Below, piece after piece: positions 1 to 64,000 of a DNA stretch of 64,000 bases. The position numbers and the translations under genes are program-made. The DNA is taken from contig RQOL01000466.1 of assembly GCA_013076295.1 (NCBI GenBank), forward strand, positions 6,181,080 to 6,245,079, read 5' to 3'. Numbering within the stretch: the stretch's first letter is position 1; each line of letters opens with the position of its first letter. This stretch comes from Sanderia malayensis (lineage: Eukaryota > Cnidaria > Scyphozoa > Semaeostomeae > Pelagiidae). Below the pieces are notes generated by a model. The model made no database searches. It was not told where the DNA came from and was given only the letters and a program-made list of their open reading frames with translations.

Positions 1-683
1 AATTATGTGCGTGACTCCGTCGTTTCAAGGTGGTCCATGCCATCGGTTTGGTATGATGATGGGGCATAACTTCTGCCATCTTTGATCGAGGCAAAAACAG
101 CTGTACAGGGTGTCCAATTAAAAATTACGTCACAATCGTAATTAATCGACAGTGCTAGATAAGGAGGGACCAATCAAAATCCCTTGTGAGTTTTTATTCA
201 TCGAAAGGAATCACAGAGTGCGGTAGCTTTTTCCTTCGCTTGCGAAACACGCTGAATTTGAATTGTATAATAATAATAATAATACATAATAATATTCAAT
301 TTATTTATTATTATCAATTTATATATATATGAACGATCGCAAAATGGAAAATTTTCGAATAATCAGTGTTTACAAATGTGGGCCTAAAGAACTTCTCGGG
401 AAGAGGATGACTTGTTTACATTTGTTGCCATGGCACTTTTGAAACTGTATCAACGTGTTGCTGTGAAAGGAAGAGCCTCGATATCGAGTTAGTTAATTAG
501 AAAGCACGAAAAGGATGCTTATATGTTGATATCTATGGGTTCGTCATGGGAGGCAGCAATTATTAATTTTTACAATTCTTGATATTCGGGAATTGAACTA
601 TGTCTTCAAAATTGTTATTTTGTTTTGAGACAATGCATTCATACGATTAATGATCCTGGACCCAGTGGCCTCTTTTAATTGTA

Positions 684-1740
684 GTGATGGCGGAAGACTA
701 TTTGCAGCTCCTCGAAGATGACGCAATAAAGCAAGCTTTGAACAATCAGGCTGGGCTTCTTTCATACCATAGATTTGTTGACGATTCCCATGCCCGTTTT
801 AAGGATGTATCATCTTCTGAAGGATTCTTAGAACTTCTGAATTCTCAAGACCACAAGATACAGTATACGATGGAGAGAGAAAACGCGAATAAAACAATTG
901 CTTTCTTAGACCCACAGATTACTAACAACATTTCTGGTACATATTATTTTAAGGTTTTCAGGAAGCAGGTCATTACAAACGTTCAGATAAAACCGAACAG
1001 TTGTGTCGATCCAAACATCGTAAAAGGAGTATTTAAAGGTTTTCTTGCAAGTGCTTGGCGATTATGTTCTGAAACATTCTGTGAAGAAGAAATTTAATTT
1101 TATATACAGGTCTTCACCGAAAATGGCCAAGAGCTTCTATCTAAAACAGCGACAACATATCGGCCTTCCTAATTGCAGACCAAAGAGGCTAAACAAGTAA
1201 AGCAAAGAGAAAGTCAACCTTTTATAGAAATTCCGTGGATTCCGAAATTGGGTCCTAAATTAAAACAGATTCACAAGAAGAAAGGAATCAAAGTTATTTT
1301 CACGTCGGGAACAACTTTGAAAAACACGTTTTGTAAAAATAAAGACCCGTTACTACTAAATAGTTGCCCTGGCGTATATAGACTTGGTTGCACTTACTTG
1401 CTGTAAATCATACGTTGCAGAAGCAAAAAAGAAAGTACCGACAAGATCTCTTGAAAATCAAAGAGACTCTCTGCAGAGAAAATGGCCATCACCTGGTGTT
1501 ACAGAACATTGCAGACAATGTCATGTCATGGCCAATTTAATTGGCTAAATCCGACAACTTTAGCCATTGAGTCAAGCTATAAAAATAGGAAAATAAGAGA
1601 AGCAATGGAGATCCAATGTATGAAAACTGGTTCAAATGAGGTAAAAGGCCTTAATCGAGATACTAGCGTGAACTGTGCTGATTAGCAAGTACAACGAGCT
1701 GATCGAAGTTCTAGAACAGTGACGGATGCGAAGTGACATG
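684..1740 (+). pseudogene. Penelope-like reverse transcriptase and GIY-YIG endonuclease, broken
   Basis: The frame at 684-1097 carries the end of a Penelope-type reverse transcriptase: the catalytic strand reads YHRFVDDSH, followed by ENANKTIAFLD and ITNVQIKPNSC, a pattern typical of this class. A second frame from 1173 has IPWIPKLGPKL and PGVYRLGC, the beginning of the GIY-YIG nuclease domain. A shift of frame after 1395 is then needed to read CKSYVAEAKKKVPTRSLEN, and the tail continues to about 1685. Penelope elements copy RNA at a nicked target using these two activities. The N-terminal two thirds are missing and there are at least two frame breaks, so this copy is dead. Confidence 0.75.
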
Positions 1741-1744
1741 ACTG

Positions 1745-2480
1745 TAAAGGGGGAGTGCGAGAACAATTACGTAAGGGCCTCGTTTAGGTGTTACGATGTT
1801 GTAAAAGTAAGCACGTCCAGCCAAATTCGTACGCAAAACTGTTCTAGTTGGGACGAAATCATGCCGTTGTTATTGTAACTTTAATTGTTTTTTGTAAATG
1901 ATTTGTATTACGTAGTGGGGTAATTCCCAAGGTAGGGTATATATAGGGGTGCTTGCTCCCCTATAGAAGGTCCCAATTGGAGAGGTATCACGAACTGGTA
2001 TTTAGTCATTCGATATCGTCTAGGGAACCCGGCTAGTTCAATTGTTGCAATTCGAATATTGTTAAGAAGCTGGTTGATTGATCAATGGAATAATCAAGAA
2101 ATAGACGAGAGTTGTTTGTGTAAAGCTTGAAGATTAGGGTCAACAGAAACTGACACTGCAGAGGAAGAAAAGGCTAAAGTCACGGATACATCCGAGGTGT
2201 CGTGATATTTATGTTTGTGCATGCGTAAGGCGTGGAGTTGTGTTGAAATAAGAGACCACTGGGGGTCTAACCGTTAGATTTACGTATTTTAGGGTATTTA
2301 ATCGTTTAATAAGTTTATTGCGTAGTTATTAATTCACGTTGTTGAGACAGAGTCTGTAAGCCTTAAGTTTACCGTTATTGTATTAGTTTTGTTGCCGAAT
2401 CCTTTCTCATAAGTAGGTGAAGGTAATTAGGGAATTTCTCCTACGTTAGTTTGGTCAATATGCGTATATACAGTCTCCTA
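1745..2480 (+). promoter_or_regulatory. LTR-like promoter region with TATA box
   Basis: A polypurine tract (CTGTAAAGGGGGAG, 1744-1757) is followed directly by TG. About 180 bases later comes TATATATAGGGG, flanked by an inverted GGGG...CCCC stem (TATAGGGGTGCTTGCTCCCC), and an AATAAG near 2245. This is the order of signals in a retroelement LTR: promoter, transcript start, polyadenylation. I could not find a second LTR copy in the window, so it may be a solo LTR, or the pseudo-LTR of the Penelope element. Confidence 0.35.
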
Positions 2481-2826
2481 GAAAATATCGGACAAAGTGG
2501 TTTTTGACCTGAAGATTCCCGACAGAACATTAATGCACATGTTTGGAGAGCTTCCTTTCACAATTGGAGGAGAACGAAACAAAGATTAAAACGATGGCAA
2601 AACTATTGGCGTGCAGATTCGATTCTTTGCGACGACGATTCTGTAGGTGAACAAATGTTAGAACAGCAACCGCTTGAAGATTCACTTCTGATGATGCTTG
2701 GCTCCCGGCTAGGTGAAAATTCAAGTATATAAAAAATCGAGGTTTCTTTTATGCACATTGATGTATAAATATATATATTAGCCATTACTAACCTTCAAAA
2801 GATGTTTCTTAAAGATTAAGGCAGCA

Positions 2827-3642
2827 TTATGCTACAGCTACGTAGAAACTTTAGTCTTTTTCAAACTTACCCTATAGCTAATTTTTATTAACAAGTGTAA
2901 GATTTTCAATGCTTTTCGTAACAACTAATTCAACGAATTACAATACAGGTCCCGTTCGTCGAATCGAAGGAGACAAGACGTCTTGGGCTTCTCTGCCAAT
3001 TGAAGACAGGCATTGGTAAGACATCCTGAAATTATGGGTTATATTTTGTTAAATTCGCAAAAATTATATTTATCATAACTTTCTTTTGGTAATTAAATAT
3101 ATAAGATTAATAGCCTTCATTACCGAAATGTTAACACAAGGCTCTTTTTTACTTTTTCAAAACTCGAAACCTGTGGTACATACTGTAAATTTAGGAACTG
3201 TTCTAAAATCTTCAGGTGTCTCTACTGCTACGAAATTTATTTTGAAAAGGGGTGCTTAGCCGTAATATTCACCATTTTTGCAAACTCATCTCATTATGTG
3301 TCTCAGTTAACGAAGCTTTGAGATTTCAAAATACAAACCAAAGGGACCATTTGATATATTGATTATGTAATATTTATTTCTTGTCTAAGCAGCAGATTAT
3401 AACCCATGAAATTCTAAACACACATGTCAATATTTAAAACACCTGATTCACAATATGTGACATGAGCTGAAATTATGTGTTATTTGTTTCATGAATGTTT
3501 TATAATTCCGCTGTTTCAAAAATTATTTCGATTGCCCCACCCGAGATATTTTCATGCCATGTCATCGACAAAACGAAACATTTTTCACAACGTTCTTTGG
3601 TCATTCGCGTTAATTTATATAGACAATTGATCATGACAGAAG
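2827..3642. other. AT-rich non-coding stretch
   Basis: After the right edge of block A1 the sequence is AT-rich and full of stops in all frames. I see no gene, RNA or repeat boundary between about 3031 and the MITE at 3643. It is presumably intronic or intergenic sequence upstream of the helicase exon at 4087. Confidence 0.5.
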
Positions 3643-4055
3643 TACCGTATTTTCTCTATTAAGCGCCCGGGCGCTTATTAAATATTTTGCAAAATTGGGT
3701 GGGCGCTTATTAGAGGGGGCGCTTATTTCACAGTCCTAAAAGTTTAAAATCAAACAACATAAAAAAGAATAATCTTATAGAGCTCCAAATTTCATTCAAT
3801 ATCAAGCAGTGAAGATTAAATTCAACTGGTGATCTTCGCTGCATTGGATTTTCCAAACGCTCACGACCCGATGAAAATGTTTTTCAAGCCTCTACGTTAT
3901 GTTTTCAACCAAACAGTGAAAATTTAAGGATTCTATTGGCCACCCTGGGCGTTTAATAGAGGGGGCGCTTATTTCACACTTTTTGATTTTAGGGTGGGCG
4001 CTTATTGGAGAGGGCGATTGAAAGAGGGTGGCCACTAAATAGAGCAAATACGGTA
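3643..4055. mobile_element. TA-flanked MITE with GCGCTTATT repeats
   Basis: The ends are inverted copies of TACCGTATTTnCTCTATT. The left end is at 3643 and the right end, AATAGAGCAAATACGGTA, finishes at 4055. The interior repeats the phrase GGGCGCTTATTagagGGGGCGCTTATT. TA at both ends fits a Tc1/mariner-type target duplication. Related but more decayed sequence lies at 23383-23800. It has no coding capacity. It ends only 31 bp before the HELQ exon, inside its polypyrimidine/branch region. Confidence 0.7.
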
Positions 4056-4086
4056 GTTGTAATTTTATGTTGAATGTCTTTCTTAG

Positions 4087-4323
4087 TGAATTGAAAGATT
4101 TGAAGCAAACAGAAAGATCACAGCTTCTAAAGGCCATCAAAGACAATGTTAATAGCCTCTGCGGAGTATTGCAGAAAACAATTCCATATGGCATTGCGTA
4201 CCACCACAGTGGTTTAACAATGGATGAAAGAAAACTTATTGAAGATGCTTACAGCTCCAATGTTTTGTGCTTACTCTGCTGCACGTCGACATTGGCTGCC
4301 GGTGTTAACTTGCCAGCCAAAAG
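4087..4323 (+). CDS. HELQ: HELQ-type DNA helicase, one internal exon
   Basis: This is one exon of a Ski2-like superfamily 2 helicase of the HELQ/POLQ group, which unwinds DNA at stalled forks and in strand annealing. The exon starts after TTTCTTAG and ends at AG|GTAATA. It encodes [16 protein letters not shown], then ERKLIEDAY, then [15 protein letters not shown]. These correspond to the region before and including helicase motifs V and Va of the second RecA domain, and the HHSGLT and [11 protein letters not shown] strings are diagnostic of this group. No other HELQ exon was identified in the window; the next one should begin with the VILRAP-like segment. The exon is free of stops and looks functional. 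A MITE ends 31 bp upstream. Confidence 0.85.
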
Positions 4324-5513
4324 GTAATATTTTTCTCATACATTACCTCATCTAATACTAATCGTACACCCTAAATTACATTTAATGAAATATACACATA
4401 TTTTTATAAGAAACTGAGCTCCGAACAATTATTCAGCTTCATATACTCTATTGCCGTTTTATTCAGCTTCATATACTTTCGGAGAGCCACAACACCACTA
4501 AATAAGTAGAAAACGCAAAAGACATTACAATTAAATGTGAATAAACAGTAACAGAACGAAAACAATCTAAAACGCGTAGCAAATGTTTCAATTTTCTTTT
4601 CTGACAGGAGACTCCATCAACATCAAAAGCAGGCAAAGCTTGCGCCATTGTTGTGAAAGTCATAAGAAATTCAAATAACATGTCTTGTAAATGTTGTGTA
4701 TCCCAGATATAGCGGCTTTGTCGCCAATATGAAAAAACTCTCATTTAGTTGCCATCTTAGGTCTTCTGAGCCCGCGGTCACACCACGTGGTGCATCTAAT
4801 TTACCTCACATCACTACACTACAGTACAGTAATGAGCGGGAGACGTTGACTTCAACAGATGTAATTTGTTCATTCTACACGACGTTGCTGTCAACTTGGA
4901 TATCAAGATATAAAATACTTTATGAATAGCGTAAATCCTCGAATAAGCCCCCCACTTTCGAATAGGCCATCCCTCGAATAAGCCCCCTAGTCCGGTCGTT
5001 AAGCGCTGAAATCGTGCACTTTGTGACTAAAGTATGAAATTTGGCAGGCTGCTTTGTATGTCTCGCCCGAACATCTTTAGAAGGGGAGCCAAAGGAAATT
5101 TCCGATTTTTGGGGGGTTAGGTGGTTTTTTCATAAAATCCTAATAAATTGCATTACATTACATTATAAATATTATATTGCATTATATTGCATTATAAATT
5201 TTTGGCCATATAAACATTATATGGCCAAAAAATGGTTTTTTCTTATTAAATGCTTTTCTGAGCAAATTGATTTGTTTCGCTCCTTCAAATCATGCCCCCT
5301 CCCTATTCCGTGTACCAGAGCCTCGTGGATTTATCTTAGGCTCCCCCCTTATACAGACTCCCCCCTTCAAATATTTTAATTGAGAATTTTAAACAATTCT
5401 CTGCGCATTTGGTGTTTAAACAGCATCGTGTTTAAAACAGATTATGAAGTTTGATTGATATATGAACTTCATGCAATCGCGAGGGATTCTGGGATTGCAA
5501 AGCACATATACTA
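4324..5513. other. Non-coding, presumed HELQ intron with MITE fragments
   Basis: No convincing exon is seen. From 4931 the sequence carries TAAATCCTCGAATAAGCC and its variants, and 5330-5375 has the reverse-type GGATTTAtcttaGGCTCCCCC. This is a decayed copy of the MITE family at 28140-28404. ORFs here are short and random. Confidence 0.5.
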
Positions 5514-6000
5514 ATGGTTAATCTAATATACCACCTGCAACGTAATTGCGCAAGTGAGCAAGTCGTACTTGGAATTCGTAGCATTGATGACGTTGGACAA
5601 CGGCAATATGAGAAGTATGTGGAAAACGTACTTGAAAAGAGAAACACATCTTTTCTTGCGCCAATCAAGAAGAGTAAAATCGTAATATTTAGGTCAAAAA
5701 GCAAAAAGGAAATGTCACTAAAGTTGAGGCAGGTAAAAGAATTGAAGAATGACCGCAACTTAATGAGTCGAATGCTAGTGGGTATACACGGAAGAGGCGG
5801 AAGTCTTGATGAGTTTTTCACACATGAAAACCAACCATCACCACCATCACTCTCTGAACAAGGTGAACTACGTCTGCCAAAAGCTGAATCAGAATTGTTC
5901 AAGTGTCTCCAACAGCAACCTGCAATAGAGTACCCGGAAAATTTCCACACCAGAGTTATCGATGGGATATTGAGATATTTGCAAGGATATTGAGGCCAAG
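5514..6000 (+). pseudogene. Fragment of a repeated uncharacterised ORF family (HENQ..PPSLSE type)
   Basis: The frame reads through QRQYEKYVENVLEKRNT, APIKKSKIVIF, then SLDEFFTHENQPSPPSLSE and a stop after LRYLQGY. From memory, proteins with this order (an APIKKnKl..F segment followed by a DFFxHENxxxPPxLs segment) occur in many copies in cnidarian and other invertebrate genomes and behave as mobile-element genes. I know of no assigned function. The last residues run straight into stops, and the continuation IETLKLFSECIASS is in another frame, so this is an incomplete copy. The minus-strand fragment at 8300-9969 shows the N-terminal part of what looks like the same family. Confidence 0.5.
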
Positions 6001-6133
6001 TATCGAGACATTGAAGTTGTTTAGTGAATGTATTGCAAGTAGCAGCAAGTTTAACCCTCTCATGCCCAGCGTCCCAGTAGGTCCAAGTAGAAGCAAAAAT
6101 CATGAAAAACTCAATTGGATTAAAACTGGCTGA

Positions 6134-6546
6134 AACTTAGTGAAAAGTACAATTTTGGGGCGCTGAATTCGAATATCGAACTAATTTTTTGAAATTTTGA
6201 CGTTTTAGGGGCAAAAAATGGGGGTAAAGCGGGGCAATATGCAAATTTTGAAACTCGTCCAATTTGCATCAAATTTGGTGAGAAGTACAATTTTGGGGCG
6301 CTGAATTCGAATATTGAACTTATTTTTTGAAATTTTGACGTTTTGGGGGCACAAAATGGGGATAAAGGGGGGCAATATGCAAATTTTGAAACTCGTCCAA
6401 CTTGCATCAAATTTGGTGAGAGGTACAATTTTGAGGCGCTCAATTCGAATATTGAACTTATTTTTTGAAACTTTGACGTCTTGGGGGCAAAAAATGGGGG
6501 TGAGGGGGGCAATATGCAAATTTTGAAACTCGTCCAATTTGCATCA
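6134..6546. repeat. 138-bp satellite, three units
   Basis: Three head-to-tail units of 138 bp, anchored at the phrase GTACAATTTTGGGGCGCT, begin around 6134, 6272 and 6410. They share GCAAATTTTGAAACTCGTCC and AAAATGGGGgTAAAG-like blocks, with scattered substitutions. Because 138 is divisible by three, a 164-codon minus-strand frame stays open across the array. I regard this as a by-product, not a gene. Confidence 0.85.
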
Positions 6547-6635
6547 AGTGTTGACATGCACAGATTGGGCGTATCATCAATGGTCACAGAGTAATAGCGG
6601 TTGGCAGCAGACAATCGTAGAAACAGATCATTTAG

Positions 6636-6972
6636 TTGGGATACATGGTAGCTTTTAAAAGAGCTGTTTTTGATTCAGTTGACGTTGTTTTGACAGTTGT
6701 TGATGATGATGATGATGGTAATGATGATTATGATGACGATAATGATTATGATGACAACGATGGTGATGAAGGTGATGATCATGATAATGATGATTTTGTT
6801 GATGATAGTGATCATGATGATGATGATGGTGATAATGTTGGTGATAATGATGATTGTGATAATGTTGATGATGTTGATGATGATGATGATTATGATGGTG
6901 ATGGTGATTGTGATGTTGATGAAGATGATTGTGATAAAATTGATGATGATGGCGGTGATGATAGTGATAATG

Positions 6973-7014
<42 letters not shown>

Positions 7015-7445
7015 GTGATGATGGTGATGGTGGTGATGATGATTATGTTGATGACAATGATGGTGATAACGAAGTTAGCGAGAGAGGCCATGAGGAAGAA
7101 TGTGAAGACGCTGACCGAAATTACATAGCAGAAGATGACAGCGAAGATAATAGCGCAAACGAAAACCATGTTCCAGTAATTGTTATTTCAGATAGTGAAG
7201 ATGAAGAACACGACGAAGACAATGATGAAGAAGAAGATCATGATAATAATGACATCATTGAAATTGTAGATAGTGAAGAACAGGACATAGAGAATGAAGG
7301 TAGCAATGGTATTGATCATAATGAAGAGCATGAAAGAGAAAGTGAAGAAATGAGCCAGCAAGATGTTATATTTCGGGAATTTGACTTCAGCATGGTGACT
7401 TTTTTTGTACATTTAAGTGGATGTCCACACTCACATGAAGAATAA
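6636..7445 (+). CDS. Acidic protein with two SUMO-interaction-like motifs
   Basis: The frame of 269 codons begins with a short neutral segment, passes through a GAT/GAC microsatellite coding about 110 residues of almost pure Asp (roughly residues 22-145), and then enters a non-repetitive acidic tail. The tail contains VPVIVISDSEDEE and NDIIEIVDSEE. Each is a hydrophobic [VI]-x-[VI]-[VI]/[VI][VI]-x-[IV][VI] core followed by Asp/Ser/Glu, the classic form of a SUMO-interacting motif. Two AATAAA signals follow at 7536 and 7552, so this could be the terminal exon of a host gene. The start is uncertain and upstream exons were not found. It may instead be a chance frame through a microsatellite, but the tail is not microsatellite-like. 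Confidence 0.45.
6697..7070. repeat. GAT microsatellite
   Basis: Near-continuous GAT/GAC/GGT triplets, with an uninterrupted run of GAT around 6975-7010. It is open in several frames on both strands, and these shadow frames are not genes. Confidence 0.9.
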
Positions 7446-7801
7446 GAACAGTTTAGGGAAACAAAATGCAACTTAGCATAAGATAAAATGATGTTTTAGT
7501 GTAAATTTAATATGTTCATCAATGTAAAAATTTGCAATAAAAATTTACAGTAATAAAAGCTGTTTAATAATAAATATTGGATATATTTTAACTTTTGTTT
7601 TGATTTGTCAATAAACCTTTTCTAATCGCTAAGTACCAAAATTATTTAATGCGATTTATTGATAATTGAAAATGTTGTAATTTGTTGATAAAGCTGTTAA
7701 CACTTAATCTAGAGTAATGTAAGGTTATGAAATTAATGTGTATAAACGCGTGTAAGAAGTTAAGATCATGTGTGTAGGTTCATTAAACTTGGTTTGAAAG
7801 C
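7446..7801. other. 3' flank of the acidic ORF with poly(A) signals
   Basis: AT-rich sequence. AATAAA occurs at 7536-7541 and 7552-7557, about 100 bp after the stop codon, consistent with a 3' UTR. Nothing else is recognised up to the TTAA element at 7802. Confidence 0.5.
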
Positions 7802-8224
7802 TTAAAGGCATACTGCAATCAAAAATCACTTTCCCGTTTTTTTTCATAAAATGAAATTTCAATCTTTACTGATTACTTTGGTGCCTGTTTTATTTTTATT
7901 CGATCACGATAAGTATACTAAATTTGGCTTTGAAATGGGGCACTGACTGCGACATGGTATGACGTCATAACTAGGACACAAATCGACTTTTATAACGGGA
8001 GAGTATCGGGAAAAGTTTTCAAATCTGCACTATGCGTAGCTCCGGCCCTTATTAAAAATCGCTTCCCAGTTGAAATGGCAAAATCGACGACTTTACGGGC
8101 ATGTAAAAACGATTCTACTGGATCAATTTTCATTCTGAAAACGGTTTTATGATCAGTTCGAATAGGTTTACCATGAAATGCAATAAAAATCATATCACTT
8201 TTTTTGATTGCAGTAGGCCTTTAA
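7802..8224. mobile_element. TTAA-flanked MITE, short form
   Basis: TTAA at 7802-7805 and 8221-8224 bracket a 415-bp body with inverted ends AGGCATACTGCAATCAAAAA and TTTTTTGATTGCAGTAGGCCT. A TTAA target points to a piggyBac or Kolobok type of transposase acting in trans. Compared with 15854-17359 the body lacks 1091 bp, and the junction falls at a shared CAG (CTTCCCAG|TTGAAATGGC). This identifies it as an internally deleted derivative. It has no coding capacity. Confidence 0.8.
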
Positions 8225-8299
8225 AGCTATATTATTTAGTGATGAAATGAAGCTCAAATAAAGTTCACAAAAAGGAATTAATATTGCTCCGTGGAAAAT

Positions 8300-9969
8300 T
8301 TATAATATTAATATTTTAGGTGTCGTGAAGAACTCATCTTCTGCTAATACTTCGCTGCTGAATGGCGGAGGCTCTTTTTTAGGATCGACTATTATTTCGG
8401 AAAATAGTGTTTGGCGCTTGTCCAATGATTTTCTTTTTGTTCTCTCAAACTGAACCATAACATCCTCTCGTGTAGTGCGAGATGTCTCCTCTTGAAAGGC
8501 AACCATATGGGTTGAATTGAGAGCACCGTGGCCCGTTTGTGTCTCCAAATTGATATCAAAGTTGTCAACCCAAAAGAATGTAAGCACAGTATCATTCACA
8601 GCGATTGGTTTTATTGGAAGCGTTCCACTAATTTTTGCAAGCAACTGTGCTTTTTCTGCCTGTGCAGTTTCGATTTCGCACATAAAATTGTAATCTATGC
8701 AATGTCCTAAGTGATTTATAATCTGCACGGCTTTCTTTTGCCCAGTTATGTTATGCAGGCCAAGACCAAGTAAAAAGTGCTTCGAAGTAACGAACCTGCC
8801 ACGGCTAACTCCATACACAAGATCCTCAGAGTAGGAATGTATCAACCGATTCGCTGCTTCTCTGTTTGGGTGATCTTTGTTTTTTTATAAGACATTCAAG
8901 GAATTCTTTAAGAGATTCAGGAGGCTGTCTTAATTGGGAAGTGAGCTCGGTTAAGCTTATAGGCCAGGTCAAGTCAGGTGCTGTAGCTGTAAAAGCAAGA
9001 ATGTCATCGCGAAGATATTCAGCTGCCTGAGTGATAACGTTGATTGCAATCATTGAAAACTGTGTGACTATTAATTTCGCTAGAATTGATTACAATTTCA
9101 GGTAAACTTTTGTTAATCACCAAAAAACAGACTTTATCTGAAAATGCTTACTGAATTCTTAATTTCAGCTTGTGCCTGTATCTTGTGTCGTCAACATTTA
9201 ATCAAAATACTTCATGCAAGACCTTCATGGAAACAGCTTGGTTTTCAATCAGTATTTTGTTCACAATACATTCCACAACTGCATCAAAATTTCCGTCAGG
9301 AGAATACATTCGAGCATCTTCTTCCCCTTCCGTAAATTTTGCACTTTTTTTACATTTCCGTGTGAATTTTTTGTAGCATAACTTGTGGTATCTAAACTCT
9401 TTGGCTATTAAGTCAATATCTTTAATCTCGAAAAGCAAATACCGGTCTTCATTTTCTTCAGCTGCCTGCTTCAGAGTATTAGCTGCTTGCTCTGTTGCAA
9501 TTTTTATAGGATAGAAATGCTGCTGTTTCCGTTTGATGCGATATTTGTGAGAAAAATTGCATTCTTTAGGGTAAATCCCGCGGGAATGACTTTCTTCCGA
9601 CGGTTTCGACCGCTTGGGGCGAACATCACAGGATTGGCTGCTATCGCTTCTACTTTCTAGTGCTGATCTTCCTTTCTCACTTGACAGAATAAGAATAAAC
9701 CTCTTGTAACACGGTTCTAGATGTATTCCATGCTTTTCGGGGTTTATTTCCACTGGCACAGAATTACATTGCTCTTTGTGGTTATTTGCTAAGCCCAACT
9801 GTTCTCTGATTTCCTTTGCAGCATATATTTTTTCTTTATTGACGATCGATACAGGCTTGATAACAGAATATTTCGCGTCTTTAATTTGATAATGAACAAT
9901 ACAATCTAAGCTTTCCATCTGAAAAATAAAATGAGAATATAAATAGTACATCCGCAATCTAGTTTTCAT
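8300..9969 (-). pseudogene. Repeated uncharacterised ORF family (HKLCYKKFTR ... DNFD..ETQTGHG)
   Basis: Reading the minus strand from 9969, the frame gives YRFHKLCY-type residues (FRYHKLCYKKFTRKCK), then an in-frame TGA after KVLHEVF, then DTRYRHKLKLRIQ, then a probable intron (AG|GTAAGC near 9157 to CACACAG near 9063). The second exon gives the EYLRDDILAF segment. A one-base slip in an A-run near 8885 is needed before IHSYSEDLVYGVSRGRF, LLGLGLHNITGQKKAVQII, CEIETAQAEKAQ and FFWVDNFDINLETQTGHGA. From memory this order marks a multi-copy family in invertebrate genomes that behaves like a transposon gene. The biochemical function is unknown. This copy has a nonsense codon and a frameshift. Confidence 0.6.
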
Positions 9970-11149
9970 AGAATCAAGAATTAAAACATTTTGGACTAAT
10001 AATAATGATCAATCTGCTCCTTTACTTGATACAATTGTCTTTTGATTATTTTGAGGTGCGTAATAAAATAACAAGAATGTTTAAAGCAAAAAATTTGAAG
10101 TCTCACCTGCTAGCGATTTCGATTATGGCCAAATAATCTTCATAATGGAATAATTTGATATAGACAATAAATGCGACGTTTCTGTGTATAATTTTCAGTT
10201 ATCTGTAACGTATTCGGGCTCGGCAGAACAGAGACGAAGAGATACGGATAACAACCTTGCTCGTATCTCAAAATCACAAATCTGAATTTCAACTTGCAAT
10301 TGCAACATACATATGCGTGTTAGAGTCACATGCCTCTGACTCATTATCAGATGCACATGACTCTCAGGTTTTATACAATTGCACAATAATAGTAATAATA
10401 ATAATAATTCCAATAATACTAATAATAGATCGATTCGTTACATGTCGATACTGCAAATTAAGATGTTTTAATAAGAAGTAATTATATGGTTCCAAATGAC
10501 ATAATTTTGGTTCTTATAAAAAAGTGCCTTTACATTATTACCATATATGGTAAAGGGACATCATCAAATGTCCTCCAACTAAAAAGTTTTCAATTTACAA
10601 AAAGATATTAACCCATATATCAAATTAAAGTGCATATTATTTTACACCTTTTGCAACCATTTTCAAAAAAATCGGTTAAGTATTATGCGAGATATGGCAA
10701 ATTTTAGATTAAATGCTCCCACCAAAATGACGTCATTTGTCACGTGACTTCCCCCAATATTTCGAAATGGCACGACCGCTCAAAATGTTCGCAATACCAT
10801 GAACTATCGTAATCCGGTGTCAAAACAAAGGTTACCCACTTGCTTAGATTTTTCTACTCACAGACCTCTCTAGTAGCACTACCTCTACGCTACTGCAACC
10901 GACAATCGAAGAAGTGAAACCGTCCATGTCATTATATTCTATTGTTTTTTTTAACTTGGGAAAAAGTAAATTTATATGGTTGTGTTATGTTTTGAACCAC
11001 TTAACGTGTCGGTTCACAACGGAAAAATTTTGGAAAAATCTGCCAAAAAGAGGAGATACTCGCGCATGCTTAAAACAATAATGATTATATTTCACATTTT
11101 AGCTGTCGAGGTGATATCATTGGGTGATTAGTATATTTTGCAACTTTCT
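9970..11149. other. Non-coding repeat-rich stretch
   Basis: There is an AAT-type microsatellite at 10388-10435. The region 10500-10800 has the look of a decayed MITE (CATTATTACCATATATGG..., then ATGACGTCATTTGTCACGTGAC). No exon-like frame is seen. The right edge is the start of block B1, near 11150. Confidence 0.45.
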
Positions 11150-12640
11150 TCACAAATACGTATGAGCATTTCACATTGTAGCGAATTACAGTACGATCAA
11201 CAAGTAATCAGCGATCGTTATTAATTACAATTGCTGCATGATTACTTTTGCTCTATCTCAACAGTTGAAGGATTCAGTTCCTAGCGATACCCAATCATTG
11301 GTGTGTACTTTGTTGCTGCTCAAGGTCACGTGGAATAACATTCACATGCAATTTCAGCAGGTAAGATGCCACTTGGCACAATTCATCAAAGTAGTTATCG
11401 TAATTAGAGAGATATGTCTCTCATCTCTTTCACATTCCCCACTCTAATGAAAAGTAACATTATATTTCAGAATGAAACTCGTGACCGTCAACATTGGCTA
11501 AGAGAGCTGACATCTGCTGCAATGGTAATTGACTGTTGCAATAAAGCAATGATGTCAATATTCATCAACATTTCTATGTTTGCCAATTATTTCGGGTACG
11601 ATGATAATATGACAAAAATCGATACAAGGGTAGGCCAAGTGCAAGCCTTTTCTCCCGATCACTGTTGTACGAATACAGATCTTTCTTGCCTTCTTGATGA
11701 CAACGTCATCAGAATCATTCCTGAAATAATTCCCGGTATTGTAAATGTACTTCCGGCAAAAGAGGCAGGCGCAGTTGTCAACACAAGCGAGCAAAGTCAG
11801 GTAGTAGTATCAGATAATGAAACTATTGATGATGTTTGTGAAGTTTTAGCAATTGCGGCATTACACGATGCTAACAATGGCTAGAAAATGCAACGGCAAC
11901 AGCAACAGCAACAAAGTCAAGGTATGTACGACGGGAAATTAAGTGATAAGTTTGCTTTAGATTTTATTGAACTCCTTGAAAAAAGTTCCAAAGGAGACAA
12001 TGTGCAAGTACCTGAAACCTGCAAATACCTGAACCCTGCATCGAAAAACCTCGTCAACAACGACAGGTCAGTTTTGACCAAGAAGATCTTGGTGAAAATG
12101 CGGATCAAGCCGCAACCAATGAAGGGCTTAACGAAGAAAGCGATATCCTGAAGCTTCACGAAAATAATGAAACAGAAAACGCAGAGGAGAGACAAGGTGG
12201 AATTGATGGAGTGCAACCTATGCCGGACAGTCGTGCAGACAAAGACGACGAGGAGGAAGAGCATACACATGAAAACGAGCAATGGTATAAAGATCTGGAA
12301 TTAAGTGATGACGAAGAAGTAGAAGAAAATGAAGGGCACGATGAAGAAACTCCTGTTGATAAGCCTGGTTTGGATAAAAAGCAAGACAACAATGAAGCAG
12401 CAGATATCCTTGACTTTGATCTAGAATACTATACTAGGCCATTGCTTCCGCCAAAAGATGCCAAGTTGGATATTGCAAATGCTGACTGCCGAGACAAAAG
12501 CTATTGTCACAAATTATTATGTAAGCCTCTCGTTTTTTCATTCATTCATTCTTGTCTCTGTTACTCAGTGGGTGCTGGGTTTCCCAAATATTGTCTTATT
12601 GTTTTCTTAGTTCGTTTACGTCAGTTACATTATTAAATAA
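11150..12640 (+). pseudogene. Copy B1 of an unknown acidic-protein gene
   Basis: This is the inverted paralogue of 49505-50890. A first frame (from about 11471) encodes SAAMVIDCCNKAMMSIF, ISMFANYFGYDDNM, DTRVGQVQAFSPDHCCTNTD and ETIDDVCEVLAIAAL. It is followed by a TAG and then a Gln-rich stretch and DFIELLEKSS. After a change of frame near 12050 come RQVSFDQEDLGENAD and a long acidic segment, EQWYKDLELSDDEE, DKPGLDKKQD and DFDLEYYTRP, up to about 12490. The protein-level match to B2, with length changes that mostly keep frame, says this was once a real protein. I do not recognise it. The TAG and frameshift here differ from the lesions in B2, so each copy broke separately. Confidence 0.65.
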
Positions 12641-14326
12641 CCTAACCCTTCCTTTTGTCTGTCAACACCAGCTTGTAGTTCTACGTATGTCTGTAACTAA
12701 TTTTAGATTCTGTTTGTGTATAAATTCGTGATGTAATTGAGTAGAGAGAAGAATCAACCATGGGTTAAGGTCAGAATGACCAGAAGTGCACCAAGGCAGT
12801 TTTTTCTGTTCTCGAAGCACTTTTCGGGTCTGTGACAATTTGGTGACAGGAGCGGGATCACATCGAGCTGAAACTCTCGACGAGCCCGAAGAAAGATGGC
12901 TGTTGGATTTGTCAATATGTATTGGAAAGAAAGAGAAAGTGCAAGAGAAACAAGCAAACAGTCTGGTGTTAAAGAGACGATAATTTGATTCGTTTGTGTT
13001 CGTTGGTTGTTGGTCAGATGGTTTTGCCTGAAAGCAACTTGTGAATATGGATTTCTATGTCGAGGTTAACGTGAGTTTCTTTGCTTGTTGGATATGTTCT
13101 AGGTCGTAATGGTTTGGATAATTTGGAAGTGTCGATGTTTTGATTGTTTCTTTATTAGGGTCCGTTATATAGCTGATTTGTAAGTTTATGATTGAATTTT
13201 GTTATTTCGTGTGATATCTGTTGAAGCAACTTTTGGTTAAGATGTTTTAGAAGAAAGAGGCTTGTGAGTCTAGGTCTTTATAAAGGAAAGCGATGTTATG
13301 GTATGATGAAAGGTTGAAATTCAGTTGACTAATTGTCGGAAGTTTGGCTATTCGAAGCTCTGTAGTTTATCTACCTGTTTGATTCTGAGTGCGTATTCAG
13401 TCTTTATTGTGGGAGAACCATCGGTGGTTTAGCTTTGGTTTTGGATGGGTGTTGGCAGTGGCCGCCCATGGAAAGCTATGATGGTTAGCAGTTTTGATTG
13501 TACCGAGCTGGCTTAAAAGCGGTCGTAGCACAACTAGAATTCAGCAGTTTGGCATCAAATTGATAGTCCATGAAAGAGCCAGATATCAGTCACATGGACG
13601 GAAGACAAGAAGTCAGTGGTTCTGCGTGTGAGTCTTACAACATCACCTGATCTGGTCAAATATTCTGAAGAGTTTCTTAGCAGAGCATCTGAAAACGGTG
13701 TGCAGGAAGTTCAGTAATTTTGATCAGAGAAAACAGTGTTTGCAGACGAGAAGAATAAAGTTGTGATTTCTGAATTGACGAGTCAAAGGAACAAAGAACT
13801 GATTCCGTGAACAAAGTTGCAAGGGAAGAAAGTAGCAAAATGTGTATGACAGAGAACTGAAAGAGAAATATATCTATAACTAACAAACACCACAAACTAT
13901 ACGGCTGATAAAAAAATTTTTGTAAAGCGTTATATAATTGTGCTGTGCTGTTGACAAAAAGAGAACTGAAACAACTTCAGTGTGGGAACCCTTCAAAGCC
14001 TTATACATTTACCTATACCTAGAATTTAGGCCTAGCCTATGAATAGTTTTTGGAATAAGGATTATTTGGCATTTTCTGCTGAAGATGTGAAGAGTAGGAA
14101 TGAGGTTACATTTTTTTGCTTGAATTATGGGATGTGCATTCGAAAGTAATTGTTCGATGAATTTGCTGTCAAGTCTTTGTTTTAGTTTAGTGTTTGCCAA
14201 AAGATACCCAGTCTGCTGAAGAAATATTGCAAGTCAATTTTTTACAACACCACAAAATATAAACCACAACACCACAAACAAGATTTACAGTTCCACAAAA
14301 CGGCAACAAAACAACGTTAGAATAAC
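12641..14326. other. Non-coding stretch after B1
   Basis: I see only short random frames, with no splice-bounded exon and no clear terminal repeats. At about 14330 the 150-bp dispersed repeat shared with 35075-35228 begins. Confidence 0.4.
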
Positions 14327-14332
14327 CCCTGT

Positions 14333-14436
14333 TGGAACTGGCATTTATATCACATATATCTATATGCAGTTTGAGGTGGATCCTCTCGCTATCTCCAAAT
14401 AACATCTTTCATTTTCAGAAATAAGTTGGATTAGAC
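14333..14436. repeat. Dispersed repeat, left piece (partner at 35075-35228)
   Basis: The segment beginning TTGGAACTGGCATTTATATC matches 35076 onward with few differences. Its continuation (CATATTTCTTCAAAATAG) is found only at 15817, after the inserted element, and the repeat's last bases (AAAGTGGCT) only at 17362, after a second insertion. The intact partner at 35075-35228 shows the order without either insertion. Confidence 0.8.
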
Positions 14437-15816
14437 CATTGAACTCTATATAAGAACTCTGGAACGATAACTCTATTGTTCTCGGCTGCCCGTGAGTGTG
14501 TCACTTTTTGAATTTGATGCGCGCGCATTGTACGTATAAAAACTGAAAATTATAATGGAGACCTATTGTGCTGCAGCTATTTTTTTACGGATTTATTTCA
14601 TTTTCATCAAAGTCGATATTTTTACCTCAACGAAATAAAGGAATCATGTGATGGTAAGATTTGTTTTATCGTTTCCGATTCAGAAATAATAATGTTAAGG
14701 AAGGAGATCGTCGTACGTAAAAAGGCTATTTTGCGGTGGCGGCAACTTCGGCCTAAGTAAAAACGCTGAGAAACACCACAGGAAATGACTGGTAAAATGC
14801 AGCGTATAATCGCACACAGCAGCAATAATGACGCGTGGTATTTTATCAAGGGTGCAATACCACACTCCCGAGAAACTCCCCCTTAAATGTAGCATTTTAC
14901 CGGGGTATTTCACAATAAAATAACAGCATTTCTATGACTGTAAAATTTCATAGAAGTGTGGTATTTCACGAAGAATTTCACGTTGTTGTTATTTCACTTG
15001 CGAGGAATTTACCACACTTTTACCTGTGTAGGCTTTTTAACAACTACCTGATCACATTAATAGTAATAAATAATAGATGTAGATATAGTATATACATTTT
15101 GCTTACTGACAATTTTCGGCAAGTTGAATTTCCCGCCTTATACACTTCGGCGAGCGGGAGAGAGGCTGTACGTGCAGCAAACGTACAAGAAGTGTTGTCA
15201 GGTTGGCTCTGTACACGTACACCACCATCAACAAGCAAATTTGCTATTTTCTGCTAGGAATTGTGGAGTTTCACCCAAGAAATTTGAAATTATCATTTGG
15301 AGAAATATGTTATCGAAAGTTTTACATATATGACTTACAACTTTGTGGAGAAATGTCAACGCTACAAGACTTTTTGCAGTGGCGATTTTTGGCCTAAGCT
15401 CATCGTCCAAATTATTTGAAGTCATCTTACACGTTTATTTTATGAGATACATAGCTACATGGAATTTCAAAAGTTGTAGAATTGTTATTTACAGGTTATA
15501 CTTAATTGGCTAGCTTCTGAAATTGCCCATTCTTGAAAAATTTATGAAAACCTTGTTTTTTAGAGAATTTCTAAAATAGAAAATTGCCCGTAAAATACAT
15601 TAAAAGCGTGTAGCGATGAATTTTTTTTATTTCTAAGAAATAAATAAGTATATTAAATGATCCTGTACATTTTGGCAGCTAATAATGATATAACTGATGA
15701 GAAATACGATGATTTGCTTTTTCGGCTGTACGTACAGCGGCAGCCATTTTGTGACACACTCGAGCTAAATAGAGTTATCGTTCCAGAGTTCTTATATAGA
15801 GTTCACTGGATTAGAC
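14427..15816. mobile_element. TIR element with 10-bp target duplication (MULE-like size class)
   Basis: The 1370-bp element at 14437-15806 is bounded by direct repeats TGGATTAGAC (14427-14436 and 15807-15816), a 10-bp target duplication proved by the uninterrupted site at 35173. The ends are long inverted repeats, with TGAACTCTATATAAGAACTC inverted at the right end and complementarity continuing for about 40 bp, then again at GTGTGTCAC. No transposase frame is present, so it is non-autonomous. A 9-10 bp duplication is typical of Mutator-like elements; that family assignment is inference. Confidence 0.75.
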
Positions 15817-15853
15817 ATATTTCTTCAAAATAGAAAGAAGAGATTTCATGTAA

Positions 15854-17363
15854 AGGCCTACTGCAATCAAAAATCACTTTCCCGTGTTTTTTCATAAAAT
15901 GAAATTTCAATCTTTACTGATTACTTTGGTGCCTGTTTTGTTTTTATTCGATCACGATAAGTATACTAAATTTGGCTTTGAAATGGGGCACTGACTGCGA
16001 CATGGTATGACGTCAAAACCAGGACACAAATTGACTTTTATAATGGGAGAGTATAGGGAAAAGTTTTCAAATCTGCACTATGCGTAACCCCGGCCCTTAT
16101 TAAAAAATCGCTTCCCAGGAATCAAAACTATAACTTTCCGCGCGTCGTTTCAGCTATTAACCAAAAAAATTGAACTTACGGTAACGCTATAGCGGCGCTT
16201 TGAAAAAGGGTACTACAAACCGCGCGGTTAGTCAAAAGACATTTTATTCCGCGCGGTCTGATTTCCAAGCAGCTGGAAGCATTCACCACAAAGGAAGTTT
16301 GTCAGAAATCATGGATGGCGGAGCTGTGTAAATAAAACTAGTAACAAACACGATGGCCGAGGTTGTTGTTGGAGGACCAGGCAAAGTAAACTGTTACAGC
16401 AGTTAAGTTAATTAATAAATGGTATTTTCAAGCAGCCGTTTTCAAAACAAATTTGAAAGGAAACAGATAAGGAGAGCTGAAGGCGTGCGTTTTGCTCACA
16501 ATACACATAGGCCAGACAGAAATTAAAAACATAAAGCTACGGAACCACCAGTTTCATTTGTTGTCCATTTGGAATTTTGGAACCATCGTGTTTCAACAGA
16601 AAACTTGTAACACATCTGACTATGATAATAAATTGCTATGCAGAATATTGCGATTAGTTCTATTTTATTTCTCCAATTTCTACCCCGATGAAAACATTGA
16701 AGCAACTTGGCGTTCCAGCCAGACGTGATGTAAAAGTAAGTCGTTTTGATAAGACTGGACTGACAACAACTTAGCAGCATCAGATATATCTTAAAAAGCC
16801 AACTCTGAGCGTAAATAGTCCATGTAGATTCTGAAAACATCTCTGCATTCTCTCACACATACATCATATGCGACTCAGTCAAGTCAAATGCAAAAGTATA
16901 TTTCATCTCGACACTGATAATCCCCGTTGTTTGCTTCCGCTCTCCGCCGCGGCTGATCGCCCTCCCGCAGTTTGACGTCACGACCAAAACTGCCCCAATT
17001 CAGACCCCAATTACTCCCTCCAAATCGCTTTCTAAAATTATGAAAAAAATTTTAAAATTTGTGAAAACACTTTAATATTTATGCCTTGGGATGCGATTTT
17101 TAATTAATTAGTTATTTATTGAGCTAGACGGAGTGAAGCAAAAAGCTACAATACACTTCAATACAAAAACTTGAAATGGGTCCTGGTTATTACGTCACGT
17201 TTGTCGCAGTTGAAATGGCAAAATCGACGACTTTGCGGGCTTGTAAAAACAATTCTACTGGATCAATTTTCATTCTGGAAACGTTTTTATGATCAGTTCG
17301 AATAGGTTTACCATGAAATGTAAAAAAATCATATCACTTTTTTTGATTGCAGTAGGCCTTTAA
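15854..17363. mobile_element. TTAA element, long form
   Basis: It has the same inverted ends as the short form at 7806-8220 (AGGCCTACTGCAATCAAAAA left; GATTGCAGTAGGCCT right) and a right TTAA at 17360-17363. On the left the target reads GTAA, apparently mutated. The empty partner site at 35211 reads CACGTTTAAAAGTGG. The internal 1091 bp at 16119-17209 is the part missing from the short form. I find no transposase coding in it. Older, more diverged sequence of this family appears at about 25690-27600 and inverted near 32190-32320. Confidence 0.75.
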
Positions 17364-17465
17364 AAGTGGCTCGGAAGACAGCCTCGCAATCATATTTCAC
17401 CCACTACGTCATAATTGTACATAAATCCTCCACATACTAGTGCCGACCAGCCTGGTAGCCTCTAT

Positions 17466-19801
17466 CCACAATGATAAATTCAATTCAATTCAATTCAATT
17501 CAATTTCATTCAACAACAAATTACTATATAATATATTATATTGTATGCATACTGTAGAAAAATTAATACAGATATAATAATTTTAAGTAAAATTCAAAAA
17601 TAACAGTACAATCAATTAATGTTGTTGTCTAGGACACTGAGATGAATCATAATGATTTTCGAGCCCAGTGCCCTAAGCTATTAGGTAGATCAACAATGAT
17701 TATAATTCAATATTTTATCGTCTCGATGATGAATTTGAAAAAAATTTACGATTAATCATAACTAAACATAACAGAAAATACAGATAAAAGCTGAAGAAAA
17801 AACAAAAGAGGGAAAAGGAAAGAGGGGTGGGCGGCGGTTGACAAATTGGGTTACTTGTTTTTGGTGAGAAAATGGCTGATTTAAATCAGAGTTATTAAAG
17901 ATCTATGCTTACAAATGTTCAAATGTTCAAAGCTTGTTTGATTCACTAGAATAGTTTTGTAAAAGAAAATTACGAAAAAGTTTGGTAAAAGTATTTTTGT
18001 TGCGTATTGATTTGATTTCTAGTGGGATTTTATTCCAAACCTTCACGCCAGTAAAGGCCAGGAATTTTTTCCGCAGGTCAGTTCTTACATTAGGCAGAGA
18101 AAAATTTTTTTTTGTAGCTTGTCGGGTTTGGTAGTTATGCCTTACGTTGGTTTTCTCAAAAATTTTATGCAGAGTTGATGTGTCAATATCATTTTGTATA
18201 TCATGCATAAATTTTGCAGTTTCTAGTTTATAGCAATCTTCAAACTTTAAAAGTCCAAGTTTTGAAAATAAAGGAGAAGCTTTAGATTTAAAATCTTCAA
18301 AACACATTAATCTAACAGCCTTATTCAAATTATAGTTTATTGTTTTAGTCAAGTAATTGGGTGCATTACCCCAGGCTATAATGGCATAATTGATATGTGG
18401 AATGATGAATGCATTGTAAAGATTTCTCAAGATGGCCAAAGGAACAAAGTGTCTCATTTTTGCAATAATACCAATACCTTTTGAGAGTTTAATATTTATT
18501 TGTTTAATATGCTGTTTCCAATTTAGATTTTTATCGATCAGTACACCTAAGTATTTTATGTATTCTTTCTCTACGATGGGGATATCATTTATTTTTATAC
18601 AAGTTTTAAATGAAGGTGATTTTCTGTTAGATATTAGGAGGTAATTTGACTTGGCTACATTTAAGGTTAGTCTGTTAGCAGAAAGCCATTCAGAAACTTT
18701 TTTAAGTTCATTGTTGACAATAGTTTCCAGATCTTGTTGGTTTGCATGAGAGAAAAAAATGCTAGTATCATCAGCAAAAAGATGAAATTTCAAAATTTGT
18801 GAGCAGGACGGCATGTCATTAATGTATAGAAGGAAGAGAAGAGGACCAAGCACACTTCCTTGAGGGACACCATGCGTGATATGGCGAGGTTCAGATAAAA
18901 AACCATTTATGTAGACTTTCTGAGTTCGATTTGAGAGATATGAATTGAACCAATCTAATGCATTACCTCTAATTCCATAATGATTGAGCTTAGATAATAG
19001 TATTTTGTGATTAACTGTGTCGAATGCTTTAGCAAGATCCAAAAATATACAACATGAAATTTCTTTATGTTCAATAGCATTGGTCAGTTGGTAACATAGC
19101 TTAAGTATTGCTTGGGTTGTCGATTTTTGTTTTTGAAAACCAAACTGATGAGAATAAATAATTTTATGTTTTTCCAAAAATTTAGTGAGTCGACCATGCA
19201 TTAATTTTTCAAAGATTTTATTAAAAATCGTTAATAAAGATATTGGACGATAGTTGGTGACATCTAGTTTGGAATTTGCTTTGTATATAGGAATGACCTT
19301 GGCGAATTTAAGAATAGTTGGGTGTTGTCCAATTATAAAAGATTCATTAATTAAGTCCGAAAGGACACTAGATAAAGGATCACTAATGAATTTCACCATT
19401 TTGATCGGAATGTCATAAGAATCTGGTGATTTAGAATCCTTAAGCATCATTATTTCATTTTTCACTTCATTAAAGTCAACAGGTGAAATAAAAAAACTTT
19501 CTGAAATTTGGTTTTTTAGGAAATCTCTATAGTCAGTCTTTGCAGAGCCTAATTTATTTGCTAGGCTAGGTGCTATACTTGTGAAAAAGTTATTAAAGGC
19601 ATCCGCTATTTGTTTATCGTCAGATAAATATTTACCCTGATACTCTAATTTTATCTTTTGTTGTGCTTTACGTTTACTTTTGTTCAAAATTTCATTTATT
19701 CCTTTCCAGATTAGTTTTGAGTCATTTTTGAAACTCTCAAAGTATGATATGATAGACCGCCCGTAAATCAAAAGGAGTGCTATTCCAGATTTTAACTCCA
19801 T
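17466..19801 (-). mobile_element. 5'-truncated LINE (non-LTR retrotransposon)
   Basis: The element is inserted on the minus strand. It keeps most of the reverse transcriptase ORF (17927-19801) and a 3' UTR of about 450 bp, and ends in a short tail of AATTG repeats (seen on the plus strand as AATTC at 17477-17503), a CR1/L2/Jockey-like ending rather than a poly(A) tail. The 5' end stops inside the linker before the RT domain, so the endonuclease is lost. 5' truncation is the usual result of incomplete target-primed reverse transcription. Confidence 0.8.
17927..19801 (-). CDS. LINE reverse transcriptase, uninterrupted 624-codon frame
   Basis: This reverse transcriptase copies element RNA at a nicked chromosomal site. 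The motifs appear in order: NYRPISLL (about residue 184), GFQKQKSTTQA (about 220), FLDLAKAFDTVNH (about 255), HGVPQGSVLGPLLF (about 310), FADDTSIFF with the catalytic Asp pair (about 343), and the thumb-region LGVLIDKNLNWKQHI (about 418). The C-terminal part NYAIIAWGNA and KVWNKIPLEIKSI is usual for this clade. No stop or frameshift is seen over 624 codons, which suggests a recent insertion. The start codon given is only the first ATG in the truncated frame. The apurinic endonuclease domain is missing. Confidence 0.85.
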   Translation of the reverse strand: MELKSGIALLLIYGRSIISYFESFKNDSKLIWKGINEILNKSKRKAQQKIKLEYQGKYLSDDKQIADAFNNFFTSIAPSLANKLGSAKTDYRDFLKNQISESFFISPVDFNEVKNEIMMLKDSKSPDSYDIPIKMVKFISDPLSSVLSDLINESFIIGQHPTILKFAKVIPIYKANSKLDVTNYRPISLLTIFNKIFEKLMHGRLTKFLEKHKIIYSHQFGFQKQKSTTQAILKLCYQLTNAIEHKEISCCIFLDLAKAFDTVNHKILLSKLNHYGIRGNALDWFNSYLSNRTQKVYINGFLSEPRHITHGVPQGSVLGPLLFLLYINDMPSCSQILKFHLFADDTSIFFSHANQQDLETIVNNELKKVSEWLSANRLTLNVAKSNYLLISNRKSPSFKTCIKINDIPIVEKEYIKYLGVLIDKNLNWKQHIKQINIKLSKGIGIIAKMRHFVPLAILRNLYNAFIIPHINYAIIAWGNAPNYLTKTINYNLNKAVRLMCFEDFKSKASPLFSKLGLLKFEDCYKLETAKFMHDIQNDIDTSTLHKIFEKTNVRHNYQTRQATKKNFSLPNVRTDLRKKFLAFTGVKVWNKIPLEIKSIRNKNTFTKLFRNFLLQNYSSESNKL

Positions 19802-20299
19802 GTTTATGATGCTTTGATGTTTCGTATATTGGTTCTTGTTGCTGGTTGTGCAAACAAACCAGAAGTAATGTCCAAATACAAGGTGAGTAAATGACAGTTG
19901 TTTTATTTCATGAGTGGAAATTTAATAAGAACAATAGAAATCAATTGTTGTTATCATGGGCGGCCTAAATGTTCGACAAGAAAGTCAACAACTAATGTTC
20001 TAACATCAAAGAAAGTTACTGAAATGGTAAGAATTGCTCTTTCTAACTTAGTTATTAATGGGAATGGGTTGTTATTGGCCCTTCTACAATTATTTAGACC
20101 TATTCTTGGTGTGTTCTTGGAGTTTTCAACCTGTTCTTGGGTTGTTCTGGCATTTCGTTTTTTGGTAACGACATCCTATCATGAAAATGTAAGCTTTAGT
20201 TTATACTAATTCTCTATGGTTTAATTCGTATGAATCTGTAATATAACATTCACAGTTTCTTAAAATTATTATAAAATTTAAGTGTCATTCTGTGTTCAT

Positions 20300-22854
20300 T
20301 TTTAGCAATGCTGCGAATAGATCTTGGGGTCGCGGTCTTAACTACGATGCTTACTGAGCAGTACATGGGGGGTTGGCATCAGGAGTGGTACAGCTTCAAG
20401 AACAGACTTGTTGAGCATTTTAGTTGCAGCTCAACTCGAAATGGAGGCCAGTTTCACCTGAGGTCTCTCCAACATCAACTGAAGGAGAAACACCGCACTG
20501 ATAGAAATATCCGTGTTAATGTACACCTTGTTGCTGCGGGAATAGAAATCTGTAAAATTAAGTCTGCTGGTATGTCATACGAGTGGCTGATTGCATTTCT
20601 TTCTTTTTGTCAAGCAGATGCTGGAAACATTGGTCATGGCAGGTATTTATAAACCTATAGCATTGTTTTTAGTGCTGGCTTGATTCTGCGGAAGTTTGAT
20701 ATTTTATGGATTCTTTTGAAAATTAAAAAATTAATTTCCAAAATGTTCTTTTCCATGACATTATATTCAACAATAATATTCAACAGGAATTTTGCATTTG
20801 TAGATATTATTAAGATCTTACTAACAGAGCAAATTTTTAAGAGGAACCTTTTTTGTTTCAGAAACCAATTTCCAGACATCATCAAAGCTGCTTACATTTA
20901 TGTACTAAAACAGACAAGACTGTACATGCACGTGCCCCTTTCAAGCACTGGACTACCTCCGCATTTTTCTGTAGCAATTGATAAATCTACGCCGCATAGA
21001 GATACAAACCATGCTATTATGATAATTGTTCAAGTTAATGGGAGACGAATAGCAATGCCAATTGACGCCCCCCTTGTGTATGGATACGAGGAAGATGAAG
21101 ATGGTGCTAATGTAGAACTCCAGGGAGGTTCTGGAATAGATTTAGCAGAACAAGTCGTGGCAGTTTTGAAAACTACACTTCAGCTTACAACTGATGATAT
21201 GCAGTTTCTGCGAGGTACGATTCTTTTTTTGTACTTTTGTAACTACTCGGTTCACAAGTTCTTCATTCGAACAATGGCATAAAATCTACATCAGTTATCC
21301 TGCCCTGATTGCTGCTTTCGCACAATATCGAGAAGATGGAGATGATGAATGTGAGGAGACAAAGTATCAGGTGCGTGGACAAGATTATGCCATCGATCTG
21401 TGTGGAATGATATACATTATGAAGCCGGGTGTGACGCTAATGATCAAATGTCAAGCTCTCAGCATACCCCCATGGAAAATTGTGGCATGGTTTCCTAAAG
21501 TAATGACAACAATATCCATGATAGAAGATGAGCTGGGACAATTAAAGAACGCCGAAGTATTAACTCCAAACAAAGACCTTTTACCCAAACTTTCAACACA
21601 CTGGGAAGAGTTGACCAAAGAGAAAATTGAAGACTGCACCTTTCAAGGAATTACAGTTTACCCTGGATGGCTTGTCGTAGATGAGAGAAATGAAGTAAAC
21701 GAGGATACATCAAGTGAGAGGAGGAGAAATCAAAAAAAGAAAAAAACCATTACTTAGAATGCACGTTCGCCAGAGGATTGTTTGGAAGACTTACTACAAC
21801 TGAGTCAACAGTTGCGAGTTTTGTTAACTACACGCTACGATGAGATTGTGACTGACAGTATCAAAGAGATGGAGTGCATATTCGACATCAAAAGTCTTGT
21901 AAGACAACTTTGTATCTTTTTCTTCGAAAATGGAAGAATAAAAGTCAGTTGTGAAGGCAAAGAGCTTTGGGATCTTAGAGGAAAAACCAAGTTTGCTAAA
22001 TTCTACAGGTAAACACCGTCTATCTATAACTGTTTTTCCTGAGTTGCTTGGCATGTTAAAACTATTTTGTTCTTTTCATTTTATATTCAAATTCATGAAA
22101 TGATGCACCATGTGAAAATTAAAATATTTGTTTTAGGTACATTTGCAAACTACCTCATGTTGCGAAACTGTTAGATGAACAACCAATGCTTGATCTAATG
22201 CCTCATAATAGCGACACTGTGCTTGGACGATTCAAAAAGACAGTCATGGCAATGATGTGGCATGGACTTGGAAACTGTGCAAGCAGAATGTTCGTCGACA
22301 ATGATAATGAGCCAATTACAGCATTTGAGAAGCACCAGCTCATTTCTGCAAGCATTTCTGATCTTCCCTCGATAGACCAATGGTTTTTGCTAAAGTTTTC
22401 TTCTGGTCAAATTGTCAAGGCACGTATCAATGAAGAATTTGTTTTCACTTCAATGTACGAAAATGAAGATGTGGTCAACTCACTGGGAAAAGAATTTTGC
22501 ATCGCTCTTGATGTTGCACTTGCTGTAAGCGGTTGCGAAGCTATTGTTGAGGGATTTTACATCCTTGTCAGTGCTCATAAAAAGAGTGGTGGTTAGTCAA
22601 ACGAAGTGCTCACCCATCGTGCAATTGTCGATTGGAGCTTACCACACCCTGTGTCATGTCCAACTACCATGAGAGCAATAGCAAAAATATATACTGAAGG
22701 GGATGATAGCCATAGTCTGCCAAAACATCGACTTCCAGTGTTTGGTGATGTTAGAGAGAGAGCATTCAGTAAATATGACGTTAGTAAGGTTGTTGATAGA
22801 ATGAAGAATGAGCATCCAAGATATCCACATGTATTAAAGGACAATATTTGAGCT
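20300..22854 (+). pseudogene. Multi-exon transposase-like gene with two in-frame TAG codons
   Basis: The exons read in order. 20308-20652 (LTTMLTEQYMGGWHQEW, NVHLVAAGIEICKIKSAG, CQADAGNIGHG). About 20863-21213 (FSVAIDKSTPHRDTNHA, GIDLAEQVVAVL). About 21289-22010 (DYAIDLCGMIYIMKPGV, ITVYPGWLVVDE). 22138-22851 (FKKTVMAMMWHGLGNCASR, VDWSLPHPVSC). Introns are bounded by AG and GT near 20643/20862, 21213/21288 and 22010/22137. The frame is interrupted by TAG at 21755 and TAG at 22594 but otherwise continuous. An invariant-looking DKST..H segment followed by a helical region resembles DDE/hAT-like transposase genes that are multi-copy in invertebrates. The family identity is not certain. Confidence 0.5.
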
Positions 22855-22957
22855 ATTGACTAAGTAATTTAATAATCCAAACCAATGCATTATTACTGGT
22901 GGAAATAGTATCGGAATCTGGGAACGAAGTTGCCAGAAATTTTTTGGGGTGAAATAA

Positions 22958-23182
22958 GTGGCTGCAGACCATGGTCTTAAAATTTGGTCCGTTACATGTG
23001 ATGGAACATCAACAAACATCACCACATTGAAAAATCTTGGCCTCAAATTGACAGATAAATATGACACAATGGTTACAAAATTCAAGCATCCAACACGGGA
23101 TTATTCTGTTTATTGCACATAAGATGCATGCCATATGTTAAAGCTGGCAAGAAATGCATTGGCTGATTTAGGGACGTTTTAG
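22958..23182 (+). pseudogene. P-element/THAP9-like transposase fragment
   Basis: One frame gives AADHGLKIWSVTCDGTSTN, NLGLKLTDKYD and, after an in-frame TAA, DACHMLKLARNALADLG. The CDG-x-S/T-x-N segment followed by D-x-CHMLKLxRN is the pattern of the RNase-H-like core of P-element and THAP9 transposases, in which the first Asp is catalytic. Only about 75 codons survive, with the TAA just before DACHML and a TAG at the end. It lies 100 bp after the end of the transposase-like gene at 20300-22854, in the same orientation, but the family is different, so it is probably a separate insertion. Confidence 0.6.
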
Positions 23183-23382
23183 GCACCATATGGTCAGGTG
23201 ATTTCTTGGCATTAAATAAGAAAGCTGGCAGAGTTGCAAGACAAACAAGGATTTACATTGTCCAACAAATTAAATTCTGATCACATATATTGTCCAGCTT
23301 ATTCCCCAGTTTAATTACCCTACAATATGTAATGACATTGTATATCATTAAAAACGTTTAATTTCGTTTTTAGTCCAACGTT

Positions 23383-23800
23383 TACCGTACTCCCTTAACG
23401 CCCACTCTTTTTAACCCCCCCCCCCCCAACATGCGTTCACCTAAAATAGCATGAAATAAGCGCCCCCTCTCTTAACCGCCCAGGGCCGTTAATAGAAGTT
23501 TCAAATTTTCACTGTGGAGTTGAAACAATGGGCATGGAAGCGTGTTGTGGACCGATATTTTGTTTATGTGAATAATCAAGAAAGCAATTGAAGGTAAACA
23601 TTTGACATTTGACAAATCCAGATCCAGATTAAAAGGGGGAATTTGACAATGACTTAATGAGATTGTTGCCTTATTCCTGAATTAGTTTAATTCAAAGTTC
23701 AATACTTTGAAGCTTCTTCTCCCCCTTCTTTTAAGTCCCCCTCTAATAAGCCCCCAACAAGTTTTTCAAGCACCCGGACGCTTATCAGAGGTTGTTTATG
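23383..23800. mobile_element. Decayed MITE of the GCGCTTATT family
   Basis: Starts TTTACCGTACTCCCTTAACGCCC and ends near CACCCGGACGCTTATCAGAGG. It shares phrases with the better preserved copy at 3643-4055 and has a run of 14 C. Terminal repeats are eroded. It ends about 75 bp before the first kinase exon. Confidence 0.5.
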
Positions 23801-23876
23801 CAAGCCAATGCTGGTATGTAAATTATTTGGAGTAGAATTTAGTCTGCTTCAATAACCACTTGTATTGTTTTTTTAG

Positions 23877-26800
23877 CCGGAGAACATAGTACTTAAAAGT
23901 AAAGGATTCAGAGAAATTAAACTTGTCGATTTCGGACTTGTAAGAAAGTTGCAATCAGGTGTAGAAATGAGAGAAATAATGGGAACGCCAGAGTTCGCAG
24001 GTATTAAAACTCTTTTTATGCCATTAAAATGCTTTGTATAATGCAGTACCGCAACTTTATTGCCTTTTTGTCGACTTTAATTTCGGCATCTTAATTAGAC
24101 CAGCACGAAAGTCGTGATTGTAAACCACTTTCTCATTTTATTTGATGAACTTCTAGGAAGTTTTGTTTTGTTTTTGTCTTCGTCTAGCACCGGAAACCAT
24201 AAATTATGATCCAATAATAAATATAAACAAATTTCTAGCCTAAACTTGCTGCTGTTTGCAATTACACTGACTACACGAACGTTTTTTATAACAAAACAAA
24301 GGCAGACATGTTATAGATAAATATATGCGGATCCTATGACTTATATGAAAACCACGACAAAACATCTTTATGCGAACATGTAGATTACTTAAGGCCCTGT
24401 TACACAAGGCAATTTTATCAGCAACTTCTGTCGCAACACGTTGTGAGACAAGTTGCTGAGACGCCTCTTGCCCTCCCCCCCCCCCAGGGGCCATTTTTTC
24501 AACTTGATTCAATCAATACCCTGTGTTTGAGCACAGGGACACAAAGCTTCCACCCTCCAAGTAATGCATGGGCCTATAAATTCAAACCACTGCAAAAGGT
24601 ACGGTAAAATTTGTAAATAGCAATAATATTATAAAGCCAGGCATGAGCTTAACATGGTGTAAAGGTTAGAATGTTTCTTTGAGGTTTTTAACTGGAAGTA
24701 TCAATGTGCTTTCACTTCGAAATGTGAGACCTCTGGCTGTAGAGTATTGTCCACCATTTGTTGGAGGGTGAATGGCTTCAGATTTTTTGCTCCACCCTTC
24801 ATATAAAGCAGATATTGGCTCTAAGTCCTCTAGATTATCTTATATCCAATCTCTACTGTGAATATATGCTTGACTTGGTAACGCAGCTTTAATGTCTTCA
24901 CTCTTGCCCTCAGTATCTTTGCAAATGACATATCTTAATTTTGCTGTTTAGCTTTTAGGGCGTTGGAAGTTGTGACGTACATATTGTGAGTTTTTGCGTT
25001 TTTGTTTCAATTGATGCCCGTGAGCAATAATTATAGATGTCTTATTGGTATAGTATGTTTGTATAGTAGGTATAGTAGGTATAGTTATAGATTCGTCACT
25101 GGAAATATTTCCACTCAAACAAGCACTCTCTCTTCTTGTGTTTGACACTCGGAGTTAGAGCTGTATTTAATTTGCAGTTTTTCAATTGTTTTTTTATTTG
25201 CACTTTAGGCTTGTGGAGCGTCGCCGTTTCTTGGAGACAATGACTCAGAGACGTACCAAAATATAACAACTTGCGATTACGAATTTGATAATGAATTTTT
25301 CAGCAACATCACCAAAAATGCTCAAGATTTCATTAGAGCATTATTGCTTAAAAAAGGAAGGTAATACAATTGTTTTCTTTCAAGAAGGCACCGCTTTATT
25401 ATGCATAAGGCCTTGGTAGGCATTGAATATTTTACTACAGAGAGCATTAAAAGTTTGTTCAGCAATGTTTCCTGTAAAACGTGCCTTGCCTCAATAAGAC
25501 TGATAGGCGATCTAAGATACTTACAAATGTGGTTAAGAAGTTGATATGCAGCAGTAATTGATTATTCCAATATTGTTCAAAGGCTACAATGCTATTTGAA
25601 TGGTTTCTTTGCAAGAGTTTGTCTCACTACTCAAGTCTCTTATTTTCACTCATTGAACCAATGTTGCGAGTTTATGAAAGAGTGCCATTAAAGGCCTTCT
25701 GCAAAGAAAAATAATTGTTCCTTTTTCCACAAAAAATAGAATTTCAATCCTTGCTGATCATTTTGCTTTCATTTGTTCACGAAATGCATATTAAAATGAC
25801 GGTTTTAAATGACGGATTGACTACGACATAGTGTGTTGTTAAAACCATGATACACGAGGACGTTTGCAACTGGAGAGCATTGTGAAAAAATATCCAAAAC
25901 TACGCTGTACGTAACCCTGGCCTTATTTCTAAATCGTTTTCTAGGGTACACAACTATAAGACCTAAGTTAAATGTCGCTCTTCTCATTCGCCGAATCAAA
26001 TAGGTGAATTAAGTGCATGACAAGAGCGACGTTTAACTTGATTAAGTACGACAGATTTGATTTGGAGCGGCAGATTACATTTGGAGCGACACGTCCAACT
26101 TTGTTTACTGAACCTTTGAACAATAACAACAGCAACGGAAGTGTTCTATTGCTCCAGAGTCGCTCCACTGCCGCACTTAATTGTATTGGATTCGGTCTAA
26201 CTTTGGTCTAGGTCTAACTTTCTGCGCGTCGTGAAAAAAGGTACAGATCCTGATAGCACGAACCCTCGATAAATCGAGTCTCGGCGAACTCGAACCAATT
26301 AGCATTTCCCTTGAAGACTTCGTTAGCACTTTCTGACTCCGGTAGGTCGAACCATTTTCATCGGCCCCTTAGAAATTTGAGTTATCGGAATTTCACTGTC
26401 TTAATAACAGTGAAGTAATAATTGTATTGATTTTATATTGGCACCGAGAGTGGTCGCTACTCCACTTGAATCGTTCTCTGACTTTACAAACAAAATTTAA
26501 CTTTTATAAGGGCATAGTTGATTTGCGCGCTGCGAAGCAGCAATGCAAATATTAAAATGCATTCGCTCAACCGGATGTCATGTAAAGTACGTTTTCAACG
26601 TCACAAAAGAGAGCAGAAAGCCTGGCCAATCAGCATGCTGCATTTGACATCCATAACAATAAGCATCCTGATTTGGGTTGCCAGAAATATCTGCGCGAGT
26701 TTGACGAAACACCCGAGAAAATATATGCGCAAAAATTAGCATATGAATGCGTTCACAGTTCCATAGAAATGTAACAAAACGCAACAAAAGTGTCTGTCAT

Positions 26801-29319
26801 GGCGGCTAATATCCCGCCGAGCTGTGAGAAAGTGATGTTTTTATTTAAGGTTGCTGCCACAAATAGTTTCAAAAAACAGCTTCAAGCAAAAGTTTTTCAA
26901 AAGAGCAATAGTTTTTCTAAATTTCCATCAGTCTGAATTTTAAAATTCATCCTAATAACAAAGATATGAGAACAAAAACATGCCATATCTTCATGAATTT
27001 TCATGAATTTTCATGAATTTCGCCATATTTTAAATAAACAACAAGCTTTATTTACTCTTGCTAATGAATTGAGACAAAAATAAGGAAAAACAATGAAGAT
27101 ATGGCATGTTGGTGGCCCACATGAACAACCATCTGATTACTCTCATTCCGCTAGTCAATAATCTGCACTATCTAGCGCAAATCTTAAGATAGGGATATCT
27201 CTTGTTTAAAGTTATACGAAGGAGCTTGGTCGATCAGTGGTAAAAATAAAACGCAACTCTGCTAAACTAATTTAAAATATATTCCGTTGATCACATGCAA
27301 AAGGACAATGTGCGTACTCACTTTACAAATTGATCACGTGAACAGTTTCTGTTCACGTGCACAGTTCCTGATCACGTGCACAGTTTCTGATCACACGTCC
27401 AGTTTCTTGACCATCGTTTCATACATTTGATTGGATAGAATTAATCATCCATTTATTGGCTGAGCATATGTGCACGCTTTTATATTCCTCTTTCACCTTT
27501 AATGTTCATATGCTGGTATGCGATTTTTGATTTATGAGCTATTTATCAAGTTACGAGGAGTGGAATGAAAACCCATGACGTCACATATTGTCGCAGTTGA
27601 ATAAATGACAATTTGTCAAAGCTTGTTGCAAAGGCCATATTAATTCAACATTATTATTTTGTTCATAGTGAAAGAAATACGTTTGAAGATTGTTTGAAAC
27701 ACCCTTGGATTGCATGCGAGGTTAGTGTGATGACGTGTAATGAAGTCCTTGCATACATCTTGATACTCCGAACAAACTCTCTTTGTGACGTCATCGTTAT
27801 TTATAACTCTATAAGATTAATTGCATCACCATTTAGGTAGCATAGGGCAACAAGGGAGACTGTTATGTAACTGTATGTGTATGCATGAATCTGTTCATTT
27901 TATGTAATGTATCAAGCATAACTCTTCTTTTATCTGGAATTTATCTCTTGTAACTGTTGTGATGTATTTTTTGCTGAACAAAATGTCAAATAATTGTCGG
28001 AAAATTCAAAATTTTACTGTAGCCCACAAGCGTCACATCAAATGCAAATTCACCACGTCAAAATTGCGTGCGCACGAAATTGTTTCACGTGGCGTCTTAG
28101 CTAATTCTACATTTTCAATGCAATGCAACTCATTTACCTTAAATCCTCGAATAAGCCCCCGGGGGCTTATTTGCGAAAACGAAGTTTTAGCTGGATAATT
28201 GTTCAATATTAAGCAAAATAAAAGCTATACGATGCAGCCAATCAATAAAGTTATTGGTTTAAACTTTCTGCTATTTGCAATACATTCACTAAACAGCTTC
28301 AGTGTCTGGAAACTTGGCTGCAATATCCTTGCAAATGATTATCAGGATGGGGGCTTATTCGAGGGGAGGGCTTATTCGGAGGCGGGGGCTTTTTTGAGGA
28401 TTTACGGTACCTATACTGTTTGTGTTTGAAGTGCTGCTTGGGAAAAACAGACTGACAAGATTTCAAATTTGTAGATTTTATTTTGTCTATTTTTTTACCA
28501 CCAAGCAGATAACAACAATGTTAATATGGCCACTTTTTGGGGGTGGCCGTATTAACAGGTTTTCACTCCCCTGTAATGTAGTTTGCTTTTTGCAGGTTCT
28601 ATCTTATTCACACGTATCAGGCTGGTGGCCTTGTTCGCCTAAATTATGTTCATTATTTGCAATGTTTTTCATAAACGCTGGAATACAGTTTAATCTTGAT
28701 TGTTTAGGATGCTCACATCAACTATCCGGTATCTCCTTGCCAATTTATTGGAGTTGAAGAGCTGGATAGTTCAGTGTCAATTCAAGATGTACCTAGTTTG
28801 GATTCTTCACTCTGTGAAAACCATTCCAAGCAACTCTTAGCTTCTACTGGAGCCATTGATGTTGAGGAGAGCAAAGAAGATAGTTTTGAAGCGACTGTCT
28901 CATTTGAAGATTACGAAATTATCGACCATGCAGATGATAGTGACTACAGCAACAAAACAGAAGTTAGCAGATTGACAATTGCAAAAGAGAATAGAATTGT
29001 GGATGAAAATATGAACCAGGGCAAAGAAGAAATTGAAAACAATGTTGAGAAGGCAAATTCTAAGGAGTCAAAATCCATAGAGACAATTTCAAATCTGAGA
29101 AGATTAAGCAATGCCACCTCCAAAGTAACAACTGTAATATCTTCAGGGAAGATAACTGAAAGCAATGAGGAAGACGGGAAAACATATCTCAGTGTTTCAA
29201 ATTTTGAAAAAATGAAAAGGCAAAGTATGGCAGGAATAAATTGGGAAGATAACATAATGCCAGATTACCTCGATGAAACGCACGACAGGTCGCTAAAAGG
29301 AGCTGCTGCTATTTTATAA
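23877..29319 (+). CDS. STK17: STK17/DRAK-like serine/threonine kinase, C-terminal five exons
   Basis: Exons: 23877-24000, 24188 to about 24216, 25209-25360, 27669-27720 and 28708-29319, with matching splice phases. They encode PENIVLKSKGF, KLVDFGLVRK (the DFG metal-binding motif), REIMGTPEFAAPE (activation segment and APE), NYDPI, ASPFLGDNDSETYQNI, AQDFIRALLLKKG and DCLKHPWIACE. The REIMGTPE and NYDPI strings match the DRAK/STK17 subgroup of death-associated protein kinases, pro-apoptotic nuclear or membrane-associated kinases. The last exon is a 203-codon Ser/Glu-rich tail without a known domain, and an AATAAA lies at 29612. The segment with the subdomain IX aspartate (DMW..G) is not found between NYDPI and ASPF. 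The N-terminal exons, with the glycine loop and catalytic lysine, are not in the window. Confidence 0.75.
24217..25208. other. Kinase intron or lesion, with a possible minus-strand exon remnant
   Basis: The kinase reading frame continues only into stops after NYDPI and no GT donor follows at the expected place. The missing exon was sought and not found here. On the minus strand about 24680-24935 one frame reads KDTEGKSEDIKAALPSQAY, one TAA, then EPISALYEGWSKKSEAIHPP and STARGLTFRSEST. This is protein-like and unrelated to kinases, and may be the relic of a mobile element that replaced the exon. A poly-C run sits at 24474-24485. Confidence 0.4.
25690..27610. repeat. Old, rearranged copy of the TTAA long element plus other repeats
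   Basis: 25693-25960 resembles the left half of 15854-17359 (TAAAGGCCTTCTGCAAAG, AATTTCAATCcTTgCTGAT, ACGGTTTTAAATGACG). 27515-27605 resembles its right internal part (GCGATTTTTgATTtAt, TGTCGCAGTTGAA). Between them lie CGATAAATCGAG-type sequence at about 26265, like the ends of pogo/Tigger elements, and the CACGTG array at 27335-27397. No coding sequence is seen. Confidence 0.45.
27335..27397. repeat. 19-bp tandem array of CACGTG boxes
   Basis: CACGTG occurs at 27335, 27354 and 27373 with an exact 19-bp spacing. A degenerate CACACG occurs at 27392. The spacer is close to CACAGTTTCTGAT. CACGTG is the palindromic E-box bound by bHLH-zip factors (USF, Max, MITF) and clock-type bHLH-PAS dimers. 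The array lies in a kinase intron, about 270 bp before the 27669 exon. Regulatory activity is inference. Confidence 0.6.
28140..28404. mobile_element. TA-flanked MITE with AAGCCCCC ends
   Basis: The left end TAAATCCTCGAATAAGCCCC and the right end GGGGGCTTTTTTGAGGATTTA are inverted. TA sits at each edge. Non-coding. A decayed relative is at 4931-5375. It lies in the last intron of the kinase. Confidence 0.7.
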
Positions 29320-32300
29320 ACAACTCACAAAGAAACATTGATTTAACGAAGTCTTGAAGTTTTGAGGATTTCTTTGTCTCTAATCGAATGTGAGCAAGTT
29401 TTGTATACATCAAATCTTGCGATTCAAATCGGTGTCCACAATCGATAAATCATTGTGATTGTAAAGAATTATAGCCCTTGCTATTTCAAAAGTAGCCATA
29501 AAATAAGTGTTTGTTGTATTCAATGTATCTATCTTTGAAAGCTGACATGGGATATCTACACAACTAGGAATTACTTGTTTAAACAAAAGAGAAGATCACA
29601 GCTTAAGGTTTAATAAAAACGTTTCAGTTTATGAAATTCAAAAATGGATATTTGTGGCTCCTTCACTTGGGACAGGGGGGCAGATGTAATCCTTCCACTT
29701 TTCGGGATAAAAGATTGCCTCTTTCAGGATTAGCTAAATATTTTTCACTGCCTATTTTATTGTGAAATTTAGAATGAGTAGTCTTAAAAGACGAACAGGT
29801 TTCATCAACCTTTTCAAGATGATAAAATACCAGTATTTGACATTATTAAGAGATGTTTTTCGAAAATGCCAGCAGGCCATAACAAAATGTATTGAACAGG
29901 AAAAATATTGATGCAGTGCAAAGTGAAATTATTCAAACGCTCATCAAATTTCTGAACGATGGACTTCTTGATTAAGGTTGTCTGGAGTGAAGAACTGCGA
30001 CCACTGATTAGCTGGTTCCCAGTACTCTAAGTGACCAAATAAGAGCTTGCAACAATGTTATTTGGCCTACCCCATCCCGATGTTTATTTTATAAATGAAT
30101 ATCGGGATGTGGTAGATACGGTAGGCCTAAAGAAATCGCCACACCCAATCCTTGTTTTGGTTTTAGGCTTCTGTATCGTGCTTGTATCGTGGCTGCCAAG
30201 CCAAATTCTGCTGACGTGGAACGATTTATCAGCACGTACACGTATCCAAAAACATGGGCGACTTTGGAATCATTTAATTCATAACAGGTTCCTCTTGATT
30301 GGTTAATCAGTAAAAATCGGCTTGCAAGATTTCCAGAGAAAGCGAGGCAGCAAGGCTGGTTCGGTTGTATTTTTAGCAAAGCAGGGGACTAAACTAATGA
30401 ATAGACAAAAGAAAAATGCTGAAACAAGTCAAAAACCAAACCGTTTTAAATTTTGACTTGTTCAGTAACAATTGCTGCAAGAACGTGTTGCTAAAACATG
30501 CATAAGACTTTTTTACAGTTCATTAAAAGTGTTCACTTTTAAGGAAGTAAATAAAAGTAAATCATAGGCATCAGGTGGTATGCAATGACAATCAAAATAA
30601 CGTTTCTGGAGATCATGATCTTATAAATTTTAATCAAGTACATAGACACTAACATGTCACGCGCACGCGCTTTTTATTGTGCCCCTTCCCGTACTCTTCT
30701 GCATCTCTGGCTCCATTCATTTAATTTGCTTTTTTCTATTTCACTAAAACATTTTTCAATTTATTTCATATGACACGCAAGACCTCATTGTATATTAAGC
30801 AATTCGTGTAACACGCATTATAGCTACATATATTGCTTCTTTGTTTATCTAGAACAATCTGATGTTGTATCTGAATTTTAATTCTCAAATTTAATTTTGT
30901 AATTCATTCAACCAACACAAAATGGCTCTCGAGGTTGAGTAGTTTTGTAACCGAAGATGACCATAATTGGTAAAATGGTTTCAAACAAATTAATGCTTGG
31001 ATGATGCTGCACTTGAATAAAAAAGCAAAAGTGTGGCTGATTTGATGAGTGCAGCTTGCTGACTGAAAAGCAACGAATTTTGCTCACAGACGTTTTTCGT
31101 GCGGGTAAGTTTCTATGATTTTTGTAATTTTTGCTTATAAATATTTTGTGTTAACAATTTTAGCTACCAGGAAGAACAACTCCACGGAGTTATTAACAAG
31201 GTGGAAAACCTTTTAAGGTTTTTAGTTCATTGACAATATTTGGGGCCTTAACAAGAACCCGGCAGAACATTTAATTCGCCAAATCTTTTCGAGGCTGACT
31301 GGAAAACCTAGTAGTTTAAAAAAATATTTTTAAGTGTTAATGGATACAACGTTTGCTTATTTTTTGTAACATTTGCTGCTCATCTGCCATTTAATGCACA
31401 TTTCTCCAGGTTTCAAATATAGTGAAAGTTTTCTTTCCAATACATTCAAAAGTGTTTTTTCTGAGTTGCCAAGGTTATGCGTTATTATTTGAAAGAGATA
31501 TAGCTACATTTCAGGAGACTTTTTCTCCTATTTACTTGAAAATTCAAGCATTGTGTTAACATACTTGGATAACAGATACGTTTTTTAGTCCATCTCGGGT
31601 CGTTGATATAGGTTGTTTTGTTTCAGATGTTATACCTGTGCCATTCATTGTATTCGTATGTAAATGATTTTTTCGCTTTTTCAATGCTTCTAAATTCGAA
31701 ATACAAAACCGAGAGACTTAGCTACAATGTCTCTCAAGCTTTTTTGATCCGCTAAACCTAAATATTCAAGCTGCCATGGTTTCTTGCCCTTCAGCAATAG
31801 TAATTGTAATATATGGCTTAAGCAAGGGTGCAGAGCTACCGCTTATGACAGTATCAGCAGAAATGTCATCGGCGAACCCTGCCTTGGGTTTAGAGATTTA
31901 TTTCAGAATAATCGTGTTTGTTTATCTTAAACATTTACTTCACTGTTCTTGGTATTTTTTGCCTTAAATTCTTTCGCGAATCAGACATTTCAAACCTGCG
32001 CAAGCAAGAGTAATTTAACATGCTAAAGAAAAATGGACGCCACGTAAAAACAATTTAAAATTCCTCATGGCGTTGGCGTAAAGTCGACGTCCGCTTTGTG
32101 ATGTTCAATTTTATTTTGGAGATATAATTTTGAGATGCAGTTCTCATTTAAATGTCTATCGGAGCGTAAAAAAGGTGATTTAGCATTTTATAGAAAACCT
32201 AATCGAACTGATCATATAAAACCGTTTTCAGAATGAAAATTGCTTCAGTATGGCTATGTTACATGCCCACAAAGTCAACAATTTTGGAATTTCAATTGCG

Positions 32301-33094
32301 ACAACCCGTCATGTTATAACCATGACATATTCCACTAGGATTTTGTGTTGGGACGTAAATCAAAAGTCGTATGTTGTTTGCAAATTTTGAGATTTTCGTA
32401 CATTTAGAAACGGGTTTGGGAAAGTAATTGCGGTAGGAAATAGAGCAGTTTTTATGACGTCAAACTGCGGCAGAAAGCTATAGCACAGAATAGAAACTCG
32501 GGCCGAAGGAAGTTACCTTTCGGCGTTTTTTATGCTTAATGGTCGCAAGATTCTTGGCGCGTAGATATGAAGAGCAGTGAAAACATGCATGAGTTAAATT
32601 TGAGAAAAAGAAGAATATAAAAGAAATAAATATTTAGTTTTATATCTCGGCTTAGTCGGTGACAAACTTCACTGTAAAACATCACAAGAAGGAAAACGAT
32701 GTGTGCTGTGGAGCCATGTAATGCTGTAATACTGACCTTGCTAACGAATAATGAGAATAATTTATTCCTTTACGATTGAGCATTTGATAAATGATTTTGT
32801 CCGGAATTCCATTCAATAGTGTGAATAGTTGACTCACATTGTAACATGTTTAACTTGCCAAACTGTTGTTCCTGTTAGATGGGGAGTTGTAGTTGTAATA
32901 TTGAAAAGAAAGATTATTTACTGCTCCAAGAGTGTGTGTGTGTTTCTTACATCTCGAACCAGCCGGCAAAGGGGGACTCTGCATTACACGATGAGTCATG
33001 ATTTTTCGTTGCAACATGATTTTGAACACAGAACTTCGTCATGGAAACGTCATGAGAACCTACGGCACTACATTACATGGGCTGTTGTTAGAAT
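29320..33094. other. Kinase 3' UTR followed by non-coding sequence
   Basis: The first 300 bases are the probable 3' UTR, with AATAAA at 29612. An imperfect palindrome lies at 30064-30125, pairing CATCCCGATgtTTAT with ATATCGGGATG. About 32190-32320 is an inverted, diverged piece of the TTAA element. Nothing else is recognised. The promoter of the peptide gene at 34181 may lie in the last kilobase, but I see no decisive core element. Confidence 0.4.
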
Positions 33095-34112
33095 CAGTGG
33101 CGTTAATGCAGGGGGGCATGGCGGGCGACCGTCCCCCCACCAGAGCTTCCGAGCCATTTTGTCGGAAAATTTAAGATTTTATCGGAAAGTTTTCGATAAT
33201 GATCTTAAAGGACAGTTTGAAAACATTTTCAAATTGCTAGAAATAGCCTTGACTCTTCCAGTATCGTCAGCTCACAACGAACGAGCTTTCAGTTGCTTAA
33301 AGAGAGTCAAGACGTATCTTCGAAGTACACTTTTTTTAATAAGCAACTAGACTTTGGTCCAGCCTTGAAAGTTGCTTAAAATTTTGGATATTTCAGCCCT
33401 CAAAGTTGCTGAAAAGTGGCTTAAAATTTTTGGTACCTATAACAGCCTCTCCTGTCCCCAGGGTACCACTCCTAAGTTTGTGGGTCAAAATCATCAACTG
33501 TAACGCCTACAACACAAGACTTAAAAGACAGAAGTGTGAAAATGTTAGTCAGGAACTTCAACAGCACAGTGAACATTCGTGCATTCAGTTTTAGCATTTT
33601 AAAATAAATGACGTTTCAATTCTTAGTTGCTAACAGTAATTCAATTGAGCCCTCGGGTTGCTTAATGTTAGGGTCAATCCAGTTCTAGTTGCTTATTGAG
33701 CGATTGCTTATTAAAAAAAAGTGTAGAATGAATAAAGAGCGTCTTTCAAACTTGGCGTGGATCTCCATCAATCGCGAAACAGCGGTAAACTTGCCATTAA
33801 GAAAGATGCAAGAATCCTTTCTTGAAGCAAAAACAAGAAAAGTTTTCAATTAAACTATTCATCAATTCGTTTTCGATGTTCTATTTTGGTTTTTGTTCTG
33901 TTGTAACCTTGTGGAAATGATAATCACCAAAACATTTCATTTCCCGATTTGTGTTTTTCTCAACTAACTGTCATCTTTCATGTTTAAACTCTGTGTATAT
34001 TCAGAAACATCTTATCGAACATTTTCCTATTTTCAAAAGACACACCTTTTTGTCGGAAAATTTTGGTCTTTGCCTCTCGCTAAATATTTCTTTCTACGCC
34101 ACTGGTTGGAAT
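33087..34112 (+). mobile_element. Internally deleted hAT element
   Basis: The element at 33095-34104 has inverted ends CAGTGGCGTtAA and TTCTACGCCACTG, with a GTTAGAAT / GTTGGAAT 8-bp target duplication differing by one base (33087-33094 and 34105-34112). CAGTGGCGTA-type ends are characteristic of hAT transposons. It retains the hAT C-terminal dimerisation coding region at 33200-33340 and lost the rest. Its right end lies 52 bp before the splice acceptor of the peptide-precursor exon. Confidence 0.8.
33200..33345 (+). pseudogene. hAT transposase C-terminal dimerisation remnant
   Basis: The frame reads FENIFKLLEIALTLPVSSA, then HNERAFSCLKRVKTYLRST. This is the hAT family C-terminal dimerisation motif (LLxxxLTLPVSSAxxERxFSxLKRIKTyLRst). 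Catalytic parts are absent. It lies in the middle of the element at 33095-34104. Confidence 0.8.
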
Positions 34113-34180
34113 ACACAGCGCACAAAAGAATTCTTTAGTCAATTTTTATTTATTTTCTTTTCAGCCTTACTCACGTCAAA

Positions 34181-34711
34181 ATGAATCCCATCACTTTGGC
34201 ATTTCTCATCATATGCTTTTGTGCAGTTGGATTTATCCAAGGTAAAGCAAATTACATGATTGCCTTTACACTCAAGTAATCTTACAGTGAATTATTTTTT
34301 CATTGTTTTCTTTTAATTTGTGTATTTAACCTTGCAGCTAAAAGTTTAAAGAAAAAAGATGCTGGGGTAAAGGATCCTCGATACTACGGAAAGGATCCTC
34401 GATACTACGGAAAGGATCCTCGATACTACGGAAAAGATCCTCGATACTACGGAAAGGATCCTCGATACTACGGAAAGGATCCTCGATACTACGGAAAGGA
34501 TCCTCGATACTACGGAAAAGATCCTCGATACTACGGAAAGGATCCTCGATACTACGGAAAAGATCCTCGATACTACGGAAAGGATCCTCGATACTACGGA
34601 AAGGATCCTCGATACTACGGAAAAGATCCTCGATACTACGGAAAAGATCCTCGATACTACGGAAAGGATCCTCGATACTACGGAAAGGATCCTCGATACT
34701 ACGGGAGATAG
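34181..34711 (+). CDS. Secreted precursor with 16 KDPRYYG repeats: candidate DPRYY-amide neuropeptide precursor
   Basis: Two exons: 34181-34241 and 34338-34711. The donor is G|GTAAAG, the acceptor CTTGCAG|CT, and the junction codon is Ala. Translation gives 144 residues: a hydrophobic signal peptide (about residues 1-21, core ITLAFLIICFCAVG), a short spacer KSLKKKDAGV, then 16 perfect KDPRYYG units without spacers, and a final Arg before TAG. In each unit Gly-Lys (Gly-Arg in the last) is the usual C-terminal amidation and cleavage site. Convertase, carboxypeptidase and amidating monooxygenase would release 16 DPRYY-NH2. The Asp-Pro start would resist aminopeptidases, as in many cnidarian neuropeptides. 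A splice acceptor (TTCTTTTCAG, ending 34164) 16 bp before the ATG implies an upstream 5' UTR exon or spliced leader. The main alternative is a Tyr/Lys-rich structural or adhesive protein. I do not recognise this precursor. Confidence 0.85.
34370..34705 (+). repeat. 16 x 21-bp coding minisatellite
   Basis: Sixteen units of AAR GAT CCT CGA TAC TAC GGR. The only differences are the third base of Lys (AAA in units 4, 8, 10, 13 and 14, AAG elsewhere) and GGG in the last Gly. Every peptide copy is therefore identical. The near-absence of silent change indicates recent expansion or gene conversion. Five of sixteen units differ from the rest by one base, and three of those (8, 10, 13) alternate with AAG units. 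Confidence 0.95.
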
Positions 34712-35074
34712 GATGCTATGCTTGATACTATTACAGGGATAAGGAAGCTTGGATGTTCTACGGATAAGAATTTACTGATTACCTTTGATATATTGCAAGA
34801 CTTTTCATCTTTTTAATTTCCAATTGCTTTTTTTGCATAACATTTCTTCAAGCTGTACCATTATCATAATTTGATTACATTTATGAGAGCATTGAACCTT
34901 GTGTTGTTTGAATTGTGTTTGTAGTCCTAATTCAGCTTGTTACAGTATCGCCTATGTTCTAGCTGGAGTCAATTTGTTGAGCACTTCAACACGGCAACTC
35001 TGGCATTGTGTTTGCTTGTTTCAAGCGTCCTCTTATATACATGAAGTCTCAACTTTTAATCTGAAAATATCGCT
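34712..35074. other. 3' region of the peptide-precursor gene
   Basis: AT-rich with no canonical AATAAA; variants such as ATAATT and CATAAC occur. The 3' UTR end is therefore not determined. The 150-bp dispersed repeat begins at about 35075. Confidence 0.4.
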
Positions 35075-35228
35075 GATTGGAACTGGCATTTATATCACAT
35101 ATATCTATATGCAGTTTTAGGTGGATCCTCTCGCTATCTCCAAATAACATCTTTTGCTTTCAGAAATAAGTTGGATTAGACATATTTCTTCAAAATAGAA
35201 AGAAGAGATTTCACGTTTAAAAGTGGCT
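35075..35228. repeat. Dispersed repeat, uninterrupted copy
   Basis: An intact version of the repeat split at 14333-14436, 15807-15853 and 17360-17371. It contains TGGATTAGACATATTTCTTC and TTCACGTTTAAAAGTGGCT, exactly the two positions where the other copy received insertions. It therefore documents both empty target sites. Confidence 0.8.
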
Positions 35229-36939
35229 ATTTAAGTTACAATTCACGTTTGAGAAAGAAGCGTTGTTGTTACAACTGACACAGCACCCTGATTCACTTCA
35301 ATAGCAGCCTCCACAAGACGGCCTGAAAGCAAAGGACATCATCTCCTGAGGCTTCTACGCACATTTTAGGCCGAGAGTAATTATTTAGTGGTGAATATCT
35401 TTATTTCATTTCAGCTTAATGCTTATTTTACAGACTGGCTGTGTGAATTTGTGAAAGGTAGACATTTTCGGGCAAGGAATTTTGTTCCACGTTTTAAATA
35501 GGCGTGCAAGCTGGGCAAGTTTAATAAAAGGACGCGGACTTTTTGCTCCACTCTTGTCCATTTGTCTTGTCCAAAGGTGGGAGGGTTATCAACACTCGAC
35601 TCATCTAGACTCACTACATTGCGTCCCTGTGCGTCGCTCGCTTTCACTCGATCGTTTGAGGGACTTATGGACTTTCAGGTCAAAAACTGTCCAAAAATCT
35701 CCTCTCCCGACAAATTTTTGTCGGCTCAATCAGATTGCAGCATTTGGCTTTTAAACAATGGCTATTGTTCTTTTTGACCAATCACGTTCAACCACAACTT
35801 AGGCCATGTAAAATGAGGTTTAACTCGATATTTAACGGACCAATTTGGACTATAAGAAGTGGCGTGGCGTCAATTTTTAATTCAACAACAAAATGGCGGG
35901 AAAATGCCGAAGCTGTGAGAAAAGTTAAAATGGATATAAACTCAATAAATTTTCGTGCTTTTCCGAGAAATATTGACAAAAGGGTCCTCGCCAATTCTTT
36001 GTTTTTGTATATGGGTCTTGCAAAAGTTAAGGTAAAAGCTTTGTTTCAACGGTTTTGTTTTACCAATTAAAACATTCCCATATCTGCGCAATTGCGCATC
36101 TTTCAGTAATGACGTAATGCAAGTTTTGAAATTAGCCAATCAAAACTGCCAACCAAGATTAATCTTAGTTCACAAGTGAGGTTTCCCTTCCCGAACGATC
36201 ACGGAAGTTCCATTTCATTTCCGTGATCGTGCTCAAATTTGTCTTGTCTGTAGATGAAGAAACAAAGCAAACACCATTCCGTGTTATCTGTTTCGTAGAA
36301 TCAAATAGCGATACTCTCTGCTCTGAAAAGTTGTTGATTCTCAAAAGAAAACAAAATTTGATACTCCTCAATGAATTACTTTCATTAGCCTTTTTATACA
36401 CTTCATATAATGTACATTGATCTTGTTCTGTTCAGGAAATGATATGTTTGGAATTGTTTTGTTCCAAGATTGTTGTGTTTCATTTGGTTCAGCTGAATTC
36501 CAGCTTTGTTTTTACCGTGTAGTCTGGTTTGTGCACAGAATCTGTTTTAAGATAATGTGTAATATATTTGTTCTGCACTAATAATTCCAGTTATATTTAA
36601 ACTTCTGTTAGAGTGCTCCTTGATGTTCAGATTTGTTCGTAACTTAGGCCTGGCCTGCTTGCGCTCGGTGATGCGACCCTAGCTTGAGGGCTTAGCTAAA
36701 GTTTGTGGCCCAGGTCCAAGCATCTGTCCAGGCGTACTTTTGGCAAAGGTACTCACTGCTCCGGAGATATTCTTAACATTCCAAGAATTGAAAAAATAAT
36801 TTTCCAGTTGAAAATTTCAGCGCAAAGATGCCACCAAAAAGTTTGGCTCCATAGCTTAGCTTCAAGGATTTCCTCCATTGCGGTGAAATCTGAATGATTT
36901 TCAGAAAGCGTTAGTGTGGTTGCGCAGATATGGGAATTT
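35229..36939. other. Mostly non-coding; possible first exon near 35930
   Basis: At 35930-36031 an ATG opens MDINSINFRAFPRNIDKRV and runs to a donor-like AAG|GTAAAA, after a TATAAG at 35850. This could be a first coding exon but has no recognised homology and no partner exon. An inverted GATCACGGAA/TTCCGTGATC stem lies at 36197-36231. The rest shows nothing. Confidence 0.3.
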
Positions 36940-36964
36940 CTGAACAACCTGAAAACGGACGATG

Positions 36965-37403
36965 TTCATCTCCCCAACAACATTGCTTTATTGCAACAGT
37001 CACTTACCATTGCAGCAGATGTCAGCTCTCTTAGCCAGTGTTGACGGTCACGAGCTTCACTCTGAAATATATGTTACTTGTCATTAGCGTGGGGAATGTG
37101 AAAGACATGAGAGACACATCTCTCAAATTACGACATCTACATTGGTGACTTGTGCCAAGTGGCATCTTAACCGCTGAAATTGCATGTGAATGTTATTCCA
37201 TGTGACCCTGAGCAGCAACAAAGTACACACCAATGATTCGGTATCGCTAGGAACTGAATCCTTCAACTGTTGAGATAGAGCAAAAGTAATCATGCAGCAA
37301 TTGTAATTAATAACGATCGCGGATTACTTGTTGATCGTACTGTAACTGGCTACAATGTGACAAGCCCATTTGTATTTGTGAAATATTAGCTAAAAATACT
37401 TAT
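36965..37403 (-). repeat. Copy B3 of the acidic-protein gene, 5' part only, left portion
   Basis: Matches 50490-50910 closely: the short exon with GCTCGTGACCGTCAACACTGG on the minus strand, plus the conserved upstream non-coding sequence. The matching continues at 42362-42511 after a 4.95-kb interruption by the DIRS element and a small palindromic insert. The protein-coding body of B is absent. Confidence 0.8.
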
Positions 37404-37404
37404 G

Positions 37405-37546
37405 AATTGCAAAAAGTAATGCAAGAAGCTTCCACATATTTGATTAATATTAAATCAAAAAGTTTAAAACTGTATATTCAACCACAACTTTTTGATTTAA
37501 TATTAATCAAATATGTGGAAGCTTCTTGCGTTACGTTTTGCAATTC
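37405..37546. repeat. 142-bp near-perfect palindrome next to the DIRS left end
   Basis: The arms (about 37405-37465 and 37486-37546) pair over about 60 bp (GAATTGCAAAAAGTAATGCA with its complement, four or fewer mismatches), leaving a 20-base loop. It abuts the DIRS left terminus. The 12-bp phrase ACTTATGAATTG lies on both sides of the whole interruption (37397-37408 and 42364-42375), suggesting the palindrome belongs to an older small insert into B3 that later received the DIRS element. Confidence 0.75.
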
Positions 37547-37824
37547 TACTCTGTCATCAGCTACGTCACTTATGGATCACGTGAGAAGCGAGCGCGCAGG
37601 CGTAGCAAACCATTGCGAGTTTGGCGTTAAACTATCCACACGAAAAGAAACTTTCTCTGCGATTTTCAGTTCTAATTAAAAGAAATTCCTTTCAAGTAGA
37701 AGAACACAGTGGTAAGATTTTTAGTTTTCCATGAGATCTGTGTGTTTCCTTTGTATCAAGCCAATCAAGTAAGTCAATTTATAATTCTCTATCTTTATTT
37801 GGGTTTGTGTAATTTTGCAAGATC

Positions 37825-39006
37825 ATGGATTGTTCAAAGGAATATATCGAGTCGGATGGAAATGAGGACACCGAACCGGCTGTTGACCTTCAGAAAACCC
37901 TTTTGACTATTAATGAAAATATTGCGTCCATGAAATCGTTTTTTGAAACATTTAAGGGTCCAACTATGCCTTCTCAGCCCTCAGGGCACTCTTCGTCCAC
38001 AGGACAAAATCAGTTAGACATATCTACTGTTGGCTTGCCCACTGGGCATGTGAATCCCACTGGGAATGCTCAACCCACAGGGTCAGAAAATTTAGGCAAA
38101 AAACGCAAAGGCCCTGCTATTTCTACTCATACTATTTCAAAAGCACCGTGTTCCAACATTGATGATGACTGTGTTAGCGTTCATGCGGACGCGGAGGACG
38201 ATTTCTCCAATCATGAGTATGAACCGGATGAACTTCTCCAACAACTCAGCAATGAGCTTGAATCAACAGAAAAAACAGGCAATGCTGTCAACCAGCAATT
38301 GGCTGACATTGTCAGCAAACGATGGGGCAAGCAACTTCCACAGGAAAAAATCAAAGCTCTTTGTGATAAATATATGCGCCCAAATAATTGCAAAGAAATG
38401 CACCCGCAAATTAAAGTTAACAAGGAAGTTTGGGGGTTTTTACTTGCTGACAAAAAGTCTACAGACGCAAGGCTTTCTAATGTCCAGCAAACTATTCAGC
38501 GTGTGGGCTGTATTGCGGTTAATGCAGCAAATTACTTTCTGCAATCTGACCATAATGACACTCCGGTAAGCCCATCAGATATTTTAACTAGCCTTGTTGA
38601 TGGTATAGCATTACTTGGTCACGCAACCGCTGATCTCTCGACATTGCGTCGTAACTCATTGAGGACAGCCGTAAAACCGGAGTATAAAACGCTAACATCG
38701 CGTGACATTGCACACAGTGCACTTCTTTTTGGGTCAGATTTCACTAAAGAGCTTAAGGAAGCAGAAGAAACATCTAAAGTTTCAAAGGCTTTTCATAGCT
38801 TGCGACCAAATGACAACCGCAACAGAACAAGGTCAAATTTTGCTGCTCCTTACCAATCTCAAAATGGAAGTAGGAATTCTTTTTTATTCCGCAGCCGGCA
38901 CCGCCCCCCATTTCGCTTCAAAAGAGGGTTTTACCAGAGACCGCCTCAGAGTCAACAACAGACTGCTCCACCAAATCAACGGAATCCCAACACAAAGAAA
39001 TTTTAA
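37825..39006 (+). CDS. DIRS gag-like ORF1
   Basis: 393 codons. The N-terminal half is Thr/Gly/Pro-rich and low-complexity. The middle (about residues 120-310) is helical and charged, with LADIVSKRWGKQL and LCDKYMRPNNCKEM, and the C-terminus is Arg/Gln/Pro-rich (FRSRHRPPFRFKRGF). This is the composition of the nucleic-acid-binding ORF1 of animal DIRS elements. No zinc knuckle is visible. It has an ATG start. The end overlaps the upstream extension of the RT frame, so translation of RT probably depends on a frame change or separate start. Confidence 0.7.
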   Translation: MDCSKEYIESDGNEDTEPAVDLQKTLLTINENIASMKSFFETFKGPTMPSQPSGHSSSTGQNQLDISTVGLPTGHVNPTGNAQPTGSENLGKKRKGPAISTHTISKAPCSNIDDDCVSVHADAEDDFSNHEYEPDELLQQLSNELESTEKTGNAVNQQLADIVSKRWGKQLPQEKIKALCDKYMRPNNCKEMHPQIKVNKEVWGFLLADKKSTDARLSNVQQTIQRVGCIAVNAANYFLQSDHNDTPVSPSDILTSLVDGIALLGHATADLSTLRRNSLRTAVKPEYKTLTSRDIAHSALLFGSDFTKELKEAEETSKVSKAFHSLRPNDNRNRTRSNFAAPYQSQNGSRNSFLFRSRHRPPFRFKRGFYQRPPQSQQQTAPPNQRNPNTKKF

Positions 39007-39009
39007 AAG

Positions 39010-40985
39010 AATTAAATGCCCTACAAGACTCACAAAATGTAAGTAAATTTGTTGACCGCTTACCCTACCTAATTTCACTTTTGTCTGCTCAATGTGAGTC
39101 CTTTCAAGCTGGTCGAATAGCAAATTTTATTTCTCAATGGCGCCAAATTACTTCCGACCCTCAAATTCTATCTTGCGTGACAGGGGCGGAGATTGAACAA
39201 GAATCCGCTTCTATTTATAACCCGAAAGCTTGTAGGCAGACTTCTTTCAATACAAATGAATTGATGCTTGTTGAAAACGAAGTAACAACACTACTTCATA
39301 AAAATGTTCTTGAAGTTACAAAGCCTGAACAAGGGCAAGTGATTTCGCCGATCTTTCTTACGCCAAAACCTGATGGCAGTTACCGTATGATATTGAATTT
39401 AAAGCAATTTAATAAACAGGTTGTATACCGACATTTCAAAATGGACACACTGAATACAATAATTAATTTAATGTCGAAGAATTGCTTTATGGCCTCACTA
39501 GACCTGAAAGACGCATATTATAGTGTGCCTATATCAAAAAAGCATAGAAAATTCTTGCGTTTCCAGCTCAATGGGAAACTCCTACAATATACTGCATTTC
39601 CAAATAGTCTGGCATGCTGTCCAAGGCTTTTCACAAAAATTTTAAAAGCCCCTTTGACTTCCTTACATAAGGCAGGCCATTTGACATTGGCATATATTGA
39701 TGATCTCTATTTACAGGCCAATTCATATGATGATTGCCTTGAAAACGTTGTCACAACATTTCAGTTGTTTACTAAACTGGGTTTTATTATTCACCCTCAA
39801 AAATCATCATTCTTGCCCTCCAAGAAAATACAAATGCTAGGTTTTATTTTAAACTCTGAAGACATGACGGTAAAACCAACCAATGATAAAATCCAATCGA
39901 TCATAGAACTCTGCGAGAGAATTTTTCATGAGCAACATATTCCAATCCGACAAGTAGCGAAAATGCTAGGAAAAATGATCTCATGTTTTCCTGGTACTTT
40001 GTATGGGCCATTGTATTATAGAAACATTGAAAATGATAAAATCGCTGCACTCAAAGTTAATCGTGGCGATTTCGATACTTATATGAGCCTCTCAAATGCA
40101 GCAAAATGTGAAATAAAATGGTGGATTGACAATGCTCCCCTCTTTTCTAAACGTATTGCGCGAGAAAAGCCAAGTCTTCTTATAACAACTGATGCATCGT
40201 TAAAAGGCTGGGGGGCTGTATCAAATGGCAATAAAACTGGTGGTCTTTGGACCACTGCAGAAAAATCCCACCATATTAATTATCTTGAAATGTTGGCTAT
40301 TTTATTGGGCCTGCAAATATTTGCCAAAAATTGCAAAAATTTACACATAAGAATTATGACCGACAATACTACAGCGGTTTCAGTCCTTAATCATATGGGT
40401 ACTAACCATTCCGTAGTGTGTAATACTCTATGCAAAACAATTTGGGAATGGTGTATTGAACGGAATTTATGGATTTCGGTTGCTCATATTTCAGGAAAAC
40501 AAAATATAGATGCAGATACTCAATCAAGGCGTATTCACAATACCAGTGCAGAATGGATGCTTAATTCTGAAATCCTCCATTCTAGTTTGAAGCATTTTAG
40601 TTTTATGCCAGATGTTGATTTATTTGCATCCAGATTAAACCATCAATTCCAAAAATATGTTTCCTATAAACCGGAACCAACTTCCTTTGCTGTTGATGCA
40701 TTTTCATTAGATTGGTCAAGGTACAAGAACTATATCTTTCCACCTTTCAGTATCATACCAAAGGTACTACGAAAATTACTGGAAGACAATGCTCAGGCCA
40801 TCTGTGTGCTTCCTGATTGGCCCACCCAGGCGTGGTACACCAAGGCAATGACAATGATGGTAGATTCGCCGCTGATTTTGAAACCCAGCCAAACGCTCCT
40901 GACTCTGCCCACAAACAAATGTGCAGTACATCCTCTCAGCCAAAAACTAAACCTAATGGTCTGTCATATATCCGCGAAACTGTAA
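39010..40985 (+). CDS. DIRS reverse transcriptase and RNase H
   Basis: The frame is open from before 39010 (ELNALQDSQNVSKFVDRL) to 40985. RT motifs: KPDGSYRMILNLKQFN, MASLDLKDAYYSVPI, PNSLACCPRLFTK and the catalytic YIDD at about 39700. RNase H follows: TTDASLKGWGA (about 40186), YLEMLAILLGL, MTDNTTAVSVLN (about 40358) and the HISGKQNIDADTQSR end. Then comes the DIRS-typical tail DLFASRLNHQFQKYVSY, DAFSLDW and PPFSIIPKVLRK, with VLPDWPTQAWY. All active-site acids appear present and no stop interrupts it. The last 170 bases overlap the recombinase frame. Confidence 0.88.
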
Positions 40986-41954
40986 GTTCTTTTGACCTCT
41001 CCGAACCTACGAAAGATATCTTCTTAGCTTCATGGAGACCCGGTACTCAAGAACAATATGACTGCTATTTACACAAATGGCCCACTTTTTGTAATGATCA
41101 TCTTATTGAGGTATATCACCCTACACTTGAGCAAGTGTTGGAGTTTCTGACTAGCCTTTTCAAATCAGGACTTGGCTATAGTGCAATCAATACCGCCAGG
41201 TCTGCACTTATTACACTTATCTGCATCTATTATTACATTCAATAATAATATGCCCCTTGGTGAACATCCCATGGTAAAGCGATTCTTGAAAGGCATTTTT
41301 CAATTGAGGCCTGCATTACCTAAATACTCCTATATTTGGGATGTCAATACTTTGCTAAATCATTGAAAACAAATGTCGCCAATTGCTAAACTTTCTTTGA
41401 AAGAGTTAACCTTAAAAACTGTCACATTACTATGTATTCTAACCGGCCAACGTTGTCAAACTATTCATAAAATTGACATACGACATTTGCAAATTCTCCC
41501 TGATATGATTAAAATTACTATCACCCAAATATTTAAAACAACTAAGCCGGGTAGCCATTTGAAACCTTTGGAGCTCATGGCATATATTGCTGATAAGGAG
41601 TTGTGCATTGTATCTTACTTAAGTGAATATCTCAGCAGAACATCTACTCTAAGGTCCAACACTAACCAACTTTTTATAAGTTTTCAGAAACCATATAACC
41701 CTGTTACCAAGGACACAGTCAGTCGATGGGTGAAGAAAATGTTAAAGGAGTCTGGTATTGATACGAATAAATTCACTGCGCATAGTTGCCGATCTGCTTC
41801 TGCTTCTGCTAACAAATCGGCTGGTCTGAACTTAATTGAAATCATGAAAGCTGCGAGGGGGTCTAACTGTAATACTTTTGCAAAGTTTTATGATAAGTGT
41901 ATCCTTAAGGACAATTATGGGCACAAAGTTTTGGAACAATTTTCTCATAATTGA
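40817..41954 (+). pseudogene. DIRS tyrosine recombinase, frameshifted
   Basis: The recombinase joins the circular DNA copy to the target in place of an integrase. The N-terminal core-binding part is in one frame (PGTQEQYDCYLHKWPTF, SAINTARSALIT, to 41245). The rest is in the next frame (MPLGEHPMVKRFLKGIF, then an in-frame TGA at 41364 just after DVNTLLNH, then LLCILTGQRCQTIH, TAHSCRSASASA and FAKFYDK). The catalytic set R (GQR), H-x-x-R (HSCR) and Y (KFYDK) is visible. One base is lost or gained near 41220-41243 and a TGA replaces a codon that is usually aromatic. The fold-determining residues are otherwise intact, suggesting recent inactivation. Confidence 0.85.
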
Positions 41955-42361
41955 CAATTTACTTGTCCTAACTATAACTTTATTACACATATATTCGCAT
42001 ATAGTTTATGTTTATTGTTTTGTTATCGCTATTTCCCACATAAAGCGTTTTGTATCATGTTTTTTGTACGATACTGCGGGGCTCGATAAGTCTCACGTGA
42101 TCCATAAGTGACGTAGCTGATGACAGAGTAGAATTTAAAAATTAAACGAGCCTTACCTGTAAGGTGAAGTTTGATTGTAATTCTTCTCTGTCATCAGCAG
42201 TCTCTCACGTTTAAGGATGGTTTGCTACGCCTGCGCGCTCGCTTCTCACGTGATCCCTTCGTTCCTGCTGATGACAGAGAAGAATTACAATCAAACTTCA
42301 CCTTACAGGAAGGCTCGTTTAATTTTTAAATTAAACTCTATGCCCGAATTAACATATTCAC

Positions 42362-42511
42362 ACTTATGAATTGTATTCATTTACTTGTTGCTTCAGTTCT
42401 CTGATTACTTGTAAACAACTGTTGATTCTGTCACCGAGCTAGATTAATGAATAAGAATGATTATGCTGGGTTTCTAAATGAGTACATCTAGTAAATGATC
42501 AAACTTGACTA
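42362..42511 (-). repeat. Copy B3, right portion (5' flank of the B gene)
   Basis: Continues the match to 50905-51066 (TGTATTCATTTACTTGTTGC, GTCACCGAGCTAGATTAATG) after the DIRS interruption. It ends at ACTACTCGATCA, which is also where the B2 copy ends, so this is the true outer boundary of block B. Confidence 0.8.
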
Positions 42512-42949
42512 CTCGATCAAGCGTGATAAGAGTGCTTACAATAGTGGCAGAATGCTTCATCCAACCCCACTTGCCCCTCTGGCCACTGCCATGCAAAAAC
42601 AGCTTTCTCACGGTCGTGTGCACCTTCTTCTAGGAACAAGGCCGGTTGGCGGGGAGGGGGGTGGCAGGCAGGTGGCGGATTAAGAATACGGGCACAGTTT
42701 CAAGAGTCAACCATTTCCCTGCATTTTGGCCACTATTGCAGTAGGTATACTAGATGCGATATTACTTGAATTATGAAAATTGCCTGCATGCTTCCATGGA
42801 CAGGATTTTGAGGATCAGCATCGACATACGCATCAGATAGTTACTTCACGACGTGGAAAATCAGATCTGCAATTAAGTCGTTTTTTATTAACACCATTGA
42901 GTAGTAACATACCAGCTTCGTGCCAAGAGAAGGAAAAGATGTTGTCTTA
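42512..42949. other. Spacer between B3 and A2
   Basis: Contains a G/C-rich patch (GGTTGGCGGGGAGGGGGG near 42646). No gene or repeat boundary is recognised, and it has no match elsewhere in the window that I could see. Confidence 0.35.
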
Positions 42950-43930
42950 CCAATGACTGTCTTCAACTAACAGAGAAGCCCAAGACGTCTTGTCTCCTTC
43001 GAGTCGACGAACGGGACCTGTTTTGTAATTCGTTGAATTAGCTGTCACGAAAAGCATTGAAAATCTTACACTTGTTACTCACCATGTGCTACCGGGTACG
43101 TTTTAAGAAGTACTAAAGCTTCTACGTAGCATAGAGCTGCTTTTACTGACGAACATATTGATAGCAACAAGCCTCCTTTTCATGCTTTCTAATTAACTAA
43201 TTCGATATCGAGGCTCCTCTTTTTACAGAAACATATTGATACAGTTTCAACAGTACCATGGCAACAAATGCAAACAAATCGACCTCTTCCCGAGATGTTT
43301 TTAGGCGCAAATTTTTAAACACTTTAGGCGCAAGTTTTTAAACACTTTAGGCGCAAATTTTTAAACACTGATTATTCGAAATTTTCCATTTTCCGATCGT
43401 TCACTTATATATTCTCAGATAGAACGGGCTTTGCGTGCTAGTTGTTTTTAGGCAATTCTAAACAAATTGCATGCAACTGCCTTCAAATTCAAAGAAAATT
43501 GATGACCATTTTTAAACGTCGAATGAAAAAACTCGAAGGGTGAAGATGAATTTATCGAAGTTAAAGACGAAATAGATGCACTCACCTGTCGAAGACAGCC
43601 TGTTGTTTGATGGATTGAACCGGTATGTGTTTGAGCCATGATGAAACTAGTACAGCACAACTCAAATTCAGCGTGTTTCGCAAGCGAAGAAAAACCTACC
43701 GCACTCTTTGATTGCTTTAAATGAATAAAAATTCACAAGGAATTTTGATTGGCCCCTCCTTATCTAGCACTGTCGATTAATTACGATTGTGACGTAATTT
43801 TTAATTGGACACCCTGTACAGCGGTTTTCGCCTTGATCAAAGATGGCAGAAGTTATGCCCCATCATCATGCCAAACCGATGGCATGGACCACCTTGAAAC
43901 GACAGAGTCACGCACACAATTCATAGAATG
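42950..43930 (-). repeat. Block A2, inverted partner of window start
   Basis: The reverse complement matches 1-558 and 2827-3031 without the 2.26-kb Penelope insertion. The exon-like piece (VPFVDSKETRRLGLL) has an in-frame TAG here. A 23-bp unit (TAGGCGCAAaTTTTTAAACACT) is tripled at 43302-43371, but single in A1. It lies just downstream (minus strand) of the DUF6589-like gene. Confidence 0.75.
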
Positions 43931-45758
43931 CTCAATTTGCAGCACATCACTGCAGCCTCTTGTGAAATACATAACAGTGTATGTCCCTTTTAGATAGTAT
44001 GAAACCAGCGAATAGAGATCCAGAGTTAACATGTAGGTATATGCATTCAATCACTGCTGCCCACAAGAATGCTTTCGAAATTCACGACGACTTGAGTGAC
44101 ACATATTTGAGTTCTGCAAACAACCATGCCCAAATAAAGACTTGTTGTGCTTTGTAAACTTCTTGAAACATCGGCCTAAAGCCCAACTTCGATCAAGCAG
44201 GCTCCTCAAATACGAAGTAAACAGTTGCAAAATGCTCGACAACTTGATCAGACAATGGTTTACCTGAGCTTGCAAGATATGCTCGTTTGTTGTAATTCGA
44301 TACCAATAAATGCATGCTTGTAGTTAGCTGAAAAGCATATTTAATTTGTCAAGTTGGCCAAAATTCTCTTCACCAGCAACCAACTCACGAGCTCCAGTAA
44401 AACGAACTCTTGTCAGTTGATCTGCATCAAATGGTACAGATATACGGGTCACGTAAATCGTCTCTTAGCGTATGTGCTTAGGGCTCATCTGGGTGTTTAG
44501 TTCTTACATCCAAGAATTGTGTCAAATTCACCATGTCTTCCTCATGGATATTTTCTTCGACGACGCCGCTGATTTAATAAATTTCACCGATCCATCTTTC
44601 GTATGTTCGCATTATTTGAACCACATGAGAATAGTCATTTTCACTGAATGGCAGAACTGGCATTGAACAAATAGTCGACTTCTTCGACATCTCATCGGCA
44701 TATGGGTGCGGTATGTGATCTTGAACAGCATTTTTGGCGAATCTAAAAATTAAACGGAATTTTAACCTTCCTACAATAACCATAGGCTTTATCAAAGATT
44801 TTCTTGAGAAGTTATTATGTAGAAATACCTGAAGTAATCGAGGAATTCCAATAACAATCTAGTAACAAGGACCTTTGCACTCTCTCTGAATATTGTCAGT
44901 TCTTGTATTGTTGGGAGAAATACACCCAAGTTCAGAGGTTCTAAATTTTTCTCTGCAACATCATTATTTAAATGTGGGAATTCGATTCTATTCACTATGA
45001 AGTTCGTTGCAAAGTAGTGAAGATCTTTATTTTGGTTCGGAAGTCATGTCTTGTGGCAGCTCTTTATAATCCAGGTTATCACCGGTTCCTCTAAGAGATT
45101 TCCCACTCCTCACGGCATCCACAAGTTTTCTGTTGAAGTGACCACCAAGTTTTTCTAAAAGAAATATTTTCCGTGTGTATGACAAACACACGCCAACTTT
45201 CTGTAATATTTCGTTACACCGAAATAAAAATAATTTGGCATAAAGCAGGCCTCCTGCATTATTACCTGCTCTTGGTATTTAATAATTTAGTTTTTTTCAG
45301 ACACTGGGTTAAACCTCTACTTGTAACGTACCTTTTTGATTACTCCTCTCTCTGTAAGAATTACTGTCATTAATCTTTGCACAAAACTCAGTTCTTTGCA
45401 GCGTGATCGCATGAGAATTCCGTATACCATTCCGATTCATCTTATGATAATTTGTTCTTGCAAATTTACAGATGAGTAATTTCGGCAACAAATCAGTAAA
45501 AACATGTCAAGAAATTCTGGACATTTATTGTGGATTTCATTCAAAATCATGTTCCAGTCGAAGTTCATTAAATCCCTTAAATTCTCGGTGTTTGTTGATC
45601 TTAGGCATGATGATGACTTTGATTTGCAGAGCTCTTCAAGAAAATTATTGATAGCATCCCTTTTCTTTTCCCATATTGCTGAGGATAACGTTTTGCACTT
45701 TAGAATATTATCAGCGACGTCTGAGGTAAGAATTTCTTGAGAAGCCTTCCTCAGCTGA

Positions 45759-46559
45759 CCCATTTCCAGGGATGCCGGAAGCACACTGGGGCACAGGGGG
45801 TCAAACTTTTGTAAAGGGCACTTTTGGGCGTGGCATACGAAAAAAAATTTGGGCGTGGCATATTAAAAACGAAACGCTATATAGTGTTAACTGTGAACGC
45901 AAATTGTTTAACAGCGCTCCTGTGTTAAACATATTTGATAAATGAACAGAACGATAGTGTTATAACAAAATGTTGTAACTAAATTAGGAAAATAAGAAGT
46001 ACAGCCGGCAAAACGGTTCTAATTGAATGCACCAAAGTAATTTCTTCTTTGTTCTGTTTTTCCGACAAACTCGCTTGCAACCTCTGGCACATCAATATCA
46101 TGATTGTGCTCCCATAAAAATAAAACCATTAAACACACAATTAAAACTTAAAGAGCTTTTAAGGACCTTTCACTACTACCGTTTGGTCAAGAGAGGTCGC
46201 AAAACAAGAAACGTTAAGAACTAGTCATTGACCTGGGTTCCTTATAAAAAACCGTGTATGCTTTGGGTTAAAACGATTCTCTTTCACTTCTTTTGCGACG
46301 TTTTGACACCTTTTCCTTTGTCTTCAACATCCAATGATTTGCTTTATTATATTGTATATCATGGTGCTATGCTGTATCTAATCTGCTGTTTCAGTTAAAT
46401 ACCAATGGCGATCGTTGACCACAATACGTCTTGTTGTAAAGCAAAAAAGCCGTAATAATTCAAAAAGGGCAGTTCTCGCCCCGCTGCACCCCCTCATGAA
46501 AGGGCAAGGGGGGCAGCCGCCCCCCTTGCCCCCCCTGTTCCGGCATCCCTGCCCATTTC
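45759..46559. mobile_element. hAT MITE inserted in a DUF6589 exon
   Basis: The 785-bp element at 45767-46551 has inverted ends CAGGGATGCCGGAA and TTCCGGCATCCCTG, and a perfect 8-bp target duplication CCCATTTC (45759-45766 and 46552-46559). Removing it and one target copy restores the reading of the exon from NKLSDYEMG into QLRKASQEI. The 3' side has a G/C-rich palindrome (GGGGGGCAGCCGCCCCCC). No transposase. Confidence 0.9.
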
Positions 46560-46599
46560 ATAATCCGATAATTTGTTGCCAACAAGAACATCAATCTGA

Positions 46600-47190
46600 A
46601 AATAAAAATGAATCGATGATTAAGTAAGCGCAAGTATGTTTACGAAAAATAGACATTATTAAATTTTTAAAAATAATATCGCCAGTTTTACGTCTTCTGT
46701 TTCGTTGTCCTCGGAGTCTATGTGCGTCTTGTCCGTTTTATATACCAAGTCATCGATGAGCCAATCATTATCTAACTTTGAATCACACAACAAAAGGTAA
46801 ATTGTACCGCGTTTTTGATGAATGAAAATTAGTTGAAGAGTTTGAAAACATAAGCACACATTTTAAATTAAGATTAGTTTTTATTGTAGCTGTTTTGAAA
46901 AACATCGGTGAAAAATCCTTACAGTTTGTAAATATATCTAATTATAATGTTCACAATACAAACATCAGCTACAATGCAAGCAAATTCGAGGGAAATGCAA
47001 GCAAAATTGAGTGCTTTACAACACTCAATTTCCACGGTCGTGTGCACCTGGTTAAAAAAGTTACCCACCGCCAACAAGATTTGGCAAAAATAACGACCAG
47101 TTTAAAATGAGTTAGATATCTTAAATTAGCAAGAGAAGAATACACTACCTTTTAACGATAATCTGAACTACAACGAAAATGATGTTGAAG
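46600..47190. other. Intron of the DUF6589-like gene
   Basis: AT-rich. A minus-strand segment at 46790-46680 (YLLLCDSKLDNDWLIDDLV, then DSEDNETEDVKLA) could be a small exon, but its borders are not clear. There is an inverted repeat around 46985-47035 (GAGTGCTTTACAACACTC). Confidence 0.35.
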
Positions 47191-47842
47191 AACTCAAGGT
47201 ATTTCAACTTTTGCTATTTTATTTGACAAACTTCTCACAATTTCGGGTACTTTGTTTTCGACTTTTTCAAATTGGGTGTGGGTCTGAGATGCAAATAATG
47301 TCATTCGCAAAATTATTTTCTTAGCTACCTTTTCGTTGCTAAAGTTTTTCAAAAGAGTGCTCTCAGACTCATTGTCAGCAACTTCACTCTCCATTGACTT
47401 TCGTGTTCCTGGCCTGTTTTCCGTGGACGGCATTTGTATATTTTCGTCATTGCATTCTTTTTTTCTTCGACCACACTTCTGTTCAATAATTTTAGCTTTT
47501 TCGTAACATTTTCTCGTGCTACTTCTTGAAAAATAGTTGCAGAATCAATTTTTCTTTCACATGACCTGCACAACTTTTCTACTTCAAAAATGTTTCGTTC
47601 TTTCCCCTCTATTTCCAAATCTTTGCCAAAACTTATCTTTTCTGGCAACTGTTTTTTGAAACTGGGAGCGCTGTATATTTCCACCTAATGTTTCCCGTCA
47701 GATGTTTGTTGCAAAGCAAACAAATAATTTCGGCAACTTTTTTTGACACTTCTTCGATATTTACAAAAAAATTTGTTTACATCGTCGCCATGTTTAACAC
47801 ACTAAAAAATCCCGGGGTCACTAATTTATGCAATTTCTATTG

Positions 47843-50044
47843 TTAATTGGTTAGCCAATCACAGTCCATTATTGCGAGGTAGGTACCAAGGCCATGTATG
47901 CGAAGCTGGGAGGGCCCTGGGTTCGAGGTTGATTCCCAGCAACCAAATAATTTTAAATCACACAGATGGTACGAATGACCTTCGAAACAATATAACTTAA
48001 CATGCATTGTCGGATACCATTGACGATATCGAAGAACTGCCTTCTTCACGCAATCGGGTATCTTTACCGCACAGTTGTTGTCATCAGCTGGTAAGCATGC
48101 CTTGTTCTTCTCGTTATCTCGTATCTCCCATGGATATATTCCTAAGGACAAATACACTCTCATTGCCAACGGGATTTCCCGCTTCTCCGTTGGTGTATTA
48201 GGCCTCGTTCTTTTAAGCTTCGAGCTGGCAATATTTCCGTTTGCTTTTCGCTTTCTTTTCATTTGTTTCTCCCTTTCATTCTCTTCACTTGTGTACTTCT
48301 TCACATGATTTATCACTTTCACACATTCTTTGGCTGTCTTGGGGATAAATCGTGTCAACACCGAATCTATGTTGCTCGAGTCAACTAACATTGCCTCTTC
48401 TCTCGCCGCTACATACTTCTCTGATACTGATGATTTTTTGGCTAGCTGGCAGACTGGCATTGCAGTTGTTGTGACAAGTGCTGCTGCTTCTTGTTCCTCT
48501 GTTACTTTGGAGTTTGCATTTCCCCATTTAACTACTTGGCACGACGTTGAGTCCGTGCTTTTATCTTCTTTATCGCTATCGTCGTCAGGGATCACGATTA
48601 CTTGCCTTGGTTGTTTCGTTGCCGATCCTGGTGCGTCTTTCGTCTCCTTAGCTGCTTGAAATTTTATCATAGAGGCAATACTCACCTGCTTTGCTGCTTT
48701 CTTTGCGTCAAATGCAAGTACGTTCTCATTCTTACTATGCTCACCTTGCTGCTTAGAGCTTGCACTACTACGCTTGTAGTCGTGCTTTTCATGAACCGGA
48801 GGCATGTGGGAAATTTCTCCAGCTCTTTCTTTTCTTGTTGCTCGTAGATAGTGTACCTTTTTAAGTGGCTTGGTTATGGGGATTGGATCTTCTTTCACCA
48901 GTTCTTGTAATTGCGCTTTTAATTTTGACTCTCTTCGTGATCGCTTAATTGGCTTCCTTATGGGCATGCTTGATTGTTTGGCCATGGCATGATTGGGGAG
49001 TTGGCTTGCAAAAGTCGCGGCAGGCTCAGTCAACGTAGGCAGCTCAAGCATCTCAGAACTGGATACATGCTTGCTACTGTTGTTGAGTGGTAAGAAACGA
49101 CGGTGAAATTCATTCTTTATTACTTGCGTTTGTGGTGGTAGATCTTCAATGATTCTGCTTATTATCTGAAAACTAGGCTCTGCTTGTTTGACCTTATTGC
49201 CACTGTTGTTGATGCTGAGTGGACAGTCAAACTGAAGAAGTGAATCCGTGTGCAAGGCATTGCCACTGTCTTGCTCCGATGCCAATTCAAGAAGATTCTC
49301 TACAGCTGCATGGGTTTCGCTAACTGAAAATTCCGAACGATTGCCACATCCTGCTTGCCGGGACAATTCTATCTCTTCTTCCTTCTCGTCTAACTTGCTT
49401 GATCTGACATCTTTCGGTGGAGGCGATGGTCTTGTATAATATTCTAGATCAAAGTCTAGAATATCTGCAACGTATGAGTCGTCTTCTTCGTAGTCACCTT
49501 CTGTTCACTTTTGCTTGTCGTGACATTCTGGCTCCATAGCTTTTGTCTCAGCATTTGCAATATCCAACCTGGCATCTTTCGGTGGAGGCGATGGTCTTGT
49601 ATAATATTCTAGATCAAAGTCCAGAATATCTGCTACGTATGAGTCTTCTTTTTCGTAATCACCTTCACTGTTGTCTTGCTTTTTATCCAAACCAGGCCTA
49701 TCAACAGCACTTTCTTCATTGTCGCCTTCATTTTCCTCGTCTTCTTCGTCATCACTTAATTCCAGATCTTTATACCATTCTTCGTTTGCATGTGTATGTT
49801 CTCCTTCATCGTCATTGCCTGCGCAAATGTCCGACATAATTTCCTCTCCCTCAATCCCGCCTTGTCCCTCTTCTTCAATTTCAGATTGATTATTTTCATC
49901 AAGCTTTAAGGTGGTGTCGTTTTCTGTCCCAGGCCCTTCAATTGCTACGGCTTGTTCCAAATTTCCTCCAACATCTTCGTCGTTAAAACTGACTTGTCGT
50001 TCTACACGACGAGCCTCTTGGGTGGATAGGTCAACTTTAGCCAC
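47843..50044 (-). pseudogene. Copy B2: large acidic, nuclear-type protein of unknown family, one in-frame TGA
   Basis: The same minus-strand frame is open from 50044 to 47843 except for TGA at 49505-49507. The first part is acidic (ERQVSFNDEDVGGN, WYKDLELSDDEEDEENEG, DFDLEYYTRPSPPPKDA). A 162-bp in-frame tandem duplication repeats the DILDFDLEYYTRP segment on both sides of the TGA. The remainder (about 507 codons) is disordered, with basic patches RKPIKRSRRESK and KRKRKANG (likely nuclear signals), a SUMO-interaction-like RQVIVIPDDDSD, and a Cys/His-containing end (LRYRQWYPTMHVKLYCFEGH). The last 30 codons probably read into a repeat. No known domain is recognised. It is paralogous to B1. Confidence 0.6.
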
Positions 50045-50073
50045 GTGAACATTCTTTGCGTCGACATTTGTTT

Positions 50074-50520
50074 CTAGGAAGTTAATAAATCTGAAACAAA
50101 ATCATCAGTTAGTTTCTCCTCGTACATACCTTTATTTTGTCGCTGCTGTTGCATTTCGTTGCCATTGCTACCATCGTCCAAAGCTGCAATTGCTAAAACT
50201 TCACAAATATCATCAATAGTTTCTCTATCTGATACTACTACCTGATTTTGCTCGCTTGTGTTGACAACTGCACCTGCTTCTTTTGCCGGAAGAACCTTTA
50301 CAATACCGGGAATTATTTCAGGGATGATTTTGATGACGTTGTCATCAAGAAGGCAAGAAAGATCTGTATTCGTACAGCAGTGGTCGTGAGAAAAGGCTTG
50401 CACTTGGCCTACCCTTGTATCGATTGCGGTCATATTGTCATCGTAACCTAAATAATAGGCAAACATAGAAATGTTTGTGAATAATGACATCATTGCCTTA
50501 TTGCAATAATCACTTACCAT
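50074..50520 (-). pseudogene. Copy B2, N-terminal exon
   Basis: Encodes DYCNKAMMSLFTNISMFA, YYLGYDDNMTAIDTRVGQ, QAFSHDHCCTNTDLSCLLDD and ETIDDICEVLAIAAL, parallel to 11522-11884. It should continue into the 50044 frame through DFVSDFINFLE-like sequence, but one T is missing from the run near 50090 compared with B1 (GATTTATT against GATTTTATT), which shifts the frame. Upstream, an exon-like GAATGAAACTCGTGACCG and a long conserved non-coding 5' region reach 51066. Confidence 0.6.
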
Positions 50521-51066
50521 TGCAGCAGATGTCAGCTCTCTTAGCCAATGTTAACGGTCACGAGCTTCACTCTGAAATATATGTTACTTGTCATTAGCGT
50601 GGGCAATGTGACAGACATGAGAGACACATCTCTCAAATCACGACGTCTACATAGTTGACCTGTGCCAAGTGGCATCTTACCTGCTGAAATTGCATGTGAA
50701 TGTTATTCCACGTGACCTTGAGCAGCAACAAAGTACACACCAATGATTGGGTATCGCTAGGAACTGAATCCTTCAACTGTTGAGATAGAGCAAAAGTAAT
50801 CATGCAGCCATTGTAATTAATAGCGATCGCTGATTACTTGTTGATCGTACTGAAATTCGCTACAATGTGACATGCTCATATGTACTTGTGAACTATTAGC
50901 TAATAATACTTATGAATTGTATTCATTTACTTGTTGCTTCAGTTCTCTGATTACTTGTAAACAACTGTTTATTCTGTCACCGAGCTAGATTAATGAATAA
51001 GAATGATTATAATGGCTTTCCAAATGAGTACATCTAAGAAATGAGCAAACTTGACTACTCGATCAT
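50521..51066 (-). repeat. Conserved 5' region of block B
   Basis: Shared with B3 (36965-37403 and 42362-42511), and in part with B1 (11150-11470). It contains the short exon with GTGACCGTTAACATTGGC, and many TTGTTGATCGTACTG-type phrases. Conservation of non-coding 5' sequence among three copies means the whole locus, not just mRNA, was copied. Confidence 0.65.
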
Positions 51067-51729
51067 TATCTAAATAATTTATCCATTAGGAGACTGATTA
51101 CATAACTCCTAGTAATCGCTCATAAAACCCAGACCAATGCCAAACCGAGACCGCTCATACTGCAAAAATCACTTTTTTGTCGCCCATTGAAACGAGGCCA
51201 ATGCGCAGTGACAATTGCTTGAATATCTGTCGGCAAGGATCATAGAGTTACTTGATAAAGCTCTAATAATTTAACATTAGTCATCTCACCTTTGTCAGGT
51301 ATTTCACTTCAGCCTTGGCAGCGCATAAAAAATTAGGTTTTTATGCTGTATTTTTCGTCGAGTTGCAAGTACAAATACAAAGGTCAGTAAAGTTTGATGG
51401 TTCGATGATACACTCAATTGGCGAGTGTTCGGTGATAAATTCGAGAACGCGGTGAAAAGAGTAATTCAAGAAATATCACGATTGGTTATCAGTAATTATT
51501 ATCATTATCACTTATCATTAGCGATTTACTGCGACCATGTAATCAGTCTAATGCATTAGGTTAGGCACATGATAAGGGCGAAGTTTGATTCGACATCGTG
51601 CCACAGTTTTACTTCTCAACTAGATTGGTCGAGCCAATTTATTCGGGTTGAGCTAAATATTTTGTAATGTACTTAATCAAGTGAAGCGTCGTTCCTCTCA
51701 TGTGCTTCATTCATGCGTGAGTTTCGGGC
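51067..51729. other. Non-coding stretch upstream of B2
   Basis: AT-rich, with no exon-like frame. Nothing recognised. Confidence 0.35.
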
Positions 51730-52317
51730 TTAAAGAGGCATCAACGCAAAAAATGAACATCCACAAAAATGTTGTTTGGTCATTTTAGTGTGTTATGTGA
51801 GCATGGAAAACAATCACAAGATGACTTAACTTCGTCTGAAATATAACAAGGGGTCAAAATTAAAGGAAGAAAGTTGAAGCGAGCAAGGGTGCGAGTGCGT
51901 GCGAGCACGGATATCGGTCAAGTCGACTAGATCCGAGATCGAAGATTGCTCTAGAAATTGACTTCATCGCATTTGCTGGAATTTTCATTGAAACAACTGT
52001 TATCAACGTGTGCCAGACATTGCTTCTGAGCAAGGGAACTTAGTAAATACACGTCAAGCGAGAATTTTCGATTCTTTTCGGTGTCGCATGATCATTGATT
52101 ATGTGGTCGATGACCATTGGTCGATGACCATTGAACCGTAAAAATAGTAAGTTGTCAAAACTTCAAACGCGCTTGTCGCTCTCGCTTGTTTCTCACAACG
52201 CGTATGGGATACAAATCGTGTGGATATATTTTTCGACACCACTTTGGCCCCATTGCATATGGCCGTAGTCTTGTTGCGATTTTCTGGGCCCAAAATTTTG
52301 CGTTGATGCCTCTTTAA
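51730..52317. mobile_element. TTAA MITE, AGAGGCATCAACGC family, copy 1
   Basis: TTAA at 51730-51733 and 52314-52317. The ends are AGAGGCATCAACGCAAAA and TTTTGCGTTGATGCCTCT, perfect inverts over 18 bases. The body of 580 bp is non-coding. Relatives occur at 58369-59832 and 60271 onward. Confidence 0.85.
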
Positions 52318-55300
52318 GAAAAGGCCGTGGGCTTTTGGTACCACTCGTTTCTTACTTGAGTAAAGGCCCTTTTTTGCGATGAGAATCGAGGGGCAAATCA
52401 CTTTATGAAAATCTCGTACATCTTTCATGGAAATCCGATTGTATTAAAGGAAATCTCTGGGAAATCCTTTTGTTATAATGGAAATCCCGTACACTTTTCT
52501 GAAGAGTGAAATGCCCCTCGATGAGTATTTCTTGAAACTTGCTTGCAACCACGTTGCAAGATGAATTTCCGCAACTATTGCAGCTTGTAGCCCCAATTTC
52601 AACCAAAACAATCTATCAATATATTTTTGTTACAAAGGTTGCAAGAACGTTTCACGAAAATTAGAACTTGTTTGTACTCAGGCTACAGCCTGCCTTCTGC
52701 CTAAAGGTATTGATTTTGATTATTTAATTTCTCCCACATCTTCTTGGTTAAAATAGGCTAAAAACAATAATATCGGGGGGGGGGTGATTCTCTGTTTGTT
52801 TTTCCTCGATCCTCCTCCAGTCAGCGACCGTACGAGTGTAATTTTTCTGGTCTCCGGGGTGGGATTCTCTGTTTGTTTTTCGTAGACTTTCCTCAAATCA
52901 GTGACCGTACGACCAAAGTTTTTCCGGACTTAGAGGGGAGGGGGAGGTAAAAACCTCACTGTCATTTTTCAAGTCACTTAAATACATTGTCACTGTTGTA
53001 GTGGAAAAGGGGCCTAAATTACCATTGAAATAAATAGATCCCTGCTCTTATCTGTCGACTCTGAGGTGTCCTTATCACTGTATTTACCTTTTATGACGGC
53101 TCGTTTCCAACTCAGTCACATGATGCTCGGGTTTGATAATTTTTGAGGTATTAGGTGTATTAATATTTTGTCATAAATAATAATATGATATATAATGTAT
53201 GATATAGAATTAATTTCATTTTCTGAAACATATGAATTTCTGTTTCTTGTTTTCTTTTTTTACTCCATTCAGTCATTTCAACGGGACGTGGCCATGGGCA
53301 TCGCATAGTTGTCCTCGTCGCTGTGATGGATGACACCCTCTTGCAAAAAAGTCATCTGACGTGATAGGAGTCTCTGGCTATGAATGTTGGCAGCAGTGGA
53401 GCCGTGGCCGGGAAAGGGAGGCAGGGGGCAATGCGCCCCTGTGCTGAAGGTATCCGGAATTTTTTTTCTGACCATTGTAACAACGTACTTGCTACATTAT
53501 CTTTATTTCATGTGAATCACCAGAATGTTAGGGTTAGTGCTACTGGGGTTACGGGGGGAGATGTTCCACACTCAAAATATCGCAAAGCGTCGATTTATTC
53601 AGTGGATATGAGATTTTCAAAAGTTTGTTTTTAATGAATCTGCCCTGCCCAACTCAATTCCATATTTTCGAGGGTAGCCTATATCTTCGGCAGGAATCGG
53701 GAAGGGCCTTTTTCCACAATAGGTTTTCCGGGAATCGTGAATCGCTTCTTTAGGTACAAGGCGGTAATTCGTTAAAAACCGTGGTCGGGGATCGGAAATT
53801 GTGCGAAAATCATAGCGGGAATTCGGGAATTAGGGGGGCTATTGGGTACCATCTATGTACTTGTTCTGACAGCAGGTAAAAGTGCGGCAGTTCCTCTCTG
53901 AAGGTTATACAAAACCTCGCTATCTTTAATAATTTCAGTGGTGAAATCAGGGTATGGGAGGGGAGGACCTCTTTCATCGACTGAAAAGCAGGGGCGGAAA
54001 TAGTGGGGGTGGGACGGAGGCACCTTTTGCTAAATTGTCGGAAATATCGCCGTTTTTAGCGTTTTTGTCGGAAAATTTGGCCATTTGTCGGTATACTTGC
54101 TTCTTTTTAGAGGCTTAGCCCCCCCCCCCCACCTGAAAAAACGAATTTCCGCCTCTGCATGAAAGAGTGAATGGTTTGCCTTCCAAATGTAACACTTGAT
54201 CCTACTGCTATCAGTTCAATCTTTTACAGTAGTAGAAGTTGGAAAAGAAGGGGGTATTGTTGAAGTCTTTGAGTGTGAAATAAGTGATTCCAGAAAATCA
54301 AAATTGTTTAAACTAAAACTATAGTTACTGGAGAACTGTGCAACAGTTACCTGTTCGTCCAATTGCTACTCAAAACCAAGCAGACAAATGCATGACCTCT
54401 CTCGCAGCTTTGGATGCGCATAAACAACCTGTCAAACTGCAGAAGCAAAGAATCTGAATGAGCAATTTCAAAACACCTGGCCAGACGTCTGTGGATCTGT
54501 AAAAGAAATATACAGTAGAAACTTGCTTTGTCTATAAGCAATATTTGCGGAAAGAAACCAGAGGTTTGTTCATTTCCTTTATACCTAATAAGTGCCCCCT
54601 TCCTATCAGGAAAAGGGAGCTTCATAACTCTTAAACTTTGCTGAGATTTCAGTCTCAAACTGGTCCCTTGTTGTTGCTCTTATTTTAGATAAAGATAAAT
54701 AAAGCAACGTAGTAAGTACAGGTCTCGAAAGTTTTATTGAAAGCGCTGCCTAGTTCACGATTTTTTTTTATAAAAAACGCTCTATATAAGAAACCTACCC
54801 CTCTGGTGGCAACAAAATTAAAAACCAGAGTACTGATCACACTCAGACCTAGAAAACTGCTCGAAAAGTAGAAATTTCTTTGATTGCCGTTCAGAGCGTA
54901 ATTTTTTCAACAAATTGTGAAATCCATGTTTATCCACTGCTGCCTGAATGAGATGGATATGTAATACACACCAAAATTGAAATACTAGATGCTTGAAATT
55001 GCAAACCCCATTTTTTTATAAAAAGGTAGCTGTTCCGGACTTAAGTATGTAAGAAACTTTTAAGAAACTTTTAAGAAGCTTTAGTATACTAAAATCAACC
55101 AAAGAATTAAGAAATTGAGTACTAAATCCGAGCTTAGTTTCTCATAAAAAAATGAGTGTAAATTAACACGTTAAATACAATAAAAAAATTATAACTAAAA
55201 CTAACGCTACTAAAATACACCAACAATACTAATGAATTAAATTAATACTATAAAATAAAAATGTGCTGTATGCAGGGGAATTTCTTAGGGAGGAGCTCTC

Positions 55301-55410
55301 TCAATAGCTAGACTAATCGAGGAGAGAGCACCCCCTATTTCGAAAATGGCCGATGAAAACTGGAATAAAGTTATGTGGCGTTAAACACTTTTATTTCAAA
55401 AAACAAAAAA
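52318..55410. other. Non-coding stretch with minor repeats
   Basis: Contains a degenerate 75-bp tandem duplication at about 52787-52937 (GATTCTCTGTTTGTTTTTC in each unit) and the small hAT MITE at 53989-54157. Frames are short and show no exon signals. 55020-55400 is very AT-rich. Confidence 0.4.
53989..54157. mobile_element. Small hAT-like MITE
   Basis: 169 bp with inverted ends CAGGGGCGGAAAT and ATTTCCGCCTCTG. The flanking octamers CTGAAAAG and CATGAAAG are similar but not identical, so the target duplication is only tentative. It shares TTGTCGGAAAAT phrases with the hAT element at 33095-34104. Contains a 13-base C run. Confidence 0.6.
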
Positions 55411-55687
55411 CAATTTATATTTTGGTAAATTCATTTTTGCACCATAATTAAACACACATAACATGTACTTACATTTTATTTTTCATTTTTCCTCAAAAAT
55501 TTTTTTCGCTGCCCTTCGGTAGCTACATCAGTGAGATTAGCTACATCATTTTTCTATCTATCTCACTGATGTAGCTACCGAAGGGCAGCGAAAAAAAATT
55601 TTTGAGGAAAAATGAAAAATAAAATGTAAGTACATGTTATGTGTGTTTAATTATGGTGCAAAAATGAATTTACTAAAATATAATTTG
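55411..55687. repeat. Long near-perfect hairpin, arms about 126 bp
   Basis: The left arm 55411-55536 and right arm 55561-55687 are inverted copies with very few differences: a one-base length change in a poly(A)/poly(T) run, a TTTGG/CTAAA-like mismatch and one near the outer end. The loop is 24 bases and itself partly repeats TAGCTACATC. The arms include CCTTCGGTAGCTACATCAGT. A transcript would form a duplex long enough for Dicer. No coding sequence and no flanking target duplication seen. Confidence 0.9.
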
Positions 55688-57872
55688 TCCTACAACACAC
55701 GCGATCTGTTAAAGAGGCTAGCGCTAAATGTTAGCAAAAGAAAAAAACAATTTAGTTGATCGATTCAGGAATTTATGTATAAGAGATGCGCTCATTAAGT
55801 TTTGGGAAAAAAGGAATGACAATATGAGGGAAGGGGAACTTGCCCCAGGTCATCCTGATTTAATACTAACCTGTTTTATTGCCAAATCTAAAGGAAGGCG
55901 ACCGTGTCTGTGTTCTTTTCCTATTAGATCGTCAACTTCATATCCAAGAATCCAGGGAAAATATGAAAGCTGATTGTTTTCAAAAAAAAGCTTTTAGTTT
56001 CCGAGGAAAGAAACTGTTTTGTTTATACGCAAATCGTGTAGGTCTAATTTCAGTCCAAGTTTGGTTTGTCTAATGTTATTTGTCTTTGAGTAATGTCGGT
56101 TTTTTGATAATTGAGAATACATGAGTCAAACCTGTGACATCATCAATTGAAAACTCAAAAATTGAATATCTCGAGAGTGGAATTTGATACTGAAAAAATT
56201 AAGCGTGTAAAAGCAATAAAATCAGGGTCAATTTTTTCGTTTCATAAGCCCTTTAAGGTGGACCTACAGGTTGTGAGGAACTTGCATGTGTTGAAAGACC
56301 TTCGATAGTAAGAAAACATACTGGCATTAAAACTTCAATATTTTTTTTCGTTTTCGAGTTATGACAATTTGAAGGACGAAATTTATGACGTCAAAGCAGG
56401 AACCTTTTTAAAGCCTCGGACCTATGGATGTGTAGTAATTACATAATAGATTGAGAATCAAACGTCGGATAGGCCTCAATTTTAACTGAAAGATGTTGTT
56501 TGACCATCAACGTATTCCTGTGGAATATAAATTCAAAACTAACCCACAGACGTGAGACAATGCTGGAGGGTATTTTTTGAGTAACAAAATTATAATGATT
56601 GCAAGCAATTAATATTAAATCTAACTTGCTGTGTACCATATTGATGAACAGTTTCAACATATGCAAAGAATGAATCAAAATAAGAAGGAGAGATCTTTTT
56701 CACACAATCAAATACAAAACTTAGAAATTCGAAGACACCACAATTCTACAGAAAGCTTTTACGCACAAACATGAGTTCATTCTTCGTTTTCACTTAATTA
56801 TGACCTACTACCTGATTTTGGACTGTGGGGCGGCCATCATTAAAGGCTCCAGGGGCGGATCTTATCTGGACTTGAAGGAGAGGCAACTTGGAGAGGGCGC
56901 CAAAGGGGGCCGGACGAGATGTGCACCATGGAGGCACGAAAAAGATATCGAACGGTATTGTATGAAAAATCTGGGTCTCTTGACTGAGCAAGGCTTGTAT
57001 TGCATGTCTTTGCGGAGTCTCGTCTAAAGCAGACTGAGAAAGATTCATTAATTTTCATCAATTTTCACTTATTTAGGCACGGTAGCCCCGTCAATCCATG
57101 AGAACTGCTTTTCAGGGGGCCGTGGCCAGATAGATTAGTTTCATGAATTGTGGCGCATTTCTTGCCAGAAAGGGGGCACTATGGACAAATCCCTTCTCGA
57201 AAGGGGGCGACACTCTATTAATCTTTAATATCAACAACGAAGCCCAATCACAGAGGAAAGAAGGATATGGGAAATACTTTTTAGATGTTTTACACATTCT
57301 TGTTGTCCTAATTGTTTCTGGTCTATTATTTCTTTGTGCACCTATTCACTTCTTTTTATCTCCATGGCATGCTTTCGTATTCCCTGATCAATTCTAACAT
57401 TTCTTCCCTCTTTTGTTTACTTTTGTTTACTCATATTTTCCTCCTAATTTTCATCGCTTTTAATCGCCTTTCATCATCCTCTCTTTTCCTTACCTTATAT
57501 GGTTATGTCATGTATATTTCATGTCCTTCATGCGTGCCTTTACTGTTCTTTGTTATTGCCTTCGTTTTACAATTTTCTCTCTTCGGCTCTAACCTTTTAT
57601 GGCTTATTTATGCTTATTTCATGTCCCTTGCAGGCTTTTGCTCTTTTTTGGTACACCTTTTGTTATTGTCCTTTAAATGTTCGATCTATACCTATATGCT
57701 GGTGATGGATCTTGGAATTGATGCGAAACGTTCTTACTAATTATGGTCTCGTGTCAAGTTTAAATCTTAGTTTAATACCGATTATGTCTTAGTTCAATAC
57801 TGATCAATTTTCTCGGGCTTTGCCACACTTGGACTTGTCTTATATCTATGGCTATGTCAATGAAAATTCAAG
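55688..57872. other. Non-coding stretch, T-rich on the right
   Basis: No exon or element boundary is recognised. 57390-57680 is pyrimidine-rich, which gives hydrophobic-looking open frames (57312-57740) that I do not regard as genes. Confidence 0.4.
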
Positions 57873-58241
57873 AAAACGAACAGAGACAGAGGAACTAGGG
57901 GGCACAGGGGGCACATACCCCCCCAAGTTATTGACAAGTGCCCTTTCGGAGTAGAGAAGTGCCCTTTTTAGAGTAGAGAAGTGCCCTTTTTAGGTGGCAT
58001 TTATGTTCATAAAAGAGCATTTCTGCGATATAAAAAGGGCATGGTTGCAAAAATTTTCCCGAAGCTCTGCCCCGGACCCCCTCTAGAACCTTGTCTAACT
58101 GTCGCTTGCCCCCAAACTTTAAAATGCACTGCGGCAACCCTTCTATAAGCAACCTGGCACTGATAACAATGAACATGAAAAGCGCACTTCGGAATATCGT
58201 GCCCCCAAGTTACAAATGCTTCTTACGTCCCTGAAAACGAA
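57873..58241. mobile_element. hAT MITE, GGGGCACAGGGGGCAC family, copy 1
   Basis: Element 57881-58233, 353 bp. The ends are CAGAGACaGAGGAA and TTCTTACGTCCCTG. There is a perfect 8-bp target duplication AAAACGAA on both sides. Internally, GTGCCCTTTTtAGAGTAGAGAA is repeated. A second copy is at 61276-61630. Confidence 0.9.
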
Positions 58242-58364
58242 CAGAAATGTATTTATTTGTCGTCGTCCTTGCTATCAGATTTATCGTGAGACTTCGCTTC
58301 CCAACGTCCACATACATTGCCTCTTCCTACGCAAACATTACCGCACATTGCAAAATAATGTACA

Positions 58365-59836
58365 TTAAAGAGGCATCAACGCAAAATTTTGTCCCCGAAA
58401 ATTGCAACAAGATTTCAGCAATAGGCAGTGTGGCTAAAGCTGCTGCCGAAAGAGAAACAAGCGAGAGCAACTAGCGCGATTGAATTTTTGATAACCTAGC
58501 ATTTTTACCGTCCGATGATTATCGAACACATAATCAATTTGTCACGTGATACCGAACAGAATCGGAAAATACTAAGTTTCCCTGATCAGAAGCAATGGCT
58601 GCATAGGGGTCATTCAAAAAGTACGTACGCTCAAAATTGGTGATTTTTTAACCCCCTACCCCCTTGTTCGTGTTTGGTCGCTTCGGTCATGCCAACCCCT
58701 CCCCCTTGTTCATTGTACGTTCGTTTTTTCTGACCATTCAAGCCCCCCAAAGCAGAAGAAAAATGTTGACGTCGCGCAGGCTCTACTTTTCATCCTCCCG
58801 TAGAGTCTGCACGCAGGCTAGGATATAGCATGCTATGCATTCTCCTATGAAAGAGTCCCAGACACTTAACAGCTTCAAAAGAAAAATTCAAAGCTAAGAT
58901 TTTGATTGCAGTTGTAGATTGTGCAGATTGTATAAAGGTAATTTAGGGTTTTTCATAGTTGTTTTCTTTAATAGTATTTTCTCGTTTGTAATTTGGAGTT
59001 AGAATTGCACAAAAAGCGGAAACCTGATTTGCATACTTAAGCATACTTTTCCTCCGACACTCCTCAGAGTATGAAACGTCGGATATTTCTGAACGTCGGA
59101 CTGAAATTTATACCGAGATGTGGATCAAAAATTGCTTGAGTGAAAAATTGCAGCGGCTGATTGGTTATTGTTTTCACCAATCAACGCCCACCGCCCCTCA
59201 AGTGGTTGAAAAGCCCTAGAGAAAAAACGAAATCTTTTTGTCTACACAGAACCGGGTCTTTTGTTTTGATATAGACCGCTTCCAAAACTCCTAAGTGAAA
59301 AGACGACCTGGCTTGACCAATTATGCGAAAATTGTCGTCAGAGTATGTTATAGAACATTCTGGGTTACGCAGTAAATGTTGCCCAATTGCCGAATCACAT
59401 TTAACTTGGGTGCTGGATGTTTTACGACCCTGACAAGCTCTAGTTGGCTGGTCTCTTTCTGGAATTGTTTTTTGCCTGATACTCGCAGAAACATGTTTTA
59501 TTCTGTCCACTAGCCTTTGAGTAGTGCGTCCTACATACCGAGCTTCACATCGGCACGAAATTTCATAAACAGCACAACTTTTTTGGTTGATAGGAACGCA
59601 ATCCTACCAATTAAAATTTTGTTTGGTTGGTAGGAACGCAACTTTTTTGGTTGGTAGTAACGCAATTTAGATTTAGTTTATTGTAGTTTCCTATATTTAA
59701 GTTTCGGTTGGCTTAAATTAGTAAGTGAGCTAGCAATAAGAGCCAACCTTAAATAAAGAAATATTATTATTTATTATTATTATTACGAAACAACATTTTT
59801 GGGTATGTCGAATTTTTTGCGTTCATGCCTCTTTAA
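58365..59836. mobile_element. TTAA element, AGAGGCATCAACGC family, copy 2, with nested Penelope fragment
   Basis: TTAA at 58365-58368 and 59833-59836; ends AGAGGCATCAACGCAAAA and TTTTTTGCGTTCATGCCTCT. The body is 1464 bp, larger than copy 1 because it contains the Penelope GIY-YIG piece at 59181-59605 and other sequence. Part of copy 1's interior is found inverted at 58490-58600. Confidence 0.75.
59181..59605 (-). pseudogene. Penelope-like element, GIY-YIG endonuclease C-terminal fragment
   Basis: Minus-strand frame: KSCAVYEISCRCEARYVGRT, TQRLVDRIKH, then DSAIGQHLLRNPEC, ARSSFHLGVLEAVYIKT and LCRQKDFVFSLGLF to the stop at 59181. AVYEI followed by RYVGRT is the GIY-YIG nuclease signature in the form found at the C-terminus of Penelope-like reverse transcriptases. 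The RT part is missing. The frame is otherwise undamaged. Upstream lies a small imperfect tandem repeat (TTGGTTGGTAGGAACGCAA, 59586-59672). Confidence 0.75.
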
Positions 59837-60462
59837 TCCTTGAAGGCACCAGAAGAATGACCCAAGATGTTAAAAAAATATCCTCACATGTTCCCGTAAA
59901 AGAAGAGAGTCCTGTCTCATAACACAATGAAAATTTTGTCAAGTCATACATTATTTATCGCTGGAAATCTATGGTGGATTTAAGGACTTTATTAATCTTC
60001 ATTCTTGCACAAACGGCTTTCTTTCTCAAAGTCATAAACAATTCTTTGTGAAATTCCATTTCTATGTCAAAAAGGGAAATATTACTTTATCAAATGAGGA
60101 CAAAGCCAAATAAATTACATTACCTTTGCACGGCTATTTCTTTTGCAAGAGACAGCTGTTTGAAATAAAATCAGACAATTATCAAGAAAATAGCACTGAC
60201 CTAGTAATGAATTTCTCGATCTCTCGTTGCAAAAGGTGGCGGCAAATCACTTGACGGAGATTGGTCTTAAAGAGGCATCAACGCAAAAAAATCGACATCC
60301 CACAAATGTTGTTTGGTTGTTCTAGTGTGTTGTGTGAACATGGAAGAGAATCATAAGACGGCTTAATTTCGTCTGAAATGTAACAGGCCCGGGGGGGTGT
60401 TACTCGCATATATTTATGATAGCTGTGCTCAGGATTGCAAGCGATCAACCCAAAAGAAATAA

Positions 60463-60922
60463 TTAGGGACTGTTCATTATTCATTCCTCAGGTTGGGACT
60501 GAAGAGAAATGCTTATTTGGGTAAATTTTTTTGCTACCCAACCTTGTGGACTATAAAAATAATAGTAACCCAACCAATAAAGAGCTATTAAAGATATGCT
60601 ACCCAACCGACAGAAAAGTGGAACGGAAAATCATCACTAAAAAGAAAAAAACAATAATTGATGCCCATACCTTTCAGAAAGTATACTAATGTAACTAATA
60701 AATGAATGCAAGTTTCCATGATCCAGCCAATTTGCAACATCGCTTTGTGCGAATAAGTCCATTGCTTACGTTAATTTCCTCTTTCTGAATAAAATTTATT
60801 AACCTAACTTTTGAGAGACAAAGAAGATGATTTACCCAACCTTAAGACAGCCCGAAAAATCATTTACCCAACCTATTTCTCTTCGGCCCCGACCTGAGGC
60901 ATAAATAATGAGCGGTCCCTTA
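60463..60922. mobile_element. PIF/Harbinger-like MITE
   Basis: Element 60466-60919, 454 bp, flanked by TTA on both sides. The inverted ends are GGGACTGTTCATTATTCATT and AATAATGAGCGGTCCC, continuing through CCTCAGGTTGGGACTGAAGAG and its inverted counterpart. The interior repeats TACCCAACC. A TTA target with GGG ends is typical of PIF/Harbinger. Confidence 0.8.
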
Positions 60923-61267
60923 CTTGCATAAAATTTGACCAAAAAAGTAAGTTTCCTTACCATGCACACCTAAAGAACAAAGAAAACGCCGTTCCATTTT
61001 ATAAAGTAATCATGCAGACAAAGCCAAGTATACTGTTTTCTATTGTTTTGAAGTTTCGCTGTAACATTGTTACCGAAAACCTTTTTACCGAAAAGTTTCC
61101 ACAAGGTCAGCTGTTCTCGGTGGATGAAACATTAAATTTACACTTTGTTCGCATTCAAGACCGAAAATAGTACTTAGAATTTCGTGAAGCCAAATTATGC
61201 AACTGAATGACCAAAAAAGTAACGTTTGCTCAAATTGTGGACCCAAAAAAGTAACCCGAGCAGCCCT

Positions 61268-61638
61268 ATCCTAAACAGAGACGTAGGAACTGGGGGGCAC
61301 AGGGGGCACGGCCCCCAAGTTTGTGACAAGTGCCCTTTCAGAGTAGAGAGGTGCCCTTTTAGACTAGAGAAGTGCCCTTTTTGGGTTGCATTTATGTTCA
61401 TAAAAAGGGCATTTCTGTAATATAAAAAGGACTTGGTTGCAAACATTTTCCCGGGGCTCCACCCCGGACCCCACTAATACCATATCCAATTGCCACTAGC
61501 CCCCAAAACTTCAAAATACGCTGCGGCATTCCTTCTACAAGCAGCCTGACACTTATAACGCTGACCATGACAATGGTCCCTCGAAATGTCGTCCCCCCCC
61601 TGCAAGTTACAAATGCTTCCTACGTCCCTGATCCTAAA
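61268..61638. mobile_element. hAT MITE, GGGGCACAGGGGGCAC family, copy 2
   Basis: Element 61276-61630, 355 bp; ends CAGAGACGTAGGAA and TTCCTACGTCCCTG; perfect 8-bp target duplication ATCCTAAA (61268-61275 and 61631-61638). Sister of 57881-58233. Confidence 0.9.
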
Positions 61639-61890
61639 TATTTGTGAGTGCGGATATCGGCAAAGTGGCCTGGAGCCGAGACCGAATATTACTCTGGAAA
61701 TTGACTGGCTCACAGTTGCTGGATTTTTTATTGAAACAAATGTTATAAACGTGGCAGCCATTGCTTCTGAGCGGAGAAACTTAGTAAATGCACGTCAATC
61801 GAGAATTTCCGATTGTGTTCGGTATCACATGACAATTGATTATGTCGTCGATGACCATCGGACCGTAAAAACTATAGGCCATCAAAAATT

Positions 61891-63019
61891 TGGCCACTTG
61901 GGAAGAAATGGGGCGGGAGTTGCTGGTGCACTCGTTGTTCTTGTGCTTGGTGTCTGCCGGGTCGGGAACGGAGATTTGCTTTGGGGTTTTCGTTGTCGTT
62001 TCTGCGGTGCTCGATCGTTGTAGAAATTTCTAGTCTAACTGCCAGGGGCGGTCATGTGCATATGTGGACAGTGGTCCCAGGTCTGTCCTAAAACTTGGCC
62101 TTTTTACTTTCTTTCCGAGCCAGCTATGTCCGGAAAAGTGGTTGTTATTGGCTGTCTCTAGGTTGCCTTTTTCGTCGATTTCTTAGGACAACTGATCATT
62201 CGGCAAGGTATGTCTTAAAACTGGTTGAATCATATCATAGAATCAACACAAGTTTCAGCACAGAATTTTATTTCCTTACATCTCCTTCAAGAGCTGTCTA
62301 AAAACTGGGTAAGATTGTTCACAAATTTGGGACACAGGAATCAAAGTGTTTTACCCAGTATTGGAGATGGCCCGCTATGTCCCAAAAACTGGGTTTCTTT
62401 CAAGTTAGCTCGACCGCAGCTTCACCAAAACTGGGTTGGTTTATTTCTGATCCCAGGAAAAACTTAGGTAACGCACGCGCTTTGCTAACGCACGCGCTTT
62501 GCGCCCACACTCGTAAGCAAAATCGCTTTCATCCCCGCACACGGCGAGCAAAATGGCACGAGTGCCAAAAATATCAAACATGTTAGATATTTTACTTTCG
62601 GTCTGAAAAGGCAAATTGCTTACGAGTTTACCACCGCACACAGGAGAAATTTGCAAAATTCTCTCGTGTGCGCCTAGCATACGGGAGGAGGAAAAGTAGA
62701 GTCTGCGCGACGTCGACACTTTTCTTGTCTGCTGAAATCAGCGATTTTCAGTTTGGAAACAACAACCCAGATTTGTTTGGAAAACTGCAGAGCAATGACA
62801 TATTGTCAGAATACTCTGCTGTCGTCCGATGGAAATTTTCAAAGAAGAATGAAATGGTAATGACCAATGTTAGAACGAAGCAACAGTGTAAAATTGGTAT
62901 TGACAAGTATTCATATTTTCATATTCATATTAAATTATTTATAACACAAAATCCCTTCAGCATAAAAATGATACAAATTAAAGTGATACTCTATAATACA
63001 ATAAGATATATACGAGGAT
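61891..63019. other. Non-coding stretch
   Basis: Degenerate AAAACTGGGT phrases recur at 62090-62440. 62460-62720 is a GC-richer block with inverted CGTAAGCAA/TTGCTTACG (62513 and 62617), perhaps a decayed MITE. No gene seen. Confidence 0.35.
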
Positions 63020-64000
63020 AAAAACTACTATTAAGGGGCCTATTTGCTGCTCATCCAGGGAGTCGTGTTTTAGTTTCTTCAGCTCTTAAGGTGAATTTTT
63101 AGATTTCTTTTGAACTGCGGGAAGGTAGGCAGTTCCCTGACTGTGGCAGGGATGCTGTTCCATGCAGTAAGAGCTGAATAATGGAAGCCTTTTTTCACAT
63201 ATTCAAGGTTAAATCTTGGAATTTGGATGTTCTTGCAGTTTCTCCTTCCATAGTTTGAATGCGAGGATATCTGAGGGACTTTGCCCCAAAGGCTCTCTGG
63301 GCACATCCTGTTCATAATCTTGTAGGTCATGGCTGCTCGATCGAATTTAATTAGTTGCTCTAGATCGAGCAAATTACACGACCAATTGTCTTTAATTCTA
63401 GCTCTCTCAATAATGGTTCGGGCTCGGTCTTTTAGATTTTGTAGGATCTTTATTTTGGACTTAGGAATACTTCCCCATGTTACGTTTGCATAGCGTAAAT
63501 GGCTTTCTACAAGGGCCCTATACACATTATCTAGTTGCTTTTGTGGGACAAGGTTTTTTAATTTCTTAAGAGATGAAAGACCTCCACGAACCTTCCCTTT
63601 AACAACTTTAAAATGTTGTTCCCAATTCAATCCTTCATCTACGATGACCCCAAGCGATTTTGTCTTCTTTACTCGCTTTATTTCTGAGTTTTTTAGCATT
63701 AGCGGTTCAGAGACATCTATTTTATTAACCTTGCGGGGGTGGCCAATCAACATGTATTCAGTTTTCTTAGGATTGGCAGTCAGCTTATTAATTCTCATCC
63801 ATTCTGTAATATTGAGAAGTTCTCTTTGAGCATTCTCAATTAGATTTTCAACGCTGTGGATGTTATCGTAACATGTGTGTCATCTGCATACATGTTGGCT
63901 TTCGATAATTATAGGCACGTTTCGAAATCATTCAGATAGATTATGAACAGGAGTGGACCAAGGCAGGAGCCCTGAGGTGTTCCACAAGTTATCTTTTTAG
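63020..64000 (-). mobile_element. Second LINE, 3' part, cut by window end
   Basis: From the window end leftwards the minus strand shows GTPQGSCLGPLLF (about 63945-63984), YADDTHVTI (about 63865-63890) and then a clean 239-codon frame, 63079-63798. These are RT palm motifs and the thumb and C-terminal region of a CR1/Jockey-like LINE. The three segments are in three different frames, so the RT is broken. The 3' end lies near 63020, without a poly(A) tail. It differs clearly from the LINE at 17466-19801. Confidence 0.75.
63079..63798 (-). pseudogene. LINE reverse transcriptase C-terminal frame
   Basis: Contains KLTANPKKTEYMLIG, KSLGVIVDEGLNWEQHF, LVPQKQLDNVYRALVESHLR, YANVTWGS, IKFDRAAMTYKIMNRMCPE and AWNSIPATVRELPTFPQFKR. 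This is the standard order downstream of the catalytic aspartates in CR1/Jockey-like elements. It continues upstream in a different frame to the YADD motif, so this is the intact tail of a broken gene. Confidence 0.75.

Follow-up and report, generated by a model that had tools for sequence, protein, structure and literature searches.

One survey of three scyphozoan species listed six preprohormone genes (PMC6909153), and the peptides described in that paper provide most of the comparisons for the gene reported here. The precursor of pQWLRGRFamide, a peptide assigned there to Cubozoa and Scyphozoa and likewise present in the hydrozoan C. sowerbii according to a passage in PMC8638164, contains many copies of the peptide, each followed by Gly, by one or two basic residues and then by an acidic residue. 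The X1PRX2amides (LPRSamide, RPRAamide and GPRGamide; PMC6909153) are short peptides with Pro near the N-terminus and a Pro-Arg pair, and many of their precursors typically use KR sites. The scyphozoan LRYamides and VRYamides (pQHLRYamide and PHVRYamide; PMC6909153) end in Tyr-amide, may start with Pro and are followed by GR or GK, whereas the octocoral GPRRamide precursors (PMC6909153) exclusively use single basic sites and hold up to 22 copies of short peptides with Pro at position 2. Outside the phylum, a passage in PMC6737977, citing Varoqueaux et al. 2018, mentions a Trichoplax "YYamide", which by its name ends in Tyr-Tyr-amide and which we liken to the present peptide by name alone; string searches of four further papers did not yield its sequence. 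The string YY-NH2 occurs in the abstract of a Schistosoma neuropeptide paper (PMC9495596) and YYamide or YY-NH2 also matched a Delia peptidomics paper (PMC3405134), and it may well be that further amidated peptides end in Tyr-Tyr.

Here we describe a gene of the jellyfish Sanderia malayensis that shares features with several of these precursors. It lies in a stretch of 64,000 nucleotides of genomic DNA, the whole of which is referred to below as the window, and it consists of two coding exons at window positions 34181-34711 that encode a predicted signal peptide followed, after a short spacer, by sixteen DPRYYG units. We consider it likely that the product is a secreted precursor from which a short signalling peptide with an amidated C-terminus is cut. 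The best reading, predicted from gene anatomy, is that this gene and a sister gene on a different contig represent a new family of amidated (neuro)peptides of the usual cnidarian kind.

The gene is on the forward strand. Exon 1 (34181..34241, 61 bases) encodes the predicted signal peptide MNPITLAFLIICFCAVGFIQ(A), which was judged by eye and by hydropathy and has a short n-region, a hydrophobic core (Kyte-Doolittle mean up to 3.18 over 11 residues) and A at position -1. The intron (34242..34337, 96 bases, GT...CAG) is in phase 1 and splits an Ala codon close to the likely signal cleavage site. Exon 2 (coding sequence 34338..34711, including the stop codon TAG) contains the spacer KSLKKKDAGVK (34340..34372) and the array of 16 DPRYYG units, 15 of them closed by Lys and one by Arg (34373..34708), so that the complete protein of 144 amino acids reads MNPITLAFLIICFCAVGFIQA-KSLKKKDAGVK-(DPRYYGK)x15-DPRYYGR. 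An earlier note on this DNA had described the same two-exon arrangement, and our reading of the sequence confirms it. A strong splice acceptor, TATTTTCTTTTCAG, with a polypyrimidine tract and CAG, ends at position 34164 (AG at 34163-34164), 16 bases 5' of the ATG; it is present in both gene copies, the tract of the sister gene differing at one base, which points to a likely further non-coding 5' exon, or to trans-splicing, for the transcript. The bases at 34165..34180 (forward strand) would then be a piece of the 5' UTR, and the first downstream AATAAA (35523..35528, forward strand) is a possible polyadenylation signal.

The array consists of 16 x 21 bases with zero spacer between the units (Tandem Repeats Finder: period 21, 16.0 copies, 97% matches, score 637) and is not of chance origin. 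The units vary in nothing but synonymous Lys codons (AAG or AAA) and the GGG AGA of the final unit. Because tandem duplication yields such arrays easily, a repeat by itself says little about function, and five of the six frames of the 21-base unit lack stop codons. The reading frame is supported by 1) the splicing of the array onto an exon that resembles a signal peptide and 2) the presence of a second locus with a diverged array.

This second locus was the one relative found when the whole assembly (184,004,477 bases in 918 contigs) was searched with protein and DNA queries, the match counts of which are lower bounds. It lies at C616:6235575-6236389. Its signal exon is identical to that of the window gene at 61 of 61 bases, its intron boundaries match, and the ungapped identity between the two genes amounts to 95.9% in the 5' flank, 95.8% in the intron and 96.3% in the 3' flank. 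The array of the sister gene holds 28 units of three types, namely DAGYYG (14), DPGYYG (10) and DPYYYG (4), followed by K (11), RK (8), KK (4), RR (4) or R (1). At the level of sequence, this diverged array is the decisive new evidence that the array is more than a repeat.

Every one of the 44 units in the two genes keeps five positions: D1, Y4, Y5, G6 and a basic residue at position 7. Across these units the codons for Y4 and G6 show synonymous changes only, with G6 encoded in all four ways (GGA 26, GGC 13, GGT 3 and GGG 2), and position 7 is Lys or Arg. The units are seven or eight codons long, so that gaining or losing a second basic codon leaves the frame unchanged. When the 15 distinct 21-mers are compared, the coding frame has a pN/pS of 0.29, against 2.00 and 1.37 for the two remaining forward frames, values that are descriptive as the units are not independent; one of these two alternative frames contains stop codons over the distinct 21-mers. 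Cnidarian precursors are recognised by at least three similar peptides each followed by GR or GK (PMC6909153), and this applies to 16/16 units of the window gene and 28/28 of the sister. An acidic N-terminal residue or an X-Pro start is likewise present, with Asp at the start of every unit and Pro at position 2 in 30 of the 44. The earlier note had proposed a secreted multi-copy precursor of an amidated peptide, and had named homologues without the Gly or the basic residue as evidence that would count against it; in the one homologue in which this could be tested, Gly and a basic residue are retained in all 28 units. The proposal gains further support from the processing machinery and from a second peptide precursor in the same genome.

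Enzymes of the kind required by cnidarian precursors are represented by a PAM gene and by 11 matches to the convertase-type P_proprotein domain, which is unspecific to prohormone convertases and also matched one archaeal control. Within C616:1747000-1756900 there are PHM-type exon pieces that match PHM and PAM structures (E 1.3e-14) and PAL-type exon pieces that match PAM structure 3fvz (E 5.9e-52), and these pieces, on one strand and within 9.9 kb, look like parts of one PAM gene. Searches with PF01082 and PF03712 had first given the impression of DBH-like enzymes alone, which was overturned when a weak PF03712 match led to the PAM gene. Distinct from PAM, a 630-codon open frame on another contig (L035, C675) resembles DBH/MOXD copper monooxygenases, and a third contig carries related exons clustered in tandem (L036-L038, C655).

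As a positive control, the precursor of pQWLRGRFamide is present in the same genome at C859:3539642-3540172. In 12 of its 16 QWLRGRFG units just one basic residue (9 Arg and 3 Lys) comes after the Gly, and in 16/16 the next residue is acidic, which matches the G-K-D order of the window gene. Gly-Lys-Asp is thus a grammar that the animal already uses. Against the reading, a lone Lys ahead of Asp falls short of an ideal convertase site by bilaterian standards. A further precursor, at C726:4149950-4150700 (L086), contains 20 QPPGVW/QPPGIW units (QPPGVWGKR, QPPGIW(K/R)); Gly stands before the basic residues in three of them, and thus the other 17 would yield non-amidated peptides. It resembles the pQPPGVW-type peptides, amidated and non-amidated, that are described for scyphozoans (PMC6909153). 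Overall, the genome looks like that of a scyphozoan and not of an anthozoan, placozoan or ctenophore.

We propose that the precursor enters the secretory pathway, where signal peptidase would remove the signal peptide, a convertase would cut after each Lys or other basic residue of the array, a carboxypeptidase would take off the Lys and PAM would convert the Gly into an amide. The N-terminus would either stay X-Pro, giving DPRYY-NH2, or drop the Asp, giving PRYY-NH2. Sixteen peptide copies per precursor would be released from neurons or peptidergic gland cells and would act on a putative receptor, either a GPCR or a peptide-gated DEG/ENaC channel; a passage in PMC11087051 gives GPCRs, and DEG/ENaC channels in Hydra, as known cnidarian peptide receptors. 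The predicted products of the sister gene are amides of the DAGYY, DPGYY and DPYYY types. Regarding the exact product, the earlier note had named DPRYY-NH2 with [M+H]+ of about 712.34. The mass is right (712.341), but the N-terminus may be otherwise: passages in PMC6909153 state that N-terminal acidic residues are frequently trimmed in cnidarian precursors, and that trimming favours E, D, S, T, N, G, A, L, V, Y and F and halts at Gln (which becomes pyroglutamate), Pro or X-Pro. Consequently, PRYY-NH2 (597.314) is as plausible as DPRYY-NH2 as the mature predicted product. For the products of the sister gene, the calculated [M+H]+ values form the corresponding pairs 613.262/498.235, 587.246/472.219 and 719.304/604.277. 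The DAGYY peptides of the sister gene lack X-Pro protection and have no obvious N-terminal trimming stop.

The likenesses to the GRFamide, X1PRX2amide and LRYamide/VRYamide families do not extend to membership. The peptide of the pQWLRGRFamide precursor is unrelated, and its units are protected by pyroglutamate and parted by varied acidic spacers, whereas the window array has 16 identical units and no spacer, save perhaps the Asp. Neither gene encodes a C-terminal GRF-amide, and the GRFamide gene of this genome is a separate one. X1PRX2amides end in PR(S/A/G)-amide and the window peptide ends in PRYY-amide, the KR sites typical of many of their precursors are absent here, the PRX-amide terminus (X = S, A or G) that defines them is lacking, and in the sister gene Pro-Arg occurs in 0/28 units and Arg is absent from the peptide part of 28/28. 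The LRYamides and VRYamides end in -RY-amide but the window and sister peptides in -YY-amide; there is no common core, the sister peptides are without Arg, and a C-terminal (L/V)RY-amide is encoded by neither gene. The octocoral GPRRamide is a different peptide, often preceded by DEIT and described as octocoral-specific (PMC6909153). Judged by their predicted peptides, the two genes are not PRXamide, GRFamide or LRYamide precursors.

Protein-database searches, which covered collections of predicted open reading frames, yielded no homologue in another species. This absence is weak because such collections would miss a spliced gene whose exon 2 has no start codon: the frame of exon 2 runs from stop to stop with neither ATG, GTG nor TTG available upstream, and the window gene's own protein is likewise not listed. 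The whole genomes searchable for relatives included no other jellyfish. The database matches comprised five distinct proteins with E from 4.4e-3 to 2.7, two of the searches having scored the best 8000 word-sharing candidates. Three of these proteins (P0002, P0003 and P0004) look unrelated on reading. P0003, of 249 amino acids from a 3200-base contig, is superficially similar to the sister in having repeated KKDGYYG units, with no signal peptide by eye, and another weak match (P0006) is a hypothetical protein of a moth. Within the assembly, the first DNA pattern gave 45 matches, of which 16 were the window array; the one read among the 29 outside it (L001) is repetitive AT-rich DNA with the motif present once and no such gene. 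The protein search found at least 76 places, six of them within the two genes. Among the other 70, 11 loci and two regions (L031 and L032) were read and all proved to be other low-complexity repeats, the remainder being judged by score; L032, by its motif, looks like the heptad tail of RNA polymerase II. Eleven places matched an Antho-RFamide array query; the sister precursor on C616 accounts for the four best, and of the other seven the one that was read (L084) is of low complexity. No match to the GFP family came up, nor did any control give one.

The strings DPRYYG, DPRYYamide, PRYYamide, RYYGKDPR, PRYYGK, DAGYYG and DPGYYG were all absent from the literature searched (main texts), in agreement with the view that the motif DPRYYG is undescribed. 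The shorter string DPRYY occurs in papers unrelated by title, and among the literature matches to PRYYa, PGYYa, AGYYa, PYYYa, YYGRR and YYGKR there was no neuropeptide paper by title. The genome searches also returned at least 89 homeodomain matches, three of which are linked on C569 (3.89-3.92 Mb) and which we take, from their motifs, to resemble a ParaHox cluster. For Sanderia malayensis, a passage in PMC7305137 counts 101 homeobox genes and describes a ParaHox cluster of three genes. COX1 was not found in the assembly, which probably has no mitochondrial contig.

The main rival to a signalling-peptide precursor is a secreted Tyr-rich structural or adhesive protein, in which the repeat would stay whole or be partly cut and the Tyr might be converted to DOPA, as in tubeworm cement and mussel foot proteins. 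After the signal peptide the window protein has 26% Tyr, pI 9.76 and short regular repeats, and that of the sister has 27.5% Tyr and pI 9.42, so that both are basic, repetitive, Tyr-rich and secreted in the manner of adhesives; composition does not discriminate between the two readings. Passages in PMC4275877 describe Phragmatopoma Pc-1 and Pc-2 as secreted, basic, highly repetitive proteins that bear DOPA-modified Tyr, and the string YYGKR occurs once in a Perna viridis byssus paper (PMC6508894). In contrast, in 44/44 units a Gly immediately precedes the one or two basic residues and mono- and dibasic sites interchange, a pattern expected for a cleavage and amidation site and unneeded in an adhesive, and the matching grammar of the pQWLRGRFamide precursor in the same genome also argues against an adhesive. 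Units closed by Gly and a basic residue, with a switch between mono- and dibasic sites, are not known from the repeats of Pc-1 and Pc-2. An adhesive protein would also be unusual in having an Asp in each unit and in being so small, with 123 amino acids after the signal peptide. Altogether we regard a structural protein as unlikely, and an amidated signalling peptide remains the preferred reading.

The window gene is part of a segment of ~12.6 kb (22959..35603) that is duplicated on contig C616 (about 6222213-6237277) in colinear pieces that are 89-97% identical. The colinear homology ends at both junctions (checked over 2.2 kb on the left and 3.7 kb on the right), though dispersed repeats match elsewhere in the window. 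The ending of homology at both junctions disfavours an allelic copy rather than a paralogue, and it is improbable that the C616 copy is an allele of different structure on a scaffold that was left unpurged.

Mobile elements occur in and around this segment. A remnant of a hAT element lies just upstream of the gene (33204-33853) and contains a dimerisation domain at 33204-33329 on the forward strand (Dimer_Tnp_hAT, PF05699, E 1.8e-6). It is split by an extra stretch of ~395 bases (about 33328-33722); the corresponding position of the C616 copy is without it, but a similar copy of the stretch (88.7%) is found elsewhere within the C616 segment. A probable DIRS-type retroelement at 37813-41954 (forward strand) has, in order, an open reading frame without Pfam match, a reverse transcriptase frame (PF00078), in which an RNase H match (PF17917) falls below its cut-off, and a tyrosine-recombinase frame (PF00589). 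A LINE-like reverse transcriptase frame of 664 codons, open throughout, is found at 17930-19921 on the reverse strand (PF00078, E 1.2e-37), and a long TGATGA simple repeat of about 61 hexamers, with several frames open, at 6701-7067.

In such a transposon-rich segment the window copy might be a duplicate that is decaying or not expressed, a relic left over from the C616 gene and homogenised. The position inside a duplication, with a broken hAT element just upstream, is consistent with a relic, as is the near-perfect array, which slippage or gene conversion could achieve at the DNA level without function. Against this, the open reading frame, the splice sites and the signal exon are intact, the latter identical at every base where flanks and intron are about 96% identical, and the in-frame changes among the units are synonymous, the Arg of the last unit excepted. 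With divergence at about 4%, a stretch of 61 unchanged bases would arise by chance with a probability of about 0.08 (hand calculation) and is not significant alone. A relic therefore appears quite improbable to us. As for a multi-copy precursor of defence or gland peptides (antimicrobial or host-microbe) released onto a surface rather than used as signals, its architecture would be the same and short precursors with fast-turnover arrays would fit it, but we know of no antimicrobial logic for a peptide of four to five residues with two Tyr and no Cys, and we consider it very improbable.

The two arrays suggest how the window gene acquired its peptide. In the last two units of both genes the sole difference is CGA in the window gene and GGA in the sister, and both genes terminate in GGG AGA TAG. 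The earlier note had taken the Arg of the last unit for a selected change from Lys; the shared ending argues otherwise, and the Arg is probably inherited. The DAGVK of the window spacer aligns with the first residues of the DAGYYGK units in the sister gene and resembles a remnant of such a unit, as judged from the sister gene (KSLKKKDAGYYGKK...). The simplest history is that the ancestral array was mixed and that in the window gene one G-to-C change led to Arg in a unit that then overran the array. The reverse direction, from a pure to a mixed array, is less economical because of the DAG remnant in the window spacer. A more specific and tentative proposal, to which we give slightly less than an even chance, is that peptide replacement is underway: after a recent duplication (flanks ~96% identical) the change from GGA to CGA would have turned DPGYYG into DPRYYG in one unit, and turnover would have spread it to 16/16 units while removing the mixed DAG, DPG and DPY units and the dibasic sites, so that one genome would now encode a pure new ligand in addition to the older mixed one.

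The window gene is solid as gene anatomy and the peptide family is predicted from it. The result extends the six preprohormone genes listed in the survey of three scyphozoan species by one probable family of signalling peptides, with exact masses to seek. The pair of loci, near-identical outside the array and different inside it, provides a case for how new peptide ligands arise; the route to examine is homogenisation of units after a single base change, and whether receptors follow.
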